From contig NZ_FOAP01000014.1 of assembly GCF_900109545.1 (NCBI RefSeq), positions 1 through 64,000 of the forward strand: a stretch of 64,000 bases of DNA, in the 5' to 3' direction. Below are positions 1 through 64,000 of this stretch, in pieces; position 1 is the stretch's first letter; the number at the start of each line of letters is the position of its first letter. Source of the stretch: Stigmatella aurantiaca. Lineage in GTDB: Bacteria; Myxococcota; Myxococcia; Myxococcales; Myxococcaceae. Below the pieces are notes generated by a model that saw only the letters and a program-made list of their open reading frames with translations, ran no database searches and was not told the DNA's origin. Made by a program: the position numbers and the translations under genes.

Positions 1-41
1 TGGGTCCTTCCGATGCTCTGAAGTGCCTGAGAACTCTTCAG

Positions 42-434
42 TTATCGGTGGGTCCCCACCCGGTGATCCCTCCCCCGGTGATCGATCCGGGCTAGGAGCA
101 CTCGGGCGACTACCGCCTTGAAGGCCCGCAGGTCTCCTGTCTTCGCCAGGAAGCTTTCACCTCGTGGGAGCAGCAAGCCTACCTCTCCACTGTGAACGAT
201 GATGGGAACCTTCCGCAGCTGCTCGTCCGCGCGGATGCGCCGACAGAACTCAAGCCCATTCATCCGTGGCATCGAAAAGTCCGTGATGATGAGATCCGGC
301 TTCAGCACGGCTGCCAGTGCCAGCGCCTTCTCGCCATCAGGAGCGCTAGTGACGGAATAACCGAGTTGCTCCAAGAACTCAGCGTAGATCTCGACTACAT
401 CCAAGTCATCATCCACCAACAGGATACTGTACAT
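42..434 (-). CDS. Single-domain response regulator (CheY-like receiver)
   Basis: This 130-aa protein is a stand-alone receiver domain. The acidic pocket DDD is at residues 8-10, the phospho-acceptor is D52 in the strand ending ITDFSMP, the conserved Ser/Thr position is S82 (VHSG) and the invariant Lys is K98. No output domain follows; only about 15 basic residues trail the receiver. It should be phosphorylated by a histidine kinase encoded elsewhere and pass the signal by protein contact or phosphotransfer. The ATG at 434 has a weak purine-rich stretch upstream. It is divergent from the sigma factor gene, with about 165 bp between them that could hold promoters for both. No cognate kinase is adjacent, so it is an orphan regulator. 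Assignment to the receiver family is firm; the specific pathway is unknown. Confidence 0.9.
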   Translation of the reverse strand: MYSILLVDDDLDVVEIYAEFLEQLGYSVTSAPDGEKALALAAVLKPDLIITDFSMPRMNGLEFCRRIRADEQLRKVPIIVHSGEVGLLLPRGESFLAKTGDLRAFKAVVARVLLARIDHRGRDHRVGTHR

Positions 435-601
435 AGGAACCCCACCTTTTTTCCGGAACGGTCGCGCCGTCCGCCATCACTCGGATCGGTCCCTCATGCC
501 GCGAATGTGAACAGCAAGCGGCTCTGCACACCGCTCGTCATGGCTAGGAACAGTGTCTAGATCATTTGGAGAGGTATGCTTTTGCCTGGCCAGGAGAGGA
601 C

Positions 602-1228
602 ATGAGGCCGAACGAGCGCGAGGCATGGGAGCGGCGCATCCATGACCTCTGGAGGCAAGGAGAGGTGGGAACCGCCGTCGAAGTAGCCCTCTCGGCCTAT
701 AGGCCGGAGTACTTGAAGCTCCTGAATTCAATCCTCCACGATCGGGAACGGAGCCAGGAAGCCTACAGCTCCCTGAGCGAGGCCCTGCTGAGAGACTTGC
801 CAGCCTTCCGCTGGGAGTGCTCGTTTCGGACTTGGTCGTACCGAGTGGCCCGCAACGTTGGCTATCGCCTCCTCGCTTCGCCGATGAGACGCGAGCAGCC
901 CGTGAGCCATGGGGCCTTCGCGCACGAGGTTCAGCCCGAACGCTCCGGGACTGATCCTTGGCTCCGGACGCAGGTCAAGGACCACTTCCGAGCCTTGCGC
1001 GAGCAGCTCCATCCCCATGAACAACGAATCCTGACGCTCCGAGTAGACCAGCGGATGTCCTGGACCGAGGTAGCAAGGGCGATGGCAGGCTCAGATGAGT
1101 CCCTGAACACTGCGGACCTCATGCGCCGGGCGACCGTCCTGCGTCAGCAGTTCCAGCGGATCAAAAACCGCCTCCGGGAGCTCGCCGAGCAGGACGGCCT
1201 GCTCTCTCAGGAGGATCAACCCTTGTAG
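602..1228 (+). CDS. RNA polymerase ECF-type sigma factor
   Basis: This roughly 208-aa protein has the two conserved parts of an ECF sigma factor. A sigma-2 core lies around residues 55-95, with the FRTWSYRVARNV helix that binds core polymerase and the -10 element. A C-terminal helical sigma-4 region starts near LHPHEQRILTLRV. The helix-turn-helix looks stretched between TEVARAM and the final RIKNRLREL helix compared with typical ECF factors. I chose the ATG at 602 because AGGAG lies five bases upstream; an in-frame TTG at 566 would add 12 residues and has no better ribosome site. No anti-sigma gene is adjacent: downstream is a convergent prenyl synthase and upstream a divergent receiver protein. 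Its trigger and regulon cannot be read from here. Confidence 0.85.
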   Translation: MRPNEREAWERRIHDLWRQGEVGTAVEVALSAYRPEYLKLLNSILHDRERSQEAYSSLSEALLRDLPAFRWECSFRTWSYRVARNVGYRLLASPMRREQPVSHGAFAHEVQPERSGTDPWLRTQVKDHFRALREQLHPHEQRILTLRVDQRMSWTEVARAMAGSDESLNTADLMRRATVLRQQFQRIKNRLRELAEQDGLLSQEDQPL

Positions 1229-1244
1229 CGGGCTCAAGTCCGCT
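1227..1244. terminator. Small hairpin spanning the convergent sigma factor / prenyl synthase stops
   Basis: Arms AGCGG (1227-1231) and CCGCT (1240-1244) flank an 8-base loop. The left arm overlaps the sigma factor stop codon and the loop contains the stop of the opposing prenyl synthase gene. There is no U-tract, so it is at best a weak bidirectional terminator or 3' end stabiliser. Confidence 0.3.
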
Positions 1245-2265
1245 CAAGCACCCAGGTGGGCAGCGCCTCGATGAAGCGCTTGTCCGGCGAGTCAGGCAGG
1301 TCGCCGTAGGCCAGCGAGAACTCGTGGAGCGCGGCCCCGGCAAGCCCGTGGGCCACCTGCCGCGCGTATTCTATCGAGCCGTACCGGTCCATCCGCTCCC
1401 GGACCCAACGAATGTCCTCTAAGGTCCGCGCAGCGCGTGGAGAGCCGAGCATGCGCGACAGCAGGACGCGCTCCTCCGCATTCGCGGCGCCGAGCAGATG
1501 GATGAGCATCAGCGTACGCTTGCCCTCCAGGATGTCGCCGTTGATTTCCTTGCCGTAGCGAGCCTCGTCGCCCACGAGGTTCAAGAGATCATCTTGGATC
1601 TGGAAGGCGGCGCCAACGAAGAAACCGAAGCGGAGGTAGCGGTCGAGCCCCACTCCATCACGCGTGCCGATGAGGGCGCCCACTCGCAGTGGGTAGATGG
1701 TGCTGTACCAGCAGGTCTTCTTCAGGACCATTCGCAGATAGTCGGCCTCCCCCAGCTCGATGACATTATGCTGGCGCCACCAAAGTTCGAGCGCTTGCCC
1801 CTCTACGGACTCGCGAGCCATACGCTCTGCCTCTTCCAGAACCCGCAGGGCGAGTCGAGAGCCCAACGCTTCGACATTCTCGATGAGCGGGCGCAGGCTC
1901 AGGACGGCCAGCGCGTCCCCCACGTTGACTGCGATGGGGACCCCGTGGCGCAAATGCAGGGTGGGGCTCCCTCGCCTCGCCTCGCTCTCGTCTTCCACGT
2001 CGTCGTGGACGAGGAAGGCGTTGTGGAGCAGTTCAAGGGCCACTGCAGAGTTCAGGGCTTCCGAGGGGCGGGCCCCGAATGCGCGCGCGGTGGCGAGACA
2101 GAGGCTGGCCCGGAGCGAGCGTCCTCCCCTCTCGGGATAATCCGCCACGAGCGCGTCGAACCCCTCATGGGCTCGTCCGCCCCGAAGGTACTCCTTCATC
2201 CGAGCCTGGGACGCGGCTCCGTACTCCGCGAGCCGCTCCCGAACGAACGAGGCAGTAGCAGCCAT
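1234..2265 (-). CDS. Polyprenyl (geranylgeranyl-type) diphosphate synthase
   Basis: This 343-aa all-alpha trans-prenyltransferase should condense isopentenyl diphosphate with an allylic diphosphate. The first aspartate-rich motif DDVED is at residues 88-92. The second is DDLLN at about 225-229, with Asn in place of the usual last Asp, as also seen in some geranylgeranyl synthases. KK-T and GKRT motifs for diphosphate binding are also present. There is no two-residue insertion in the first motif, and Ala/Phe precede it at -5/-4, so chain length cannot be assigned from sequence. The ATG at 2265 shares one base with the stop of the upstream phasin-like gene (TGATG), implying translational coupling; a GTG one codon earlier is possible. 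It is the last gene of a four-gene minus-strand operon with two lipid-type oxidoreductases. Confidence 0.9.
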   Translation of the reverse strand: MAATASFVRERLAEYGAASQARMKEYLRGGRAHEGFDALVADYPERGGRSLRASLCLATARAFGARPSEALNSAVALELLHNAFLVHDDVEDESEARRGSPTLHLRHGVPIAVNVGDALAVLSLRPLIENVEALGSRLALRVLEEAERMARESVEGQALELWWRQHNVIELGEADYLRMVLKKTCWYSTIYPLRVGALIGTRDGVGLDRYLRFGFFVGAAFQIQDDLLNLVGDEARYGKEINGDILEGKRTLMLIHLLGAANAEERVLLSRMLGSPRAARTLEDIRWVRERMDRYGSIEYARQVAHGLAGAALHEFSLAYGDLPDSPDKRFIEALPTWVLERT

Positions 2266-3074
2266 CACGGGCTCCCATCACTCGGAAGGATTCTCACCGC
2301 GAGGGTACCGCGCGGCAGGCTCGTTCGCTCATCGATGATGACGCCACTGTAGTTTCCCGCTGGCTGGCTGTCCTGAATGTGGATGCGGAGAAGGACCCGG
2401 TCCTCCGCCGGAAACCCTTCGATGGCGATGCCCGTCAGGCGTGGCTTGTCCGGCTCAGGTGAGCGCAAATCGAGCACCCTAAGCGGAAGACTCGCCGACT
2501 GGGGACGTAAGTCGATCGAGAGTTCGATGCGCCGTGTGGACTGGATGTCCAGAGAAAACCCCAGCAGGGTCGCGGCGTCGGCTTCCCGCCCCGCTGAAGC
2601 CGCCTGCGACGAGACCGCTCCGGATGCCACCCGAGGCTCTGGTTCGCAACCTGCCGAGAACGGACCTGCTGTCCCCGAGGCGGGAGTGCCGCCCGGAGCT
2701 TGCATAGGGGGACGCCCTGCTCCGAACCTCTCCATCATCTCCAGCCACAGGCTCGCGAAGTCCGAGAAGCTCTGCACCATGGCCCCTATGCGCCGCGGGA
2801 GTTCCTCATGGGGCATCGCTCCACCCAGGTAGGGAGGCCACAGGGCGCGCGCCACGTTCTGTCCCTCGTGCATGTACTCATCCATCACCCGGTAGCCCAT
2901 CTCCACGCCGCGGGAGATGGGCTCGCTGGGCGGCACACCTCCTCCCGGCGGCGCGGAGGAACCCGAGGTCCAGGGAGGTCCGAAAGGTCCCGGCGCTCCG
3001 AACAACGTCCACCAGTTCCGGATGGGCTGCGTGCGCTCGGGCTCCGGTCTCTTAACTCTCTCGCGGGAATCCAT
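2265..3074 (-). CDS. Phasin-like protein of unknown function, prenyl synthase operon
   Basis: I do not recognise a named family for this 269-aa protein. The N-terminal 55 residues are rich in Pro/Gly and probably disordered. A predicted helical stretch at about 57-120 (YRVMDEYMHEGQ through LWLEMMERFG) is amphipathic, as in phasins that coat storage granules. A Pro/Ala/Gly/Ser linker follows. The last 85 residues look like a beta-sandwich with alternating hydrophobics and end in PAGNYSGVIIDERTSLPRG. The 206-aa protein encoded at 7743-8363 has the same layout and a similar ending (PGLYLGLIY), so the two may be distant relatives. It lies 27 bp downstream of the FAD oxidoreductase and is coupled to the prenyl synthase. 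A scaffold or coat for a lipid body or enzyme assembly is inference only. Confidence 0.8.
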   Translation of the reverse strand: MDSRERVKRPEPERTQPIRNWWTLFGAPGPFGPPWTSGSSAPPGGGVPPSEPISRGVEMGYRVMDEYMHEGQNVARALWPPYLGGAMPHEELPRRIGAMVQSFSDFASLWLEMMERFGAGRPPMQAPGGTPASGTAGPFSAGCEPEPRVASGAVSSQAASAGREADAATLLGFSLDIQSTRRIELSIDLRPQSASLPLRVLDLRSPEPDKPRLTGIAIEGFPAEDRVLLRIHIQDSQPAGNYSGVIIDERTSLPRGTLAVRILPSDGSP

Positions 3075-3101
3075 GGGCTTCTCCGTCGGAATGAAGGGAC
3101 A

Positions 3102-5270
3102 TCAGGGGTGATCGAACCCGATGATCTCGTCCAGGCGCGGTGCCCCCGAGATCGCATGGGCCGCCAGGCGACCCGACATCACGGCGGCCTCGACACACCC
3201 TTCGTTGAAGCCACAGTCCGTCCAGTCTCCCGCGACGGTGAGGTTGTCATAGGTGTTGTCCAGCGGGGAAACGCGGAAGCGCAGGCTCCCGGGTAATGAG
3301 AGGGTGTAACGATCCGTGGGGCTTACGTTCGCCGTCCAGTACTGCGAGCGAAAGCGCTCCTCGCCCTCCGCGAGCGGAGTCGCATCCGGCTGCCCGCCGG
3401 GATCCATGAGCAGGTCCCACCGGAACTCGCCTGGCACCCGGCAGGCCCAGGGCCACAGGTGGACAATGTCCTTGTTGAGGAAGTGGACGCAGTGACGTCG
3501 CACCCGCTCGTGCTGCGCCTCCGGAAAATTGGGACTGTCGCGCTCCTCTTCGGGCGGATCCGGCAACACGCTGCAGAAGTAGGCGATGGAACGAGGAGCC
3601 CGGGGCCAGCTCTCCTCCGAAGCGAGGTGGGACATGTCCGCCCATGTATCGAAGGGCTCGATGAAGCCCGAGATGTTGATCGGCGGCTCAGTCCATCCGA
3701 GTTCCCTCATCCCGGCGCTCATCCAGATCTGGAAGGCCTGGGTCGGCACAGACTTGACGCGCTCGACCATCTGGCGCCAGCGAGCATCCCGTTCCACCAG
3801 TTCCCTGCACACGTGACGGACCGCCCCGCCGCCCACCCCGAGGATGGCGAGATCGAAATCCTCGCCCATGCGCAGGGTCCGGCTCCTCACCTTCCGCCGA
3901 TCCCAGTGAGACTCGAACTTCCACCCCTCCTGCCGGAGCCGCTCGCCGTCTACGAGCTGCCGGTAGTCGGGCTGCGCGGGCCAGCAGGGCAGCCCTCGCA
4001 CGTCGACGAGCGGCTGGTACTCACCTCCCCCGAGCACCTCGGCCTGCACGTCGAACTCGAGTGCCTCTACATACGGGTGCTCCCCCACTCCGAGCCGTGC
4101 CGGGTCCACGAGCCGGACACTCTCCAGCCTGTGGAAGAACTCGAACCGGACGCCTCGCCGCGTCAACACCTCGTAGAAAGGGGCGAAGACCACGTCCCCC
4201 ATCCCCGCCCGCATCTTCCAAAAGAAGGCGCCGCGGTAGGTGAAGAAGGCGCGGAGGGCACCACGCAAGGCCTGCCCGGCGGCGATTGCGGGCCGCTTCA
4301 CATCGCCCTCCTCGTAGGCAAAGGCGAGATCATAGAGCGCCCGGACGAAAGCGCTGTTGATCGAGCCCTCAGAGGCTCCATGGAGGCGCAGCCACTCCCG
4401 GCAGTCGTAGTCGTTGATAGCGTCGAACCCTCGGGGATCATTCAGGAGCCCGGAGCGAAGTGTGCCCCTGACAACCGCCAGCACCAGGTCGATGATCTCC
4501 CAGAGGCGACGCAGTTCATCATCGCCCGTGACCAAGCGCTCGAATTGGCTGCGAAGAGCCGAGGCGACCGTGTCATGGAACTGGAGGAGCAGATTCTCTG
4601 GGTAGCGGCGCAGCCTCCCGAGCACGCCCTCCATGAGCCCAAGGGCCTCCACCACGGCGGCCAGCGTCGCGAACTGGCCCAGCTTGAGCAGGCGCGACAT
4701 CGACTCCAGTAGGGCTTCGGGAGCTCCCGATCCCACACGCGAGGTTGCGCCCGTTCCGGGCGGCGCTCGGCCCCCAGGCACCTGCACCGCGACCAGCAGG
4801 GTGCGCACCAGTTCCAGACTCCGCGCTAGGTAGTCGGCGATCGTCCATTTTGGAAACGTGTTCCCGGGGTCTCCCGGGAGCCCCTCGAAGGGAGGAAGGT
4901 GGACCTTCCACGGTGACCAGCGTCCGCTGGGCGACCAGTCCGCCACTCCCGTGAAGTGATCCGGAAAGAAGGCGTCCCGCCAGTCAGCTATGGGACAGGT
5001 GGCGGGGCTCCGCTTCAGCTCGCCATAACACTCTCGTAGCAAGCGGAAGGCATTTTCATAGAACCCCATCCACAGGTGGAGGCCGTGCTCATGGATGCGG
5101 TCGGCCGGCCCACGGCCCGACGCGCCCTTGCCCCCGAGCCTCCAACCTAGCTGGTACAGGGTAACCCGGTACTTGCCCTCGTGTTCGGGCCTCGTGAGTT
5201 CGAAGGCTGCGGTGATGCCCGCACAACCTCCTCCCACGATCGCGACTTCCACAGGATGCTTCCGGATCAT
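3102..5270 (-). CDS. FAD-dependent oxidoreductase, phytoene desaturase/HpnE-like superfamily
   Basis: This roughly 722-aa flavoprotein has an N-terminal dinucleotide-binding motif VAIVGGGCAG (residues 9-18), then LYQLGWRLGGKGASGR, the second conserved stretch of the carotenoid desaturase/amine oxidase group. The C-terminal FAD contact is NLTVAGDWTDCGFNEGCVEAA. At about 720 residues it is much longer than a typical CrtI (about 500), with a large helical insertion in the middle. The ATG at 5270 is chosen because the Rossmann strand begins eight residues later and a G-rich stretch precedes it; an upstream ATG at 5357 would overlap the previous gene. In the operon with a prenyl diphosphate synthase and a saccharopine-reductase-like protein, an isoprenoid or polyene substrate is likely but unproven. 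No phytoene synthase is present nearby. Confidence 0.85.
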   Translation of the reverse strand: MIRKHPVEVAIVGGGCAGITAAFELTRPEHEGKYRVTLYQLGWRLGGKGASGRGPADRIHEHGLHLWMGFYENAFRLLRECYGELKRSPATCPIADWRDAFFPDHFTGVADWSPSGRWSPWKVHLPPFEGLPGDPGNTFPKWTIADYLARSLELVRTLLVAVQVPGGRAPPGTGATSRVGSGAPEALLESMSRLLKLGQFATLAAVVEALGLMEGVLGRLRRYPENLLLQFHDTVASALRSQFERLVTGDDELRRLWEIIDLVLAVVRGTLRSGLLNDPRGFDAINDYDCREWLRLHGASEGSINSAFVRALYDLAFAYEEGDVKRPAIAAGQALRGALRAFFTYRGAFFWKMRAGMGDVVFAPFYEVLTRRGVRFEFFHRLESVRLVDPARLGVGEHPYVEALEFDVQAEVLGGGEYQPLVDVRGLPCWPAQPDYRQLVDGERLRQEGWKFESHWDRRKVRSRTLRMGEDFDLAILGVGGGAVRHVCRELVERDARWRQMVERVKSVPTQAFQIWMSAGMRELGWTEPPINISGFIEPFDTWADMSHLASEESWPRAPRSIAYFCSVLPDPPEEERDSPNFPEAQHERVRRHCVHFLNKDIVHLWPWACRVPGEFRWDLLMDPGGQPDATPLAEGEERFRSQYWTANVSPTDRYTLSLPGSLRFRVSPLDNTYDNLTVAGDWTDCGFNEGCVEAAVMSGRLAAHAISGAPRLDEIIGFDHP

Positions 5271-5319
5271 CGGCCCCCCCGGGATGATACTCACATTGAG
5301 AAGATCTCTCTCTGATCTG

Positions 5320-6429
5320 TCAATTGCCTGCGGGGCCCGCCGCCCATGTATGTCCATTCACAGACACTTCAGGTGCTGAAAGATCTTCCAGGGACACACC
5401 CTCGAACGCGAGTATGAAGTCCGGCCCATAGACTCGAGCCGGTGTCTGGAATCCCACCTCCAGGTCGCCCGCGAGGACACGCTCCACGATGGCCAGCCCT
5501 GTGGTGCAAGTGAATGTATAGACTTCCGGTGTCCGGAGGCGGCTCTGGAAGCAGTGGCCCCTTTCATCCTCCGCCTCCGCCACAATGATGCCGTGGCCTG
5601 CAGCGCGCTGCGCCTCGGTAGGCCCTTGCGGCATCACTCTCGCCAGGGCCTCCAGCCAGACATGCCCTGCTTCTGTCGCGAGCATGCCGCCGAAGCAACG
5701 GTTTGCCATCAACATCATCTGGAAGGAAGGAATGGCCTCACAAAACACCGTGATATCTGGAATACCTGTCGAGTAATATGCGGTACAGACATCCCCCCAG
5801 CTCACGGCGATGCTCGGACGCGGTCCTTGCCCGTAGTCGAACGCTCTAACGAGCGTACCGGGGGGAATGCCTCTGAGTTCCCCCCTTCGCCGGATGCTAA
5901 CCGTCTGCCCGACTCCCTCGGCGACGGTCCGGAACGAGCCGCGGGAGATTCCCTCAAGCCCGGAGATTCCGATCGCAAGGCGCCGGGCTCCTCGGCCCCT
6001 GCGTGCCACGTGCAAAGCAAGACAATCCGACGGGACGACATCGAAGCCGACCCCTGGCATGAGCATCACGTGGCGCTCCCGGGCCTGCGCATCACTCTGG
6101 CGAACCCCCTCCATCGCCGCCACCTCGCCACTGAGATCCAGGTAATGAACCCCCGCGCGCAAGCAGGCGCTCACCATGGGAGAGCAAGTCGAGGAGAAAG
6201 GCCCCGCAGCGTGGAGAACAACCCGGATCCCACGCAGCGCCTCCTCCAGCCTCGCATCCAGGCGAGCTACCCGATACTCGAGCCCCAGGTCCGTAGCGAA
6301 TGGGGCCAACCGAACTTCATCGCGGCCACACAGCACCGGGCGCAGCCCGCGGCTCTTCGCCGCGCGAGCAAGCAACCGTCCGGTGTAGCCAGTCGCTCCA
6401 TAGATGAGCAAAGGATCAGAACTTCCCAT
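5320..6429 (-). CDS. Saccharopine dehydrogenase-like NAD(P)-binding oxidoreductase
   Basis: This 369-aa protein starts with a Rossmann fold: LLIYGATGYTGRLLA at residues 7-21, then CGRDEVRLA, and LHAAGPFS in the middle. This is the pattern of the saccharopine-dehydrogenase-like family, whose bacterial members include trans-acting enoyl reductases of lipid synthesis as well as true saccharopine enzymes. Lysine metabolism is unlikely, given its place as first gene of an operon with a desaturase-like flavoenzyme, a phasin-like protein and a prenyl synthase. Reduction of a double bond in an isoprenoid or acyl chain fits better, but this is inference. The ATG at 6429 faces the start of the plus-strand operon at 6557, so the 127 bp between them should carry the promoters of both arms. 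Confidence 0.85.
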   Translation of the reverse strand: MGSSDPLLIYGATGYTGRLLARAAKSRGLRPVLCGRDEVRLAPFATDLGLEYRVARLDARLEEALRGIRVVLHAAGPFSSTCSPMVSACLRAGVHYLDLSGEVAAMEGVRQSDAQARERHVMLMPGVGFDVVPSDCLALHVARRGRGARRLAIGISGLEGISRGSFRTVAEGVGQTVSIRRRGELRGIPPGTLVRAFDYGQGPRPSIAVSWGDVCTAYYSTGIPDITVFCEAIPSFQMMLMANRCFGGMLATEAGHVWLEALARVMPQGPTEAQRAAGHGIIVAEAEDERGHCFQSRLRTPEVYTFTCTTGLAIVERVLAGDLEVGFQTPARVYGPDFILAFEGVSLEDLSAPEVSVNGHTWAAGPAGN

Positions 6430-6501
6430 CTTGGTTCCCCCTCAGCAGCCTACGACGGGACACCCGCTCCAATGCACGGCTGTGACTGGAAAAACAAGAC
6501 A

Positions 6502-6521
6502 TCTGACACATATTGATCAGA
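6502..6521. promoter_or_regulatory. Candidate inverted repeat in the shared divergent promoter region
   Basis: TCTGA (6502-6506) and TCAGA (6517-6521) form a spaced inverted repeat with a 10-base AT-rich spacer. It sits between the two divergent arms of the prenyl/phasin locus, in the most AT-rich part of the 127-bp intergenic region. A regulator could control both operons from here. The arms are short, so chance is a real alternative. Confidence 0.25.
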
Positions 6522-6556
6522 AGCAGAACCTAGACCTCCACACTGGTGAACGCTCC

Positions 6557-7762
6557 ATGCTTCTCAGACAGCAGCCTGGCAATCCACCTCTGCTCCGCCC
6601 TCCAGGGCCGCTGGACCAAGAGCGCTCAGCCTTGTTGAGCGTGTTCCTCTACACCCGGCGCTGGGACATCCTCCCTCCTGGCATGAGGGGCCTCCAAAGC
6701 CTGGAGAACCTGCTCAACAGCTTCCCGCCGCACCTCCGTCCCCTCTCCCCAAGGAACGCCTTCGAAGAGCTCGTACATGAAGGAAACCGTTATCCCTGGC
6801 AGAGCGTGCATAATATGGCCGTCGCAAACCTGAGCACCCGAGCGTTCGATTTTACACAAAAAGTGGCACGCCAGCCGGACGAGGCACAGACCGAAGCGCT
6901 GAAGGATCTTGAACACCTGCTCGGTAGGGAAGGCGTGCAGTTGCTTAGCGACAAGCTTCGCTCGCAGCCTTCACTACGCGCAGCCGTCGCACAGTTCTCG
7001 CGATTGGCGTATGGCCTCTCCGAGATAGACTCGATGTGGGCCACTTTCGTACCGAGTCCCCAGGCCACGATAGACCTGGAGACGCTGGTTACGACCGTCC
7101 AAGACTCCGCACTTTCAGAGCTAGACTTCGACAAACTCGTGTCCGTGCTCGACCCACGGGAATGGAAGCAATCGAAGTTCTGGAGGAGATCTGACAGAGT
7201 CACGATCCTGCCGGGCCAATCCACGAGCCAGGTTATAATCGATACGCCTCCCTCCGGGAGTTCCTGGAGCGGGAATCTCTACGAGTATGTCGAGTGGAAC
7301 TGGAACGTCTACTCGATCTCGGCATTTCAGGTGTACCTGAACATCCAGTTCGAAGTGATGCCTGAACCCAAAGGCCAGCGGGAGATCAACATGGACTTCT
7401 CGCTCCACTCATGCCGGGGCAGCATGCTCTACGCGCGGGTGGCGGACACGGGCGTCGACGTCGACAGCGGGTTCGTGCATGTGACCGAGAGACTCCCCGG
7501 TAAGTTCATCATCAACGCCGAGAAGCGGATCCGCTATTCCAACATCGTGGACAGCCGCTCCGCGCTCCAGGGATTTCCTGGGGGTGGAATGCTCCTTTCG
7601 CTCTTGGCTCCCGCCGTCGTAGGGCTCTGGATGCACGAACTCATCGCGCACATCTATTCGCGCGAGCGGATGGTCAATCTTCATCTCCAGTCTGAGTCCT
7701 CTGCCCCTCAGGGGGATGCCGTCCTGCGAGGAGGAATGAGCCATGACGAACTCTCGCATTGA
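6557..7762 (+). CDS. Hypothetical protein, first gene of the kinase operon
   Basis: This 401-aa protein is not one I recognise. The N-terminal 200 residues look mostly helical, with many Leu/Arg/Glu. The middle (about 210-330) alternates hydrophobic and polar residues and carries many Trp/Tyr (NLYEYVEWNWNVYS), suggesting a beta-rich domain. A hydrophobic stretch near residues 340-365 (MLLSLLAPAVVGLWMHELIAHI) could be a membrane helix or buried hairpin. I chose the ATG at 6557; the frame stays open further upstream but runs into the divergent promoter region. The last 20 bases overlap the start of the next gene, which points to one transcript with the second phasin-like protein and the kinase/ATPase fusion. 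A role with the neighbouring isoprenoid enzymes is inferred from position only. Confidence 0.7.
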   Translation: MLLRQQPGNPPLLRPPGPLDQERSALLSVFLYTRRWDILPPGMRGLQSLENLLNSFPPHLRPLSPRNAFEELVHEGNRYPWQSVHNMAVANLSTRAFDFTQKVARQPDEAQTEALKDLEHLLGREGVQLLSDKLRSQPSLRAAVAQFSRLAYGLSEIDSMWATFVPSPQATIDLETLVTTVQDSALSELDFDKLVSVLDPREWKQSKFWRRSDRVTILPGQSTSQVIIDTPPSGSSWSGNLYEYVEWNWNVYSISAFQVYLNIQFEVMPEPKGQREINMDFSLHSCRGSMLYARVADTGVDVDSGFVHVTERLPGKFIINAEKRIRYSNIVDSRSALQGFPGGGMLLSLLAPAVVGLWMHELIAHIYSRERMVNLHLQSESSAPQGDAVLRGGMSHDELSH

Positions 7763-8363
7763 GCCAGAGGTGGACTTCGGGGAACTCGGCGCCACTCCAG
7801 CCGTCCAGTTCTGGAACGCGATGCTGGGAGCCGTGAGTTCCCTTTGGCAGGAGCAGTTCTTGTACCTGTCGAGCCTCTCGACATCGGCCTTGACGGCCCA
7901 GAACCCCGGGGAGGTGATACAGAAAGGGCTACTGCGGCTGGCGATGAACTGGTTCTCGCTCGTTCCATTCCCGTTCGAGTGGTGGACACGCTACACCCAG
8001 CAGGTCCCCTCGGTGTTCTTCGTTCTGGACCAAGAGGCCCAGACCGCATCCCCTGTCACAGTGCCGCTCCCGATCGTGCTCGGAGAGCAGCAGAGAATCT
8101 CGGTAACGAAACTCCAGAAAGTTGGCGGGGGGGCCTTTCTGCCCGGTACTATCTTCAGCATCGAGTGCATAGACAGAACCCTGCTCCGAGTGAAGCCCGT
8201 CAGCCTCAAGCAAGGTAACGGGCTCAAGGAGCCCGGTCTCTATCTGGGCTTGATCTACACCCAAAACAACGGGGAGCGTCATCCGCTCGCGCTGCTGTGT
8301 GTGCTCCATGAGGAAACGGAAACCATCTCCTCACCCGAGCCCGGACCTGACTCTCAAACCTAG
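7743..8363 (+). CDS. Second phasin-like protein
   Basis: This 206-aa protein has a helical first half (about residues 22-75, rich in Leu/Trp/Ser, no charge clusters) and a beta-rich second half. The C-terminal half contains VTVPLPIVL, DRTLLRVKPV and PGLYLGLIY. These appear in the same order as ELSIDL, EDRVLLRIHI and AGNYSGVII in the minus-arm protein encoded at 2265-3074. I read this as weak but ordered similarity, suggesting two divergent members of one family on the two arms of the locus. No signal peptide is visible. It overlaps the upstream gene by 20 bases and lies 23 bases before the kinase fusion, so it is inside that operon. Function unknown; a coat or scaffold role is inference. Confidence 0.75.
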   Translation: MTNSRIEPEVDFGELGATPAVQFWNAMLGAVSSLWQEQFLYLSSLSTSALTAQNPGEVIQKGLLRLAMNWFSLVPFPFEWWTRYTQQVPSVFFVLDQEAQTASPVTVPLPIVLGEQQRISVTKLQKVGGGAFLPGTIFSIECIDRTLLRVKPVSLKQGNGLKEPGLYLGLIYTQNNGERHPLALLCVLHEETETISSPEPGPDSQT

Positions 8364-8386
8364 CAACAGGCGGGAGCTTCCGCCCC

Positions 8387-11300
8387 ATGGCTGATTCCAT
8401 CCACCCGAGTAGTGAGACGCCGCAGTTCCTCGAGACCGAACGCGTCCAGGATTCGGACTCGGATCTCCAGGATACGCTCCTGAGAAAGGCCGCCGAGAAG
8501 CTGTCCAAGGCCCCCATGCCGCTCCCCGGAGACCGTCTCGGAGGCCTGAGTGGTCACCGATATGAGATCCTTGAGACGCTGGGGGGCGGCGGAATGGGAC
8601 GGATCTTCCGCGCCCTGGACCATGAGTTGCAACGCACCGTGGCCCTTAAGTTCCTTCTTCCCAGTGCGAGGCACACCAGTGTGAAGGGCGTCTCGCTGCT
8701 CCGCGAGGAAGCGCAGGCCATTGCCCGGCTTGACCACGAGAACATCGTCCGGGTCCACGATGTCTCCGAGTGGAGCCCTCTCCTCGCGAAGGATGGCCCT
8801 CTCGTCCCGATGAAGGTCCCCTTCCTGGTCATGGAGTACTTGGAGGGAGAGCCCCTGCATGCACTCTTGCAGCGGGAGAGGCCTGGCCTGCGGCGCACCT
8901 TCGAGATCATGACCGATGTGGCGAAGGGGCTAGCGCATGCGCACGAGCGTGGCCTCGTCCATCGGGATCTCAAACCGAGCAATGTCTTCCTGCTCGCCCA
9001 TGGGAAGACCAAGCTCCTCGACTTTGGCCTCGCCTGGCTCCTGGCCGACGCCTCGCCCACCCCGAGCATGGCGGGAGTGGGAACGCCCGCGTACATGGCC
9101 CCGGAGCAATGGCGCGGGGAGCCCCCCGACACACGTGCGGACATCTGGGCTGCCGGGCTGCTCCTCTTCGAGCTGCTCACCGGAGAGCGCCCCTTCCCGA
9201 AGATGGGTTCCCGGGACTTCCAGGCTCGCATCACCTCCGAGGAGCCAATGCCCTCCGTGCGTGAGCGCTGTCCGGAGCTGCCCGAGGAGGTAGTGCGGCT
9301 GGTGGCCTCGTCCCTGGCCAAGAACCCCCTGGAGCGTCCTGCCACGGGAGCCACGCTGCTGCAGCGGCTCAGCGAGTTGGAGGAGCGCCTCGGGCTCCGG
9401 CCCCAGCACTCTCAGGCTGACCATGCCGAGCGGCGGCAAGTGACACTCCTGTCCTGCAGCCTCTCCCTAGCCACCGGGCCCGGCAGGCCACTCGCACTCG
9501 ATGATCCCAGCGAGGTGGAAGCTGCCTTTCACCGCGCTTGCGCGCGGATCATCCACCAGCACGGCGGAAACGTCACCACGTGTGTGGGAACCGAGGTGCT
9601 CGCGTGCTTTGGCCACCCCATCACTCGGGAGGATGACGCGGCTCGCGCCGTCCATGCAGCGCTGTGCCTGAAGGAATCACTCCCAAGAGAGCTGCGAATC
9701 CTGGGGGAGCAGGGGCTTTCCGTGAAAACAGGGCTCCATACGGGCCTGGTATCCATGGACGACACCGCTCCAGAACTCCAGGGCGTGGCGGCCGCCATCC
9801 AGGGAGAGGCTCCACGGGTGGCATCCTGGCTGGCCACCCAGGCCGAGCCTAACACGATCCTCTTGAGCGACCGGACCTATGCCCTGGTCCGAGGCCACTT
9901 CGAGACCCGCTTCCTGGGCCAGCGGGCCTTCGCGGGGCTCCTGGGACCAAGACAGGTTAGCCTCCATCATGTGCTCGGCGCACGCAGGCTCGTGAGCCGC
10001 TTCGATCGCTCGCTCGTCGTCGGCTCGCTGACGCCGCTGGTGGGACGGGAGCGCGAGTTGCGGCGTCTCTTGGCGCTGCGGAGCGAGGCCCTCCATGGGC
10101 GCGGAGTCTTCATCTTGCTCCGGGGGGAGGCGGGCATTGGCAAGTCCCGCCTCCTCCAGGAACTCCATAACCGGGATACTCGCCGCTCTAGTATCTGGGT
10201 CCGATGCCAGTGCTGGCCACAATTCAAGAACACCGCCTTCCACCCGCTCACTAACTGGCTCCACCGTTGCCTGGGATTCTCTCCCGACGCGCTTCCCGAG
10301 GAGAAACAGCGGAGGCTGGAGGAGCAGCTCGCTCAGCAAGGGCTGTCCTCGGAGCACGTATCCGCCCTGGCCTCCATCCTCTCATTGCATGTCGCTGAGG
10401 AGCCCGCATTCCGCCAGCTCGCATCGGAGCATCAGCGGGAGAAGATCCTGAGCGCCCTGTTGGCTTTCATCCAGGCCCAAGCCGCGCGACAACCTCTCGT
10501 CCTCGTGGTGGAGGATCTGCACTGGGCGGATCCGTCCACCCTCCAGTTTTTAAAATTCCTCCTAGCGCATGTGGAAAAGCTCGGAGCTTGCGTCCTCCTA
10601 ACGGCGCGCACCGAATGGGAGCACTCCTGGAGCGGGCGCCCCAGCGTGCACCTGCTGGAACTCAATCCTCTCTCACCCGAGTGCACCGTGGCCATGCTCC
10701 GGGAGGCTTCTCGCGGCAGGCCGCTGTCGGCCGAGGGGCTCAAGCAGCTCGCCAACCTGACGGATGGGATTCCCCTCTTCATTGAGGAGCTGACCCGGGC
10801 AGTGCTGGAGCAGGAGGGGCGAGCAGGCGCCTCGCCCGAAATCACTCCCGTCGCGATCCCTCCCACTCTGCACGAGCTCCTCCGGGCCCGGCTCGACCAA
10901 CTGCCTCCCCGGCGCAAAGCCTTGGTCCAGCTCGCGGCCACCCTGGGCCGGGAATTCAGCTACGAGCTGTTCCGCGCCATCGCATTCCTGGACGAGAGAG
11001 AGTTGCTGCGAGAGCTCGATCAGCTCGAGCAAGCCGGGTTCCTGTTCCGCCAGGGGCACCCACCGTACACGATGTACACCTTCAAGCACACGCTCATCCA
11101 GAATGCCGCCTACCAGTCGCTGCTCCGGAGCACGCGACAGCGCTACCACGCGCGAACGGTCCACGTGCTGTCCGAGCAGTTCCCCGACATGGCCGAGGAT
11201 CAGCCCGAGCTACTGGCCCAGCACTCCACCCGCGCGGGCTTGGTAGAGTTGGCCGTCAATCAATGGCGGCAGGCCGGCCAACATGCGGCGGCGCAGTCCG

Positions 11301-12571
11301 CCTTCGCCGAGGCGATCAGCCACTTCCACCGCGCGCTTGAGCAACTCGCGTTACTCCCAGCTTCGCCAGAGCGGGACAATCTGGAGATCACTCTGCGTGC
11401 AGAGCTGGGTCAGGCACTCGTCACCTCCCGAGGGTTCTCCTCCCAGGAGGTCGAGAAAGAATACACGCGCGCACGCCAGCTCTGTGAGCAATTCGGAGAC
11501 GTCCCCCTCTCCGTGCTCTGGGGGATCTGGGTCGTCGTGCTGGTCCGGGCGGACCCCGAGGGCTCGGACCATCTCGCAGCGCACTTCCGGCGCCAGTTGG
11601 AAAAACGCGAGGATCCCGCAGCCCTGACGGTGCTCCATTCGGCACTCGGCTCCTTGGCCTTCTGGCGAGGCGAATACACCCTCTGCAAGCAGCACTGCCT
11701 CCAGGCGAAGACGCTCTTCGACAGTCAGGGCGTCTCCGAGCTGCTGTTCCAGATCCGCGGAAGCAGCCAGAGCCACGTGTCGGAGCAGATGCTCTATGCC
11801 TACCTGTACCTGGCCTTCAGCGAGGTGATGCTAGGGCACGCTGACAGGGCTCGTGAAACCTATGCGGAGGCTCTTGAGCACGCCGAGGCCACGCGACACC
11901 CCTATGCCATCGCGACCGCGCTCATCTTCGGCACGGCGATCGCACGCGAAGCGGGAGCACCGGAGGAAGCGCTAGAGGCTTCCCACCGCGCAATGGCCCT
12001 CTCTACTGAGCATGGCATTCCCATCACGCTGGCGATTGGCAATTGCATCAACGGCTGGGCCACCGCCCAGCTCGGTGACATGGGGGAGGGAATCGCCAGG
12101 CTCCAGGAAGGGCTCTCGTTGCTGCGCTCCATGGGAGCCCTGCTCGTTTACCCTTATTACCTGGGGTACCTGGCCAGCCTTTACCTGGCGACCGGGCAGA
12201 TCGGCGAAGGACTGACGAGCGTGGAAGCCGGGTTGGAGAGCGCCGAGAAGCACAGGGTGCGCAACAGCGTCCCAGAGCTGCGGCGGATCCAGGGTGAGCT
12301 CATGCTCCGGCAAGGAGAGGAGGCAGCGGGCAGAGCACACCTGGAGCAGGCGCTCATGCAGGCCCGCGCCTTGGGTGCGAAGCTCCATGAGCTTCGTGCG
12401 GCCGTGAGCCTGGGGCGCTTCATGACGCACGCGGGCGAGAAGGAAGCAGCACGTGCGCTCATCACGGAAGCGCTCAGCGGGGTCGCTGAGGGATCCGGCC
12501 TCGCTGATTTCAAAGCCGCCCAGCGGTTCCTGGCCGAGTTCCTCGATCTCCCTCCTTTGCCATCGGGCTGA
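8387..12571 (+). CDS. Ser/Thr kinase - pseudo-cyclase - STAND-type ATPase - TPR fusion protein
   Basis: This 1394-aa protein has four parts. The Ser/Thr kinase (about 59-330) has GGGGMG at 66-71, Lys88, HRDLKPSN near 191 and DFG near 211, so it looks active. A class III cyclase homology domain follows (about 348-535), but both metal aspartates are replaced: VTLLSCS stands where FAD-I is expected and GTEVLACF where GDG is expected, so it should not make cyclic nucleotide. An AAA/NACHT-like ATPase has Walker A GEAGIGKS near 580 and Walker B LVLVVEDLHWAD near 703. The rest is TPR-like helical repeats to the end. The order matches the kinase/cyclase fusion proteins common in myxobacteria. It follows two unknown proteins in one operon and probably reads a signal for that locus. 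Confidence 0.93.
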   Translation: MADSIHPSSETPQFLETERVQDSDSDLQDTLLRKAAEKLSKAPMPLPGDRLGGLSGHRYEILETLGGGGMGRIFRALDHELQRTVALKFLLPSARHTSVKGVSLLREEAQAIARLDHENIVRVHDVSEWSPLLAKDGPLVPMKVPFLVMEYLEGEPLHALLQRERPGLRRTFEIMTDVAKGLAHAHERGLVHRDLKPSNVFLLAHGKTKLLDFGLAWLLADASPTPSMAGVGTPAYMAPEQWRGEPPDTRADIWAAGLLLFELLTGERPFPKMGSRDFQARITSEEPMPSVRERCPELPEEVVRLVASSLAKNPLERPATGATLLQRLSELEERLGLRPQHSQADHAERRQVTLLSCSLSLATGPGRPLALDDPSEVEAAFHRACARIIHQHGGNVTTCVGTEVLACFGHPITREDDAARAVHAALCLKESLPRELRILGEQGLSVKTGLHTGLVSMDDTAPELQGVAAAIQGEAPRVASWLATQAEPNTILLSDRTYALVRGHFETRFLGQRAFAGLLGPRQVSLHHVLGARRLVSRFDRSLVVGSLTPLVGRERELRRLLALRSEALHGRGVFILLRGEAGIGKSRLLQELHNRDTRRSSIWVRCQCWPQFKNTAFHPLTNWLHRCLGFSPDALPEEKQRRLEEQLAQQGLSSEHVSALASILSLHVAEEPAFRQLASEHQREKILSALLAFIQAQAARQPLVLVVEDLHWADPSTLQFLKFLLAHVEKLGACVLLTARTEWEHSWSGRPSVHLLELNPLSPECTVAMLREASRGRPLSAEGLKQLANLTDGIPLFIEELTRAVLEQEGRAGASPEITPVAIPPTLHELLRARLDQLPPRRKALVQLAATLGREFSYELFRAIAFLDERELLRELDQLEQAGFLFRQGHPPYTMYTFKHTLIQNAAYQSLLRSTRQRYHARTVHVLSEQFPDMAEDQPELLAQHSTRAGLVELAVNQWRQAGQHAAAQSAFAEAISHFHRALEQLALLPASPERDNLEITLRAELGQALVTSRGFSSQEVEKEYTRARQLCEQFGDVPLSVLWGIWVVVLVRADPEGSDHLAAHFRRQLEKREDPAALTVLHSALGSLAFWRGEYTLCKQHCLQAKTLFDSQGVSELLFQIRGSSQSHVSEQMLYAYLYLAFSEVMLGHADRARETYAEALEHAEATRHPYAIATALIFGTAIAREAGAPEEALEASHRAMALSTEHGIPITLAIGNCINGWATAQLGDMGEGIARLQEGLSLLRSMGALLVYPYYLGYLASLYLATGQIGEGLTSVEAGLESAEKHRVRNSVPELRRIQGELMLRQGEEAAGRAHLEQALMQARALGAKLHELRAAVSLGRFMTHAGEKEAARALITEALSGVAEGSGLADFKAAQRFLAEFLDLPPLPSG

Positions 12572-12580
12572 GCTGACGGC

Positions 12581-13085
12581 TTATGCGGCGGACGCCAGCT
12601 GGTGCGTGGTGGCTGGTAGCCGGATGCGCAGACACGCTCCACCCTCTTGCCGGTTCGTCGCCGTCAGCGTCCGCCGAACTGCTCCACGAACTCCCGTGAC
12701 AGCATCAGCCCGAGCCCTGTCTCCTGCTCGGAAGACTTCGTCGTAAAGAACAGCTTGAGAAGCTGCGGCAGCACCTCCGCCGGGAACCATTGTCCTCAAT
12801 GAGCAGTTGGACCGTCTCACCCTCCATGCGGCCCACGGCCCGAACCTCGCTGTCCAGGCTCCGACGTGCCTCCAGCGCGTCACTGGCATTCACCAGCAGG
12901 TTGAGGATGAGCTGCGCCAGCCGCTGACACACCACGTGGACCACACCACGTGGATCTCAAGCAATTCCGCGAGCACCTCCACCCGAAGCCGCGCCACGCC
13001 CTTGAGCCGCACGAAGGCCAGCCGCGCCGCGTCCTTCACCATCTCCGAGAGCGAGCAACGCGAGGGCTCTCCGTCTCGTCCATGC
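12581..13085 (-). pseudogene. Histidine kinase C-terminal remnant with frameshifts
   Basis: Read on the minus strand in shifting frames, this stretch gives successive pieces of one histidine kinase ATPase domain: SLSEMVKDAARLAFVRLKG, then CQRLAQLILNLLVNASDALE (N box), then LLIEDNG (G1), then LLKLFFTTK and TGLGLMLSREFVEQFGG (F/G2 boxes), then GACLRIRLP at the end. At least three frame changes are needed, near 12945, 12792 and 12670. No dimerisation domain with the catalytic His, and no sensor, remains; the remnant stops abruptly near 13085. It is a decayed gene. Sequencing errors could explain one shift but hardly three. Confidence 0.75.
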
Positions 13086-13107
13086 GCGAGAAGCCCGCTG
13101 CTCAGCA

Positions 13108-13402
13108 GTCCGGTGGCCCTCACCGTCGTGTGTCCCGGCCTGGTGGAGACGAACATCGTGCGCCCGGGGCGAGCGGTGAGCGACGCGCAACGCAAGGCCG
13201 AGGCGCACTTCATCACCGGCCGCGCCATCCCGGCCGAGCAGGTCGTCCGCCGAGTCGTCCAGGGCATCCAGAGCCAATCCGCCCAGGTCCTGGTGGGACT
13301 TGACTACCATCTCGTCGATTGGATGGCCCGGCTATCGCCTTGGTTGTCCCAAGTGGTGACCGCGCGGTTGTCCCAGCGCATGCCCCTCTTAGACAGAGCT
13401 CC
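13108..13402 (+). pseudogene. Short-chain dehydrogenase C-terminal remnant
   Basis: The plus strand reads VALTVVCPGLVETNIVRPG, then AIPAEQVVRRVVQGIQSQ, then a hydrophobic tail. This is the last roughly 95 residues of a classical short-chain dehydrogenase, after the catalytic Tyr-Lys pair. The Rossmann half and active site are missing, and the frame has no proper stop before it runs into the opposing endonuclease gene. It abuts the histidine kinase remnant head to head, so an old recombination or deletion joined two broken genes here. Confidence 0.7.
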
Positions 13403-14218
13403 TCAGAAATCCCGGATGCGGTCCGCTAGCTCCGCGTGCTCCACGAACTGGTTCACGTTGCCCTGCAGCTCGGAGATGCGGCGGTTGCGCGCCACCTCGG
13501 CCGCGTCCACCGTGTCCAGCGTGTTCCACTGGCGCAGCACCGCCTCCTCGTCGTTGGGGATGGCCTTGTTGTACTCCGCCGAGAAGTAGAACATCGCCCG
13601 CGCCACGTTGCCCTTGTGCTCATCGGGCGGCTCGAACACCTTGCGCCCCTGCGCATCCAGGCCGAACTTCGCGCCGTTCTGGCTCCACTGCACCGTCTTC
13701 ACTTCCCCGAAGGGGAAGTTGCCCCGCTTGGAGTTGGCCTTCGCATCCGTCGGGAACAGGTGGTGCAGGTCGCTCTTCGCGTCCCCCGTGGCCCCCTTCG
13801 ACTGCGGCCAGGTGTGCTCCACGTTCATGTCCGTGCTGCTCGGGATGCGGCCCCCGGCGATCTCCCGGCCCGTGTACACGCACTCCACCTTGCCGCCGTG
13901 CACGTCCAGGTCCGTGAAGAGGATCTTCCGGGCCTCGTTGTAGCTGGGCACGTCCTTGCCCGCCGACGACTGCTGGATGGCCCGGAGCAGCGCCTGGTCA
14001 CGCAGCCCCTCGAATGGATCCGCCGGGGGCGTCTGCGGCGCCTCGGCGCGCTTCGCTCCCTTGGAGGCAGCCGCGGGAGTGAAGGTGTCTCCCCAGGCCA
14101 GGGGGGCCGGGCGGCCCGAGGCACGCGGCGCGGACGCCGGCGTGGAACGGGACACGGCCTCCGGGAACACCGGGGGCGTGGGACGGGAAGAGGGTCGCTG
14201 GAGGCTGAGTGGGTTCAC
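13403..14218 (-). CDS. Endonuclease I family nuclease (EndA/NucM-like)
   Basis: This 271-aa protein belongs to the endonuclease I group of non-specific Mg-dependent DNases. The beta-beta-alpha-metal active site is seen as NVEHTWPQS (His135) and DLHHLFPTD (150-158), followed by HKGNVARAMFYFS and a final GNVNQFVEH. The family normally has a Sec signal peptide. Here the first 65 residues are instead Pro/Ser/Ala/Thr-rich with no hydrophobic core, so export would need another route, or the enzyme acts inside the cell. The start is a GTG at 14218. It is divergent from the beta-repeat protein, 82 bp away, and its 3' end meets the remnant region. Likely role: DNA degradation during predation or nutrient scavenging, by family. 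Confidence 0.9.
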   Translation of the reverse strand: MNPLSLQRPSSRPTPPVFPEAVSRSTPASAPRASGRPAPLAWGDTFTPAAASKGAKRAEAPQTPPADPFEGLRDQALLRAIQQSSAGKDVPSYNEARKILFTDLDVHGGKVECVYTGREIAGGRIPSSTDMNVEHTWPQSKGATGDAKSDLHHLFPTDAKANSKRGNFPFGEVKTVQWSQNGAKFGLDAQGRKVFEPPDEHKGNVARAMFYFSAEYNKAIPNDEEAVLRQWNTLDTVDAAEVARNRRISELQGNVNQFVEHAELADRIRDF

Positions 14219-14248
14219 CTCCGCATTATCGGGGTGTTTTGCCTACAG

Positions 14249-14276
14249 TTGCGCCTATATACCGACTTTGTAGAAT
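14249..14276 (+). promoter_or_regulatory. Probable sigma-70-type promoter for the beta-repeat protein
   Basis: TTGCGC (14249-14254) and TAGAAT (14271-14276) are 16 bases apart in an AT-rich pocket. A transcript would start near 14283, leaving a short leader with GGAGG at 14291-14295, five bases before the GTG start at 14301. Confidence 0.45.
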
Positions 14277-14300
14277 CAAGGCCTCGAGCGGGAGGGCACC

Positions 14301-15710
14301 GTGAAACAGAGCCTGGCCGGGGTGGCGGCCGTCGCGGTGGCCGTCTCCGTCGTGGGCCTCTGGTTCCTCGGCGAGCCGATAGAGCCGGAGGAGGCGTTGG
14401 CCGGCACCACCGTGGTGCGGGGCACCGGTGAGGCCCTCGCCCGGGTGGAGCTCCGCCTCATCCCCCGCGCCCTCCTGTCCAGCCTCCAGGACCCGGGCGA
14501 GGTGGACGCCCGGCAGCAGCACGTCACCTCCAGCACCGGGAGCGGCGAGTTCCGCTTCTCGGGCGTGCCCCCCGGCAAGTACCGGCTGGAGGCCCAGGCG
14601 CCGGGCCATGTCCCCTATGTCTTGCCGCTCGTGCGAGTTCCTTTCGCCAACCCGCTCACCTTGGACCTGCTCCGGGGCGTCACCGTGGAGGGCAGCACCG
14701 TCACCGCCGAGGGCACGCCCGTCCCCGGCGCGACGGTGCGGGCCACGGGCCAGACCCAGGCCACGGCCCTCACGGATGCCCAGGGCCGCTTCTCCTTCAC
14801 GCTTCCCCCTGGCCGCCAGGCCCTCTCCGCCGTGCGCGCGCAGGAGGCCGGAGCCCTGGGCGCGCCCATCCCGGTGAGCCTGGATCAGCCCCTGAGGGGG
14901 CTGCGCATCGTGCTGGGCGCAGGGGCCCGGCTCGAGGGCCACGTCACGCGCCCGGACGGCTCACCCGTGCTGGGCGCGCGGGTCGAGGTCTTCGCCGAGG
15001 GCATCCACGCCCCGGACCACCGGGTGGGAACGGATGCCACGGGGGCGTTTCACCTCCTCCCGCTGGCACCGGGCACGTATCGCGTCCAGGCCTCCTCGCC
15101 CGAGGGAGGCCAGAGCCCGCCCCAGCCTGTCGAGCTGACCGCAGGCGCACGTGTGGCCCTGACACTGATCCCCGAGGCGAAAGGGCCTGCTCCTGGCGAG
15201 AGTGCTCACCGCCTCCAGGGCCACGTCATTGACTCACGGGGCCATGCCGTCCGGGACTTTCACCTGGAGGTGACGCCCCTGGACACGGAGGAGACGCGTG
15301 CCCTGGACTTCATGGGAGACCGGTTCGAGCTGGCGCTCTCGCCGGGGCGATACCGGCTCTATGTGTCCCTGGCCGATGGCGAGCGCACCGAGTGGACCTT
15401 CGACACGGAGGCCCATGCCCTGACGCCCCTCGACGTGCGCGTGTATCCCGGCGTGGCCCTCTCGGGGCGAGTTGTCGATCCCGTCACGCGGGAGCCCCTG
15501 AAGGACATCACCGTGCTCACGGCCCGGTACGGGCTGGCCGTCACGCAAGCGGATGGCCGCTTTGGCTTTCGCGATCTTCCCCCCGGCGCGCACACGCTCA
15601 CGCTCCAACGCCCGGGCGCGAAGGCCTTTCACCCCGTCACCCTGGAGCCTGGAAAGGCCCAGGAACTGGGAGACCTCCCGTTCGTCCCGGCTCCGCCCGC
15701 TCCGCGCTGA
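14301..15710 (+). CDS. Exported or anchored protein with repeated carboxypeptidase regulatory-like domains
   Basis: This 469-aa protein begins with a hydrophobic segment (about residues 5-23, AGVAAVAVAVSVVGLWFLG) that acts as a signal or membrane anchor. The rest is a string of about five small beta-sandwich modules, each with a variant of the motif V-x-G-x-V, then D-A-x-G-x-F-x-F/L, then L-P-P-G-x-Y/H. Clear copies are GSGEFRFSGVPPGKYRLEA, DAQGRFSFTLPPG, DATGAFHLLPLAPGTYRV and ADGRFGFRDLPPG. Such modules occur in cell-surface and periplasmic proteins and usually mediate binding or folding; no enzyme domain is attached. The start is GTG with GGAGG five bases upstream and a plausible promoter. 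It is convergent with the lipoprotein encoded at 15735-16127. Confidence 0.85.
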   Translation: MKQSLAGVAAVAVAVSVVGLWFLGEPIEPEEALAGTTVVRGTGEALARVELRLIPRALLSSLQDPGEVDARQQHVTSSTGSGEFRFSGVPPGKYRLEAQAPGHVPYVLPLVRVPFANPLTLDLLRGVTVEGSTVTAEGTPVPGATVRATGQTQATALTDAQGRFSFTLPPGRQALSAVRAQEAGALGAPIPVSLDQPLRGLRIVLGAGARLEGHVTRPDGSPVLGARVEVFAEGIHAPDHRVGTDATGAFHLLPLAPGTYRVQASSPEGGQSPPQPVELTAGARVALTLIPEAKGPAPGESAHRLQGHVIDSRGHAVRDFHLEVTPLDTEETRALDFMGDRFELALSPGRYRLYVSLADGERTEWTFDTEAHALTPLDVRVYPGVALSGRVVDPVTREPLKDITVLTARYGLAVTQADGRFGFRDLPPGAHTLTLQRPGAKAFHPVTLEPGKAQELGDLPFVPAPPAPR

Positions 15711-15734
15711 AGCCGTCCTGCGCCCCCAAGGGCC

Positions 15735-16127
15735 TTATTTCGGGGGAACCTCGGCCGAGCCCGTCCGGGCGTCATAGGTGCAGTCGACACTGATGTTCGT
15801 ATAGGGCCTGCCCACGTAGAGCTGAACCTTCGCGGTGCTGTCCCCGCTCACGTAGGCCCGGCCCGGAGTCACCCGGGAGTACCGTTTGACGTCACGGGCG
15901 ACCCGTTGGCACTGCTGGCGGGCTTCCTCCAGGTTCACCGTGGCCCCCTGCACATTCCCCACGGGCTCCGCGGCCGCATCCGTCGCTTCCTCGCCGCTGC
16001 CGCCGTAGCCCATCGTCGAGGTTCCCACGGGGGCTGCCTGTTGTTCACGCGACGCTGCGCACCCCTGAAGGACCATTCCCGTCAGCGCCGCGATTCCCAG
16101 CACGCCTGCCTGCCATCGAAAAGCCAT
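15735..16127 (-). CDS. Putative lipoprotein of unknown function
   Basis: This 130-aa protein has a signal peptide ending in a lipobox: basic start MAFRWQ, hydrophobic core, then VLQGCAAS with Cys23 as the lipid-modified residue. After a short Gly/Ser/Ala linker there is a domain of about 70 residues with two Cys (QQCQRVARDVKRYSR and SVDCTYDARTG), which may form a disulfide. I recognise no family. It follows the MarR gene on the same strand after 144 bp, so co-transcription is uncertain. Probably outer-membrane or periplasmic. Confidence 0.75.
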   Translation of the reverse strand: MAFRWQAGVLGIAALTGMVLQGCAASREQQAAPVGTSTMGYGGSGEEATDAAAEPVGNVQGATVNLEEARQQCQRVARDVKRYSRVTPGRAYVSGDSTAKVQLYVGRPYTNISVDCTYDARTGSAEVPPK

Positions 16128-16271
16128 GTGATGCCTCCTGATCGTGTCGCTTCCGCAGGGAAAATCTGGGGATGGACCGCTCCAGGGGCATCAACAAGCA
16201 GGCGGAGGGGGCGTTGTCCCCCCGCACCTCCTCGACTCACGGCGGACCCTTCGAGGGCTGCGCCGGGTGCC

Positions 16272-16712
16272 TCAGCACAGCGCAAGCAGCGCGGCGCGCA
16301 GCCCGTCCGGGGAAGACGGAACCAGTCCCGCCTCGAGGGCCGCGTGCGTCTCCCGCCAGATGGGCACGGCGGAGGCCAGGGTCTCCAGCCCCTTCCCGGT
16401 CAGCGTCAGCAGCCGGCTCCGGCGGTCGCTGGGGTCCGCCTGAATGGAGACCAGGCCGTCCCGCTCCAGCGGCTTCAGGGCGGCGGTCACCGTCGTGCGG
16501 TCCATCACCAACAGCCGCGCGACCGCGCCCAGGGTGGCAGGCTGGGGCCGGTTGAGCGCGTTGAGCAGCGAGAACTGCCCGTGCGTCAGCCCCACGGGCC
16601 GCAGGGCCTCGTCGAACCGCCGGGCGAGCGCGCGCGCGGCCCGCTGCACGTGCAGGCACAGGCACGTGTCGCGCACCTCCAGCGTGGCCTCGAACGGGAC
16701 TTTCCTTGACAT
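16272..16712 (-). CDS. MarR family transcriptional regulator
   Basis: This 146-aa winged-helix repressor has the family layout: N-terminal dimerisation helices, the helix-turn-helix around ATLGAVARLLVMDRTTVTAALKPLERDGLV, and the wing with DPSDRRSRLLTLTGKG, followed by C-terminal dimer helices. The ATG at 16712 is chosen because the family alignment starts here and the promoter lies immediately upstream. It is divergent from the DUF1428 and VOC genes, and a palindrome covers the promoters of both directions (see the regulatory entry), so it probably represses itself and its neighbours. Its ligand is not known. A Cys pair (CLCLH) near residues 18-20 could allow redox sensing, but this is a guess. 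Confidence 0.9.
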   Translation of the reverse strand: MSRKVPFEATLEVRDTCLCLHVQRAARALARRFDEALRPVGLTHGQFSLLNALNRPQPATLGAVARLLVMDRTTVTAALKPLERDGLVSIQADPSDRRSRLLTLTGKGLETLASAVPIWRETHAALEAGLVPSSPDGLRAALLALC

Positions 16713-16748
16713 GCAAAACATTATGTTGATATCAACGTATCCTGTCAA
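16706..16748. promoter_or_regulatory. Overlapping divergent promoters with a MarR-type operator
   Basis: On the minus strand TTGACA (16748-16743), a 17-base spacer and CATAAT (16725-16720) form a near-consensus promoter for marR. On the plus strand TTGACA (16706-16711) with TGATAT at 16727-16732 or TATCAA at 16730-16735 could serve the DUF1428 gene. The perfect palindrome GTTGATATCAAC (16725-16736) lies across both -10 areas and is the likely operator of the MarR protein. The predicted marR transcript would begin within one or two bases of its ATG. Confidence 0.65.
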
Positions 16749-16784
16749 ACCGCACCGGTCTGGTGCACTTCCCGGAGGCTCCCG

Positions 16785-17138
16785 ATGAAGTACGTGGATG
16801 GATTCGTGGCCGCAGTGCCCGCAGCCAACAAAGAGGTGTACCGCAAGCATGCCGCCGACGCGGTGCACCTGTTCAAGGAGTTCGGCGCCACGCGCGTGGT
16901 GGAGTGCTGGGGTGACGATGTGCCGGACGGAAAGCTCACCGACTTCCGGCGCGCGGTGCAGGCGCAGGAGGGGGAGGTCGTGGTGTTCAGCTGGATCGAG
17001 TACCCCTCCAAGGAGGTGCGCGATGCGGCCAACAAGCGCATGCATACCGACCCGCGCATGCAGACGATGGGCGAGCAGATGCCCTTCGATGCCAAGCGGA
17101 TGATCTTCGGCGGCTTCATGTCGATCGTGGATGAGTGA
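16785..17138 (+). CDS. DUF1428 family protein (YbaA-like)
   Basis: This 117-aa protein matches the DUF1428/YbaA family along its whole length: MKYVDGFVAAVP at the start, RVVECWGDDVPDGK in the middle and MIFGGFMSIVDE at the end. The fold is a dimeric alpha/beta barrel of the ferredoxin-like type; the biochemical role is not established. GGAGG at 16774-16778 sits six bases before the ATG. It is the first gene after the MarR operator and is followed after 11 bases by a VOC-family gene. Both are probably induced when the repressor releases, as in other small stress or detoxification cassettes. Confidence 0.88.
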   Translation: MKYVDGFVAAVPAANKEVYRKHAADAVHLFKEFGATRVVECWGDDVPDGKLTDFRRAVQAQEGEVVVFSWIEYPSKEVRDAANKRMHTDPRMQTMGEQMPFDAKRMIFGGFMSIVDE

Positions 17139-17149
17139 GGCGCCCGGCC

Positions 17150-17929
17150 ATGGCGAACGCCTCAGGCGACTTCATTTGGTACGAGCTGCTGACGACCGAC
17201 CTCGGCGCCGCGGCCCGGTTCTACGGCGCGGTGCTGGGCTGGCGGGCCCGCTCCGCGGATGGCTCGGACAAGGGCTACCGGCTCTTCGGAACCGGTGAGA
17301 CGGATGTGGCCGGCTCGATGGAGATCCCCGTGAGCCAAAGCCCCACCGGCATGCGTCCCATGTGGCTGGGCTACGTGGCCGTGGACGACGTGGACGCGGC
17401 CGTGTCCCGCATCGTCGCCGCCGGGGGCGCGAAGCACCTGCCCCCGACCGATGTTCCCGGCGTCGGCCGCTTCGCGATGGTGGGGGATCCGCAAGGCGCG
17501 CTGTTCTACGTGATGCGCGGCGCGGTCGAGGGCGGGACGAGCACCTCGTTCCATCCCTCGAAGGCGGGCCATTGCCAGTGGAATGAGCTGGCCGCCAAGG
17601 AGCCCACCGCCGCCCTCTCCTTCTACGGCAGCCACTTCGGCTGGGAGAAAGGCGACGCGATGCCGATGGGCGAGCTGGGCGACTACCAGTTCCTCGATCA
17701 CCATGGGCAGACGTTCGGAGCCCTGATGCGCCAGCCCACGGAAGCGCTGCCGCCCCGGTGGATGTTCTACTTCGGCGTCGAGGACATCGACGCCGCCACG
17801 GCCACCGCCACCCGCGAGGGCGCCAAGCTGCTCGACGGCCCGTCCGAGGTTCCCGGCGGTATCTTCACCAGCATCGTCGAGGACCCTCAGGGCGCGACGT
17901 TCGGCCTGGTGGGCCCCCGGAAGAAGTAG
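17150..17929 (+). CDS. VOC (glyoxalase/bleomycin resistance) family protein, two domains
   Basis: This 259-aa protein contains two vicinal-oxygen-chelate modules in tandem, roughly residues 5-120 and 135-256. Each begins with a WYEL/WNEL-type strand and carries FY-x-x-x-x-GW (AARFYGAVLGW; SFYGSHFGW), and each ends with DPQGA-x-F (DPQGALFYV; DPQGATFGLV). Metal-binding residues are not clearly complete, so enzyme activity (isomerase, lyase or dioxygenase) cannot be assigned. The ATG at 17150 follows the DUF1428 gene by 11 bases, forming a two-gene operon under the MarR operator. The stop codon lies in a hairpin shared with the convergent dipeptidase gene. Confidence 0.88.
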   Translation: MANASGDFIWYELLTTDLGAAARFYGAVLGWRARSADGSDKGYRLFGTGETDVAGSMEIPVSQSPTGMRPMWLGYVAVDDVDAAVSRIVAAGGAKHLPPTDVPGVGRFAMVGDPQGALFYVMRGAVEGGTSTSFHPSKAGHCQWNELAAKEPTAALSFYGSHFGWEKGDAMPMGELGDYQFLDHHGQTFGALMRQPTEALPPRWMFYFGVEDIDAATATATREGAKLLDGPSEVPGGIFTSIVEDPQGATFGLVGPRKK

Positions 17930-17941
17930 CCCGAAGGCTAC
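17926..17941. terminator. Hairpin shared by the convergent VOC and dipeptidase stops
   Basis: GTAGCC (17926-17931), loop CGAA, GGCTAC (17936-17941). The plus-strand stop TAG is in the left arm and the minus-strand stop TAG is in the right arm. The stem is perfect, with a stable tetraloop, but there is no U-run. Confidence 0.45.
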
Positions 17942-18540
17942 GGGGATTTCGTGAAGGGCACGTCCAGCACGGGCATGCCCTTCGCGCCCGGCACGTCGTA
18001 GTGCCACCACTCCATCTTGTTGCGCAGGAAGCCCGCGCCCTCCATGGCCTCCAGGAGAAGCTTCCGGTGCTTGCGCGAGGCCTCGGTGCCGCCCTTGTAG
18101 CCATGGTGCGCCGCCGGGGTGAAGTCATCGAAGGGCGTGGGCATCTCCACCGCCTCGCCCTCGCGCGTCACCAGCGTCAGGTCCACCGCCGCCCCGCGGT
18201 TGTGGTTCGAGCCGAACTTGGGGTTCGCCACGTACCCAGGCTTCGGCACGAGCTTCCACATCTCCCACTGCACCGCCCGGGGCCGGTAGCAGTCGTAGAC
18301 CTTCACCCGGTAGCCCTTCTCGCGCAGCACGTCCGCCGCCTTCTTCAGGCGCCGGGCCGCGTCCGGCAGGAGCAGGCACCGCGCGTCCTCCGGGTACACC
18401 TTGCGCTTCAGGAAGTTGTCCTCCGTGGCGTAGCGCATGTCCACCACCAGGTCCGGGACCACCTCCGTGGCATCCACGAGCGGCGGCTCCTTGCCCGCCC
18501 CCAGCCACAGCGCCACCGCCAACGTCGCCGCGGGCAGCAC
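17938..18540 (-). CDS. D-alanyl-D-alanine dipeptidase family (VanX/DdpX-like)
   Basis: This 200-aa zinc peptidase has the full family signature: Arg in CYRPRAV (about 86), SNHNRGAAVD (first zinc His113 and Asp120) and EWWHYDV near the C-terminus with catalytic Glu and third-ligand His. It should cleave D-Ala-D-Ala or similar dipeptides from cell-wall turnover. The start GTG at 18540 is chosen because it gives a short hydrophobic N-terminus (LPAATLAVALWLGAG) that looks like a signal sequence and lies one base after the queC stop; the frame is open further upstream inside queC. It is the third gene of a lipoprotein-queC-dipeptidase operon. Nothing nearby suggests a vancomycin resistance cluster, so wall recycling is more likely. 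Confidence 0.88.
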   Translation of the reverse strand: MLPAATLAVALWLGAGKEPPLVDATEVVPDLVVDMRYATEDNFLKRKVYPEDARCLLLPDAARRLKKAADVLREKGYRVKVYDCYRPRAVQWEMWKLVPKPGYVANPKFGSNHNRGAAVDLTLVTREGEAVEMPTPFDDFTPAAHHGYKGGTEASRKHRKLLLEAMEGAGFLRNKMEWWHYDVPGAKGMPVLDVPFTKSP

Positions 18541-18541
18541 C

Positions 18542-19231
18542 TCAGGCCCCTTCCGTGTAGGGCGTGGGGTCCGGCACCCTCGCCTCTTGGAAGCCCTTCT
18601 TGCGCAGCAGGCAGCTGTCACAGCGGCCACACGCCCGGCCCTTCGCGTCCGGGTCGTAGCAGGAGTGCGTCATCCCGTAGTTCACCCCCAGCCGCGTGCC
18701 CTCCTGGATGATCTGCGCCTTGGTCATCCCCGACAGCGGCGCGTGCACCTGGAAGCGCTGTCCCTCCACGCCCGCCTTCGTCGCCAGGCCCGCCAGCGCC
18801 GCGAACGCCTCGATGAACTGCGGCCGGCAGTCCGGGTAGCCGCTGTAGTCCACCGCGTTCACCCCGATGTAGATGTCGTAGGCGCCCACCACCTCCGCCA
18901 GCCCCAGCGCCAGCGAGAGGAACAGCAGGTTGCGCGCCGGCACGTAGGTGACGGGGATGCCGTGGGACATCTCCGTCTCCGGCCGGTCCTTGGGCACCGC
19001 GATGTCCGCCGTCAGCGCCGAGCCGCCCACGCTGCGCAAGTCAATCGGCACCACGCGGAAGTCCCGGGCGCCCATCGCCAGGGCCACCTTGCGGGCGCGC
19101 TCCAGCTCCACGGCGTGGCGTTGTCCGTAGTCGATGGCCAGGCACACCGGATCGAAGCCGGCCGCCTTCGCCATGGCCAGGCAGGTGGTGGAATCCAATC
19201 CCCCCGAGAGCAACACCACGGCCTTCTTCAT
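18542..19231 (-). CDS. queC: 7-cyano-7-deazaguanine (preQ0) synthase QueC
   Basis: This 229-aa protein converts 7-carboxy-7-deazaguanine to preQ0 with ATP and ammonia, a step of queuosine and deazapurine synthesis. The ATP pyrophosphatase loop SGGLDST is at residues 9-15, [10 protein letters not shown] is conserved in the middle, and the C-terminal zinc site is [20 protein letters not shown]. Length is normal for the family. The ATG at 19231 overlaps the stop of the upstream lipoprotein by one base (TGATG). The other pathway genes (queD, queE, folE) are not in this window, so preQ0 synthesis depends on genes elsewhere. Confidence 0.96.
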
Positions 19232-19833
19232 CAGTTCACCCGCGTCCCTTCCACCGTATAAAAGGCCCGGCACGGCGCCGTGCACGTGCAGTTCGTCTTA
19301 CCCGGGATGAAGTCATCCGTCAGCGTCCCGCAGGCGCGCTCCACGTCGTAGCCCGTGGGCGTGGGGCCCGGCGGCGTCCCGCCCCCGTCCGGCACGCCCC
19401 CGTCCACCAGCCCCGAGCACCGGCGGCCCACCAGCGTGTCCTGGCTGTTGCTCAGCAGGAGGACATCCAGGGCTTCCTCGACGGCCGCCCCCTCGCAGCT
19501 CGCCCCGCAGCTCGGCGGCCGCGTCTCCGCCTTGTGCACGGACACCACCCGGCCCCCGTCGAACCCCGCATCCCGCGAGAAGCCCTGCACGGTGAACCAG
19601 CCCTGGGGTTGATCCGCGTTGCGCGAGAGCGTTCCCTCGAAGGTGAAGGTCCCCGCGTCCGTGAGCGAGGTGAAGTCCGGTCCCTTCAAGTCACACGTGG
19701 TGCGCTTGCGGTCCACCGTGGCCTCGAAGCGGAAGGTGCCCAGGACCTGGTCGCCAGGGAACACGGGGTCGGTGATGCAGGCGGCCGCCGCGATCAGCGC
19801 GGCGACGAGAAGGACAAGGCGTCGGAGGTTCAT
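19231..19833 (-). CDS. Putative lipoprotein, Cys-rich C-terminus
   Basis: This 200-aa protein starts with a lipoprotein signal ([19 protein letters not shown], Cys19 modified). The mature part has a beta-type stretch ([23 protein letters not shown]) and eight or more cysteines, several in short pairs ([16 protein letters not shown]), which suggests disulfides in an oxidising compartment. A Gly/Pro linker precedes the last 45 residues. I recognise no family, but myxobacterial genomes hold many such one-off lipoproteins. It is the first gene of the queC operon. Its own promoter should lie in the 18 bp before it or inside the end of the TPR gene. Confidence 0.8.
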
Positions 19834-19851
19834 GCCCCCCGCAGCCTAACG

Positions 19852-22800
19852 TCACCGGGCCGCCTCCACGAGTTCCAGCACCGTGAATGCCACCGCGCGG
19901 AATGGCTCGCTGGTGGCCAGCACCGGGCCCAGCGCCACGGCGCGGGGATCTCCTCCGCGCACCCCGGGCGCCAGCTGCGCCAGCACCCGGCCCGCCGCGA
20001 GCGACGCGGGCACGGACCGGAAGGACGCCACCGCCGCCTCCCGCAGGCCCGGCACGTCTCCAGGCCGCGACAGGGCCACGCCCGCCTCGCCCAGGCTCAG
20101 CGCCAGCGCGCACAGGAAGCCCAGCTCCGCCGGGCCAAAGCACGTGAGCGTTCCGGCCCCCAGCACCAGCGCGTCCGGTCCCAGGAGGTACGCCTCCACG
20201 CCCCCTTCCGGGTCCAGCAGCACGCGCACCCCACCCGCGCCCAGCGCCTCCAGCGTGGGCCGCAGCGCGGTGTACAGGCGCGGGAGGCTCTCGCCCGTCA
20301 CCGCCAGCGCTCCGGGCGGTGAGGGGTGGCGGAACTCCCCCGGCAGGGGCAAGGGCGTGACGGAGACGGCCGGGGCCGGGGCCTCGCTGGAGGACAGCGC
20401 CGCGGCGATGCCATCCACGCGCTCGGCGGCCTCGGGGCGCCCCAGCAGCCGCAGCGCCTCCGCGAACAGCGTCCACCCGTCCACGTCCACCGGCCGCTCC
20501 CGCAGGAGTCCGGGCCAGAGCCGCGTGGCCAGCGCCGCGCCCTCGCGGGTGGGCGACAGGCGCTCGGCCACCAGGCGCGTGGCCTCCGGCGAGAGGGCCT
20601 CCCGCTCCAGGAGCCGTCCGGCCAGCCGCGCCGCGAAGGCCAGGAGCTGGGCGTCCAGGTACTGCCGGAGGATGGACTCCAGCTCCGCGGGCGCCTCGGT
20701 CAGCCGCTCGCGCAGCAGCAGCGCCTCGCCCGTGAGGCCCCGCTCCTCCGCCAGCCGCACGCGGCGGGCCAGCCGCTCCGGCGTCTCTGGAAGGGCCTCG
20801 AGCTGCGCCGCCGCCTTCTCGGGCTGCCACAGGGCCTCGTGGGCCTCCGCCCAGCGCTCCCGGTAGGGCGCCATGGCCTCGGCCCCCACCAGCGCTTCGA
20901 GGCGCTCGGCCATGGCCACGAAGGGGGCGCTCTCGTCCTTCTCGTCGAGCAGCGCCAGCAGGTGCTTCACCGCCGCCTGGTTCGTGGCGTCCTCGGTGAG
21001 CACCTGCTCGAAGGCCTGCCGCGCCCGGGCCCGCTGGGAGAGCGTCAGCAGCAGCTCGCCCCGCTCCAGGCGCAACGCCACGCGCTCCGCGAGGTCCGCT
21101 TCGCCCTCGATGAGCTGCTCCAGCGTCCGCTCCGCGTCCTCCTTCAGGCCCTCGGCGCGCTCGTGGCCCAGGCGCTCGCGCAGCAGCGCCGTGCGGCGCT
21201 CCGGCCAGTGCTCCGCCGCCACCCCGAGCGCTTCGATGCGTTCCGCGGCGTGCCAGGTGCGCACGTGGATGAGCAGCGCCCCGGCGAGTTCCTCCGGAAG
21301 CTGGCCCACGGAGGACAGCAGCCCCCGCGCCCGCTCGGGGAACGCCTCGTGGGTGCTCAGCAGCTCGAAGGCACGCAGGCGCAGGGCTCCCGGCGCCTCC
21401 ACCGCCTCCAGCACCTCGGCCCGCAGGGCCTCGCTCCGCGCTGGGTCCTGGGGGGAGAGCCGCTCCGCCAGCGTCAGCAGCCCCGCGAAGTCCTTTTCCT
21501 CGCGCAGGCCCCCCACCAGCCGGTCCACGGCCCCGGGGGCCTCTTCCGGCTGCGCCACGAGCGCCCAGAGGGCCTCGCGCACGCGTGCTTCGTCCCGCGC
21601 GCTTTCGGCGAGGGCCAGGGCGTCGGACAGACGGCCCTCGGCCATCGCCGGTGAGAAGCCCACCGCCAGCGCCCGCTCCGGCGCGCCCAGCCGGAGGAAG
21701 CGCCGCGCCCACTCCGACGGCTCCAGGGCCTCGGGCGCGTCGGTCACGAGCCGCTCCAGCACCTCCAGCGCCTCGGCCGCTTCTCCTGCCTCCTCCCAGA
21801 GCCCCGCGGCCTCCAGCAGCAGCGCGGACTGCTCGTCCGCCTTCGCCGCGCGAGCCGCCAAAAGCAGCGTCCGCGCCGCGCGGTCCGTCTCCCCCGCGGC
21901 CTGGTGCAGGCGCGCCTGCAACCGCAGCGTGGGCACCCGGGGCGACACGGACGCCGCCGCCTTGGCCGCCTTCAGGGCTTCCGGCAACCGGCCCGCGGTC
22001 TCGAAGTCCTCCGCCGCGGAGACGAGCAGCGCCACCTTCGTGGCCTCGCCGCTTGCCAGCTCCGAGCGCGCCAGGCGGATCTCCGCGCGGCGCAGCGGCG
22101 CATCATCGAGCAGGGGCTCCAGCGCATCCAGTGCGTCGGCGTAGCCCACGCCCGAGGGGCCCTGCTCCACCACCTCTTCCAGCGCCCGGCGCGCCAGGGG
22201 GAACTGTCTCGCCGCACGCGCCAGAGAGGCCAGCTCCAGCCGCAGCAGGGGCGCCTCGTCGGCGTCCTGCGTCCGGGCCACCAGCCGCTCCAGCGCCTCC
22301 AGCAGGCGCACGGTATCGCCCCGCTGGCGCAAGCCGTCCACGAGCTGGCGCAGCGCCACCTCGTGCGAGGGGTCCGTCTGCGCGGCCCGCTGCCGCAGCT
22401 TCCAGGCCCAGTCGTCGTCGCCCAGTTGGGCCTCGGCCACGGAGGCGGCCGCCAGCAACAGCTCCGCGGCGCGCGGGCCGCCCACGGCGCTGGCGCCCGA
22501 CTCGTACACCTCCAGCAGCTCGCTGTGCCAGCCCAGGGTGCGCAGCCCCTCCACCGCCCGGTCGATGAGCGCCGGGTCCGCGGGGTGCAGGCGCGCCAGG
22601 GGCAGCAGCGCGTCGATGGCCTCGCTGGGGTCCTCGAAGAGGTCCGCGGCGCGGCGGTAGAGCACCTCCGCCGTCGCGCCCTCCGCCCGGCGCGCGAGCT
22701 GAATCGAGGCGCGGAACAGGCCCGGGTTGTCCCCGGTCCGCGCGTAGGCCTCCGAGAGAAGGGACAGCGCCTCCTGGCCGCGCTCCCCCTCGGGGTCCAG

Positions 22801-25800
22801 CGCCACCACCGCCTCGAAGGCATCCGCCGCGTCCCGGTACGCGCCGATGGCGAGCGAGGCATGGCCCAGCCGCATCCACGTCCGCACGCGCACGGGCACC
22901 GGCAGCCCCTGGCCCACGGCCACCAGGCGCCGGTCATAGGGCTGCGAGGCGCTCGGGCCCCCGCCCTGTGCCGCCAGCTCCGCGCGCGCGGCCAGCGCCT
23001 CCATGTCCTCCCCCGCCTGGGCGAGGTAGGCGTCGAAGGCCTCCGCGGCCAGCAGCGTCTCCCCGGCCTCCAGCAGCCGCTCCGCGCGCTCGCGCAGCAG
23101 CGGCCGGGCCTCTTCGTCCGGCAACGCCGCCGCGCGCTGGGCGAGCAGGTCCACCAGCCGGCGCACGTCCCCGGCCATCCGCTCGCGCAGCAGCTCGAAG
23201 GCCTCGGTGTTCGTGGCGTCCAGCTCGAAGGCCTGGTCCTCGCACAGCCGGGCGCGCTCCATCGCCCCGTCTTCCCGGAAGTAGCGCGCCGCGGCCAGGT
23301 AGCTCGCGGCGGCCTCGCGCGGAGGCTGGTGCTGGGCCCGGCGCAGCATCAGCGCCGCCAGGGACTGCGTGTCACCCGTCTTCGTCAGGAACTCCCGCTG
23401 CCGGGTGAAGACCGGCTCGCGGAAGGGGTCCGTCTCCAGGAGGATGGCGTCGAACTCCGCGGCGTCCTCGGCGCGGCCCACCTCGTGCAGCAGCTCCGCG
23501 GTCTGGGCGGTGAGCTCCAGGTCATCTGGAGCGGCGGCCCGGGCGGCCAGGAGCGCGATGACGGCCGCATCGGGACGCCCCGCACGCTCCCGGTAGATCG
23601 ATGCCGCGCGGCGCAGCAGGGCCGAGCGGCGGGCGGCGTCCGGCTCCTCCTCGGCGCACTCCTCGTACCAGGCGGCCAGCTCCGCGAGCCGGCCCTCCCG
23701 CTCCAGCAACTCCGAGAGGAGCTGCTCCGCCTCGGTCAGCCCCCGGTCCCGCCGCAGCGCTTCCCGGAGCGAGGCCTCCGCCTTGGCCGCGTCGTCCAGC
23801 ACCCCGAGGTACAGCCGCGTCAGGCGCAGCAGCACCTCGCCCTGCTCGCGCGCCCCCGCCTGCAACGGCAGCATGCGCTCCAGCCAGCGGGCCTGCGCGG
23901 CCGGATCGCTCCGGCGCACGGCCAGCCCCTCGCCCATCCGCGCCGTCTCGAGGTCCGCGGCCAGCGTGAAGGAGCGCTCCAGGGACGCCTCGGCCGCGAG
24001 GAGATCCAGCTTCACGTCCTGCAGCAGCTCCGCGCGGCGGCGCTCGTAGGCGGCGGCCCCGGCGGGCTTCTCCTGGGAGACCAGCAGATCGCGCAGGATG
24101 CCGAGCGTCTCGAGCGCCTCGTCCATCCGCCCCGAGTCCTCGGCGAGCCGGGCCTCTTCGTCATACGCGGCGAGCGCCGTGTCCACCTGCCCCGCCCGGA
24201 CCGCGAGCGTGGCCACCCGGCGCAGCTCCACCAGCAGCTCCAGCGTCCGGCCGCGCTCCCGGTAGAGCGCCGCGAGCGACTGGCGCAGCGGCAGGGGCTC
24301 GGAGGCCATCTCCGCGGCGCGCGCGAGCAGCGAGGCCGCCACATTCACGTCCGCCAGCGAGGCGAGGGCCCGCTCCGACAGCGCCACCAGCCGCTGGGCC
24401 GTCTCGTCCGAGGGCGGCAGGGCCTTCGCGTGCGCGACGAGGGCCTCGAAGGCCGCGCGCGGGTCGTCCCGCTCCAGCAATACCGCGAGCCGCTGAACGG
24501 CTTCCTCGTTCAGGGGACGCTGCGCCGCTAGGCGCCGCCAGGCGTCCACCGCGCGCTTCAGGTCCCCGGCCCGCTCGGCCAGCTCGCCCAGGCGCCGCAG
24601 CGTGGCCTCCGCCGCCTCGGGGGCACCCGCGAAGTCGGCCCGGGCCGCGAGCTTCTCCTGAAGGGGCAGCGCTTCCTTCACATCCCCCGCCTGGAACAGC
24701 AGCCCGGCGAGCTCCTCCAGGTGCTTGCCCTCGGCGGGCACCAGCGCATGCGCACGCCGGGCGAGGACCAGGGCCCGGTCCTGCTCGGAGGCCTTCTGGG
24801 CATGGGCCGAGGCCTCCCACAGCAGCTCAGCGGCCTCGGAGGGCGACTGCTGGGGAACCGCTTCCTCCAGGAGCGTGGCGGCCTCCAGGAGGCTGCCCTG
24901 GCCCACCACGAGGGTGACGAGCTGGCGCCGGACGCGCATGTCCTCGGGGGACAGGCGCAGCGACTCGCGCAGCGCCGCCTCGGCCTCCGCGGGCTGCGCC
25001 AGCCTGTCGAGGTACAGCCCCGCCAGCTCCGCATATAATGATGCGGCGGTCGAGGCCGGGGCATGCGGCGCCTCGGCGGCCAGGAGCGCGGCGAGCGCGG
25101 ACCAGTCCTCCAGGCGGCGCAGCACGCGCTGGAGCGCGAGGGTGGCCCCTGGGTGACGCGGGCTGAGCGCGAGCGCCCCTTCCAGGCTGCGCGCGGCCTC
25201 CTCCAGCGAGTCCCGCTGCTCCAGCAGCGCGGCGCGGGAGAGCAGAGCCTCCACCCGGCGGGGCAACGGGCCCTGGCGCGCGGCGTCCGCAAGCGCTTCC
25301 GCCTCGGCCTCCGGCTGTCCGTCCCGGCGCGCCAGCGTGGCCAAGGAGAAGAAGGCCTCGCAGCGGTCGGCGGGAGAGAGCTCCAACCCCAGCACAGCGC
25401 GCAGGGCCTCGCGGGCCGGCTCCCGGACATCCTTCTCCACGAGCGTGGCGGCCAGCACGAGCAGGCGATCCCGGGCGCGCTCCCCCACGCTGGGGTCGGC
25501 GGCCACGGCGCGGCGCCAGGCCGACAGCTCCGCCACCTCGTCCTGGGCCACGTGGGCCAGCTCGGCCAGGGCCAGCCAGAGCGGCGCGGGGCGCAGCGCC
25601 AGGCGCGCGGCCTCGGTGTAGTCGTCCCGGGCGGCCTCGGCACGGCCCGCGGCCCGGTGGAGCGCGGCGCGGCGGGCGAGCAGCGTGGCGCGCTCCTCCC
25701 CTTCGGCGGCGGAGAGCTGGGTGCCCAGCAGGACGAGGCGCTCGGCCTCCTCCTCCGGCGTTCCCGTGCCCGGCGCGGGGAGCAGGTCCATCAGCGCCCG

Positions 25801-28800
25801 CGCGGCCCAGAGGTCCGTGGGCTCCTCGGCGAGCAGGGCGCGCAGGGCGGTGGCGGCCTCGGCGGGCCGTCCCAGGGAGAGGGCCAGCTCCGCCAGCTCG
25901 CGCCGGGCCTGGCGCTGGGCCTCGCCGCGCAGCCGGGGCCACAGCTCCGTCAGCAGGTCGGCCAGCGCATCGCGGGCCCCGGCCTTGCGGTGCAGCTCCA
26001 CGAGTTCGAGCTGGGCCTCCAGGTCCGAAGGCGCGTGGGTGCTGTACTGGGCCAGCAGGCGCCGGGCGGCATCCGGCCGGTTCGCGCGCACCGCGGCGGT
26101 GGCGGCCTTCCGGTTGAGCGAGAGCAGCTCGGTCTCGCGCGGCGCATCCGGATCCGAGAGGGGCAAGGCCAGCACGGCCTCGAGGTCCTCCAGCGCCCCG
26201 CGCGGATCCGAGGGCAGCCGCAGCTCGGCCCGGCGCACGCGCGCGGGGGAGAAGGTGGCATCCCGCTCCAGGGCCTCGGCGAGGTACGTCTCTTCCCGGG
26301 CGCTGCCCGCGGCCAGGAGGGAGGCGCGGAAGAGCAGCCGCGCGCCCAGGCGCGTGTCGGCGATGAGGCCCGCCTTGCGCGCGTAGAGCCGGGCGGCCTC
26401 CAGCTTCTCGCCCCGCTCCAGCTCCAGCTCGGCGAGCAGCTCCAGCACCTCGGCGGCCAGGGGCCCCTGAGGGTCCGCGTCCAGCGCGGAAGAGAGGCGC
26501 AGCAGCGCCGCGGGCTTCTCGCCCCGGGACAGGAGGTGGCGCGCGCTCTTGAGGAACAGCGGCGCGGCCTCGGCCACGCGGTCCGCGGAGGCCAGGGCCT
26601 GCGCCCGGGTGGCCCACAGCTCGGCCAGCTCGCGCGTCTCGCCCAGCTCCGTGTAGAGCGACTCCAGCCGGGTGGCGAGCGCATCGTCCAACCGGCGCAG
26701 GGGGAAGGCCTGCGCGTAGGCGGCCACGGCGGCCTCGCGGTCCCCCAGCATCTCGCACGCGCGGCCCAGGCGGGCGCGGATGTCGGCCAGGCGCTCGGGC
26801 GCGGCGGTGCGCGGCAGCGAGGACAGCAGGGACTCCAGGGCGCGCCGGGCATGCTCCGGCCGCTCGCAGCGCAGCGACAGGTCCGCCAGGTCCAGCAGCA
26901 CGGCGGCATCCGGCGTCAGGCGGGCGGCCTTCTCCAGCGCCACCAGCGCCTCGCCCACCCGGCCCAGCCGCGCCTCCAGCACCCCGGCCAGCTCGCGCAG
27001 GGCCGCCGCCGCCAGCCGCTTGTCGCCTTGCGCCTCGGCCACGCGCGCGCGCTCTTCCAGGGCGGTGGCCAGGCCGCCCATGTCCGAGCGCTTGCGCTGC
27101 AGCGCGCACAGCTCGCCCAGCGTGGGCAAGTCATCCGGCTCGGCCCGGAGCACTTCCTGGAGCGCGTGGACGGACAGCTCCAGGTCGAAGGTCAAATCGC
27201 GCGCGGCCACGGCGAGGCGCCGGTACTTCTGGGCACGCTCCTGCGGCTCCGCCGTCAGCCGCGCCAGCGCCCCGAGGCACCGCGTGAGCTGCCGTCCATC
27301 CCGCTGCGCCTCGGCCAGGGCGAGCAGGGCCTCCAGCGCGGGCTTGTGGTCGGGGTCCGCTTCCAGCGCGGAGGTGAGCAGGCGCTCGGCCTTCTCCGGT
27401 TGCTGGAGCCGGGCGCGGTACAGCTCTCCGGCCTCGGCCCACAGCGCGGCGCGCTTGCCGGGCTCCTCGTACACCGCGGCGGCCTTCTCCAGCGCGTCGG
27501 CCAGCTCCTGCGTGCGGCCAGTGGCCCGGAAGTACGGAATCAGCTCTTCCAGGGCCGGCAGGTCCCTCGCGTCCAGCGCGAGCGCGGCCTCCAGGTGCTC
27601 CCGGGCCCGGGCGGGGTCTCCCAGGCGCGTGCGGCTCAGCCGGGCCAGGGCGTGGTGGCTGGCGTGCGCGGCGCGGCGCACGGACTCCGAGCGCGGCGCG
27701 GGCCCGGCAAGCTCCAGCGCCTGGAGGTACCCATCGAGCGCCTCCTGCACCTTGCCCAGGGACTCGGCCACGCGCGCGGCGGCGAAGCGGGGCTCGGCCT
27801 CGCCGGGCATCAGCGTCACCGCCTCGCGGTAGCGCAACAGCGCGTTGTCGAGCTGCTGGAGCCCCTCCTCCCAGACGCGGCCCGCCAGCAGGTTCGCCTG
27901 CCCCACCCGGTCCAGCTCGTGCCGGGCCAGGGCCACCTCGCGCAGCCGGTCCAGCGCCTTGAGGGCGCGCAGGTGCTCGCCCCCGCGGTGGCACAGCTCG
28001 CCCAAGAGCAGCAGGGCATCGGGCTGATCCGGGGCCAGCCGCAGCGCCGCCTCGCAGTGCAGGCGCGCGCCGGCGATGTCGTCCTCCGTCTGGGCGCACA
28101 GGCGCGCCAGGTGCACGTGGGCATCGGCGGCCTCGACGGGGTCCCTCGCCAGCGCGGCCAGCCGCCGGTAGGCACGCACCGCCCCGGCCCGGTCCTTCGC
28201 CAGGTCCGAGGCGCGCGCCAGGGACTTGAGCGAGGGCAGGTGGTCGGGCTTGAGGCCCAGCAGTTCGTGCAGCGCCTTCACCGCCACCTGGGGCGCGGTG
28301 TCACGCGAGCAGCGCGCGGCGGCCTCGGCGGCGTGGAAGGCCGCGGCATCCTCGGAGGTGCGGCGCGACAGGGCACTCAGGGCCAGGTAGCGCTCGGCGG
28401 CCCGGGGCCCCTCGCCCCGGCGCTCGCGCACCACCGCCTCGCCCCAGAGGGCCGCGGGGCTCTTCTCGCGGCGGCGCAGCAGGGCCGACGCCACATCCAG
28501 CGCCAGGTCATGCGCCTGGGGGTCCGCGACGAGCAGCGACAGGAGCCGCTCGGCGGCGAAGGGGTGCGCGTCCTGCGCGTCCCCCACCTGGAGGTAGGCC
28601 TCGCGCGCCTCGGCCAGGCGGCCCTCGGCGATGAGCGCCTCCTGCTCCGCGAAGGCCCGCGCGCCCTCCAGCGTCATCAACAGCTCGTCATCCGGAGCCG
28701 CCGGCGGGGGCAGCCCTCCGGCCGCGAAGCGCAGGCGCAGCCCCTTGCTGGACACCTCGGCGGCGGACAGGCGCGCCTGGTCCAGCTCCGGCATCTTGAA

Positions 28801-29400
28801 GCCCCGCGTCACCGCGGCCTGCTGGCACAGCGCGGGCAGCACCCGGGTGGAGAACCCCGTGGCGCCCTGCACCTCCACCTCGGGCAGCAGCCCCAGCTCC
28901 GCCACGGCCGCCGCCAGCACCCCGGGCACCTGCACGGAGGCGGTGGGCGAGAAGCCATAGAGGCGGACGTCGTACAGGTAGAGCGCCAGCTTCTCGCCGT
29001 CCCCATCGAAGGCGACCTTGAAGGTGACGGGGGTGCGCTCCGGGCCAAGCAGCCGGGCCTGCCCCTCCAGGTACCCCGGACGGAAGTGGAGCTTCAGCTC
29101 CTCGATGCCCGAGAGCCGTCCGGCCAGCTCCGACACCTTGCGGGCCACCAGGTCCGCGTCGACGGTCAACTCCAGGAAGCCGAAGAGCAGCTTCTTGCGC
29201 TGGTAGCGCGAGGGCCCCGCGCTGAAGTTGAACGGGAAGGTGACGTCCGGAATCTGCAGCGCGAAGTCGGTGATGGACAGGCCGGGCGCGAGCACCAGCG
29301 GCGGAAAGCCCACGAAGGCTCGCCGGTCCAGCAACCGGAGCTCGGGGGACACGGCGCGCGTGTCGGGCGCGGGCTTGGAGGAATCGCTGTCGGTGGCCAT
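19852..29400 (-). CDS. Giant TPR-repeat protein (3182 aa)
   Basis: This protein is dominated by helical TPR-type repeats from about residue 235 to 2980, with motifs such as A-x-x-x-L-E-x-A and A-L-x-L-x-P repeated many tens of times. The first 225 residues are different: a beta-rich domain (FFNFS-type strands, [32 protein letters not shown]) that may resemble lipid-binding fold families. The last 190 residues after a Pro/Ser linker form a separate alpha/beta domain ([17 protein letters not shown], then [24 protein letters not shown]). No signal peptide or membrane helix is evident, so it is probably cytoplasmic or peripheral to a membrane. It is divergent from a Ser/Thr kinase 169 bp away. 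A scaffold for a large complex is the reasonable guess. Confidence 0.9.
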
Positions 29401-29569
29401 CGGGGTTGAGTGCCCAGGAAGCTAACACGCACCCTAAGCCCTCGGAATTTTTACCAATCCCCTGGCTGGAGGGCAGGCGGTTCAGCGGATTACACAGCAG
29501 GTGGAACTTCACCGGCCCGCGAGAGATGAACCATGCGCGGGGGGGCGTTCTCGGCCAAGATGCCGGGCG

Positions 29570-31990
29570 GTGCTTGCCTCCGATACCCTCGTTCTCGATG
29601 GCCGCTTCCGGGTTCTCCAGCCCCTGGGCGCCGGAGGCATGGGACAGGTGTACCTGGGCGAGCAGGTGTCGCTGGGCCGCAAGGTGGCCATCAAGGTCCT
29701 CCACCAGGATCTGCACCTGCAGCCGGGCATGGCGGAGCGCTTCAAGCGCGAGGCCCAGCTCCTGTCGGCGGTGGAGCACCCGGCCGTCGTGCGGATCATC
29801 GACTTTGGCGAGTCCGAGCACTCGGCCTGCCTGGTGATGGAGCTGGTGGAGGGCGAGAGCCTCAACGACGTGCTCCAGAAGGGGCCCCTGGCCCCGGAGC
29901 GCGCCCTCACCGTGCTGCGCCAGCTCGCCGAAGGGCTGAGCGCCATCCACGCCCAGGGCATCATCCACCGCGACATCAAGCCGGAGAACGTCTTCCTCAC
30001 CAGAGGCCCCCGGGGCGAGCAGGCGCGGCTCCTGGACTTCGGCATCGCGCGGCTCGTCGAGCCCGACGCGGACAGCGCCGTGAGCCAGGTGGGCATGGTG
30101 CTGGGCACCCCGGAGTACCTGTCCCCCGAGCAGGCCGTGGGCGCCCGCGCCGACGTGCGGAGCGACCTGTACTGCCTGGGCGTGCTCGCCTACCGCGTGC
30201 TCTCCGGGCAACTGCCCTTCCCGGGCCCCAGCCCGCGCCAGTTCATCGCCCAGCATGCCAGCGCCGCCCCCCTGCCCCTGGACCGGGCCGCGCCGGGGCT
30301 GGCCACGCACCCCACGCTGGTGCCCCTGGTGATGCGGCTGCTGGAGAAGGAGCCCTCGCGGCGCTTCCAGACCGCCCACGAGCTGGCGGACGCGCTGTCC
30401 TCCGCCGCCACCCTGCCCTTGCCGGCCTCGGCCCTGCCCCCGGGCGCGACCAGCCTCGCGCAGCCGGTCTCTACCGGCACCGCGGCCTTCGGGGCGCCGC
30501 CGCCCGTGCCGGACGGAGAGGCCCCCAGCGAGGGCCCCCGGGTCTGGAGCCCGCCCGCGGGCAGCAGCGCCACGGCCGCCTTTGGCGGCCCGCTGCCGCC
30601 CGTCAGCTCGGGCACGGCCATCTTCGGGACCGCGGCGCCGGCCTCCAGCGGCACGCTGACGAGCAAGCCGCAGAACCTCACGGTGATGCTCACGAGCATC
30701 CAGGGCTTCTCCGAGCTCGTCTCCCGGCAGACGCACGAGGAGCACCTGCGCATGCTGCAGACCTACGAGGAGCTCCTGGTGCCCGCGCTGCGCGAGCGCG
30801 AGGGGAAGCTCGTGCAGAAGCGCGAGGACTCGCTGCTCGCGGTGTTCGCCTCCCCCACGGGCGCGGTGCTCTGCGGCATGGAGATGCAGGACCGGCTCTG
30901 GCGGCACAACCAGACGCAGCCCCCGGAGGGCCAGCTCCGTGTGCGCCTCTGCCTGCACACGGGCGAGGTGCTGCTCACGCGCGGCATGGTGATTGGCGAG
31001 CCCATGCAGATCGTCAAGTCCGTGGAGCAGGTGGCCCTGGCGGACGAGGTCACCTTCACCGAGTCCGTGAACCTGGCGCGCAACCGGGCCGGGACGGAGA
31101 GCGAGCCCTGCGGCACCATCGCCCTGCCCGGCGTGGGCGGGGCGCTCCAGCTCTACCGCGCCAAGCGCGCCGCCGAGGGCCTCCCCTTTGGCGTCCCGCC
31201 CTCCACGGACGCCTCGCTGGCCAAGAAGACCGGGATGCTGGCCACACGTCCCCGGCTCGCCTGGCCGCGGGGCACCGGCCTGCAGGGGCGCACGCTCCGG
31301 CTCGCGGTGGGGGGCGCCGTCGCGGGACTGTTCCTGCTGGGAAGCGGGGTGGCGGTGTGGCACTGGAACCAGAGCCCCGACATCCAGGCGCGGCGGCTGC
31401 TGAAGGCGGACAAGCCCGCCGAGGCGCTCAAGCGCATCGACGCGGTGCCCCTGGAGGAGCGCAAGCAGGACGCGGCGCTCCAGGGCACCCGGGCGCGGGC
31501 GCTGCACGCGCTGAACCGCCACACCGAGGAGCTCAACACCCTGCTGGCGCTGGAGGCGGACGCCAAGGAGGACGTGGCGCCCGAGGTGCTGGAGGGGCTC
31601 GCGGAGGACTTCGGCGAGGACGAGGGGGACAAGGGGCTGCGCAAGCTGCTCGCCGCGTTTCCCAAGAAGGCGCTGCACGGACACTTCGAGTCCCTGGCCG
31701 AGGGTGAGCACTCACCCAAGCAGTGGGGCGCGCTGCGCTACCTGGAGGCCATGCAGGACACCGAAGGGGTGGACCTGGTGCGCGTGTACACGGCGGCGCT
31801 GGCGGCGAAGGGCTGCGGCGTCCGGGCCAAGGCGGCGCGGCGGCTCGGGGCCCTGGGAGACGCGGACGCGGTGCCCGCGCTCACCAAGCTGGCCAGCGCG
31901 CCCAAGGAGCGGACCGTGTTCTCCGGAAAGAACTGCGGCCAGGACGAAGCGGCCGACGCGCTTCAGCTCCTGAAGAAGAAGGCCCCCTGA
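29570..31990 (+). CDS. Ser/Thr protein kinase with degenerate cyclase domain and membrane anchor
   Basis: This protein of about 806 aa starts with a PknB-type kinase (about 12-280): LGAGGMGQVYLG, Lys near 38, HRDIKPEN near 133 and DFG near 155, all intact. A Pro/Ala/Ser/Thr-rich linker follows. Residues 369-525 resemble a class III cyclase (LTVMLTSIQGFSEL, EDSLLAVF, LCLHTGEV), but the first metal Asp is Ser and the Asn/Arg pair is missing, so activity is doubtful. A single membrane helix at about 577-600 (AVGGAVAGLFLLGSGVAVWHW) leads to a helical C-terminal domain, probably outside the cytoplasm. The GTG at 29570 is preferred over the GTG at 29501 because the kinase begins soon after; no strong ribosome site is visible for either. 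It is divergent from the giant TPR gene. Confidence 0.9.
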   Translation: MLASDTLVLDGRFRVLQPLGAGGMGQVYLGEQVSLGRKVAIKVLHQDLHLQPGMAERFKREAQLLSAVEHPAVVRIIDFGESEHSACLVMELVEGESLNDVLQKGPLAPERALTVLRQLAEGLSAIHAQGIIHRDIKPENVFLTRGPRGEQARLLDFGIARLVEPDADSAVSQVGMVLGTPEYLSPEQAVGARADVRSDLYCLGVLAYRVLSGQLPFPGPSPRQFIAQHASAAPLPLDRAAPGLATHPTLVPLVMRLLEKEPSRRFQTAHELADALSSAATLPLPASALPPGATSLAQPVSTGTAAFGAPPPVPDGEAPSEGPRVWSPPAGSSATAAFGGPLPPVSSGTAIFGTAAPASSGTLTSKPQNLTVMLTSIQGFSELVSRQTHEEHLRMLQTYEELLVPALREREGKLVQKREDSLLAVFASPTGAVLCGMEMQDRLWRHNQTQPPEGQLRVRLCLHTGEVLLTRGMVIGEPMQIVKSVEQVALADEVTFTESVNLARNRAGTESEPCGTIALPGVGGALQLYRAKRAAEGLPFGVPPSTDASLAKKTGMLATRPRLAWPRGTGLQGRTLRLAVGGAVAGLFLLGSGVAVWHWNQSPDIQARRLLKADKPAEALKRIDAVPLEERKQDAALQGTRARALHALNRHTEELNTLLALEADAKEDVAPEVLEGLAEDFGEDEGDKGLRKLLAAFPKKALHGHFESLAEGEHSPKQWGALRYLEAMQDTEGVDLVRVYTAALAAKGCGVRAKAARRLGALGDADAVPALTKLASAPKERTVFSGKNCGQDEAADALQLLKKKAP

Positions 31991-32000
31991 GCGGGCTCAG
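31987..32000. terminator. Palindromic hairpin shared by convergent kinase and lipoprotein stops
   Basis: CTGAGC (31987-31992), GG, GCTCAG (31995-32000). The stop TGA of the kinase lies in the left arm and the stop TGA of the lipoprotein in the right arm. The perfect stem is short and has no U-run. Confidence 0.35.
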
Positions 32001-32410
32001 TCGTCGCGCCGCGCATGGCCATGCCCCCGGCCCCGGCCCCGCCCGTGGCCATGGTCATGGTCATGGTCATTGTCGTCCCAGTCCTTGCCCCGGCGCTTCA
32101 CCTTCTCGTCCACCTTGAGCAGCTCGCGCGAGAACGCGTGGTAGTCGGCGAAGAGGTGGCCCCGGGCGTTGCCCACGGAGGCGTCGTACTGGAGCTTCCA
32201 CACGTCATTGCCCGTGCGGTGGGCCTTGCGGAGCTGGCACTGGTAGCCCCGGGAGCGGCACAGCGAGTAGCCCTGGTGCACCGCCTCGTCGTAGCTCATG
32301 GCCACGGGCCGGGGCGGCGGTGGAGGAGGCCCCCGCCGGCGGGGATTCGAGGACTGCACCAGACAGCCAGGCACCAGCAGCAGGACACCCAAGAGCAGGA
32401 CAATGCGCAT
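31997..32410 (-). CDS. Lipoprotein with His/Asp-rich metal-binding tail
   Basis: This 137-aa protein begins MRIVLLLGVLLLVPGCLVQSS, a clear lipoprotein signal (Cys16). After a Pro/Arg linker (RRRGPPPPPPRP) there is a compact domain of about 70 residues with two Cys (LCRSRGYQCQLR). The last 25 residues are almost only Asp, His, Gly and Arg (DDNDHDHDHGHGRGRGRGHG), a composition typical of segments that bind Ni, Zn or Cu ions. The ATG at 32410 is chosen because the signal peptide starts there; the frame stays open upstream into the histidine kinase gene. It lies 32 bp downstream of the kinase/hydrolase pair on the same strand. Its cellular role is unknown. Confidence 0.8.
   Translation of the reverse strand: MRIVLLLGVLLLVPGCLVQSSNPRRRGPPPPPPRPVAMSYDEAVHQGYSLCRSRGYQCQLRKAHRTGNDVWKLQYDASVGNARGHLFADYHAFSRELLKVDEKVKRRGKDWDDNDHDHDHGHGRGRGRGHGHARRDD
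32050..32073. repeat. Hexanucleotide tandem repeat in the His/Asp tail
   Basis: Three perfect CATGGT units (32050-32067) plus a fourth with one mismatch. In the lipoprotein frame this encodes the alternating His-Asp run, so slippage would change the number of His-Asp pairs without a frameshift. Confidence 0.6.
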
Positions 32411-32442
32411 CCCCCTCCCATACGACTGGGAACGGGGCGCCT

Positions 32443-34440
32443 TCAATCCCACATGCCCAGATCGTCCTTCAGCGCATCCAGGATGGCATCCAGCTCCTCG
32501 TGGATGGTGCGGATGACGGCGTGGATGCCGTCCGCGTTGCCGCCCGGGTTCTGGAGCAGCTTCCGCCCCTGCGCCAGCGCCCCGCACAGCACCCGGGGCT
32601 GCATCAGCTCCAGGGGCATCTTCATCTGGTGGGTCAGAAAGTCGAACGCCTCCACATTGCCCGTCTCCAGGGCCTTGCGGAGGTCATGCTTCTGCTTCTC
32701 GAAGGTCCCGATGGCGATGGTGCTCAGCTCGACTTCTCCCGACCGGTCCCCCTCCGCCAGGTTCTTGAAGCGCTGGAGATCAAACCGCGGCTCGGGCTGG
32801 GGGGCCTTCACCCCAGCGAGCGCCTGCACGGCCGTCTCCTGGGCACGGTCCTTCTCCGCCAGCGCCCGGGAGCGGGCCCCATGCCGGGCGAGCACCGCGA
32901 AGAGCTCCTGGGGCATGAAGGGCTTGCCGACGAAATCCGTGAAGCCCGCGTCCTCGCGCGCCTCCGGCCCCAGCAACGCCGAGGCCGACAGGGCGATGAT
33001 GGGCAGCCGCCGCAGCCGGGCGACGGAGTGGTTCCGCAGGAGCTGGGTGGCCTCGTAGCCGTCCATCTGGGGCATCTGCAGATCCATCAGCACGGCGTCG
33101 TACCGGTGCTCCAGGGCCCGCTCCACGGCGAGCCGGCCGTTGGCCACCACGTCGAAGTCCACGCCCCACCGGCGCAGGAACTGGGAGAGCACGAAGACGT
33201 TGACGGCGTTGTCCTCGGCCACCAGGACCCTGAGCCCCTGGAGCGCCCGCGCATCCAGCAGCGCCTCGTCCCCCGGCACCTCCAGGGCCACGGAATCCGG
33301 AGCCACCTTCAGCCGCACGTCGAAGGAGAACGCGGAGCCCTCGCCCGGCACACTCTCCACGTGCATCTTGCTGCCGTGAAGATCCAGGAGCTTCTGGCAG
33401 ATGGTCAGCCCCAGGCCGGAGCCGCCGTATTTCCAGGTGATGTCGTAGCTGGCCTGGGAGAACTCCTCGAAGATCTTCGCCAGCCGGTCCTGCTCGATGC
33501 CAATGCCCGTGTCCGACACCCGGAAGCCCAGGGACACCCGGTCCGCGTCCTTCTCGAGCAGCCGGACCCCCAGCGTCACGGAGCCCTGCTCGGTGAACTT
33601 GATGGCATTGCCCAGCAGGTTGGTGAGCACCTGGCCCAGCTTGACGGGGTCTCCCATCAGCTCGCTGGGCACCCGCGGCTCGAACTCCACCCGGATGGCC
33701 AGCTTCTTCTCCTCCGCCTTGACGCTCAAGCCGGAGCAGATGCCGTGGAGCAGCTGGCGCAGGTCGAACCGCCGCTCCTCCAGCGCCATCTTCCCCGCCT
33801 CCAGCTTGTTGAAGTCCAGGATGCTGTTGAGCAGCCCCAGCAGGTTCTCGGACGAGGCCCGCAGGATGCGCACGTACTCCTGGTACAGCGGCGGCAGCGT
33901 GGCCTGCCCCAGCAGGTTCGACAGCCCGATGATGGCGTTCATCGGGGTGCGGATCTCGTGGCTCATCATGGACAGGAAGTCCGCCTTGGCCTGCGTGGCC
34001 TGCTCGGCTTTCTTCCGGGCCAGCACCAGCTCCCGCTCGTAGTTCTTGCGGTCGGTGATGTCGAACAGCGTGGTCCGGTGGAACAGCGTCTTGCCTGACG
34101 CGTCCTTCTTCTGCACGGTGTTGAGCAGCACCGGAAACCGCTGGCCGTTCTTGCGCACCAGATCGAACGTCAGCTCGTTCACGGCGCCCTGGAGCTGGAG
34201 CAGGGGCGCGTAGTGCGTCTCGTGGAAGATGCGCCCGCCGCCGGTGAGCAGATCCTGAAGCCGCTTGTGCCCCAGCAGCTCCTCCCGCGAATAGCCCATC
34301 CACCGCAGGAAGGTCTGGTTGGCCCGGACGAGGGTGCCATCGGGCAGCGTGGAGATGTAGCCACAAGGCGCGCTGTCGTAGAGCTCCTCAGCACTCTCCT
34401 CTACCCCGGTGCTGGACAGTGTCTTCTCTGGGCTTTCCAC
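32443..34440 (-). CDS. PAS hybrid histidine kinase with receiver and Hpt-like domain
   Basis: This 665-aa protein has a PAS domain (about 16-135), a HisKA domain with MMSHEIRTPMNA (His near 160), an ATPase domain (about 270-385: LLGNAIKF, DTGIGI, GSGLGL), a receiver (about 410-525) with phospho-Asp near 453 in VLMDLQMPQMDG, and a C-terminal four-helix region (about 570-655) like an Hpt domain. The Hpt site reads FLTHQMKMP instead of the usual HxLKG, so phosphotransfer needs checking. No membrane helix is seen, so it is a soluble sensor. The RsbQ-like hydrolase gene ends 15 bp upstream on the same strand, as in known hydrolase-PAS sensing pairs. The output regulator is not nearby. Confidence 0.92.
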   Translation of the reverse strand: MESPEKTLSSTGVEESAEELYDSAPCGYISTLPDGTLVRANQTFLRWMGYSREELLGHKRLQDLLTGGGRIFHETHYAPLLQLQGAVNELTFDLVRKNGQRFPVLLNTVQKKDASGKTLFHRTTLFDITDRKNYERELVLARKKAEQATQAKADFLSMMSHEIRTPMNAIIGLSNLLGQATLPPLYQEYVRILRASSENLLGLLNSILDFNKLEAGKMALEERRFDLRQLLHGICSGLSVKAEEKKLAIRVEFEPRVPSELMGDPVKLGQVLTNLLGNAIKFTEQGSVTLGVRLLEKDADRVSLGFRVSDTGIGIEQDRLAKIFEEFSQASYDITWKYGGSGLGLTICQKLLDLHGSKMHVESVPGEGSAFSFDVRLKVAPDSVALEVPGDEALLDARALQGLRVLVAEDNAVNVFVLSQFLRRWGVDFDVVANGRLAVERALEHRYDAVLMDLQMPQMDGYEATQLLRNHSVARLRRLPIIALSASALLGPEAREDAGFTDFVGKPFMPQELFAVLARHGARSRALAEKDRAQETAVQALAGVKAPQPEPRFDLQRFKNLAEGDRSGEVELSTIAIGTFEKQKHDLRKALETGNVEAFDFLTHQMKMPLELMQPRVLCGALAQGRKLLQNPGGNADGIHAVIRTIHEELDAILDALKDDLGMWD

Positions 34441-34455
34441 GGTGCGACCCGGCTC

Positions 34456-35250
34456 TCAAGCGGCGAGGAAACTTCTCATGGCATCAATGGTCTCTTCGGG
34501 AGCGCTCAGATGAGGACAGTGTCCAGTAGCTTTCATCAGCCGCAGCTCGCTCCGGGCCAGCGTGCCGTGCAGGTACCGGCCCACGGATTCCGGCGCGATG
34601 ACGTCCTGGGCGCACTGGAGGATGAGCGTCCGGGCCTTCAGCTTCGGCAGGTCCGCCCGGTTGTCCGACAGAAAGGTGACGCGCGCGAAGTGCTTGGCGA
34701 TCTCTGGATCCGCCCGGCAGAAGCTGTTGTTCAGCTCCGCGGCCAGCTCGGGGCGGTCCGGGTTGCCCATGATGACCGGGGTGATGGCGCTGGACCAGCC
34801 CAGGTAGTTGCTGTCGAGCGACTCCAGCAGCTCCTCGATGTCCTGCCGGGTGAAGCCCCCCGCGTAGCTCCCATCGTCGATATAGCAGGGCGAGGGGCCC
34901 ACCATGATCATGCGCTCGAACCGGTGCGGCTCGGCGATCGCCGCCAGCAGGCCGATCATCGTGCTCACCGAGTGGCCCACGAAGATGGCGTCCTTCAGGT
35001 CCAGTTCCCGGCAGATCTCCAGGAGATCATCCGCATAGCCCTTCAGGGCGCTGTACTTGCTGCGGACGTACGCCGTGGTATCCGACTGCCCCGCCCCCAC
35101 GTGGTCGAAGAGCACCAGCCGGTAGTCCCGCTCGAAGGCTGGGGTGATGTGGCGCCAGACGTTCTGGTCACACCCATACCCGTGGGCCAGCACCATCACC
35201 TTGGGCCCCTGGCCGTGGAGACGGACGTTGTTTCGCTGAAGGGCAGTCAT
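34456..35250 (-). CDS. RsbQ-like alpha/beta hydrolase (PAS-partner sensor)
   Basis: This 264-aa protein has the catalytic triad of RsbQ and the related plant receptors KAI2/D14: Ser94 in GHSVS, Asp216 in LQCAQDVIAP and His244 in TGHCPHLS, with spacing close to that known for Bacillus RsbQ (Ser96, Asp219, His247). The oxyanion segment AHGYGCDQNVW is also typical. In Bacillus, RsbQ works with the PAS-containing RsbP to sense energy stress. The ATG at 35250 matches the family start; an ATG at 35376 would add 42 residues that the family lacks. The downstream gene, 15 bp away, encodes a PAS hybrid kinase, so the pair probably senses a small hydrophobic ligand or metabolite. Confidence 0.88.
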   Translation of the reverse strand: MTALQRNNVRLHGQGPKVMVLAHGYGCDQNVWRHITPAFERDYRLVLFDHVGAGQSDTTAYVRSKYSALKGYADDLLEICRELDLKDAIFVGHSVSTMIGLLAAIAEPHRFERMIMVGPSPCYIDDGSYAGGFTRQDIEELLESLDSNYLGWSSAITPVIMGNPDRPELAAELNNSFCRADPEIAKHFARVTFLSDNRADLPKLKARTLILQCAQDVIAPESVGRYLHGTLARSELRLMKATGHCPHLSAPEETIDAMRSFLAA

Positions 35251-35363
35251 GGGCACGGGCGGAGGGGGAAAGTCGCCACTGCCGACCAACGTAGGCAGAT
35301 TCCCCTCGAACTCAAGGGCGAGCGCGCCCCGGCGGATTGCCCTTTGGGATAGGTGGGAAATGA

Positions 35364-35375
35364 TGACACATGTCA
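35364..35375. promoter_or_regulatory. Operator-like palindrome, copy 1
   Basis: TGACA-CA-TGTCA, with flanking bases extending the symmetry to GATGAC/GTCATC arms. It lies 114 bp before the chosen start of the RsbQ-like gene. The same pattern recurs 57 bp away, which argues for a regulator binding as two dimers. Confidence 0.5.
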
Positions 35376-35420
35376 TCCCCCTGGTGACTCAGGTCCTACC
35401 TGAGCCTGGCTTTTCCGTGG

Positions 35421-35432
35421 TGACACCTGTCA
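35421..35432. promoter_or_regulatory. Operator-like palindrome, copy 2
   Basis: TGACA-CC-TGTCA, flanked symmetrically by GG and CC, giving a 16-base near-perfect palindrome. It matches copy 1 at all ten arm positions and is on the protease side of the region. Confidence 0.5.
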
Positions 35433-35584
35433 CCAGGGGAGACTCCGCCTGCTTGTGATTTCAAGGCTTTGCCTGGGCAGCAGGCTCCTGTGGGACCATG
35501 TAGCTCATGGCACACATCATGCTCTAAGTCTGCGCATATCCCCCACCCACACCTACCTGTGGGTTCGCCCCAGAGCCGCTCACC

Positions 35585-37369
35585 ATGCACGTTCCTTCCA
35601 AGACCCAGAAGCCCACGCTGTCCACCCCTGTGGCCCCCCTGGCCCCGGCCGCCCCGCTGACGAAGAGCGCGGCCCCGGCGAAGGCGTCCACCGCGCGCCC
35701 GAGCCAGGAGACCTCGAGCTTCACCCAGGCCTCCAAGGCCCGTGTGGCGCTGAGCGCGGAGCCCACGAAGCGCACGGGCCCGCTGGCGCTGAACAGTGCC
35801 CAGGCGCAGGCGGCCATCCAGAAGACGGTGGACTTCGTGCAGGAGAAGGCCCACCGGGGCCTGGTGCCTGGCGTGGACGCCTCCCAGGCGCTGGCGCCCG
35901 TGTCCGTGGAGCATGACGCGCTGGGCATGACGCACGTGCGCATGGACCGCCGGCACGAGGGCGTGAAGGTGTTCGGCGAGCAGGTGATTGGCCACCTGAA
36001 CCGCGAGGGCCAGGTGGAGAGCCTCACCGGCAACGTCGCCCGGCTGCCCCAGGGGCTGGGCTCGGCGCCCACGAAGCTGTCGGCCCAGGACGCGCTGGCC
36101 CTTGCCCAGAAGCAGTTCGCGGGGCAGACGGACCGGACGCCCACCTCCGAGCGCGTCATCTTCCAGGGCAAGGACGGCCAGTACCACGCCGCCTACCACG
36201 TGGAGCTCACCCACACCTCGAACCTCAAGGCCGAGGACCGTCCGCAGCGGATGAACTACCTGGTGGATGCGAACTCGGGCGAGCTGCTCACGCAGTACAA
36301 CCAGATGGGCGGCATCGAGCTGCCCCACGGCAAGGGCGCCGCGGCGGCCCCGGCCCCGGGCACGCCGAAGGCCTCCACGCCGGAGCTGCCCGCCACCGGC
36401 AAGGCGGATGACACCACGCTCTACAGCGGCAAGGTGGAGCTCTCCACGAAGAAGAACGCGGACGGCACCTACAGCCTGGAGGACAGCACGCGCGGCAAGG
36501 GCGTGGTGACGGTGGACGCGCAGAACAAGAGCCAGGCGGGCCGCGTGCTGCCCATCACCGACAAGAACGATGCGTGGGGCGAGGCCACGGACCCTTCGCG
36601 CAACAAGGCCGCGGTGGACGCGCACTACGGCGCGGCGATGACGTACGACTTCCTCAAGGACGTGCTCGGCCGGGACTCGCTGGACGGCAAGGGCGAGAAG
36701 CTCGTCTCCAACGTGCACATCGGCACCCACTACGTGAACGCGTACTGGGACGGCCAGCAGATGAACTACGGCGACGGGGACGGCAAGCAGTCGGGGCCGC
36801 TCACCACGCTGGACATCGCGGGCCATGAAATCGCCCACGGCCTCACCGAGCGCACCGCGGGGCTCATCTATGACGGGGAGTCGGGCGGCCTGAACGAGGC
36901 GTTCAGCGACATCATGGGCACGGGCGTGGAGTGGTACGCCTCGCAGAAGAACCAGGCGGTGGAGTTCGACTGGAAGATGGGCGAGGACGCGTGGACGCCG
37001 GCCAACGGCACCGGGGACGCGCTGCGCTACATGGACGACCCGTCGAAGGACGGCTACTCCATCGACCATTACAAGAACTTCCCGAAGCAGACCGAGGTGC
37101 ACGGCTCCAGCGGCATCGCCAACAACGCCTTCTACCTGCTGGTCAACGGCGGCACCAACCGCACCTCCAAGGCCGAGGTGAAGGACGGCATCGGCATGGA
37201 GAAGGGGCTCCAGGTGTACTACCGCGCCCTGGCGCACTACATGACGCCGAACACCACGTTTGCCCAGGCCCGCCAGGCCACGGTGAAGGCGGCCACGGAC
37301 CTGTACGGCGCAGGCTCCGCCGAGGCCCAGAAGGTCGCCGAGAGCTGGAGCGCGGTGGGCGTGAACTGA
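35585..37369 (+). CDS. M4 family (thermolysin-like) metalloprotease
   Basis: This 594-aa protein is a zinc endopeptidase. The active site HEIAHGLTE has zinc ligands His414 and His418 and catalytic Glu415; the third ligand Glu is in GGLNEAFSD about 20 residues later. A prodomain of about 215 residues (VDFVQEKAHRGL, FGEQVIGHLNREG) and a C-terminal M4 domain ending in AQKVAESWSAVGV complete the usual layout. The N-terminus is not a normal signal peptide: the first 40 residues are Pro/Ala/Lys/Thr-rich with no hydrophobic core. Secretion for prey or protein digestion is expected for the family, so the export route is an open question. The ATG at 35585 has only a weak ribosome site. A strong hairpin follows the gene. 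Confidence 0.93.
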   Translation: MHVPSKTQKPTLSTPVAPLAPAAPLTKSAAPAKASTARPSQETSSFTQASKARVALSAEPTKRTGPLALNSAQAQAAIQKTVDFVQEKAHRGLVPGVDASQALAPVSVEHDALGMTHVRMDRRHEGVKVFGEQVIGHLNREGQVESLTGNVARLPQGLGSAPTKLSAQDALALAQKQFAGQTDRTPTSERVIFQGKDGQYHAAYHVELTHTSNLKAEDRPQRMNYLVDANSGELLTQYNQMGGIELPHGKGAAAAPAPGTPKASTPELPATGKADDTTLYSGKVELSTKKNADGTYSLEDSTRGKGVVTVDAQNKSQAGRVLPITDKNDAWGEATDPSRNKAAVDAHYGAAMTYDFLKDVLGRDSLDGKGEKLVSNVHIGTHYVNAYWDGQQMNYGDGDGKQSGPLTTLDIAGHEIAHGLTERTAGLIYDGESGGLNEAFSDIMGTGVEWYASQKNQAVEFDWKMGEDAWTPANGTGDALRYMDDPSKDGYSIDHYKNFPKQTEVHGSSGIANNAFYLLVNGGTNRTSKAEVKDGIGMEKGLQVYYRALAHYMTPNTTFAQARQATVKAATDLYGAGSAEAQKVAESWSAVGVN

Positions 37370-37381
37370 CCGCTGGGAGCA

Positions 37382-37408
37382 CCCCGCTTCGGTCCAGCCG
37401 AAGCGGGG
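37382..37408. terminator. Bidirectional terminator between M4 protease and metallophosphoesterase
   Basis: A perfect 11-base stem CCCCGCTTCGG (37382-37392) / CCGAAGCGGGG (37398-37408) with a 5-base loop, placed 13 bp after the protease stop and 20 bp from the stop of the convergent gene. No long U-tract, but the position between convergent genes supports a terminator. Confidence 0.7.
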
Positions 37409-37427
37409 GCCCTTCCGGCAGTGCGCT

Positions 37428-38894
37428 TCAGCGCACCCAGGCGATGTTGCTGATCGTCCGCTTGGAGCCGTCCTGCTTCTCCTCGTTCGTCATCGGGGCG
37501 TAGACGCGCGTGGCGGCCGTGTTGGCGGCCGTGTCGATCTCCACCAGCCGCGTCGGGTTGGTGGCGCCATCGTGGTAGCAGTTGAGGAACTGGTAGATCT
37601 TGTTGCCCTTGACGCCCGTGTCCTCGCGGTAGCCCGCCTTGCCCACGTGGCCGGAGAAGACGAAGCGCACGTTGGCGTACTGCTTGATCAGGTTGTCGAA
37701 CACGTACTGAGGGCTGTTGTTGCCGTAACCGCCCTGGGTCTGCTCGATGCCGGAGCTGGACGTCAGGTGCGAGTGCGTGATGAGGATGACGTTGTGGCGC
37801 GGGTGAGCCTCCAGGACGGTCTTCGCCCAGTTGACCGCCCCAGTCCTCGGCCACAGCTCGAGGTTGAGCACGAGCCAGCTGAGCCCGCCGGCCGTGAAGG
37901 TGTGGTAGGCGTTGTCGATCTTCCCCGCCTCGTACACGCCCGCGAGCGCCGTGAACCGCGACGTGGGGAAGTACTGGTTGAACGTCGTGGTGTTGCGGAG
38001 GTTGGCGTTCACGTTGCCCGGACAGGCGCTGCCTCCCTGGCACACGGCGGCCGTGTCGTGGTTCCCGATGGCGAAGGCATAGGGAATGCGGGCGGTGTCG
38101 AGCACCGTCACCGCGTCACTGGCCCGCGCGTAGTGCAGGTGGTCGGACGTGTCCCAGTCCACCATGTCCCCGGTGTGCGTGACGAAGCGGATGTCGAGCG
38201 CACCCTTGTTGCTGGCCAGCCACTGCACCCGGTTCGTGAACAGCTCGGGCCGGTAGACGATCTCCTGCTGCGTGTCCGGAATGACGACCAAGGTGAACTG
38301 GGTATCGGACTCTTCCGGCGGCGCCACGGCCGCCGTGGCGTAGAACTTGATTCCCTCGGCGGTCCAGCCGGCCGCGCTCAGGCTGCTGCGCTCGGCCTCC
38401 GTCGTGGCGAACCGGTGCTTCAGGAGCGTGGGGCTGACGAAGCGGTACACCGGGATGAGGCAGTCGCCCGGCGTCTTCGACGCGTAGAAGCCAGTGCCCT
38501 CATCCACCGTGTAGCCATGGTTCGCGGCGGCGCTGGCCTTCTCGTTCGCGTCGATGGTCCAGAGGTGGTCCTTCTTCTCCGGGCTGTACAGGCGGTAGAC
38601 CGGCGAGAGTCCGCTCGCGGTGGCCGCCGACGCCTGGAAGGCGACGCCCCGGTCCTCGGTGTAGCCGTATTTCGTGGAGGCGTTCGACGCCTCGTTCGCG
38701 TTCACCGTGTAGAGGCTGTCGCCTCCGTCAGGCTTGATGCGGTGGTATACCGGCACCGCCAGCCCGGGGCACGCCAGCTCGGCCCGCCCCGTGGACCGAG
38801 GCCCCTCCTCGGCTTCCGCGCCGCCGCACGCGCCCGCGCAACCGGCCAGGAAGAGGACCGCAGCGACCTTCCATGTTCTCACGAGCAACTCCAT
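37428..38894 (-). CDS. Metallophosphoesterase lipoprotein with DUF5648-type repeats
   Basis: This 488-aa protein has a lipoprotein signal (VAAVLFLAGCAGACG, first Cys modified). Residues about 45-185 contain three copies of a beta-propeller-like repeat with VYR-x-x-SP and H-x-x-T motifs (SLYTVNANEASNA, HLWTIDANEKASA, HRFATTEAERSS), matching the DUF5648 type. The rest is a calcineurin-like phosphoesterase with the metal-binding series VVIPDTQ, THTGDMVDW, IGNHDT, LITHSH and SGHVG. It should hydrolyse a phosphoester at the cell surface; the substrate is unknown. The gene has its own upstream region of about 100 bp and converges on the M4 protease. Both genes are probably exported hydrolases. Confidence 0.88.
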   Translation of the reverse strand: MELLVRTWKVAAVLFLAGCAGACGGAEAEEGPRSTGRAELACPGLAVPVYHRIKPDGGDSLYTVNANEASNASTKYGYTEDRGVAFQASAATASGLSPVYRLYSPEKKDHLWTIDANEKASAAANHGYTVDEGTGFYASKTPGDCLIPVYRFVSPTLLKHRFATTEAERSSLSAAGWTAEGIKFYATAAVAPPEESDTQFTLVVIPDTQQEIVYRPELFTNRVQWLASNKGALDIRFVTHTGDMVDWDTSDHLHYARASDAVTVLDTARIPYAFAIGNHDTAAVCQGGSACPGNVNANLRNTTTFNQYFPTSRFTALAGVYEAGKIDNAYHTFTAGGLSWLVLNLELWPRTGAVNWAKTVLEAHPRHNVILITHSHLTSSSGIEQTQGGYGNNSPQYVFDNLIKQYANVRFVFSGHVGKAGYREDTGVKGNKIYQFLNCYHDGATNPTRLVEIDTAANTAATRVYAPMTNEEKQDGSKRTISNIAWVR

Positions 38895-39002
38895 GACTAG
38901 GGTGAAAGACCAGATTAAACGTCAATTCTGACCGATATCACCCGCCCCCGCCTCTGGCGAGGGCGTTGAGAACACTGCTGGCTGCGCTACACCCGCGAGG
39001 CC

Positions 39003-39698
39003 CTACTTCTTCTCTTTCAGGGCCTGGATGACTTCGCGCGCGGCGGCCACGGACGAGGCCGGGTTCTGCCCCGTCACGAGCCGGCCGTCCCGCACCGCGA
39101 AGCTCTTCCACATCGGGCCCCGCTCGTAGCGCGCGCCCAGCTCCCGCAGCCGCGTCTCCAAGGCAAAGGGCACCACCTTGTCGAGCTTCGCGCCCTGCTC
39201 CTCCTCGTTCGAGAAGGCCGCCACGCGCTTGCCGGCCACGAGCGGACGGCCCTCCTTGTCCTTCACCCCTACCAGGGCCGCGGGCCCATGGCAGACCGCC
39301 GCCACCACGGAGCCCCGGGCGTACCCGTCCGCGAGCAGGCGCTGGAGCGGCGTGTGCACCGCCAGATCCCACATCACCCCGTGCCCGCCCACCACGAAGT
39401 AGGCGTCGTACGTGTCCTTCACCTTCTCCAGCACCAGCGTGTTCTCCACCTTCTTCACCGCCTGGGGATCCGCCAGGAACGCCTTGGAGACTTCGTCCGC
39501 GTCCTTCACGCTCTTGGGGTCCGCGGGCGCCTTGCCCCCGCGCGGCGAGGCGATGTCCACCTGCGCCCCCGCCTCCGTGAACTCCTTGTAGGGCGCCGCC
39601 AGTTCCTCCAGCCAGTAGCCGGTGCGCTCCGGGGTGTCCCCCAACTGCTCATGACTGGTGACAATCAGCAGGATCTTCACGGCCGCCAGCAGCTTCAT
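39003..39698 (-). CDS. DJ-1/PfpI superfamily protein (Hsp31-like)
   Basis: This 231-aa protein has the nucleophile elbow VVAAVCHGPAALV with Cys136 followed by His137, a GGHG oxyanion motif at 104-107 and a Glu near residue 31 that normally polarises the Cys. This set is found in Hsp31-type chaperone/glyoxalase members and related class I amidotransferase-like proteins. A role in repairing or removing reactive carbonyl damage is possible; the sequence does not separate glyoxalase, deglycase and protease roles. The ATG at 39698 faces the LysR gene, 108 bp away, so the regulator probably controls it. Confidence 0.87.
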   Translation of the reverse strand: MKLLAAVKILLIVTSHEQLGDTPERTGYWLEELAAPYKEFTEAGAQVDIASPRGGKAPADPKSVKDADEVSKAFLADPQAVKKVENTLVLEKVKDTYDAYFVVGGHGVMWDLAVHTPLQRLLADGYARGSVVAAVCHGPAALVGVKDKEGRPLVAGKRVAAFSNEEEQGAKLDKVVPFALETRLRELGARYERGPMWKSFAVRDGRLVTGQNPASSVAAAREVIQALKEKK

Positions 39699-39806
39699 CG
39701 TTCTCTCGCCTCGCGTGGGCCCTGGTCGTCAGGGCTCCCATGGCCCCAGAAGTACCGCCACGGGATTCCCAAGAAAACCGAGCGCTTCTTCACATACACT
39801 CAAGCC

Positions 39807-40844
39807 ATGCTTGGCAATCACGAGGCGCTGTGGACACTGTGGGAAGTGAGCCGCGCGGGCACCCATGCCGCCGCCGCGGCCCGGTTGGGCATCACCGCCT
39901 CCGCGGTCGGCCAGCAGCTCAAGGCCCTGGAGCAGCGGCTCGGCGTGGCGCTGTTCGAGCGGGTGGGACGCCGGGCCCGGCTCACGCCCACCGGACAGGC
40001 GTTGATTGCCCAGCTGGCCGAGCACCTGCCCGCCCTGGACGCGGCGCTCGACGCGGCGGCCGAGACCCAGCGCACGGTGAAGGGCGAGGTGTCCCTGGGC
40101 GGCCCCTGGCCCTTCTGCCGCGCCTGGCTGCGGCCCCGGCTGCCCGGGCTGATGGAGCGCTACCCGGAGCTGCGGCTGACCATCCGCTTCGAGGTGGCCA
40201 GCCTGCTCATCCGCCGGCTGCTCGCGGGCGAGGTGGATCTGGCCATCGTGGGCACCCTGCCCGAGGAGCCGGCGCTGGAGGTCCGGGAGATTGGCCAGGA
40301 GCACTTCCTGGCCGTGGCCTCGCCCGCGTATGTGCGGAAACACGGCACGCCGCGCACGGCCCGCGACTTCGCCCAGCACCGCTTCATCGCGTTCGACCCG
40401 GACCTGGCGATGCTCGCCCCGTGGTGGCGCGCGGCGTTCGGGCCCCAGGAGCCGCTGCCCTCCCAGGTGGTGTGCCACATCGCGAACCTGGACGAGATGC
40501 TGGCGCTCGTGGAGGCTGGGTGTGGCATCGCCGTGCTGCCGGGCTACCTGGTGGGGCCCGTGCTGGAGGCCGGGCGCGCCGTGGCCCTGGAGCCCGAGTC
40601 CCGGCGCGCCTCGCTGCGCCGCCCGCGAGGCACCCTCTGGCTGGCGTGGCGCAAGGCCGCGGCCCCGGCGGCGCGCTTTCTCGCCGTGCGAGACTGGCTT
40701 CTGGAGGGCGCCGGGCTGGCGGGTGAATTCACGGTGGCCATTCCTCCCGGGACGAAGTACGGAAGGGAGGCCCCTGCTCCTTCGGGCAGGCGACACGACA
40801 CCCAAAGGGCTCCGCTGGGGCCCGGGAGAAAGGCCCTGCGGTGA
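39807..40844 (+). CDS. LysR family transcriptional regulator
   Basis: This 345-aa protein has an N-terminal winged helix-turn-helix (LWTLWEVSRAGTHAAAAARLGITASAVGQQLKALE in three parts, then LFERVGRRARLTPTG) and a C-terminal periplasmic-binding-like ligand domain (about 95-300). The start at 39807 is chosen because the DNA-binding helix begins right after it; the open frame extends upstream but has no homology there. It is divergent from the DJ-1/PfpI gene and overlaps the following SDR gene by four bases, so it may regulate both sides. LysR proteins usually bind a site in the divergent region; I could not pick a convincing T-N11-A box by eye. Confidence 0.9.
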   Translation: MLGNHEALWTLWEVSRAGTHAAAAARLGITASAVGQQLKALEQRLGVALFERVGRRARLTPTGQALIAQLAEHLPALDAALDAAAETQRTVKGEVSLGGPWPFCRAWLRPRLPGLMERYPELRLTIRFEVASLLIRRLLAGEVDLAIVGTLPEEPALEVREIGQEHFLAVASPAYVRKHGTPRTARDFAQHRFIAFDPDLAMLAPWWRAAFGPQEPLPSQVVCHIANLDEMLALVEAGCGIAVLPGYLVGPVLEAGRAVALEPESRRASLRRPRGTLWLAWRKAAAPAARFLAVRDWLLEGAGLAGEFTVAIPPGTKYGREAPAPSGRRHDTQRAPLGPGRKALR

Positions 40845-41662
40845 GCACGCTGAAGGGAAAGACCCTGTTCATCACTGGCGCGAGCCGAGGCATTGGTCTG
40901 GCCATCGCCAAACGCGCCGCGCGGGACGGCGCCAACATCGTCATCGCCGCCAAGACGTCCGCGCCCCACCCCAAGCTGCCCGGCACCATCTACTCGGCCG
41001 CCGAGGAGATTGAAAAGGAGGGCGGCAAGGCGCTGCCCCTCATGGTGGACATCCGCCAGGAGGAGCAGATCCACGACGCCGTGAAGCAGGCCGTGGAGCG
41101 CTTCGGGGGCATCGACATCTGCGTGAACAACGCCAGCGCCATCAGCCTCACCGGCACGCTGCAGACGCCGATGAAGAAGTTCGACCTGATGTTCGGCGTC
41201 AACGTGCGCGGCACCTACGCCACCACCCAGGCGTGCCTGCCGGAGCTGCTCAAGGCGAAGAACCCGCACGTGCTCACGCTCTCGCCGCCGCTCAGCATGA
41301 AGACCAAGTGGTTCCAGGGCCACGTGGCCTACACCATGGCCAAGTACGGCATGAGCATGTGCGTGCTCGGCATGGCCGAGGAGTTCCGCGAGAACGGCGT
41401 GGCCTTCAACGCCCTGTGGCCGCGCACCACCATCGCCACCGCCGCGGTGAACATGCTGGGCGGCCAGGAGATGATGGATGCCAGCCGCACCCCCGACATC
41501 ATGGCCGACGCGGCCTACGCCATCCTCACCCGCGACAGCCGCGCGTGCACCGGCAACTTCTTCATCGACGACGAGGTGCTGCGCGAGGCGGGCGTCACCG
41601 ACTTCGACAAGTACCTGGTGAAGCCCGGCACGCAGCCCCTGCCGGACTTCTTCATCGACTGA
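40841..41662 (+). CDS. Short-chain dehydrogenase/reductase, HSDL2-like
   Basis: This 273-aa protein has the SDR cofactor motif TGASRGIG (13-20), NNAS in the middle and the YTMAK active-site pair at about 168-172. The long segment after the cofactor motif (AAKTSAPHPKLPGTIYSAAEEIE) and the DEVLREAG-D ending match the hydroxysteroid dehydrogenase-like 2 group, often linked to fatty acid metabolism. The usual catalytic Ser position reads in the stretch TLSPPLSM, as in that group. The start is a GTG that shares four bases with the LysR stop, so the two are translationally coupled. It is followed by a strong hairpin. Confidence 0.9.
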   Translation: MSTLKGKTLFITGASRGIGLAIAKRAARDGANIVIAAKTSAPHPKLPGTIYSAAEEIEKEGGKALPLMVDIRQEEQIHDAVKQAVERFGGIDICVNNASAISLTGTLQTPMKKFDLMFGVNVRGTYATTQACLPELLKAKNPHVLTLSPPLSMKTKWFQGHVAYTMAKYGMSMCVLGMAEEFRENGVAFNALWPRTTIATAAVNMLGGQEMMDASRTPDIMADAAYAILTRDSRACTGNFFIDDEVLREAGVTDFDKYLVKPGTQPLPDFFID

Positions 41663-41680
41663 GGCAAGCGCCTCGCTTCC

Positions 41681-41714
41681 ACGCGGGGGCCCTGAAGCGC
41701 CCAGGCCCCCGCGT
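41681..41714. terminator. Bidirectional terminator between SDR and large membrane protein
   Basis: A perfect 11-base stem ACGCGGGGGCC (41681-41691) / GGCCCCCGCGT (41704-41714) with a 12-base loop, between convergent genes. GC-rich, no U-run. Confidence 0.65.
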
Positions 41715-41719
41715 CCGCC

Positions 41720-44700
41720 TCAGCCCTCCCAGGCGGCCAGCAGGGAGCGGACCCGCGCATACCGCTGGAGCAGCCGCTCGCGGTGCGCGCTGAGCAGCAC
41801 CATGAAGCCCACCACCATCAGCCCCAGCAGCGACAGGAACGCGGCGCCCACGCGGTGGTCGCGCATGCCGAAGCGCACCAGGTTGGCGGCCACGCACGTC
41901 ACCAGGAACGCCGAGCCCAGGTAGACGTAGGAGCGGATGCGCAGGGCGATGCCCGCGCCCACGCCCAGCAGGCACAGCCCCACGCACAGGAGCATCGCCT
42001 GGCCGTTGTTGAACATCAGCGGCTGCCAGGCCCCGGCGGCATAGATGACGGTGACGGCCAGGGCGCGCAGCCGCGCCAGGGTGTCGGGGGCGAGTGAGTC
42101 CCGGAAGACGCCCAGCAGCACCAGCAGGGAGAGCCCCGCGGGGATGAGGTAGTACTGCGGCTCGCCCGCGCCGGAGCCCACCCAGACGACGAGCAGCGCG
42201 GCGTTGAAGGCCAGCGCGGAGGCCAGCGAGGCCATCCCCCGGCGGACCGGGTGCACGGCGAACGCGGCGAAGTGCGCGGCGTGCCCCACGAGCAGCGCCG
42301 CGGTGGCGGCCGTCTCCCCCCACGGCGCGGTGCACAGCCCCAGCAGCGGGAAGAGGAAGGCGCCCACGAAGGCGGGCCGGCGGAGCGCGGCGAGCGAAGA
42401 GCCCTCGCGCCGCGCGAAGACGCAGAGGCCCGAGAAGAGCGCGCCGCTCACCAGGGCCACGAGGCTGTCCGTCATGCCCAGCCCCTGCCCCCCCATGCCC
42501 AGCAGCCGCGCGCCGAGGTAGCCCAGCACGAGTGTGGCCTGCGCGAAGTAAGCGGACAGCGTGTCCTCCTGGGAGACCGCGCGGCGCACGAGCGCCACCA
42601 GCAGCACGGTGCAGCCTGCCCCCATTACGAGCGCTTCCCGGAGCGTCCCCCCCGCGCCGCTCAGCGGCACCAGCACCAGCCCCAGGGTCATCTCGAAGAG
42701 CGCCAGGGCCGCCAGGACATGGCCCATGGCCCGGCGGACCTTCGTCCCCGCGAGGTGGAACGCCACGGCGGCCAGCACGGCGGTGGCCGCGCCCAGGTGG
42801 GGCACGAGGAGCGCCGCGCCCCGGCCCGTGGAGAACACGGCGCCCAGGAACGCGAGCAGCGCGTGGACGGTGACGAGGGTGCCGAGCCAACCCAACGGCT
42901 CCACGCTCCGGCGCCGGTGGACGACGGCCCACAGGGCCGCCGCGGCCAGCACGAAGCTCAGGGGCGTGCTCACATGCCGCAGGCTGTGCAGGCCGATGAG
43001 GGCCAGCAGCGCGAGGATCCACCCACCGTGGTGCAGCGCCTCGCCCACAGAGACTTCCCGCTTCTCCAGGAGCATGCCCGCCAGACACAGCACGAGCCCC
43101 GCCGCGCCCACGGCCACCGGCATCCACCCTGGAGCCACCGCCGCGACGAGCACCGCGCCCAGCAGGCCCGTGGCCCCGTAGGCCATCCCCTGCTCCCGGG
43201 AGACCATGAGGAGCAGCGCCGTCACCGCCGCGAGCCCCGCCACGCCTGGGGACAGCGTGCCCGCGCCCCCCACCCCCCACTGGCGCGCCACCAGGCCCCC
43301 GAGCGTGAGCATGCCACCCACCCACAGGGGCTCACTCCAGGTGTCCTCCAGCCTCGGGAGCACCTGGGCCACCGCCGCCGAGAGAGCCCGCTGCACGCGG
43401 CCGGACTGGCACAGCGCGGACAGGAGCGCCGCGGCGAACGCCACCCCGGTGAAGGCGAGCGGGGCGAACGGATGCACCGTCCAGAACCCGCCGCCCGGCA
43501 CCCAAGCAGCCACCGCCAACGTGAGGACCGCGCCCGTCAGCAGCCAGCGTGAGGACAGGAGGAAGGCCGCCAGGACCAGCACTCCCGCCACCCCCGCGAG
43601 GGAGGCAGCAGACAGGTGGTCGTACACGGCCACGCAGGCGAGGAAGAGCGCCCCCAGCACCAGCACCGGACGGAAGGCCCGGTCGGGCTCGCACCGGAAG
43701 AAGGCCCAGGTCCACATGGGACGGTGGTGCTCGAACACGCCGAGCGCCAGCAGGGCGGCGGCCGCGGGGAACCAGGCTCCGGGGATGAAGACGAGCAGCG
43801 GCACCGCCAGGGCCAGACGCAGGGAGGGCCTCGCGCCCGGCAGGAGCGCCAGCGCCACCGCGAGAATGAGGAGCGCCACCCCGGAGGCCTCGGTCACCAC
43901 CAGGCCACACCCCACCATCACGAAGGCGGCCTGCAACCAGCCGGACAGGGCTTGACGCGACGCGGGCTCATGCGTCCCCAGCAGCACCCGCGCCACGGAG
44001 GGGACATGCTCCACGGCGCGGAGCACCAGGAGCCCCAGCAAGGGCAGGAACGGCGCGATGGCGGGCGCGGGCCCTCGCAAGGACAGGAGCGCTGCCGAGA
44101 GCACGGGGGCGAAGAAGATGAACACGGGCTGCCGGGTGGCACGCACCCACAGCAGCGGCACCAACGCCATGCACCCGAGCAGGAGCGCTACCGGGGCACG
44201 GGTCCACCACACCACGGGCGCCAGGGGCAGGATGAGCAGGGACGCGATGCTGGCCGCGAGCGCAAAGCGCCCCCCTCCCGCCAGCACGTCGCGCACCCAC
44301 CGCCGCTCTTCCAGAAGGGCCAGTGCGCCCAGGGCGGCCGCCAGGAGGGGCAAACCCTCCCGGAAATGCAGGGCCCCCATGGCGGCCCACCCGGCCGCGG
44401 CGATGACGCTCAGGGACGCAGGCAACGCCCGCGCCGTGAGGAGACAGGCCAGCGCCGCACCAAACAGCACGCCCACGTAAAAGGGCGAGGAGGCCGGCAT
44501 CGCCATCACCGGCACGAACACGCCCGCGAACACGGCCAGGCCCGCCGTGGTGGTGCTCGCACTGCGGCCCCAGCGCGCGGCGGCCAGCGAGGCCCCCAGG
44601 GCCCAGAGGACCATGCACGCCATGGACAGCCCCGGCGTCAGCCACGGCCAGGGAGAGAAATGAACGCCGTCACTCCAGGTGGGCAGGAGCGCCAGCCCCG

Positions 44701-47071
44701 CCAGGAGCACCGCGGCGGGCCGGCTCACCGGGAACGTGCGCGAGGCCACGGCCACGGCCGCCGCCGAGGCGAGCAGGATGACGCCCGGCACGGGCGTCTG
44801 CATCACCACCGCCAGGTAGGACGCCGCGAGCGCATAGAGGATGCCCGGGATGCCCAGCAGCCGCATGCGGCTGCCCCGCTCCCCCAGGAGCGCGAAGCCC
44901 AGCGCCAGGGGGGCCAGGACAAGCGCCACCACCTCCGGCCCGGAGGGGCTCACGCCCGGCGCGGCATGCGGCACCGCCGCGGCGGCGATGCAGCCCGCCA
45001 GCGCCACGAGCCGGGGGTCCGCCAGGGTCCACGCCGTCAGGAGCGCGGCACTCCCGGCCAGCCCCAGGCCCAGGGTGGCCAGGGCGCCAGGGGCCGAGGC
45101 GAAGCCGGTGCAGAAGGCCGCCAGCGCCAGCACGGCCACCGCCCCGCTGAAGAAGTGCCGCACGGGAGGCGCCGTCCGGGAGACCAGCACGGCGAACCCC
45201 AGCGCCACCCCACCGCACAGCACGGACGCGCCCGCGCTGCCGAACAGGGCGTGCGCGGACAGGGGAAGGGCCAGCATCAGCAGGGCCCCCACCCCGGAGA
45301 GCTCGGGGCGCTCCAGCCACAGGCCCCCGGCCACGCCCACCGCCGCCAGCGCGAGCGCGCTCCAGAGCACCGGACGCGCGTCCGGCCCCAGGTGCGCCAT
45401 GAGGACGAAGAGGATGCTGGCCACCACCGTGGAGCGCAGCAGGACCTGAGCGATTCCCGCCGCCCGCGCGCTCACCTCCCGCGCCCCGCGCGGGCTCAGC
45501 CGGGCCGCCAGGAGCACCCCGGCGAGGACGAAGGGCAGCGCGGTCAGCGCGCCAAACTGGAACGGCAGCGTCTCGGACGGCGGGTAGCCCAGGTGCGCCT
45601 TGAGGGTCTCGATAAGCCGCTGCACCACCCCGGGGACGAGCTGGGGGCTGGAGGCATACGCGAGATAGGCCCCGGCATAGGCGGCATAGAGCCAGCGCAG
45701 CCGGGGGAGTTCCCCCTGGGCCAGCCGGTACATCGTCCCCGTGAAGACGGCCGCCGTGACGAAGAAGGCCGGCGCCGCGCCCGTCCCCGACAGCACGAGG
45801 CACCCCACCTGCAGCGCGGCCACCGCCAGGGCAATCGGGTCCGCCGCCCGCGAGGGCTCGCTCCGCCGGAACGCCAGCCCCATGGCCAGCAAGAAGGCGA
45901 TGAAGGGCGCATAGGAGCCCAGTGCGGGAGGCTCACCCACGGCACCGAGCGCCAGGTGCAACCGGACCGAGAAGAGCGCGAGCAGGTAGAGCGGGGCGGC
46001 CAGGGCGAAGGCGAGCGCCTCCCCCTGCTTCGGCTCACGCTGCTGCTGGCGCGCCAGGGCGAAGAAGAGCACGCAGGGCAGCAGGTGGAGCCACAGCGCG
46101 GGCCCGCCCAGCCGGGCGGCGAGGGGCGCCAGGCCCATCATCAACGTGGTGCCCACCAGGCCCGCCTGGAGCAAGGGGCGGGAGGGCGCATCCATGGCCT
46201 CGGCGGGACGGCGGGCCAGGAAGGCCGAGACGGCGGCCCAGACCAGCAGCACCGGCACGAGCAGCACGGGGCTCACGCCTTCGAGCCCCAGCGGAAGCGG
46301 GCCTCCCAGGGGCCCCAGCGCGATTCCCGCCAGCGGCGCCACCGCCGAGCCAATCAGGCAGAGGATGCGCCCGGCGCTGCGCAGCGCCTCGCGCCGCATC
46401 AGGAAGGCCCCCCAGGTGGAGAAGCCCACGGAGTAGAACGCCGTCATCGCGAAGACGACGAGCGAGCGGACACCCGAGGTCATCCCCGCCCAGCTCTCGA
46501 AGACGAAGTAGAGCGTGCCAGCCAGGATGAGGAACGCGCCGAGGAACCAGCCAATGCTCTCGTAGAGGAAGGGCCGCCAGAGGCGGCTCCAGGCGGACGT
46601 CTCCTCCACGAGGCGGGCGGTGAGGCTCTGCACGGGGGGCGCCTCGAAGAGCGGCTCGGGCTCCTCCTCCACGGGAGCGGGCTCCGGGCGCGGCTCGGGC
46701 TCGGGCACCGCGGCCGGCTCGGACACGGCCTGCGCCAGCAGGGCGCCGGCGGGAAGGCTCACGGGCTCGGGCGCCGGGAGCGGCTCAGGCACGGCAACGG
46801 GCTCGGGCACGGGCTCGGGCGCCACGGCCTGCTCCCCTCCCGCGAGCAGCGAGTACAGGATGCGAGACTGCCGCTCGTAGCGCTCGACGAGGTACTTGCG
46901 CGCCCCCGAGGAGACTTCCAGCACGTCCCAGTGGGGCAGCTCGTTGAGCAAGTAGTGGATGTGGTCCAGGTCCGCCGACACCGCCTCCCGGGACCGGGCC
47001 ACCATCTCACTTCCACAACGGACACACTGGAGGCCGGACAAACGCTCTTGCCGGCATTCGGGGCAGTACAT
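41720..47071 (-). CDS. Giant multi-pass membrane protein with N-terminal zinc ribbon (1783 aa)
   Basis: The first 20 residues hold a zinc ribbon with two CxxC pairs (Cys3/Cys6 and Cys15/Cys18). A helical stretch follows (DLDHIHYLLNELPHWDVLEVSSGARKYLVER in parts), then a Pro/Glu/Val-rich linker with many PEP repeats (about 85-150). From about residue 170 to the end almost every stretch is hydrophobic, giving my rough count of 35-45 membrane helices, far more than in ordinary transporters. No catalytic motif stands out. I do not recognise a named family; DUF2157-like or other poorly described membrane proteins are possible relatives. The gene stands alone between convergent and same-strand neighbours, 153 bp downstream of the argB stop region. 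Confidence 0.85.
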   Translation of the reverse strand: MYCPECRQERLSGLQCVRCGSEMVARSREAVSADLDHIHYLLNELPHWDVLEVSSGARKYLVERYERQSRILYSLLAGGEQAVAPEPVPEPVAVPEPLPAPEPVSLPAGALLAQAVSEPAAVPEPEPRPEPAPVEEEPEPLFEAPPVQSLTARLVEETSAWSRLWRPFLYESIGWFLGAFLILAGTLYFVFESWAGMTSGVRSLVVFAMTAFYSVGFSTWGAFLMRREALRSAGRILCLIGSAVAPLAGIALGPLGGPLPLGLEGVSPVLLVPVLLVWAAVSAFLARRPAEAMDAPSRPLLQAGLVGTTLMMGLAPLAARLGGPALWLHLLPCVLFFALARQQQREPKQGEALAFALAAPLYLLALFSVRLHLALGAVGEPPALGSYAPFIAFLLAMGLAFRRSEPSRAADPIALAVAALQVGCLVLSGTGAAPAFFVTAAVFTGTMYRLAQGELPRLRWLYAAYAGAYLAYASSPQLVPGVVQRLIETLKAHLGYPPSETLPFQFGALTALPFVLAGVLLAARLSPRGAREVSARAAGIAQVLLRSTVVASILFVLMAHLGPDARPVLWSALALAAVGVAGGLWLERPELSGVGALLMLALPLSAHALFGSAGASVLCGGVALGFAVLVSRTAPPVRHFFSGAVAVLALAAFCTGFASAPGALATLGLGLAGSAALLTAWTLADPRLVALAGCIAAAAVPHAAPGVSPSGPEVVALVLAPLALGFALLGERGSRMRLLGIPGILYALAASYLAVVMQTPVPGVILLASAAAVAVASRTFPVSRPAAVLLAGLALLPTWSDGVHFSPWPWLTPGLSMACMVLWALGASLAAARWGRSASTTTAGLAVFAGVFVPVMAMPASSPFYVGVLFGAALACLLTARALPASLSVIAAAGWAAMGALHFREGLPLLAAALGALALLEERRWVRDVLAGGGRFALAASIASLLILPLAPVVWWTRAPVALLLGCMALVPLLWVRATRQPVFIFFAPVLSAALLSLRGPAPAIAPFLPLLGLLVLRAVEHVPSVARVLLGTHEPASRQALSGWLQAAFVMVGCGLVVTEASGVALLILAVALALLPGARPSLRLALAVPLLVFIPGAWFPAAAALLALGVFEHHRPMWTWAFFRCEPDRAFRPVLVLGALFLACVAVYDHLSAASLAGVAGVLVLAAFLLSSRWLLTGAVLTLAVAAWVPGGGFWTVHPFAPLAFTGVAFAAALLSALCQSGRVQRALSAAVAQVLPRLEDTWSEPLWVGGMLTLGGLVARQWGVGGAGTLSPGVAGLAAVTALLLMVSREQGMAYGATGLLGAVLVAAVAPGWMPVAVGAAGLVLCLAGMLLEKREVSVGEALHHGGWILALLALIGLHSLRHVSTPLSFVLAAAALWAVVHRRRSVEPLGWLGTLVTVHALLAFLGAVFSTGRGAALLVPHLGAATAVLAAVAFHLAGTKVRRAMGHVLAALALFEMTLGLVLVPLSGAGGTLREALVMGAGCTVLLVALVRRAVSQEDTLSAYFAQATLVLGYLGARLLGMGGQGLGMTDSLVALVSGALFSGLCVFARREGSSLAALRRPAFVGAFLFPLLGLCTAPWGETAATAALLVGHAAHFAAFAVHPVRRGMASLASALAFNAALLVVWVGSGAGEPQYYLIPAGLSLLVLLGVFRDSLAPDTLARLRALAVTVIYAAGAWQPLMFNNGQAMLLCVGLCLLGVGAGIALRIRSYVYLGSAFLVTCVAANLVRFGMRDHRVGAAFLSLLGLMVVGFMVLLSAHRERLLQRYARVRSLLAAWEG

Positions 47072-47224
47072 GGAACGAGGACCTTAACAACACCCGTGCC
47101 ACACCCAACCCCCTGAAGTCCCGGGCGTTTGAAGCCTTCCTCGGGCCTGGGCGTGCCACCCGCACGACGCGGTGTGCAAGGAATCTGTGCACCGGGCTGC
47201 ACACACCTGCCCGAGGGGCCCCCC

Positions 47225-48076
47225 TCAGCGGGCCCGGAGAAACGCCGTCCCGAAGCTCCCCGCCCCCTGCGCCTCGCCGAGCAGCGCGTGCGCGGGCGAG
47301 ATTCCCACGATGTGGATGGCTTCGATGCCCTCCTCCAGCATGGCGAGGCTCTCCTCCACCTTCGGAATCATCCCTCCCTGAATCACCCCCGAAGCAATCT
47401 TCTCCTGGGCCTCCGCGGGCGTCAGCGTGGGAATCCGGGTGGACGGGTCATTCTTGTCGGCGAGCACGCCCGGCACGTTGGACACGAGGAACAGCTTGGC
47501 GGCCCGGAGCTTCGCGGCGACGCGGGTGGCCACCGTGTCCGCGTTGATGTTGAAGACCTGGCCCTGCGCATCCCCCGACAGCGAGCCCAGCACCGGCACC
47601 ACGCCCGCCCCGGCCAGGCGCTCGAAGAGCGCGGTGTTCACGTCCACCACGTCCCCCACGAGCCCCAGGTCGATGGGCTCGGGCCCCGCGCCGGTGAGCA
47701 CCTGGGGGGGCCGCTTGCGCGCATCGATGAGGCCCGCGGAGACGCCCGTGGTGCACAGCGCGGGCACGCCGGCCAGGCGGAACGCGGCGGCGACGTCCAC
47801 GGACACCTGGCCCGCGAGCGTCATCTTCATCACCTCCAGGGTGGCCTCGTCCGTCACCCGGCGCCCCGCCACCATGCGCGGCGTGAGCCCCAGCTTGTTC
47901 GTCAGCTCGGTCGCCTGAGGGCCGCCGCCGTGGATGACGGCCACCCGGATGCCCGCATCGAGGAAGGCGCGCACCGCGGCCCCCACGCTGCCGGCCAGCT
48001 TCGGCCGGTCCGAGGACAGCTCGCCGCCAATCTTCACGACGAACCAGCGGCCCTGGAACGCACTCAGCCCGCTCAT
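47225..48076 (-). CDS. argB: Acetylglutamate kinase ArgB
   Basis: This 283-aa kinase phosphorylates N-acetyl-L-glutamate, the second step of arginine synthesis. Conserved parts are VVKIGGE at the start, VIHGGGPQ (about 46-53), the middle ID-x-GLVGDV segment, NINADTVA and the C-terminal IQGGMIPKVEE that closes the active site. The ATG at 48076 overlaps the argC stop in an ATGA, so argC and argB form a coupled pair. Other arg genes are not in this window. The protein ends shortly after HIVGISPAHALL, as normal for the family. Confidence 0.96.
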   Translation of the reverse strand: MSGLSAFQGRWFVVKIGGELSSDRPKLAGSVGAAVRAFLDAGIRVAVIHGGGPQATELTNKLGLTPRMVAGRRVTDEATLEVMKMTLAGQVSVDVAAAFRLAGVPALCTTGVSAGLIDARKRPPQVLTGAGPEPIDLGLVGDVVDVNTALFERLAGAGVVPVLGSLSGDAQGQVFNINADTVATRVAAKLRAAKLFLVSNVPGVLADKNDPSTRIPTLTPAEAQEKIASGVIQGGMIPKVEESLAMLEEGIEAIHIVGISPAHALLGEAQGAGSFGTAFLRAR

Positions 48077-49137
48077 GGCCACAGCCCCGGCTCGGCGAGG
48101 GTCAGCCGCTCGTCGAAGCCCATCATCAGGTTGAAGCTCTGGATGGCCTGCCCCGCGCCGCCCTTGACCAGGTTGTCGAGCGTGGAGAAGCACACCACGC
48201 GGCGGGTGTCTCCCGTGACGGGCCCCAGCGTGAAGCCCACCTCCACGTAGTTGCCCCCGGCCACGCCCACCACCTCGGGCTGCCGCGCGCCGCGGATGAC
48301 GCGGATGAAGGGCTCCCGGGCGAAGGTCTCCTTCCAGAGCGCGTCCAGCTCCTCCTGCGTGGTGGCGGCGGGCACGTTCACGAAGGAGGTGGCGAAGATG
48401 CCGCGCGGCAGCGGCGCGGAGACGGGGACGAACTCCAGCGACACGTCCTCCGCCCCGCCGGCGAGGCGCAGCGTCTGGAGGATCTCCGGGATGTGCTGGT
48501 GCTCCAGCGGCTTGTAGGTGCGCAGGTTGCTGGCGCGCAGCGGGTGGTGGGTGGTGAGCTGCGGGGTGTTGCCGCTGCCCGACGAGCCCGTGGCGGCCAC
48601 GGTCTGCACGGGGCCCCGGAGCTTGCCCCCGCGCGCCAGGGGCAGCAGGCCCAGGGCGATGGTGGTGGCGAAGCAGCCCGGGCTGGCGATGTACTTCGCC
48701 TTGCGGATGGCCTCTCGGTTCAGCTCGGGCAGGCCATAGGTGAAGGTGCCATCGGTGAGGTGCTGGGGCCCGGGGTGCTGAACGCCGTAGAACTTCGCGT
48801 AGGTGGCGGCGTCCCTCAGCCGGAAGTCCCCGGACAGGTCCACGATGCGCACGCCCGAGGCGAGGATGTCGAGCACCACCTGGGCGGTGGTCTTGTGCGG
48901 CATCGCCAGGAAGGCCACATCCGCCCCGGCCACGGCCTCCTTGGGGGCAAGGCCCTCGAAGGACAGGTCCGTGAGCCCGGCGAGGTTGAGGTGAACGTCG
49001 CTCACCCGCTTGCCGGCGCTCTCGCCGGCCGTGGTGCGGAGGATCTCCACGTGGGGGTGGAAGAGCAGCCGGCGCAGCAGCTCCGCGCCGCCGTAGCCCG
49101 AACCACCGAGAATGACTGCCTTGAGCTTGTTGGCCAT
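48073..49137 (-). CDS. argC: N-acetyl-gamma-glutamyl-phosphate reductase ArgC
   Basis: This 354-aa enzyme reduces N-acetylglutamyl phosphate to the semialdehyde with NADPH, the third step of arginine synthesis. It has the N-terminal Rossmann motif ILGGSGYGGAELLR (residues 10-23), the catalytic Cys in ASPGCFATT, and a conserved H-x-P-E segment (HQHIPEI) for substrate binding. Length and start (ATG at 49137) fit the family. It is the first gene of argC-argB and is divergent from the acetyltransferase gene, with 98 bp between the two starts that should hold the promoter. No arginine box could be identified by eye. Confidence 0.96.
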   Translation of the reverse strand: MANKLKAVILGGSGYGGAELLRRLLFHPHVEILRTTAGESAGKRVSDVHLNLAGLTDLSFEGLAPKEAVAGADVAFLAMPHKTTAQVVLDILASGVRIVDLSGDFRLRDAATYAKFYGVQHPGPQHLTDGTFTYGLPELNREAIRKAKYIASPGCFATTIALGLLPLARGGKLRGPVQTVAATGSSGSGNTPQLTTHHPLRASNLRTYKPLEHQHIPEILQTLRLAGGAEDVSLEFVPVSAPLPRGIFATSFVNVPAATTQEELDALWKETFAREPFIRVIRGARQPEVVGVAGGNYVEVGFTLGPVTGDTRRVVCFSTLDNLVKGGAGQAIQSFNLMMGFDERLTLAEPGLWP

Positions 49138-49235
49138 CTGCCAGGACTCCCGAGGATGAGGCAGGGGGGGTGTTGGAAGCAGCGGTGTATACTGCCCCTT
49201 GGCCCGCCACGGGCAAGTGTGGAACGGTTCGGGCC

Positions 49236-49745
49236 ATGAGCACGGAATGGAATGTGCGCCCCATCGAGCCCCGGGACGATGCCGCGGTGGCCCGCATCAT
49301 CCGCACGGTGATGCCGGAGTTCGGCGCGGATGGCCCCGGCTTCGCCCTTCATGACCCGGAAGTGGACCGGATGTGCGCGGCCTACAGCCGGCCCGGCCAC
49401 GCCTACTTCGTGCTGGAGCACGGGGAACGCGTCGTGGGCGGCGGCGGCATCGCGCCGCTCGCGGGCAACACCGCCGGGGTGTGCGAGCTCCAGAAGATGT
49501 ACTTCCTGCCCGAGGCCCGGGGGCACGGGCAGGGAGAGCGGCTGCTGCGCCAGTGCCTCGCCTTCGCGAGGGAGGCGGGCTACCAGCTCTGCTACCTGGA
49601 GACGCTCACGGGCATGGACGGGGCGCAGAAGCTCTACCAGCGCGTGGGCTTCGAGCGCATCCCCCAGTCCATGGGCAACACCGGGCACTTCAGCTGCGAC
49701 CGCTTCTACACGCTGCGGCTCCAGCCCGCCCCCGGGGAGGGCTGA
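49236..49745 (+). CDS. GNAT family N-acetyltransferase
   Basis: This 169-aa protein has the GNAT fold order: an N-terminal strand VRPIEPRDDAAVARI, the central beta strands (YFVLEHGERVVGGGGIAPL), the acetyl-CoA pyrophosphate loop in EARGHGQGERLLRQCL (about 98-113, with the R-x-x-G-x-G pattern) and the C-terminal YQRVGFERI. The acceptor substrate cannot be told from sequence; small molecule or protein N-terminus are both possible. It lies beside argC but reads the other way, so a link to arginine metabolism is only positional. Confidence 0.88.
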   Translation: MSTEWNVRPIEPRDDAAVARIIRTVMPEFGADGPGFALHDPEVDRMCAAYSRPGHAYFVLEHGERVVGGGGIAPLAGNTAGVCELQKMYFLPEARGHGQGERLLRQCLAFAREAGYQLCYLETLTGMDGAQKLYQRVGFERIPQSMGNTGHFSCDRFYTLRLQPAPGEG

Positions 49746-49851
49746 GCAGGGCGCTCTCCTGCTCCCCTGCCACCCAACCCATCCGGTCACGCTGGAAGGA
49801 CACAACCCATCAGGGCTTCCAGCCGGCGCTTTCCGGCGCCATCTTGGGGGC

Positions 49852-50544
49852 ATGGAACCCGGAGATGGGGACGGAGCGGGGGATAAAATCCCCTTCGACA
49901 TCGACACGGTGCTGGGGCGCATCCGGCAGGAGGTGCGGGGCTTCGCGGACGCGGCCATGTTCGCGCTGGCCACGCGGGGGCACACGAGCCTGTTCGAGCA
50001 GCTCGTGGCCTGCATCCTGTCCATCCGCACGCGGGACGAAGTGAGCCTGCCCACCGCGCTCACCCTGCTCCGGCGCGCGAGCACCCCCAAGGCCATGAGC
50101 CAGCTCACTCCGGAGCAGATCGAGGCCCTCATCCGGCCCGTCACGTTCCCCGAGCCCAAGGCGCGGCAGCTCCACGCGCTTGCCCAGCGCACGGTGGAGG
50201 AGTTCGGCGGCCAGCTCCCGGAGGACGTAGCGGTGCTCCAGTCCTTCCGGGGCGTGGGGCCCAAGTGCGCGCACCTGGCGCTGGGCGTGGCGTGCGGGCA
50301 CGAGGCCATCAGCGTGGACATCCACGTCCACCGCGTCACCAACCGCTGGGGATACGTGCGCACCCGCGCCCCGGAGCAGACGCTGAAGGCGCTGGAGGGG
50401 CTGCTGCCGAGAACCTACTGGATTGAGATCAACCGGCTGCTCGTGCCGTTCGGCAAGCACGTGTGCACGGGCAGCCGGCCGCTGTGCTCGCGCTGCCCCG
50501 TGCTCTCCATGTGCCGGCAGGTGGGGGTGAGCCACCCGCGCTGA
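49852..50544 (+). CDS. nth: Endonuclease III-type DNA glycosylase/AP lyase
   Basis: This 230-aa protein is a helix-hairpin-helix glycosylase that removes oxidised pyrimidines. The hairpin and catalytic Lys are in FRGVGPKCAHLAL (Lys138), the catalytic Asp is in SVDIHVHRV (Asp156), and the C-terminal [4Fe-4S] cluster ligands are Cys205, Cys212, Cys215 and Cys221 with the standard 6-2-5 spacing. The Leu-Pro-Gly usually seen before the hairpin is Phe-Arg-Gly here, so substrate preference may differ from E. coli Nth. The ATG at 49852 is chosen because the first family residues follow closely. The phospholipase D gene converges on it with only three bases between stops. Confidence 0.9.
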   Translation: MEPGDGDGAGDKIPFDIDTVLGRIRQEVRGFADAAMFALATRGHTSLFEQLVACILSIRTRDEVSLPTALTLLRRASTPKAMSQLTPEQIEALIRPVTFPEPKARQLHALAQRTVEEFGGQLPEDVAVLQSFRGVGPKCAHLALGVACGHEAISVDIHVHRVTNRWGYVRTRAPEQTLKALEGLLPRTYWIEINRLLVPFGKHVCTGSRPLCSRCPVLSMCRQVGVSHPR

Positions 50545-50547
50545 GGC

Positions 50548-51813
50548 CTACCGGTCCTGCCCCACCAGCTGCGTCATCCGGCGCGCCAGCCGCCGCCACG
50601 GGTTCGTCGTTCCGCCCGTGGCGAGCGTGATTTCGCGCGAGTGCTCGAAGTCCCGCTGCCAGCCCTGCTCCAGCTTCTGGGCCAAGGCCTCGTCGGCCAC
50701 CACCATGGAGCCCTCGCCCAGCTTGTTGAGCGACAGCGCGTCGAAGTTGGTGGAGCCCACCACCGACAGCCAGTCATCCACGAGGATGGTTTTGGCGTGC
50801 ATCATGGAGCGCTGGTACTCCCAGATGCGCGCCCCGGCCCGCAGCAGCTCCGCGTAGGTGGCGCGCTGGGAGGCCCGGATGATGGGCACGTCATGCACCG
50901 GCCCCGGCCCCAGGATGCGCACGTCCACCCCCTCGTGGGCCTTGTGGATGAGCTGCTCCATGATGGCATTGGGCGGGGTGAAGTACGCGTTGGCGATCCA
51001 CAGCCGCTTGCGCGCCGCGGCGATGACGATGCGCACCATGCGCTCCGCGTCCGTCATCCCCAGCTTGCCCGCGCTGGCGATGAACCCCGCGCGCACGGGG
51101 CCCGGCTCGCGCGGGCCCGGCAGGTCCTCGGGGTGCAGGAGGCTGCCGCCCGACTCCTGCCACGCGCGCGAGAACGCGAGCTGCATCTGGCACACGGAGG
51201 GGCCCTCCACGCGGATGTGCGTGTCGCGCCACTGCTCGGGCTCGAGCCCATCCCCCTCCCAGACCTTCCAGATGCCGAAGCCGCCGGTGTAGCCAATGTG
51301 GCCATCGACGATGACGAGCTTCTGATGGGTGCGCCCCAGGAGTCGGCCCAGCACCTTGCCCGCCAGGGGCCGGTAGTAGTGCACCTCCACGCCGCACTCG
51401 GTGAGCCGCTTCTCCACCTTCTGGTCGAAGTCCTTGTCCCCGCTCACCTCTTCGCTGCCCACGGGGTCCACCACCACGCGGCACTTCACCCCGGCGCTCA
51501 CCCGCTCCCGGAGCGCCTCCACGAAGCGGTCCGACACGTCACAGGGGCGCCAGATGTAGACGAGGATGTGGATGCTCTGCTGGGCCTTGCGGATGTCCTC
51601 CAGCATGCGCTCGAACACCGCGCCGTTCTCGATGAGGTCCACCCGGTGTCCGGGCTGCAGGGACACCCCGGTGGACTGGAACAGCACGAAGGAGAAGCCA
51701 TCCGGGCCCTTGGGGATGTGGAAAGGCCCCTTCATCTCGTGGCGCTGTCCCTCCTCGGGGCTCCACCCATGCGCACCCGGCTGGGGCACTACCTCATCCA
51801 ATGGATCCACCAT
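50548..51813 (-). CDS. Phospholipase D-type phosphatidyltransferase (cardiolipin synthase-like)
   Basis: This 421-aa protein has two HKD active-site motifs: RTHQKLVIVDG (His163, Lys165, Asp170) and SMMHAKTILVDD (His339, Lys341, Asp346), each followed by Gly/Ser-rich GFGIW or GSTNFD. The spacing and the YFTPPNAIMEQL segment match bacterial cardiolipin synthases. Unlike E. coli ClsA it has no N-terminal membrane helices, resembling ClsB-type soluble or peripheral enzymes. The ATG at 51813 is used; the open frame continues upstream into the opposite gene's leader. It is divergent from the acyl-CoA oxidase, 60 bp away. Confidence 0.88.
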   Translation of the reverse strand: MVDPLDEVVPQPGAHGWSPEEGQRHEMKGPFHIPKGPDGFSFVLFQSTGVSLQPGHRVDLIENGAVFERMLEDIRKAQQSIHILVYIWRPCDVSDRFVEALRERVSAGVKCRVVVDPVGSEEVSGDKDFDQKVEKRLTECGVEVHYYRPLAGKVLGRLLGRTHQKLVIVDGHIGYTGGFGIWKVWEGDGLEPEQWRDTHIRVEGPSVCQMQLAFSRAWQESGGSLLHPEDLPGPREPGPVRAGFIASAGKLGMTDAERMVRIVIAAARKRLWIANAYFTPPNAIMEQLIHKAHEGVDVRILGPGPVHDVPIIRASQRATYAELLRAGARIWEYQRSMMHAKTILVDDWLSVVGSTNFDALSLNKLGEGSMVVADEALAQKLEQGWQRDFEHSREITLATGGTTNPWRRLARRMTQLVGQDR

Positions 51814-51873
51814 CACACCCTCCCCTTCCCTGGCCGGCCAAGCTAGGAACGATGGGGCGCTCTGGCATGCGGG

Positions 51874-54315
51874 ATGACACTCCCGGGTGTCGGCTGGCGG
51901 ACGGTCGCATCCGGCCGTTGCCCTGAGGCCCGGGCCGTGGCGAACTGGGCGCTTCCTCTTGCCCCCAGGAGATACCCCGCCTTGGCCATCGATGACCTGA
52001 AGGGCCCGTCCGTCCAGGAGCTCCTGTCCCTGCCGCGCCTGGCGCCGCTGGTGCCCATGCTCTACGTGGCCTGGACCGACGGCGACCTGACGCACGAGGA
52101 GATCCGCGCCCTGGGCGCCGCGGCCCGGGCGCAGCCCTGGTTGGACCTGCGCTCCAGCGCCGTGCTGGCCCAGTGGTTGGACCCCCTGAATCCCCCCACG
52201 GCCACGGCCCTGGCGCACGTGCGCGAGCACATCCGCCGCACCGCCGAGCGGCTCCAGGGCAGCCCCCAGCAGAGCCTGGTGGAGCTGGGCTCCCAGCTCG
52301 CCGAGCTCCTCGGGGGCCAGGAGGGCCTGCCTGCCTCGCTTCAGGAGCTGGCCCGCACGCTGGCCCCGCTGGAGACCTCCCTGGGCATCTCCAGCGCCGA
52401 GGCCGTGCGCACGCTCACCCCGCCGGTGCGCCGCGAGGAGACCACCCCCGCGCCCTCGTTCCCGGTGGAGGCGATGCGGGCCGTGCTGGACCGCACCTAC
52501 TCCGCCGAGCGCGCCCGGGTGCGCACCTGGCTGGCCTCCCCGGAGTTTCGCTACGGGGATGAGCGGGACACGGCCGCGTACCGGGCCCGGGTCTTCACCT
52601 GGCTGAAGGCCCTGGCGGACCAGGGCCTGGGGACGCTGGCCTACCCAGCGGACACCACCCGGACGGACCTGGGCGCGTTCATCGCCGCGTTCGAGACGCT
52701 GGCCTTCTTCGACCTGAGCCTCGTCATCAAGGCCGGGGTGCAGTTCGGGCTGTTCGGCGGCAGCGTGTTCTTCCTGGGCACGGAGCGGCACCACCGCCAG
52801 TACCTGCCAAAAATCGCTTCGCTGGAGCTGCCCGGCTGCTTCGCCATGAGCGAGCTGGGCCACGGCTCCAACGTCCGGGACCTGGAGACGCTGGCGCGCT
52901 ACGACGAGGAGCAGGGCGACTTCGTGGTGAGCACCCCCTCCGAGCATGCACGCAAGGAGTGGATCGGCAACGCCGCGCTGCACGGGCGCATGGCCACGGT
53001 GTTCGCCCAGCTCGAGGTGAAGGGCGAGCGCCACGGCGTGCACGCCCTGCTGGTGCCCCTGCGCGATGAGCAGGGCCGGCTCCTGCCGGGGGTGCGCGTG
53101 GAGGACTGCGGCCTGAAGATGGGGCTCAACGGGGTGGACAACGGCCGGCTGTGGTTCGACTCGGTGCGCGTGCCCCGGGAGAACCTGCTCGACCGCTTCG
53201 CGCAGGTGAGCCCCGAGGGCGAGTACGCCAGCAGCATCGCGAGCGCCTCCAAGCGCTTCTTCACCATGCTGGGCACGCTGGTGGCGGGCCGGGTGAGCGT
53301 GGCCACCGCGGGGCTGAGCGCCGCCAAGAGTGGGCTGGCCACCGCCATCGGCTATGCCGAGCAGCGGCGGCAGTTCGGCCCGGTGGGGGCCTCCGAGGTG
53401 CGGCTGCTGGACTACCCCTCGCACCAGCTCCGGCTGCTGCGGCCGCTGGCCACCACGTACGCGCTCGACTTCGCCCTGAAGTACCTGGTGAAGCGCTACA
53501 CCGGGCGCACCGAGGCGGACGCCCGCGAAGTCGAGGCCCTGGCCGCGGGGCTCAAGGCCTACACCACCTGGCACACCACGCGCACGCTCCAGGAGGCGCG
53601 GGAGGCGTGCGGCGGGCAGGGGTATCTCGCCGCCAACCGGCTGCCCTCGCTCAAGGCGGACACGGACGTGTTCACCACCTTCGAGGGGGACAACACGGTG
53701 CTCATGCAGCTCGTGGCCAAGAGCGTGCTGACGGGCTACCGCCAGCAGTTCGAGGACGACCGCGTCTTCGCCGTGATGAAGCTCATCATGGAGCGGACGT
53801 CGGTGGCCCTGACGGACCTCAACCCCTTCCAGGCGAGGCGCACGGACAGCGAGCACCTGCGCGACGGGGACTTTCAGCTGCGCGCGCTGCGCTTCCGGGA
53901 GTCGGACCTGGTGGCCTCGGTGGCGCGGCGGCTGCGCAAGCGCCTGGGCGCGGGCATGGACTCGTTCCAGGCCTTCAACGAATGCCAGGACCACCTGATG
54001 GCCTTGGCCCACGCGCACGTGGAGCGGGTGGTGCTGGAGCAGTTCCGCGAGGGCATCTCCTGGGTGGAGGACCTGGGCACGCGCACGGTGCTCGGCAAGC
54101 TGTGTGATGTGTACGGCCTGGGCTGCCTGATGGATGCCAGCGGCTGGTTCCTGGAGAACGACCTGCTGGAGGGCGCCAAGGCCAAGGCCATCCGCAAGGA
54201 GGTGGCGCGCCTGTGCGCGGAGCTGCGGCCGGACGCGGTGGCGCTCATCCAGGCCTTCGGCATTCCGGACGCGTGCCTGGCGGCCCCCATCGGCCTGGGA
54301 CACCTCTCGCCATGA
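51874..54315 (+). CDS. Acyl-CoA oxidase/dehydrogenase with N-terminal TerB-like extension
   Basis: This 813-aa protein has two parts. Residues about 45-160 form a helical domain with MLYVAWTDGDLTHEEIRALG, similar to TerB-type domains. From about 190 on there is a long acyl-CoA oxidase: CFAMSELGHGSNVRDLET (flavin/substrate binding), RQFGP, CGGQGYLAANRLPSLKAD and the catalytic Glu in TTFEGDNTVL. The oxidase is expected to start beta-oxidation of acyl-CoA with oxygen or a carrier as electron acceptor. The start is uncertain: the ATG at 51874 gives a Pro/Arg-rich first 35 residues, and a GTG or TTG further in (near 51937 or 51981) would fit the TerB-like start better. It overlaps the next gene by four bases. 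Confidence 0.88.
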   Translation: MTLPGVGWRTVASGRCPEARAVANWALPLAPRRYPALAIDDLKGPSVQELLSLPRLAPLVPMLYVAWTDGDLTHEEIRALGAAARAQPWLDLRSSAVLAQWLDPLNPPTATALAHVREHIRRTAERLQGSPQQSLVELGSQLAELLGGQEGLPASLQELARTLAPLETSLGISSAEAVRTLTPPVRREETTPAPSFPVEAMRAVLDRTYSAERARVRTWLASPEFRYGDERDTAAYRARVFTWLKALADQGLGTLAYPADTTRTDLGAFIAAFETLAFFDLSLVIKAGVQFGLFGGSVFFLGTERHHRQYLPKIASLELPGCFAMSELGHGSNVRDLETLARYDEEQGDFVVSTPSEHARKEWIGNAALHGRMATVFAQLEVKGERHGVHALLVPLRDEQGRLLPGVRVEDCGLKMGLNGVDNGRLWFDSVRVPRENLLDRFAQVSPEGEYASSIASASKRFFTMLGTLVAGRVSVATAGLSAAKSGLATAIGYAEQRRQFGPVGASEVRLLDYPSHQLRLLRPLATTYALDFALKYLVKRYTGRTEADAREVEALAAGLKAYTTWHTTRTLQEAREACGGQGYLAANRLPSLKADTDVFTTFEGDNTVLMQLVAKSVLTGYRQQFEDDRVFAVMKLIMERTSVALTDLNPFQARRTDSEHLRDGDFQLRALRFRESDLVASVARRLRKRLGAGMDSFQAFNECQDHLMALAHAHVERVVLEQFREGISWVEDLGTRTVLGKLCDVYGLGCLMDASGWFLENDLLEGAKAKAIRKEVARLCAELRPDAVALIQAFGIPDACLAAPIGLGHLSP

Positions 54316-54887
54316 CACGACACCCGATGAGACATCCTATGACTCGCACCCTGCTGCTCGCGTTGCCCCTGCTGCTGGCCACCCACTGCGCCACCTCCTC
54401 CAAGCGCCGCAACCTCGCCCAGGAGGCGGAGAACAAGCGCATCGTCCAGGCCTTCGCCGAGGAGGTGTATGGCCAGCACCGGCTCGAGCGCATCCCCGTG
54501 TACGTGGCCGAGGACTTCGTGGACCTGTCCGAGGGAGCGCCCGAGAACGCCCGGGGCCCCGCCTACCTCCGGGCCCAGGAGGAGGCGAGCCTGCACGAGC
54601 TGCCCGGCCTCCAGTTTCGCATCCTGCACCTGCTCGCGGATGGAGACCTGGTCCACCTGCACTGGAAGGCGGAAGGCCCGGCCTCCCGCCTCCTGGACGA
54701 GACGGCCGAGGCGAAGACGCAGCCCCCGCCGCTCCAGCTGACGGGCCACACCCTCTTCCAGTTGAAGCAGGGGCGCATCGTGGCCTCCTGGAGCGTGGTG
54801 GACACGCTGGGCCTGATGCTCCAGCAGGGCTTCAAGGTGCTGCCGCCGGTGCCGGAGCCCGCGCCGAAGCCCGCCACCAAGCCCTGA
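54312..54887 (+). CDS. SnoaL-like putative lipoprotein
   Basis: This 191-aa protein has a signal with a lipobox (LLLALPLLLATHC, Cys at about 23 from the first ATG). The mature domain follows the SnoaL/ester-cyclase-like pattern, with IVQAFAEEVYGQ, YVAEDFVDLS, LADGDLVHLHWKAEG and the final HTLFQLKQGRIVASWSVVDTLGLMLQQG. Related proteins are cyclases, hydrolases or simple ligand-binding domains; the active-site Asp/His pair is not certain here. The first ATG (54312) overlaps the oxidase stop. An ATG at 54340 would give a cleaner signal peptide and may be the real start. A Pro-rich tail ends the protein. Confidence 0.78.
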   Translation: MTRHPMRHPMTRTLLLALPLLLATHCATSSKRRNLAQEAENKRIVQAFAEEVYGQHRLERIPVYVAEDFVDLSEGAPENARGPAYLRAQEEASLHELPGLQFRILHLLADGDLVHLHWKAEGPASRLLDETAEAKTQPPPLQLTGHTLFQLKQGRIVASWSVVDTLGLMLQQGFKVLPPVPEPAPKPATKP

Positions 54888-54892
54888 GGGCT
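54880..54892. terminator. Hairpin at convergent SnoaL-like / DUF gene stops
   Basis: AGCCC (54880-54884), TGA, GGGCT (54888-54892). The TGA loop is the stop of the plus-strand gene and the right arm overlaps the stop of the minus-strand gene. Short, with no U-run, so weak. Confidence 0.3.
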
Positions 54893-55517
54893 ACTGCACG
54901 GACGAGGGCGCCTGGAACACCTCGCCGTCGCGTCCCTCCAGCACGAGGCTCGCACTGTCGGAAGGCGACACGCGCAGCGTGGCCCGGGTCTGCCCCTTGC
55001 GGTCCACCAGCAGCAGCCCGGGCGAGCCGTGCTCGTCGGCCCCGAGGATGGCGCGCGGCCGGCCGGACTCATCCGCCAGCTCCAGCCGCGATGAGCCGTC
55101 CGGGAAGAGCCCCACGGCGAAGAACTCCGTGCCGCCCGCGTTCGCGAGCGCCAGGCGCGGCGCCTCCTCCGAGTACACGGTGAGCTCGGCGAGCGTGTCC
55201 CCCCCGGCCGTGGAGAAGCGCAGCCGGGGCGAGCCCTCCGCCGTCACGCCGAGCAGGGCCCGGGGGTGGCCGGCCGCGTCGCGGAGCACCAGCCCCGTGT
55301 GGCCCTCCAGCTCCGCGGCGAGCGTGGCGCGCGGACGCCCCTGCGCATCCACCAGCGTCAGCCGCGAGGCCACGAGCGCCCCCGTGGGCGCCTCCGTCCG
55401 GAAGGCCGCGGCCCCCAGCCCCACCCCGGCCAGCGCCAGCGCGGCGAACGCCACGCCCTGCATGCGCCGGTAGCCCCGCTCCAGGTGCTTCAACCGCGAC
55501 TCGAGCCCGTCGTCCAT
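54891..55517 (-). CDS. Membrane-anchored beta-repeat protein of unknown function
   Basis: This 208-aa protein has a short coiled-coil start (LESRLKHLERGYRRMQG), one membrane helix (about 24-42, FAALALAGVGLGAAAF) and then about five to six repeats of roughly 23-30 residues. Each repeat reads like L-x-D-x-x-G-x-x-R-A-x-L (LVDAQGRPRATLAAE, LRDAAGHPRALLGV, LADESGRPRAILGA, LVDRKGQTRATLRV). The pattern suggests a beta-helix or stacked-strand fold in the periplasm. No known family is recognised. It is on the minus strand 32 bp before a small membrane protein gene. Confidence 0.75.
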   Translation of the reverse strand: MDDGLESRLKHLERGYRRMQGVAFAALALAGVGLGAAAFRTEAPTGALVASRLTLVDAQGRPRATLAAELEGHTGLVLRDAAGHPRALLGVTAEGSPRLRFSTAGGDTLAELTVYSEEAPRLALANAGGTEFFAVGLFPDGSSRLELADESGRPRAILGADEHGSPGLLLVDRKGQTRATLRVSPSDSASLVLEGRDGEVFQAPSSVQ

Positions 55518-55549
55518 TTGCCGCGCACTCCCACTCCCCCAGGAGCGGC

Positions 55550-55798
55550 TCAGCGCCGGTCCCGCTGAAGGTCCGACAGCACCTTCTTCAGGTACCAGGC
55601 CTCGGTGCGGTGGGGGAACCGCTCCTTGAGCGCCATCAAATGCCGTGCGAGGGACTCCTCGGCCTGCACCCTCGGCAGCGGGGTGTTGCGGAACCAGGCC
55701 CTCCGCAACCGCTGGGCCTCCGTGCCCCGGATGATGAGCGCCACGAAGAAGCCCAGCGCCACGAGACCCAGGAAGATCAACACCGGACGCACTGCCAC
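55550..55798 (-). CDS. Small single-helix membrane protein
   Basis: This 82-aa protein starts with a hydrophobic helix (RPVLIFLGLVALGFFVALIIRG, about residues 4-24). A basic cytoplasmic or periplasmic tail follows, with QAEESLARHLMALKERFPHRTEAWYLKKVL, probably helical. The start is a GTG at 55798. It lies upstream of the beta-repeat protein on the same strand, 32 bp apart, so the two probably share a transcript. Function unknown. Confidence 0.65.
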   Translation of the reverse strand: MAVRPVLIFLGLVALGFFVALIIRGTEAQRLRRAWFRNTPLPRVQAEESLARHLMALKERFPHRTEAWYLKKVLSDLQRDRR

Positions 55799-55834
55799 AC
55801 CCCTCCTCGGTTCACGCCACGCCGCCCCGGCAGT

Positions 55835-55999
55835 CTACCCGCTCCCGTCCCGAAAGAGGGCGCCTCTTGCGGGCGCCTCAGGGCCCCGGCGCGGACGGCG
55901 CCTCGCCCGGGGTGACGGGGAGTAATGGGGGCGCACCTCGGTGGCCTCGCGGCCCGCCGGCGGGGTGGCACACGCTCCGCACAGGAGCGCGGCCATCAT
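55835..55999 (-). CDS. Possible small exported peptide, uncertain
   Basis: An open frame of 54 codons begins with two ATG codons and reads MMAALLCGACATPPAG, which looks like a short lipoprotein signal, then a basic, Pro/Arg-rich tail. It falls in the gap between clpP and the small membrane protein, 58 bp after the clpP stop. The signal lacks a basic N-terminus and the lipobox is imperfect, so the frame may be chance in GC-rich DNA. Confidence 0.25.
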   Translation of the reverse strand: MMAALLCGACATPPAGREATEVRPHYSPSPRARRRPRRGPEAPARGALFRDGSG

Positions 56000-56057
56000 C
56001 CACAGCCAGGGCTTGGACGGGTCATGCCCCTACCTTGGGCATTCCCCGGCCCTCCGC

Positions 56058-56660
<603 letters not shown>

Positions 56661-56753
56661 GGCTCCTACCCTAACCCCCCTGCGCCCCGCATGCCCGCCT
56701 GTTCTTTCCCGAGCGTGTGGTGCGTTACGCTTCGGACGTCTCCCCGGGCCTTC

Positions 56754-57440
56754 ATGAACGCTTCCGAAATCGACGCCATCCTCACGGCCACCCTGGCCGA
56801 CAAGCAGCTCACCCGCTCCGAGCGGCGCGCCCTGCAGGCCGTGCTGGAGGACAGGCGGGCAAGCGAGGCCGTCCTGGCCGTCTTCCGCTCCCGCGCCTTC
56901 AGCCTCGCCCGGGACTCGGTGACGGACCCGCGCGCCCGCCAGGTCATCTCCTGGCTGGAGGAGACGCTGCTGGCCCTCTCGCCCACCCAGGGGGTGTCCG
57001 ACACCGCGCGCATGGAGGCGCACTTCTCCCCCGGCGAGGGCCCCCTGCGCGCCATCGTCGAGCTCATCGAGGAGGCCCGGGGCTCCATCGAAGTGTGCGT
57101 CTTCACCGTGACGGACGACCGCATCACCCGGGCCCTGCTGGAGGCCCACCGCCGGGGCCTGCGCGTCCGGGTGGTGAGCGACAACGACAAGTCGTTGGAC
57201 CCGGGCTCGGACATGCGCCGGCTGAGCGAGGAGGGCATCCCGGTCCGGCTGGACCGGACCGAGGCCCACATGCACCACAAGTTCGCCCTCTTCGACCGCA
57301 AGCGCCTGCTCACCGGCAGCTACAACTGGACGCGCTCGGCCGCGGCGGTGAACCACGAGAACGTCCTCATCTCGGACGACGCGCGGCTCGTTCAGCCCTT
57401 CGGCCGCGCCTTCGACGCGATCTGGGACTCCCTGGAGTAG
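56754..57440 (+). CDS. Single-HKD phospholipase D-like protein
   Basis: This 228-aa protein has one HKD motif, [10 protein letters not shown] (His174, Lys176, Asp181), followed by [12 protein letters not shown], the order found in Nuc/PLD6-type enzymes that work as dimers. Upstream is the paired strand [24 protein letters not shown]. The first 90 residues form a helical extension ([20 protein letters not shown]) not needed for the catalytic fold. Possible activities are nuclease or phosphodiesterase on lipids; family members differ. It is divergent from clpP and convergent with fumC. Confidence 0.85.
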
Positions 57441-57469
57441 GTGCCCACCCCAGGAAGGCGCAGACGGGA

Positions 57470-58867
57470 CTACAGGTTGCCCGTCATCTTCTCCGGGCGC
57501 ACCCACTGGTCGAACTGCTCGGGCGTCACCAGCCCCAGCTCCACGGCGACTTCCTTCAGCGTCTTGCCCTGCTTGTGCGCGGTCTTGGCGATCTTCGCCG
57601 CGTTGTCGTAGCCGATGTGGGGGTTGAGCGCCGTCACCAGCATGAGCGAGCGCTCCAGGTTCTCCTTGAGCCTGGGCAGGTTGGGCTCGATGCCCACGGC
57701 GCAGTGCAGCCGGAAGCTGCGCATGCCGTCGGCCAGCAGCCGGCAGCTCTGCAGGAAGTTCTGGATGATGAGCGGCTTGAACACGTTCAGTTCGAAGTTG
57801 CCCGAGGCCCCGCCCAGGCCAATGGCCACGTCGTTGCCCATGACCTGGGCGCTGAGCATGGTGACCGCCTCGGACTGGGTGGGGTTCACCTTGCCGGGCA
57901 TGATGGAGCTGCCGGGCTCGTTCTCGGGAATCGTCAGCTCGCCGATGCCCGAGCGGGGGCCGGAGGCGAGCCACCGCACGTCGTTGGCGACCTTGAACAG
58001 CACCGCGGCCAGGCCCTTGAGCGCCCCGTGCGCCTGCACCAGCGCGTCATTGGCCGCCAGCGCCTCGAACTTGTTGGGCGCCGTGACGAACGGCTGCCCC
58101 GTCAGGCGGGCAATCTCCTTGGCCACCTGCTCGGCGTAGCCCTTGGGGGCGTTCAGGCCCGTGCCCACCGCGGTGCCGCCCAGCGCCAGCTCGTACAGGT
58201 GCGGCAGCGTGCGCTCGATGTGGGCCTCGGCGTGGTGCAGCTGCGCCACGTACCCGCTGAACTCCTGGCCCAGCGTGAGCGGGGTGGCGTCCTGCAGGTG
58301 CGTGCGGCCAATCTTCACCACGTCCTTGAAGGCCTCGGACTTCTGCGCGAGCACGTCCTTGAGCGCCTTCAGCTCGGGCAGCACGTGCTGCACCACGGCC
58401 TCCGCCGCCGCCACGCTCATGGCGGTGGGGAACACGTCGTTGGAGCTCTGCCCCTTGTTCACGTCGTCGTTGGGGTGCACCTTGCGCGACTCGCCGCGCT
58501 CGCCGCCCAGGATCTCCGAGGCGCGGTTGGCCAGCACCTCGTTGCAGTTCATGTTCGTCTGCGTGCCGCTGCCCGTCTGCCACACCAGCAGCGGGAACTC
58601 CTCGTCGTGCTTGCCCTCCAGCACCTCGTCGGCGGCCTTCACGATGGCGTCGGCCTTCTCGGCGGTCAGCGAGCCGTTGGCCTTGTTCACCAGGGCCGCG
58701 GCCTTCTTCACCCGCACCAGGGCGTAGATGAGCGCCAGCGGCATGCGCTCGGAGGAGATGGCGAAGTTCTGGCGGCTGCGCTGCGTCTGGGCACCCCACA
58801 GCTTGTCGGCCGGGACCTCGATGGGGCCAAAGGTGTCCTTCTCGATGCGAACGTTCTTCGTGCTCAC
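57470..58867 (-). CDS. fumC: Class II fumarate hydratase
   Basis: This 465-aa enzyme interconverts fumarate and malate in the TCA cycle. The class II signature [11 protein letters not shown] is present near residue 320, with the [13 protein letters not shown] segment, the His of [10 protein letters not shown], and the C-terminal [16 protein letters not shown]. It is iron-independent and homotetrameric by family. The ATG at 58867 has a plausible upstream AGGAG stretch. The gene stands alone; 358 bp of gene-free DNA lies upstream. Confidence 0.96.
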
Positions 58868-59225
58868 GGAGTCTTCTCCTCGATAGCGATGGACTCAACC
58901 GCTGCCGTAGCACGGAAGCCCCCCGGTTTCCCGGCTCCTGGCAGCACAATCTCGCCGGGCGCACGGACCTCCGGCGCCTGGCTTGGCAGGCTGTTCAAGA
59001 GTGGGATGGCCCCCCTCACGGTCACCCAATGGAAGGAAATCTACGACCTGCTCGACACCGCCACGGTGTCAGACCCGTGTGAAATGAATTCTCCCCGCGT
59101 GCGTAGAAAGGAGTGCCTCTGGTAGAGGGGCTCCACGGAAAACCTTCATGCACCGTGTCATGCGCGGTGCGCGGGCACTCGCCGGTGAAACTCCAAGGCG
59201 CCGGCGAGTGCCTATTTTCCCCCGC
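58868..59225. other. Gene-free region upstream of fumC with hairpins
   Basis: I see no convincing gene in these 358 bp. They include the fumC upstream region and the 3' side of the minus-strand 773-aa gene. One small hairpin (GACACCG at 59054-59060 with CGGTGTC at 59064-59070) and one long stem-loop (59174-59212) are present. Short open frames here are unlikely to be real, though an untranslated RNA cannot be excluded. Confidence 0.5.
59174..59212 (+). terminator. Strong stem-loop with trailing T-rich stretch
   Basis: A perfect 12-base stem GGCACTCGCCGG (59174-59185) / CCGGCGAGTGCC (59201-59212) with a 15-base loop, followed on the plus strand by TATTTTCCCC. This looks like a rho-independent terminator reading rightward, yet no plus-strand gene precedes it. 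It also sits 14 bp past the stop of the minus-strand 773-aa gene and may end that transcript. Confidence 0.6.
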
Positions 59226-61547
59226 TCAGCGCCGCCGCCAGTTCATCATCCGGGCCAGCAGCACGGTGCCGAAGACGAGCACCGTGAAGGCCGCGGTGTA
59301 GCCCAGGAAGATGACCCAGCCGGTGGTGGTGCCGGGGATGCCCACCGAGGGGCTCATGTCCTGGAACTGGGCCCCCGAGAAGAAGCCGCACGCCAGGCTC
59401 ACGGGCAGGAAGACGAACAGGAGGATGCTCACCATCCGGTCGAACTGGTCGCGCTTGTACTGGTCCAGCTCGGAGGCCTGGTCTCTCATGGCCTCCACCG
59501 TCTCCTGCATGCCGTGCAGGGAGTGCCAGGCGAGGTAGCGGGCGTTGAGGTCCGGATCCTCGCTTACCCGGGTGTGCCACAGGGAGTTGGTGAACAGCAT
59601 GACGTCCGAGCGCACGCTGCGCGCGGGCCGCAGGCTCTGCCAGCGCGAGGTGCGGTAGCGCTGCTCCACCTCGGCCATGCGCCGGCTCGTCTCGAAGGCC
59701 GAGTAGCGCTGCCCCAGGGTGAGCAGGAACAGGAGGAAGTCCCGGTCGCAGGCGAGCGGCCCCCGCGCCTCCTCCTCGATGAGGAACTCCAGGCGCGCGC
59801 CCCCGGTGGACGTCAGCCAGTGCTCCGTCTCCCCCGCCGAGTCCCGGAGCACGCGCCGGCCCTCCGCGGCGGCCTCCGAGGGCAGCTTCTCCAGCGTGGG
59901 GGCCGTGCCCGAGGCCAGGGCATGGAAGAGCCCCTGCATGGCGCGGGAGTCATCGAGCATGGACGAGCGCCCCCGGGAGATGCGGTAGGCGCCGTACACC
60001 ATCCAGCGCTCCGGCCCCAGCGGGGCGAGCCATGGGGAGAGGCCCCGCAGGGACTCGAACTCCCAGGCGGCGGGGCCCTCCACGAGCGCGGCCTGCTCCT
60101 GGGCGAGCGCGTACAGCGAGACGGCCTCCTGCCGGGCCCACTCCACCCACACGACGACGAGGCGGTTCGGGTAGACGGAGACGCGCGCGGTGTGGGGCCC
60201 GGCGGTCTTCTCGTAGTGCAGCACGTCCGCCTCTTCCGTGGCGCCCAGGAAGGAGTTCACCACCGCGGGGTGGAAGGCGGCGCCCCGGCCGGACAAGTCA
60301 CAGCGGCGGAAGCCCCGGGACTTCAGCTCCGCCTCGGGCGCGGGCCCCCGCCAGAGGAAGGGCCGGCCCAGCAGGGTGTGCGCCTGGAGCACGTGGACGT
60401 TGCGGCCGACGTTGAACTCGCTCCAGAGAAACTCCCACAGCTCGCGGCGGGACAGCCGGGTGCCCGAGTACGGCACGGCCACCATCGTCGCGCGGCCCAG
60501 GGGGCTGGCGTAGCCATCCGAGTACCAGGGGTCCTGGTAGTCGTTGGGCTGGCGCTCGAAGCGGCGGGCCCCGCGGGCACGGGGGGTGCCATCCGGCCGC
60601 CGGTCTCCCTCCAGCTCATCCAGCGCGCCCGCGAGGTTCACCAGCGTGCCGGCGCGCTCGGGGTTGAGGGAGAAGGCATGCCAGGGCTTGGACTGGCCGG
60701 GCCGGGCGATGTGGACGGCCATGAAGTCGAAGCCCTGGCCGTACTGGGTGTGCTCCGTGTCGTTGCGCGCCAGGAGCCGCAGCACGGTGACGTCCTGGAG
60801 CGAGGACAGGAAGAGCGCGTCCACGCGCCGCACGGGCCCGTCCTTCACGTCGCCCAGGGGAATGTCGAGCTGCACGAGCTGGGCGCGCGACAGCTCCGCG
60901 CGGTAGAGGAACTCGTCCGCCTTGAGCCGCCGGGAGAGCGGCCCCGGAATGAGCGCCTCGGGCAGCTTCGCCAGCTCCGAGGGCTGGTGCACGGTCTCCA
61001 GCACGCGGGCCATCAGCTCCAGCACCTCGCGCGTGGGGCAGGCCGTCTCCGAGGGCCAGAGGTTCAGCGCCGCGTAGAACACCGTGCCCAGGGCACGCTC
61101 GTAGTCCCCCACCGTCTCGGTGTGGCCCTGCTCCCACTCGCCCAGGTACTCGGCGAGCGCCCCGGCCGCCTCGGGCCAGGTGCCATGAAGGATGCGGAAG
61201 GCGGCCAGGAGGCTGGCACAGACGACGTCGATGGTGTGCACGTGGACGCGCAGCCGCACGGGGCCGGGCTCCCCGCCGGGGGCGGCGAGCGACTGGGCGA
61301 ACGCATCGAGCGCCTCGGCGGACAGGAGCACGGTGCCGGTGGTGGAGCGCACGGCGCGGCGCGTCCACTGGGGCAGCTTCCAGGCGAGCATGCGGGGGTG
61401 CGCGGGCAGGGCCTCGCTGCGGGAGCCCACGCTGATGAACAGCTCCCGGGGAGCAGGCTCACTGCCGGGGGAGGGCCGCTCGATGGTCCACTCCACCCGC
61501 CCCGCGTCCAGCAACCACTCCACCACCTGTCGCCACTTCACATCCAT
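59226..61547 (-). CDS. Large protein of unknown function with C-terminal CorA-like membrane pair
   Basis: This 773-aa protein has a mostly soluble N-terminal 640 residues with no family I can name. They include RLRVHVHTIDVVCASLLAAF, FDFMAVHIARPG and many Arg/Glu/Trp. The C-terminal 135 residues are helical (HSLHGMQETVEAMRDQASEL) and end in two membrane helices (about 705-725 and 744-763, ILLFVFLPVSLACGFFSG and VIFLGYTAAFTVLVFG). The long helix before a membrane pair recalls the CorA metal transporter layout, but the GMN-type motif is absent (FFSGAQF stands near that place). A membrane-linked sensor or channel is possible; function unknown. The ATG at 61547 follows a clean upstream gap. Confidence 0.8.
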   Translation of the reverse strand: MDVKWRQVVEWLLDAGRVEWTIERPSPGSEPAPRELFISVGSRSEALPAHPRMLAWKLPQWTRRAVRSTTGTVLLSAEALDAFAQSLAAPGGEPGPVRLRVHVHTIDVVCASLLAAFRILHGTWPEAAGALAEYLGEWEQGHTETVGDYERALGTVFYAALNLWPSETACPTREVLELMARVLETVHQPSELAKLPEALIPGPLSRRLKADEFLYRAELSRAQLVQLDIPLGDVKDGPVRRVDALFLSSLQDVTVLRLLARNDTEHTQYGQGFDFMAVHIARPGQSKPWHAFSLNPERAGTLVNLAGALDELEGDRRPDGTPRARGARRFERQPNDYQDPWYSDGYASPLGRATMVAVPYSGTRLSRRELWEFLWSEFNVGRNVHVLQAHTLLGRPFLWRGPAPEAELKSRGFRRCDLSGRGAAFHPAVVNSFLGATEEADVLHYEKTAGPHTARVSVYPNRLVVVWVEWARQEAVSLYALAQEQAALVEGPAAWEFESLRGLSPWLAPLGPERWMVYGAYRISRGRSSMLDDSRAMQGLFHALASGTAPTLEKLPSEAAAEGRRVLRDSAGETEHWLTSTGGARLEFLIEEEARGPLACDRDFLLFLLTLGQRYSAFETSRRMAEVEQRYRTSRWQSLRPARSVRSDVMLFTNSLWHTRVSEDPDLNARYLAWHSLHGMQETVEAMRDQASELDQYKRDQFDRMVSILLFVFLPVSLACGFFSGAQFQDMSPSVGIPGTTTGWVIFLGYTAAFTVLVFGTVLLARMMNWRRR

Positions 61548-61605
61548 GAGGCGCCTTATAGGCGCAGCCGGTGCGGAAGTCCGGCCCCAGGCGGGCGCGG
61601 ACGGA

Positions 61606-62088
61606 TCAGGGCAGCTTGAAGTCGCGGGCGATGCGCGCCGTGGCGTCCTGCCACGCCTTGGCGCCCTTCGGGTGGCTCCACTCGAAGCCGTAGACGACGC
61701 CCTCCTTCTCCAGCTGCTTCAGGTAGAGGACGCGCCCCTGGGAATCCTCGCCGGAGAGCACCCACCAGCCCTTGCCCTTGGGCTGGTAGGTGATGCGCAC
61801 CTTCTGCTTGCGCCACCGCTCCACGGCGGCCTTCCGGTTCCACGCCAGGTCCGTCTTGCTCTCGGGCGTCCCGTCGAGCTCCACCACCGGCGAGGCCCAC
61901 ACCTTGAGGACGGCCTTGCCCGTGGAATCCTGGAACTCCTGGCCATCGCCATTGCCGGACTCGCCCTGGCCCTGAAGGCCGGCAGGCACGGCAACGGAGT
62001 AGCCGTAGCGCGAGTTGGCGTAGGTGTTCCAGCCGTCACCGGACGGGGCGGTGACGACGAGCAGGGAGACCAGGACGGAGAGAACCAT
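61606..62088 (-). CDS. Small exported protein of unknown function
   Basis: This 160-aa protein has a short hydrophobic start (MVLSVLVSLLVVTAPSG) that looks like a signal peptide despite lacking positive charge. The mature part begins WNTYANSRYGYSVAVPAGL, a pattern of small secreted or periplasmic domains, and alternates strands and helices to the end (DATARIARDFKLP). Trp is frequent. No enzyme motif is seen. It lies 58 bp upstream of the 773-aa gene on the same strand, so the two may be transcribed together. It is divergent from htpX, with 198 bp between. Confidence 0.72.
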   Translation of the reverse strand: MVLSVLVSLLVVTAPSGDGWNTYANSRYGYSVAVPAGLQGQGESGNGDGQEFQDSTGKAVLKVWASPVVELDGTPESKTDLAWNRKAAVERWRKQKVRITYQPKGKGWWVLSGEDSQGRVLYLKQLEKEGVVYGFEWSHPKGAKAWQDATARIARDFKLP

Positions 62089-62286
62089 GGGGCCACCATA
62101 TAATGACCGGCTGCCTGCCCGGCGGAATCCTTCGAGAAAACCGAACGAACGCTTCCAACAATCCTTGGGAAGTGCGCGGGGGGTGGGCTGTTCAAGACCG
62201 AAGGTGAACGCGGGGGAGATATCCGCTTGCGTTCGTCTTTCGCCGTTGCATGTTGGGAGTACGGTTTTTTCTCAGAGAGAGGGCAC

Positions 62287-63204
62287 ATGAAAGGGAGTTT
62301 CTTCAAACGCATCACGCTGTTCCTGCTGACCAACCTGGCGGTGGTGGCGGCGCTAGGCATCGTCGCCAGGCTGCTGGGCGTGGAGAGCTTCCTCGCCCGG
62401 CAGGGCTCCGGCCTGAACCTGCCGGCGCTGCTCATCATGTCGGCGGTGATGGGCTTCGTGGGCAGCATCATCTCGCTGCTCATCTCCAAGCCCATGGCGA
62501 AGTGGAGCACGGGCGCCCAGGTCATCACCGCGCCGCGCACGGAGGCGGAGCGGTGGCTGATGAGCACGGTGCAGCGGCTGGCGCAGAACGCGGGCATCGG
62601 GATGCCCGAGGTGGCCGTCTATGACAGCCCGGACATGAACGCCTTCGCCACGGGGGCCCGGCGCAACAGCGCGCTGGTGGCGGTGTCCACGGGGCTGCTG
62701 CACGGCATGGAGCGGGACGAGGTGGAGGCGGTGCTCGGCCACGAGGTGGCCCACGTGGCCAACGGGGACATGGTGACGCTCACCCTGCTGCAGGGCGTGC
62801 TCAACACCTTCGTCATCTTCCTGAGCCGGGTGGTGGGCTTCTTCGTGGACCGGTTCCTCAACCGCTCCGAGGACGGCGAGGAGAGCGCGGGCACGGGGCC
62901 GGGCTACTTCCTCACCAGCCTGGTGCTGCAGATCGTCTTCGGCATTGGCGCCAGCCTCATCGTGGCCTGGTACAGCCGCCGGCGGGAGTACCGCGCGGAC
63001 GTGGGCGGCGCGCAGTTGGTGAACCCGAACGCCATGGCGCGGGCGCTCAACCGGCTGCGCATGCAGCAGGAGGAGCCGAGCCAGCTGCCCTCCAGCATGC
63101 GGGCCTTCGGCATCCGCGGCGGAGGCATGATGGCGCTCTTCTCCAGCCACCCGCCGCTCGAGGAGCGCATCCAGCGCCTGACCGACGGCAGCTGGAAGAA
63201 CTAA
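62287..63204 (+). CDS. htpX: Membrane zinc metalloprotease HtpX
   Basis: This 305-aa integral membrane protease belongs to the M48 family and degrades damaged membrane proteins during envelope stress. Two N-terminal membrane helices (about 8-28 and 42-62) precede the active site [11 protein letters not shown] (His152, Glu153, His156). Two more helices follow, and the third zinc ligand Glu is in [11 protein letters not shown] (about 233). The ending [13 protein letters not shown] is typical. AGAGAGGG just before the ATG at 62287 is a good ribosome site. Length is close to the E. coli enzyme. A strong hairpin follows the stop. Confidence 0.94.
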
Positions 63205-63213
63205 GCCTCACCA

Positions 63214-63243
63214 GCCGCCTCCCCGAAGCACAGGGGAGGCGGC
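63214..63243. terminator. Bidirectional terminator after htpX
   Basis: A perfect 11-base stem GCCGCCTCCCC (63214-63224) / GGGGAGGCGGC (63233-63243) with an 8-base loop, ten bases after the htpX stop and seven before the stop of the convergent gene. GC-rich, no U-run. Confidence 0.65.
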
Positions 63244-63249
63244 CATGTC

Positions 63250-63735
63250 TCATGGCGCGAACGGGTAGCGCGCCAGCACCCGTCCGTCCTGGGAGACCGC
63301 ATACAGCTCGGCCCAGTCGGCGTCCGTGCTGAAGCCTGGGGGGACGGTCCAACCGCACTTGTCCAGGCGCTGGTTGATCCGGACGATGTACATCCCTCCG
63401 CCTTCTCCAACGACCACTTCCAATCCCTTGGCGGAGTGGCCACAGCTGCCAGCCGTTCCTTCTTTGGCGAAGCGGTCCAGAAGCTGCTGCAGGGCAGCCT
63501 GGGCCGCAATGACGGCAGGCCCGTCCAACGTTGCCAGGGGCCGCACGTCGTCAGGCCACTGGATACCGCCTGCCACGGCAGACTGGCGCCCGGGGCCCCC
63601 TGCATCGGGTGCCAGGGGCTTGGCTTGAATGACTCGGGGTCCCGCATCCGGTTGAGCGGGGGCGGGTGGAGGTGTGACAGCCCCTCCATCCGCCAGAAGC
63701 GAAACGAGCACGAGAATGTGATGCGGTCTCAGCAT
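63250..63735 (-). CDS. Hypothetical exported protein
   Basis: This 161-aa protein starts with a hydrophobic stretch (MLRPHHILVLVSLLADGGAV), a likely signal peptide, then a Pro/Ala-rich linker. The rest (about 55-160) looks globular, with two Cys (GSCGHSAKG and LDKCGWTVP) that may pair, and ends DGRVLARYPFAP. I recognise no family. The gene follows the partial gene at the right edge on the same strand with only 16 bases between, so the two probably form one operon. A small partner for the edge protein, such as an inhibitor, is possible but unproven. Confidence 0.68.
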   Translation of the reverse strand: MLRPHHILVLVSLLADGGAVTPPPAPAQPDAGPRVIQAKPLAPDAGGPGRQSAVAGGIQWPDDVRPLATLDGPAVIAAQAALQQLLDRFAKEGTAGSCGHSAKGLEVVVGEGGGMYIVRINQRLDKCGWTVPPGFSTDADWAELYAVSQDGRVLARYPFAP

Positions 63736-63751
63736 GGGCCGTCCAAGAAGC

Positions 63752-64000
63752 TCAATACCAGTCTGTCAACTCGGGAGAGCACTTCGGAGGAAATACCTGA
63801 TCAGGATAGAGCGCCGTGGAGGATTGAGGCTCGCATCTTGCCTGAAACTCCCAGTGTTTCTTGTGCTCACGCCATCGGAAAACCTCCCCCGCGGGATTCC
63901 ACTTGTAGAAGCGGGGCTCATGCAGATGGCCCGTGGCGAGCCATGCCCAGGCAGGAATCAAGTTCCCTCGGGCATCACGCGCTGGCTTCCCGCTGGGCGT
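63752..64000 (-). CDS. Partial hypothetical protein, cut by the window edge
   Basis: The last 82 residues of a protein are seen; the frame is open to base 64000, so the start lies outside. The visible part reads SGKPARDARGNLIPAWAWL, then EPRFYKWNPAGEVFRWREHK, and ends in a Cys/Pro-rich tail (FPPKCSPELTDWY). Many Trp, His and charged residues suggest a compact domain; no motif is recognised. It sits 16 bases upstream of the small exported protein gene. Without the N-terminus nothing more can be said. Confidence 0.65.
   Translation of the reverse strand, partial: TPSGKPARDARGNLIPAWAWLATGHLHEPRFYKWNPAGEVFRWREHKKHWEFQARCEPQSSTALYPDQVFPPKCSPELTDWY

Follow-up and report, generated by a model that had tools for sequence, protein, structure and literature searches.

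What do the seven genes that diverge from a common intergenic region near the beginning of a Stigmatella aurantiaca contig make, and why are they kept together? The window, i.e., the whole stretch of 64,000 nucleotides analyzed here, begins at the contig start and carries D, C, B and IDS on the left arm (minus strand) and E, F and G on the right arm (plus strand). No description of this cluster was found in the literature searched. A preliminary description of the window had proposed that the locus makes an isoprenoid lipid held in a protein-coated body, with a large kinase fusion acting as sensor or regulator. The divergent isoprenoid locus observed in that work is confirmed, since all seven ORFs are present where it had placed them, and its interpretation is supported in part. 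The listed starts of C and E are both probably too early. In C, Met30 is invariant in an alignment of eight orthologues, and the true start most likely corresponds to this residue, at 5270, instead of position 5357, where the listed ORF begins. In E, the residues preceding Met52 of the 452-residue ORF are unconserved and modeled with a pLDDT near 30, so translation probably initiates at 6557 and not at the listed 6404. With these later starts, supported by alignment and pLDDT, a divergent region of 127 nt (6430-6556) is left between D and E as the probable promoter region of both arms; no match to the sigma-70 consensus was found in it. IDS starts with an ATG at 2265, the listed ORF opening with a GTG at 2268.

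IDS (1234-2265, minus strand) is a trans-prenyl diphosphate synthase dedicated to the cluster. It passes the polyprenyl_synt model PF00348 with 185 bits (cut-off 27), and its DDxxD and DDxxN motifs are kept in all 45 aligned homologues. A small residue is located five positions ahead of the first Asp-rich motif. In a PDB profile search, its nearest solved relative is the Thermus GGPP synthase 1wmw (E 1e-67), and the two-component prenyl synthases 3aqb and 9kp1 are also among its solved relatives. The product would probably be a short prenyl diphosphate, C20, a length that has to be deduced because no equivalog cut-off is passed; as a curated GGPP synthase, IDS reaches 166 bits in NCBIfam against a cut-off of 500. 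No prenyltransferase, terpene cyclase or phytoene synthase that could use this product was recognized in the cluster.

C (3102-5270, minus strand) is an FAD enzyme of the HpnE/carotene-desaturase type, with 722 residues from the conserved Met and 751 in the listed ORF. It displays an N-terminal dinucleotide fold and passes the amine-oxidase/desaturase superfamily models PF13450 (NAD_binding_8, 43.2 bits) and PF01593 (Amino_oxidase, 35.3 bits). Its best NCBIfam models are HpnE (64 bits, cut-off 283) and zeta-carotene desaturase (34 bits, cut-off 622), and its assignment to either curated enzyme was rejected; a PDB profile search gave no match at E 0.01. D (5320-6429, minus strand), a saccharopine-dehydrogenase-like NAD(P)H reductase, passes PF03435 (Sacchrp_dh_NADP) with 31.4 bits (cut-off 25.1) and is absent from many relatives of the cluster. 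In addition, a lipid-type SDR resembling HpnA/SdmB, which scores under the cut-off, is present in 18 loci. Because these scores lie far under the curated equivalog cut-offs, the reactions assigned to C, IDS and the epimerase are guesses. Nevertheless, the family models of IDS and C agree with the earlier view that the enzymes of the locus are isoprenoid-related. It had also been argued that this is not an ordinary carotenoid cluster, and this holds: no phytoene synthase (PF00494) is present in the cluster, and the two SQS_PSY genes of the genome lie on contigs C23 and C11, the window being on C14.

When 193 sampled genomes of the phylum were searched separately with C, E, F and B, C was found at more than 70% identity in the window genome and in seven others, accompanied by F and B in the same eight and by E in seven of the eight. 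Gene calling at the seven other loci revealed the same divergent order, with one locus lacking D and E and another lacking D. Unlike its flanks, the divergent cluster is therefore shared by 8 of the 193 genomes, from four genera, and genes outside it at the seven other loci have no match to cluster proteins. Conservation of the neighborhood across myxobacteria, which the preliminary description had put forward as a check, is thus observed. Identity between orthologues amounts to 75-80% for IDS, 71-78% for C and, in five orthologous clusters, 64-70% for D, whereas B (46-56%), E (31-36%) and F (24-33%) are far less conserved.

A wider scan with C, covering 84,980 species with one genome each, yielded 70 loci, in which profiles detected B 46 times, IDS 44, a G-like gene 43 and D 24; since the loci were picked via C and lack independence as samples, little can be read from these counts on occurrences without C. 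C and B are same-strand neighbors in 45 loci, and B lies directly upstream of IDS in 40, the gap between the latter two being within 42 bp in 39 of the 40, with many pairs overlapping by 4 nt. In those loci where C and B seem to lack an accompanying IDS, the contig end truncates IDS, and part of the gene is still present. The core C-B-IDS is found in one order in Myxococcota, Binatota, Acidobacteriota, Gemmatimonadota and Alpha-, Beta- and Gammaproteobacteria, i.e., in at least six groups; the records are labeled as Myxococcota/Deltaproteobacteria, Candidatus Binatia, Acidobacteria, Gemmatimonadetes, Sulfitobacter, Phaeobacter, other Alphaproteobacteria, Betaproteobacteria and Granulosicoccus (Gammaproteobacteria). 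Cultured hosts include Archangium, Pyxidicoccus, Polyangium, Minicystis and Sulfitobacter. In a Mycobacterium locus, C and G occur along with a D-like gene and with an IDS that follows a diverged B (E 1e-7), the B and IDS ORFs overlapping, and in locus L120 an acetoacetate-decarboxylase-like (ADC-like) gene sits between B and IDS. Strong matches to B elsewhere are rare: they were seen in 3 of 197 genomes from the order to which a Sulfitobacter belongs, and in 1 of 199 from the phylum that includes an Acidobacteriota MAG. Distant homologues of C from Acidobacteria, Bacteroidetes, a cyanobacterium and Azospirillum plasmids have ADC-family genes nearby, and several have kinase/ATPase genes, without IDS and B. 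All plasmid matches belong to these distant homologues (33-36% identity), some of which neighbor an ADC gene or a gene for a large cyclase/ATPase.

The genes of the cluster do not all share one history. Tree distances correlate with those of C for B (0.81), D (0.81), the tandem ADC-like protein (0.78) and IDS (0.67), each with p 0.001 in 999 permutations, but not for G (rho 0.10, p 0.18). This pattern indicates that the enzymes and B travel together and that the regulator is exchanged.

B (2265-3074, minus strand), which adjoins IDS, represents a new family. Its predicted model comprises a disordered N-terminus, a hairpin of two amphipathic-looking helices (residues 51-78 and 91-118), a Pro/Ala linker and a well-predicted beta-sandwich domain (residues 172-262). 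In F (7743-8363, plus strand), a helical N-terminus is followed by a C-terminal domain that shares homology with the one in B: the two profiles score 33.2 against each other, whereas 60 column shuffles gave 15.6 at most and reversing the alignment gave 20.3. F is absent from most relatives of the cluster. Both proteins had been termed phasin-like, a label that we abandon. B and F of the window have no Pfam match; 4 of 45 relatives of B graze Phasin_2, at E 0.049 or worse, with no sign of membership; and no phasin appears among the PDB profile matches of B and F. A fold search, made for B only, returned nothing at Z 4 or more, which is not proof of a new fold, and the B profile weakly matches a beta-N-acetylgalactosaminidase domain in the PDB search (E 7.5e-4, about 50 residues). 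All 12 cluster genomes tested have B as a single copy, located in the cluster, and B is thus the dedicated single-copy companion of the prenyl synthase IDS.

E (6557-7762, plus strand) had been left as an unknown protein. It indeed belongs to no Pfam family, but a predicted START/Bet v 1 fold had been missed. The AlphaFold2 model has a mean pLDDT of 62 overall and mostly 80-94 over residues 221-380, and contains, after a helical N-terminal part, a START/Bet v 1 (SRPBCC) domain at residues 220-423 of the 452-residue ORF. The best structural match is the aromatase/cyclase ZhuI (Z 14.6, rmsd 3.1 over 153 residues), followed by TTHA0849, START lipid-transfer domains and, at the level of fold only, plant ABA receptors (PYL); many START/Bet v 1 chains score above Z 11, and Foldseek also ranked Bet v 1 family proteins first. 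Since the Pfam clan models for START/Bet v 1 match neither the window E nor its relatives, the assignment comes from the predicted fold. E is absent from most loci, its place being taken in most relatives by a tandem ADC-like protein. Among 42 loci with C, B and IDS, seven have E without the tandem ADC-like protein, 29 have that protein without E, six have neither, and in no case do the two co-occur; the Fisher p of 6e-5 exaggerates this pattern because the loci share ancestry. In three of the six, the locus reaches a contig end; two others encode a stand-alone ADC-like protein, and the last has a weak E match. When profiles were compared, E and the ADC-like partner showed no homology (hhalign E 0.82 and 0.16), so that the exchange looks like substitution and not divergence. 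An ADC-family protein has been found in the published proteome of isoprenoid-rich cyanobacterial lipid droplets (PMC12923008).

G (8387-12571, plus strand) is a protein of 1394 residues that combines a Ser/Thr kinase (Pkinase), a degenerate class III cyclase (Guanylate_cyc), an AAA_16 ATPase and TPR repeats. The HRD and DFG motifs of the kinase and a Walker A motif are present. By our reading of the sequence, the cyclase part is devoid of the usual metal-binding acids, which makes the earlier label of pseudo-cyclase a fair one. In the counterparts of G at other loci, a common AAA_16 core is accompanied by a SAM domain, by a zinc ribbon, by a kinase together with GAF and histidine-kinase domains, or by nothing extra. 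The suggestion that the kinase fusion is a sensor or regulator is supported, and G is best read as a probable regulator.

In the window genome, the composition of the cluster differs from that of its surroundings, with a GC content of 64.3% versus 71.6% to the right; GC3 is 0.69-0.81 in the cluster and 0.87-0.95 in the four flanking genes for which it was determined. Three genomes of the same genus share the right flank at 84-90% identity, and in all three homology ends at 13398-13402. The low-GC segment that contains the cluster (1-13397) has no counterpart beside this flank in those genomes, and its left edge falls beyond the contig start, where the window begins. The cluster is absent from the six other genomes of the genus that were searched. 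Neither a tRNA nor a long exact repeat marks an element edge, and at the other seven loci the GC of the cluster resembles that of the flanks. Horizontal gain at the window site fits these observations, and so does repeated loss.

The C-B-IDS order across phyla, together with a dedicated single-copy B, points to a selected isoprenoid product. We favor, as somewhat better than an even bet, the view that the cluster encodes a self-contained pathway, spread horizontally, for the synthesis or modification of an isoprenoid lipid; B would be a partner or scaffold for IDS, E a carrier and G an exchangeable control. According to this model, IDS would supply a short prenyl diphosphate, probably C20, and C would oxidize or desaturate an isoprenoid chain; further NAD(P)H-dependent steps would fall to D and, outside this lineage, to an HpnA-like epimerase. 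Via its helical hairpin, B might bring IDS and possibly C together or tether them to a lipid surface, F being a putative second protein of this sort that bears the B-type C-terminal domain. E may bind or carry a lipid intermediate, or act on it as START-fold cyclases do, and G would set when the pathway runs. The cluster would in this manner lend functional context to three orphan protein families, B, F and E. A bolder version, which we regard as speculative and unlikely, makes B and F a new scaffold family that builds an isoprenoid-lipid factory (a metabolon or plastoglobule-like body), horizontally spread over at least six groups, fitted with exchangeable kinase/ATPase switches and producing an undescribed lipid class.

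Two alternatives give B another role. It might simply be the non-catalytic subunit of a heteromeric prenyl diphosphate synthase, comparable to the small subunits of heptaprenyl and hexaprenyl synthases, and neither scaffold nor coat. B-IDS adjacency is the tightest link of the cluster and is kept in Mycobacterium, whose locus has C at another position, and the presence of 3aqb and 9kp1 among the solved relatives of IDS points the same way. Small subunits of heteromeric prenyl synthases are helical, however, whereas B combines a long disordered linker with a beta domain of its own. Moreover, IDS retains all catalytic motifs, the tree of B tracks that of C more closely than that of IDS does (0.81 versus 0.67), and L120 has its ADC-like gene between the two, all of which leaves a subunit role rather doubtful. 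We find it still less probable that B and F coat an intracellular lipid body that stores an isoprenoid and is sensed or regulated by the kinase fusion, as first proposed. The amphipathic-looking hairpin predicted in B, the Phasin_2 hits among its relatives (best E 0.049) and a PHB-depolymerase gene near the cluster in three betaproteobacterial loci would suit such a body, as would the lipid-droplet ADC-family protein (PMC12923008), a thinkable link that is not specific to the locus. Against it, neither Pfam nor the PDB profile search gave a significant phasin match, and the three betaproteobacterial loci represent one lineage. The C-terminal beta domain of B and F is, as a matter of general knowledge, also atypical for phasins.

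Two further explanations were considered. The enzymes might form an accessory carotenoid/hopanoid module whose substrates, carotenoids or squalene, are supplied by genes located outside the cluster, in accordance with the HpnE and zeta-carotene desaturase models that rank best for C, with the two SQS_PSY genes of the genome, and with NXD1, an ADC-family protein tied to neoxanthin in plants. But the cluster keeps its own IDS throughout, C falls far under all curated cut-offs, and no carotenoid gene was recognized beside the cluster in the loci examined, so that we deem such a module improbable. Finally, IDS and C could produce an isoprenoid signal that is bound by the START pocket of E, as abscisic acid is by PYL, and relayed by G. 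The match to plant ABA receptors and the large signaling ATPase, kinase or cyclase near every full locus are in line with this proposal; we judge it highly improbable, however, as START folds are generic, the resemblance to PYL is one of fold only, E is missing from most loci, and G does not co-evolve with the enzymes.

The favored pathway resembles several known systems in part. Like the hopanoid/squalene genes (HpnC-HpnD-HpnE and HpnA) and carotenoid clusters, it includes a prenyl diphosphate synthase; C is distantly related to HpnE and carotene desaturases, and a distant relationship also links HpnA to the epimerase seen in other lineages. In contrast to those gene sets, no squalene/phytoene synthase or cyclase lies inside the cluster, C exceeds HpnE in length by about 300 residues and scores far under its cut-off, and we know of no counterpart there of B, E, F or the ADC-like partner. 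The polyprenyl transferase cargo of Family 2 encapsulins (NF041169) is among the best NCBIfam models for IDS, which was rejected as such cargo at 170.5 bits (cut-off 450); no encapsulin gene was recognized in the neighborhoods examined. In the same vein, the TOMM kinase/cyclase fusion model (TIGR03903) covers nearly the full length of G, whose assignment to it failed at 602.6 bits (cut-off 705.75). No TOMM precursor or maturation enzyme was recognized in the cluster, where, in addition, the regulator is swapped between loci. The phasins of PHA granules (PF09361 and relatives) share with B a small size and amphipathic-looking helices; B differs by its extra beta domain, to our knowledge not a feature of phasins, and by the lack of a significant phasin match, and no PHA synthase was recognized beside the cluster. 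The ADC-family proteins of cyanobacterial lipid droplets and plant NXD1 are tied to isoprenoid metabolism (PMC12923008), as the tandem ADC-like partner of the cluster would be, a likeness at the family level only; in the window cluster, it is E and not an ADC-like protein that is carried.

Immediately beyond the gene for the trans-prenyl diphosphate synthase (IDS), a fragment of a response regulator and a sigma factor of the ECF type (Sigma70_r2) are encoded at window positions 42-1228, sharing the low-GC segment in which the cluster lies. Outside the cluster, a second kinase fusion, carrying a cyclase-like domain and HEAT repeats, is found at 29648-31990 of the window. Further along, a 1761-aa ORF (window 41720-47005) displays a strong coding signal and has no match in Pfam.

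Among the loci found through the HpnE/carotene-desaturase-type FAD enzyme C, the saccharopine-dehydrogenase-like reductase D is adjoined in five by an additional protein of 270-365 aa with a weak glycine-zipper match (L071, 8892-9962; also L070, L081, L090 and L128). Three related loci from Betaproteobacteria have a PHB-depolymerase gene upstream of the cluster (L103, 6957-8174; L106, 2744-3967; L107, 3977-5194). On plasmid p3 of Azospirillum brasilense Sp 7 (L145, 8953-19929), the annotation groups two distant C homologues with an acetoacetate-decarboxylase-like (ADC-family) gene, a large AAA ATPase gene and a protein named as a FadL-type outer-membrane transporter.

Both the genome containing the window and its relatives also harbor tandem paralogues of C, of about 42-45% identity (L057, 7676-12693, G000:C2:75392-79665; L058, L059 and L060). 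At these four loci, ADC-family genes and large kinase/ATPase genes are present, and neither IDS nor B, the family directly upstream of IDS, is found. The C-paralogue loci with ADC and kinase/ATPase genes represent a second cluster type, as undescribed as the first.
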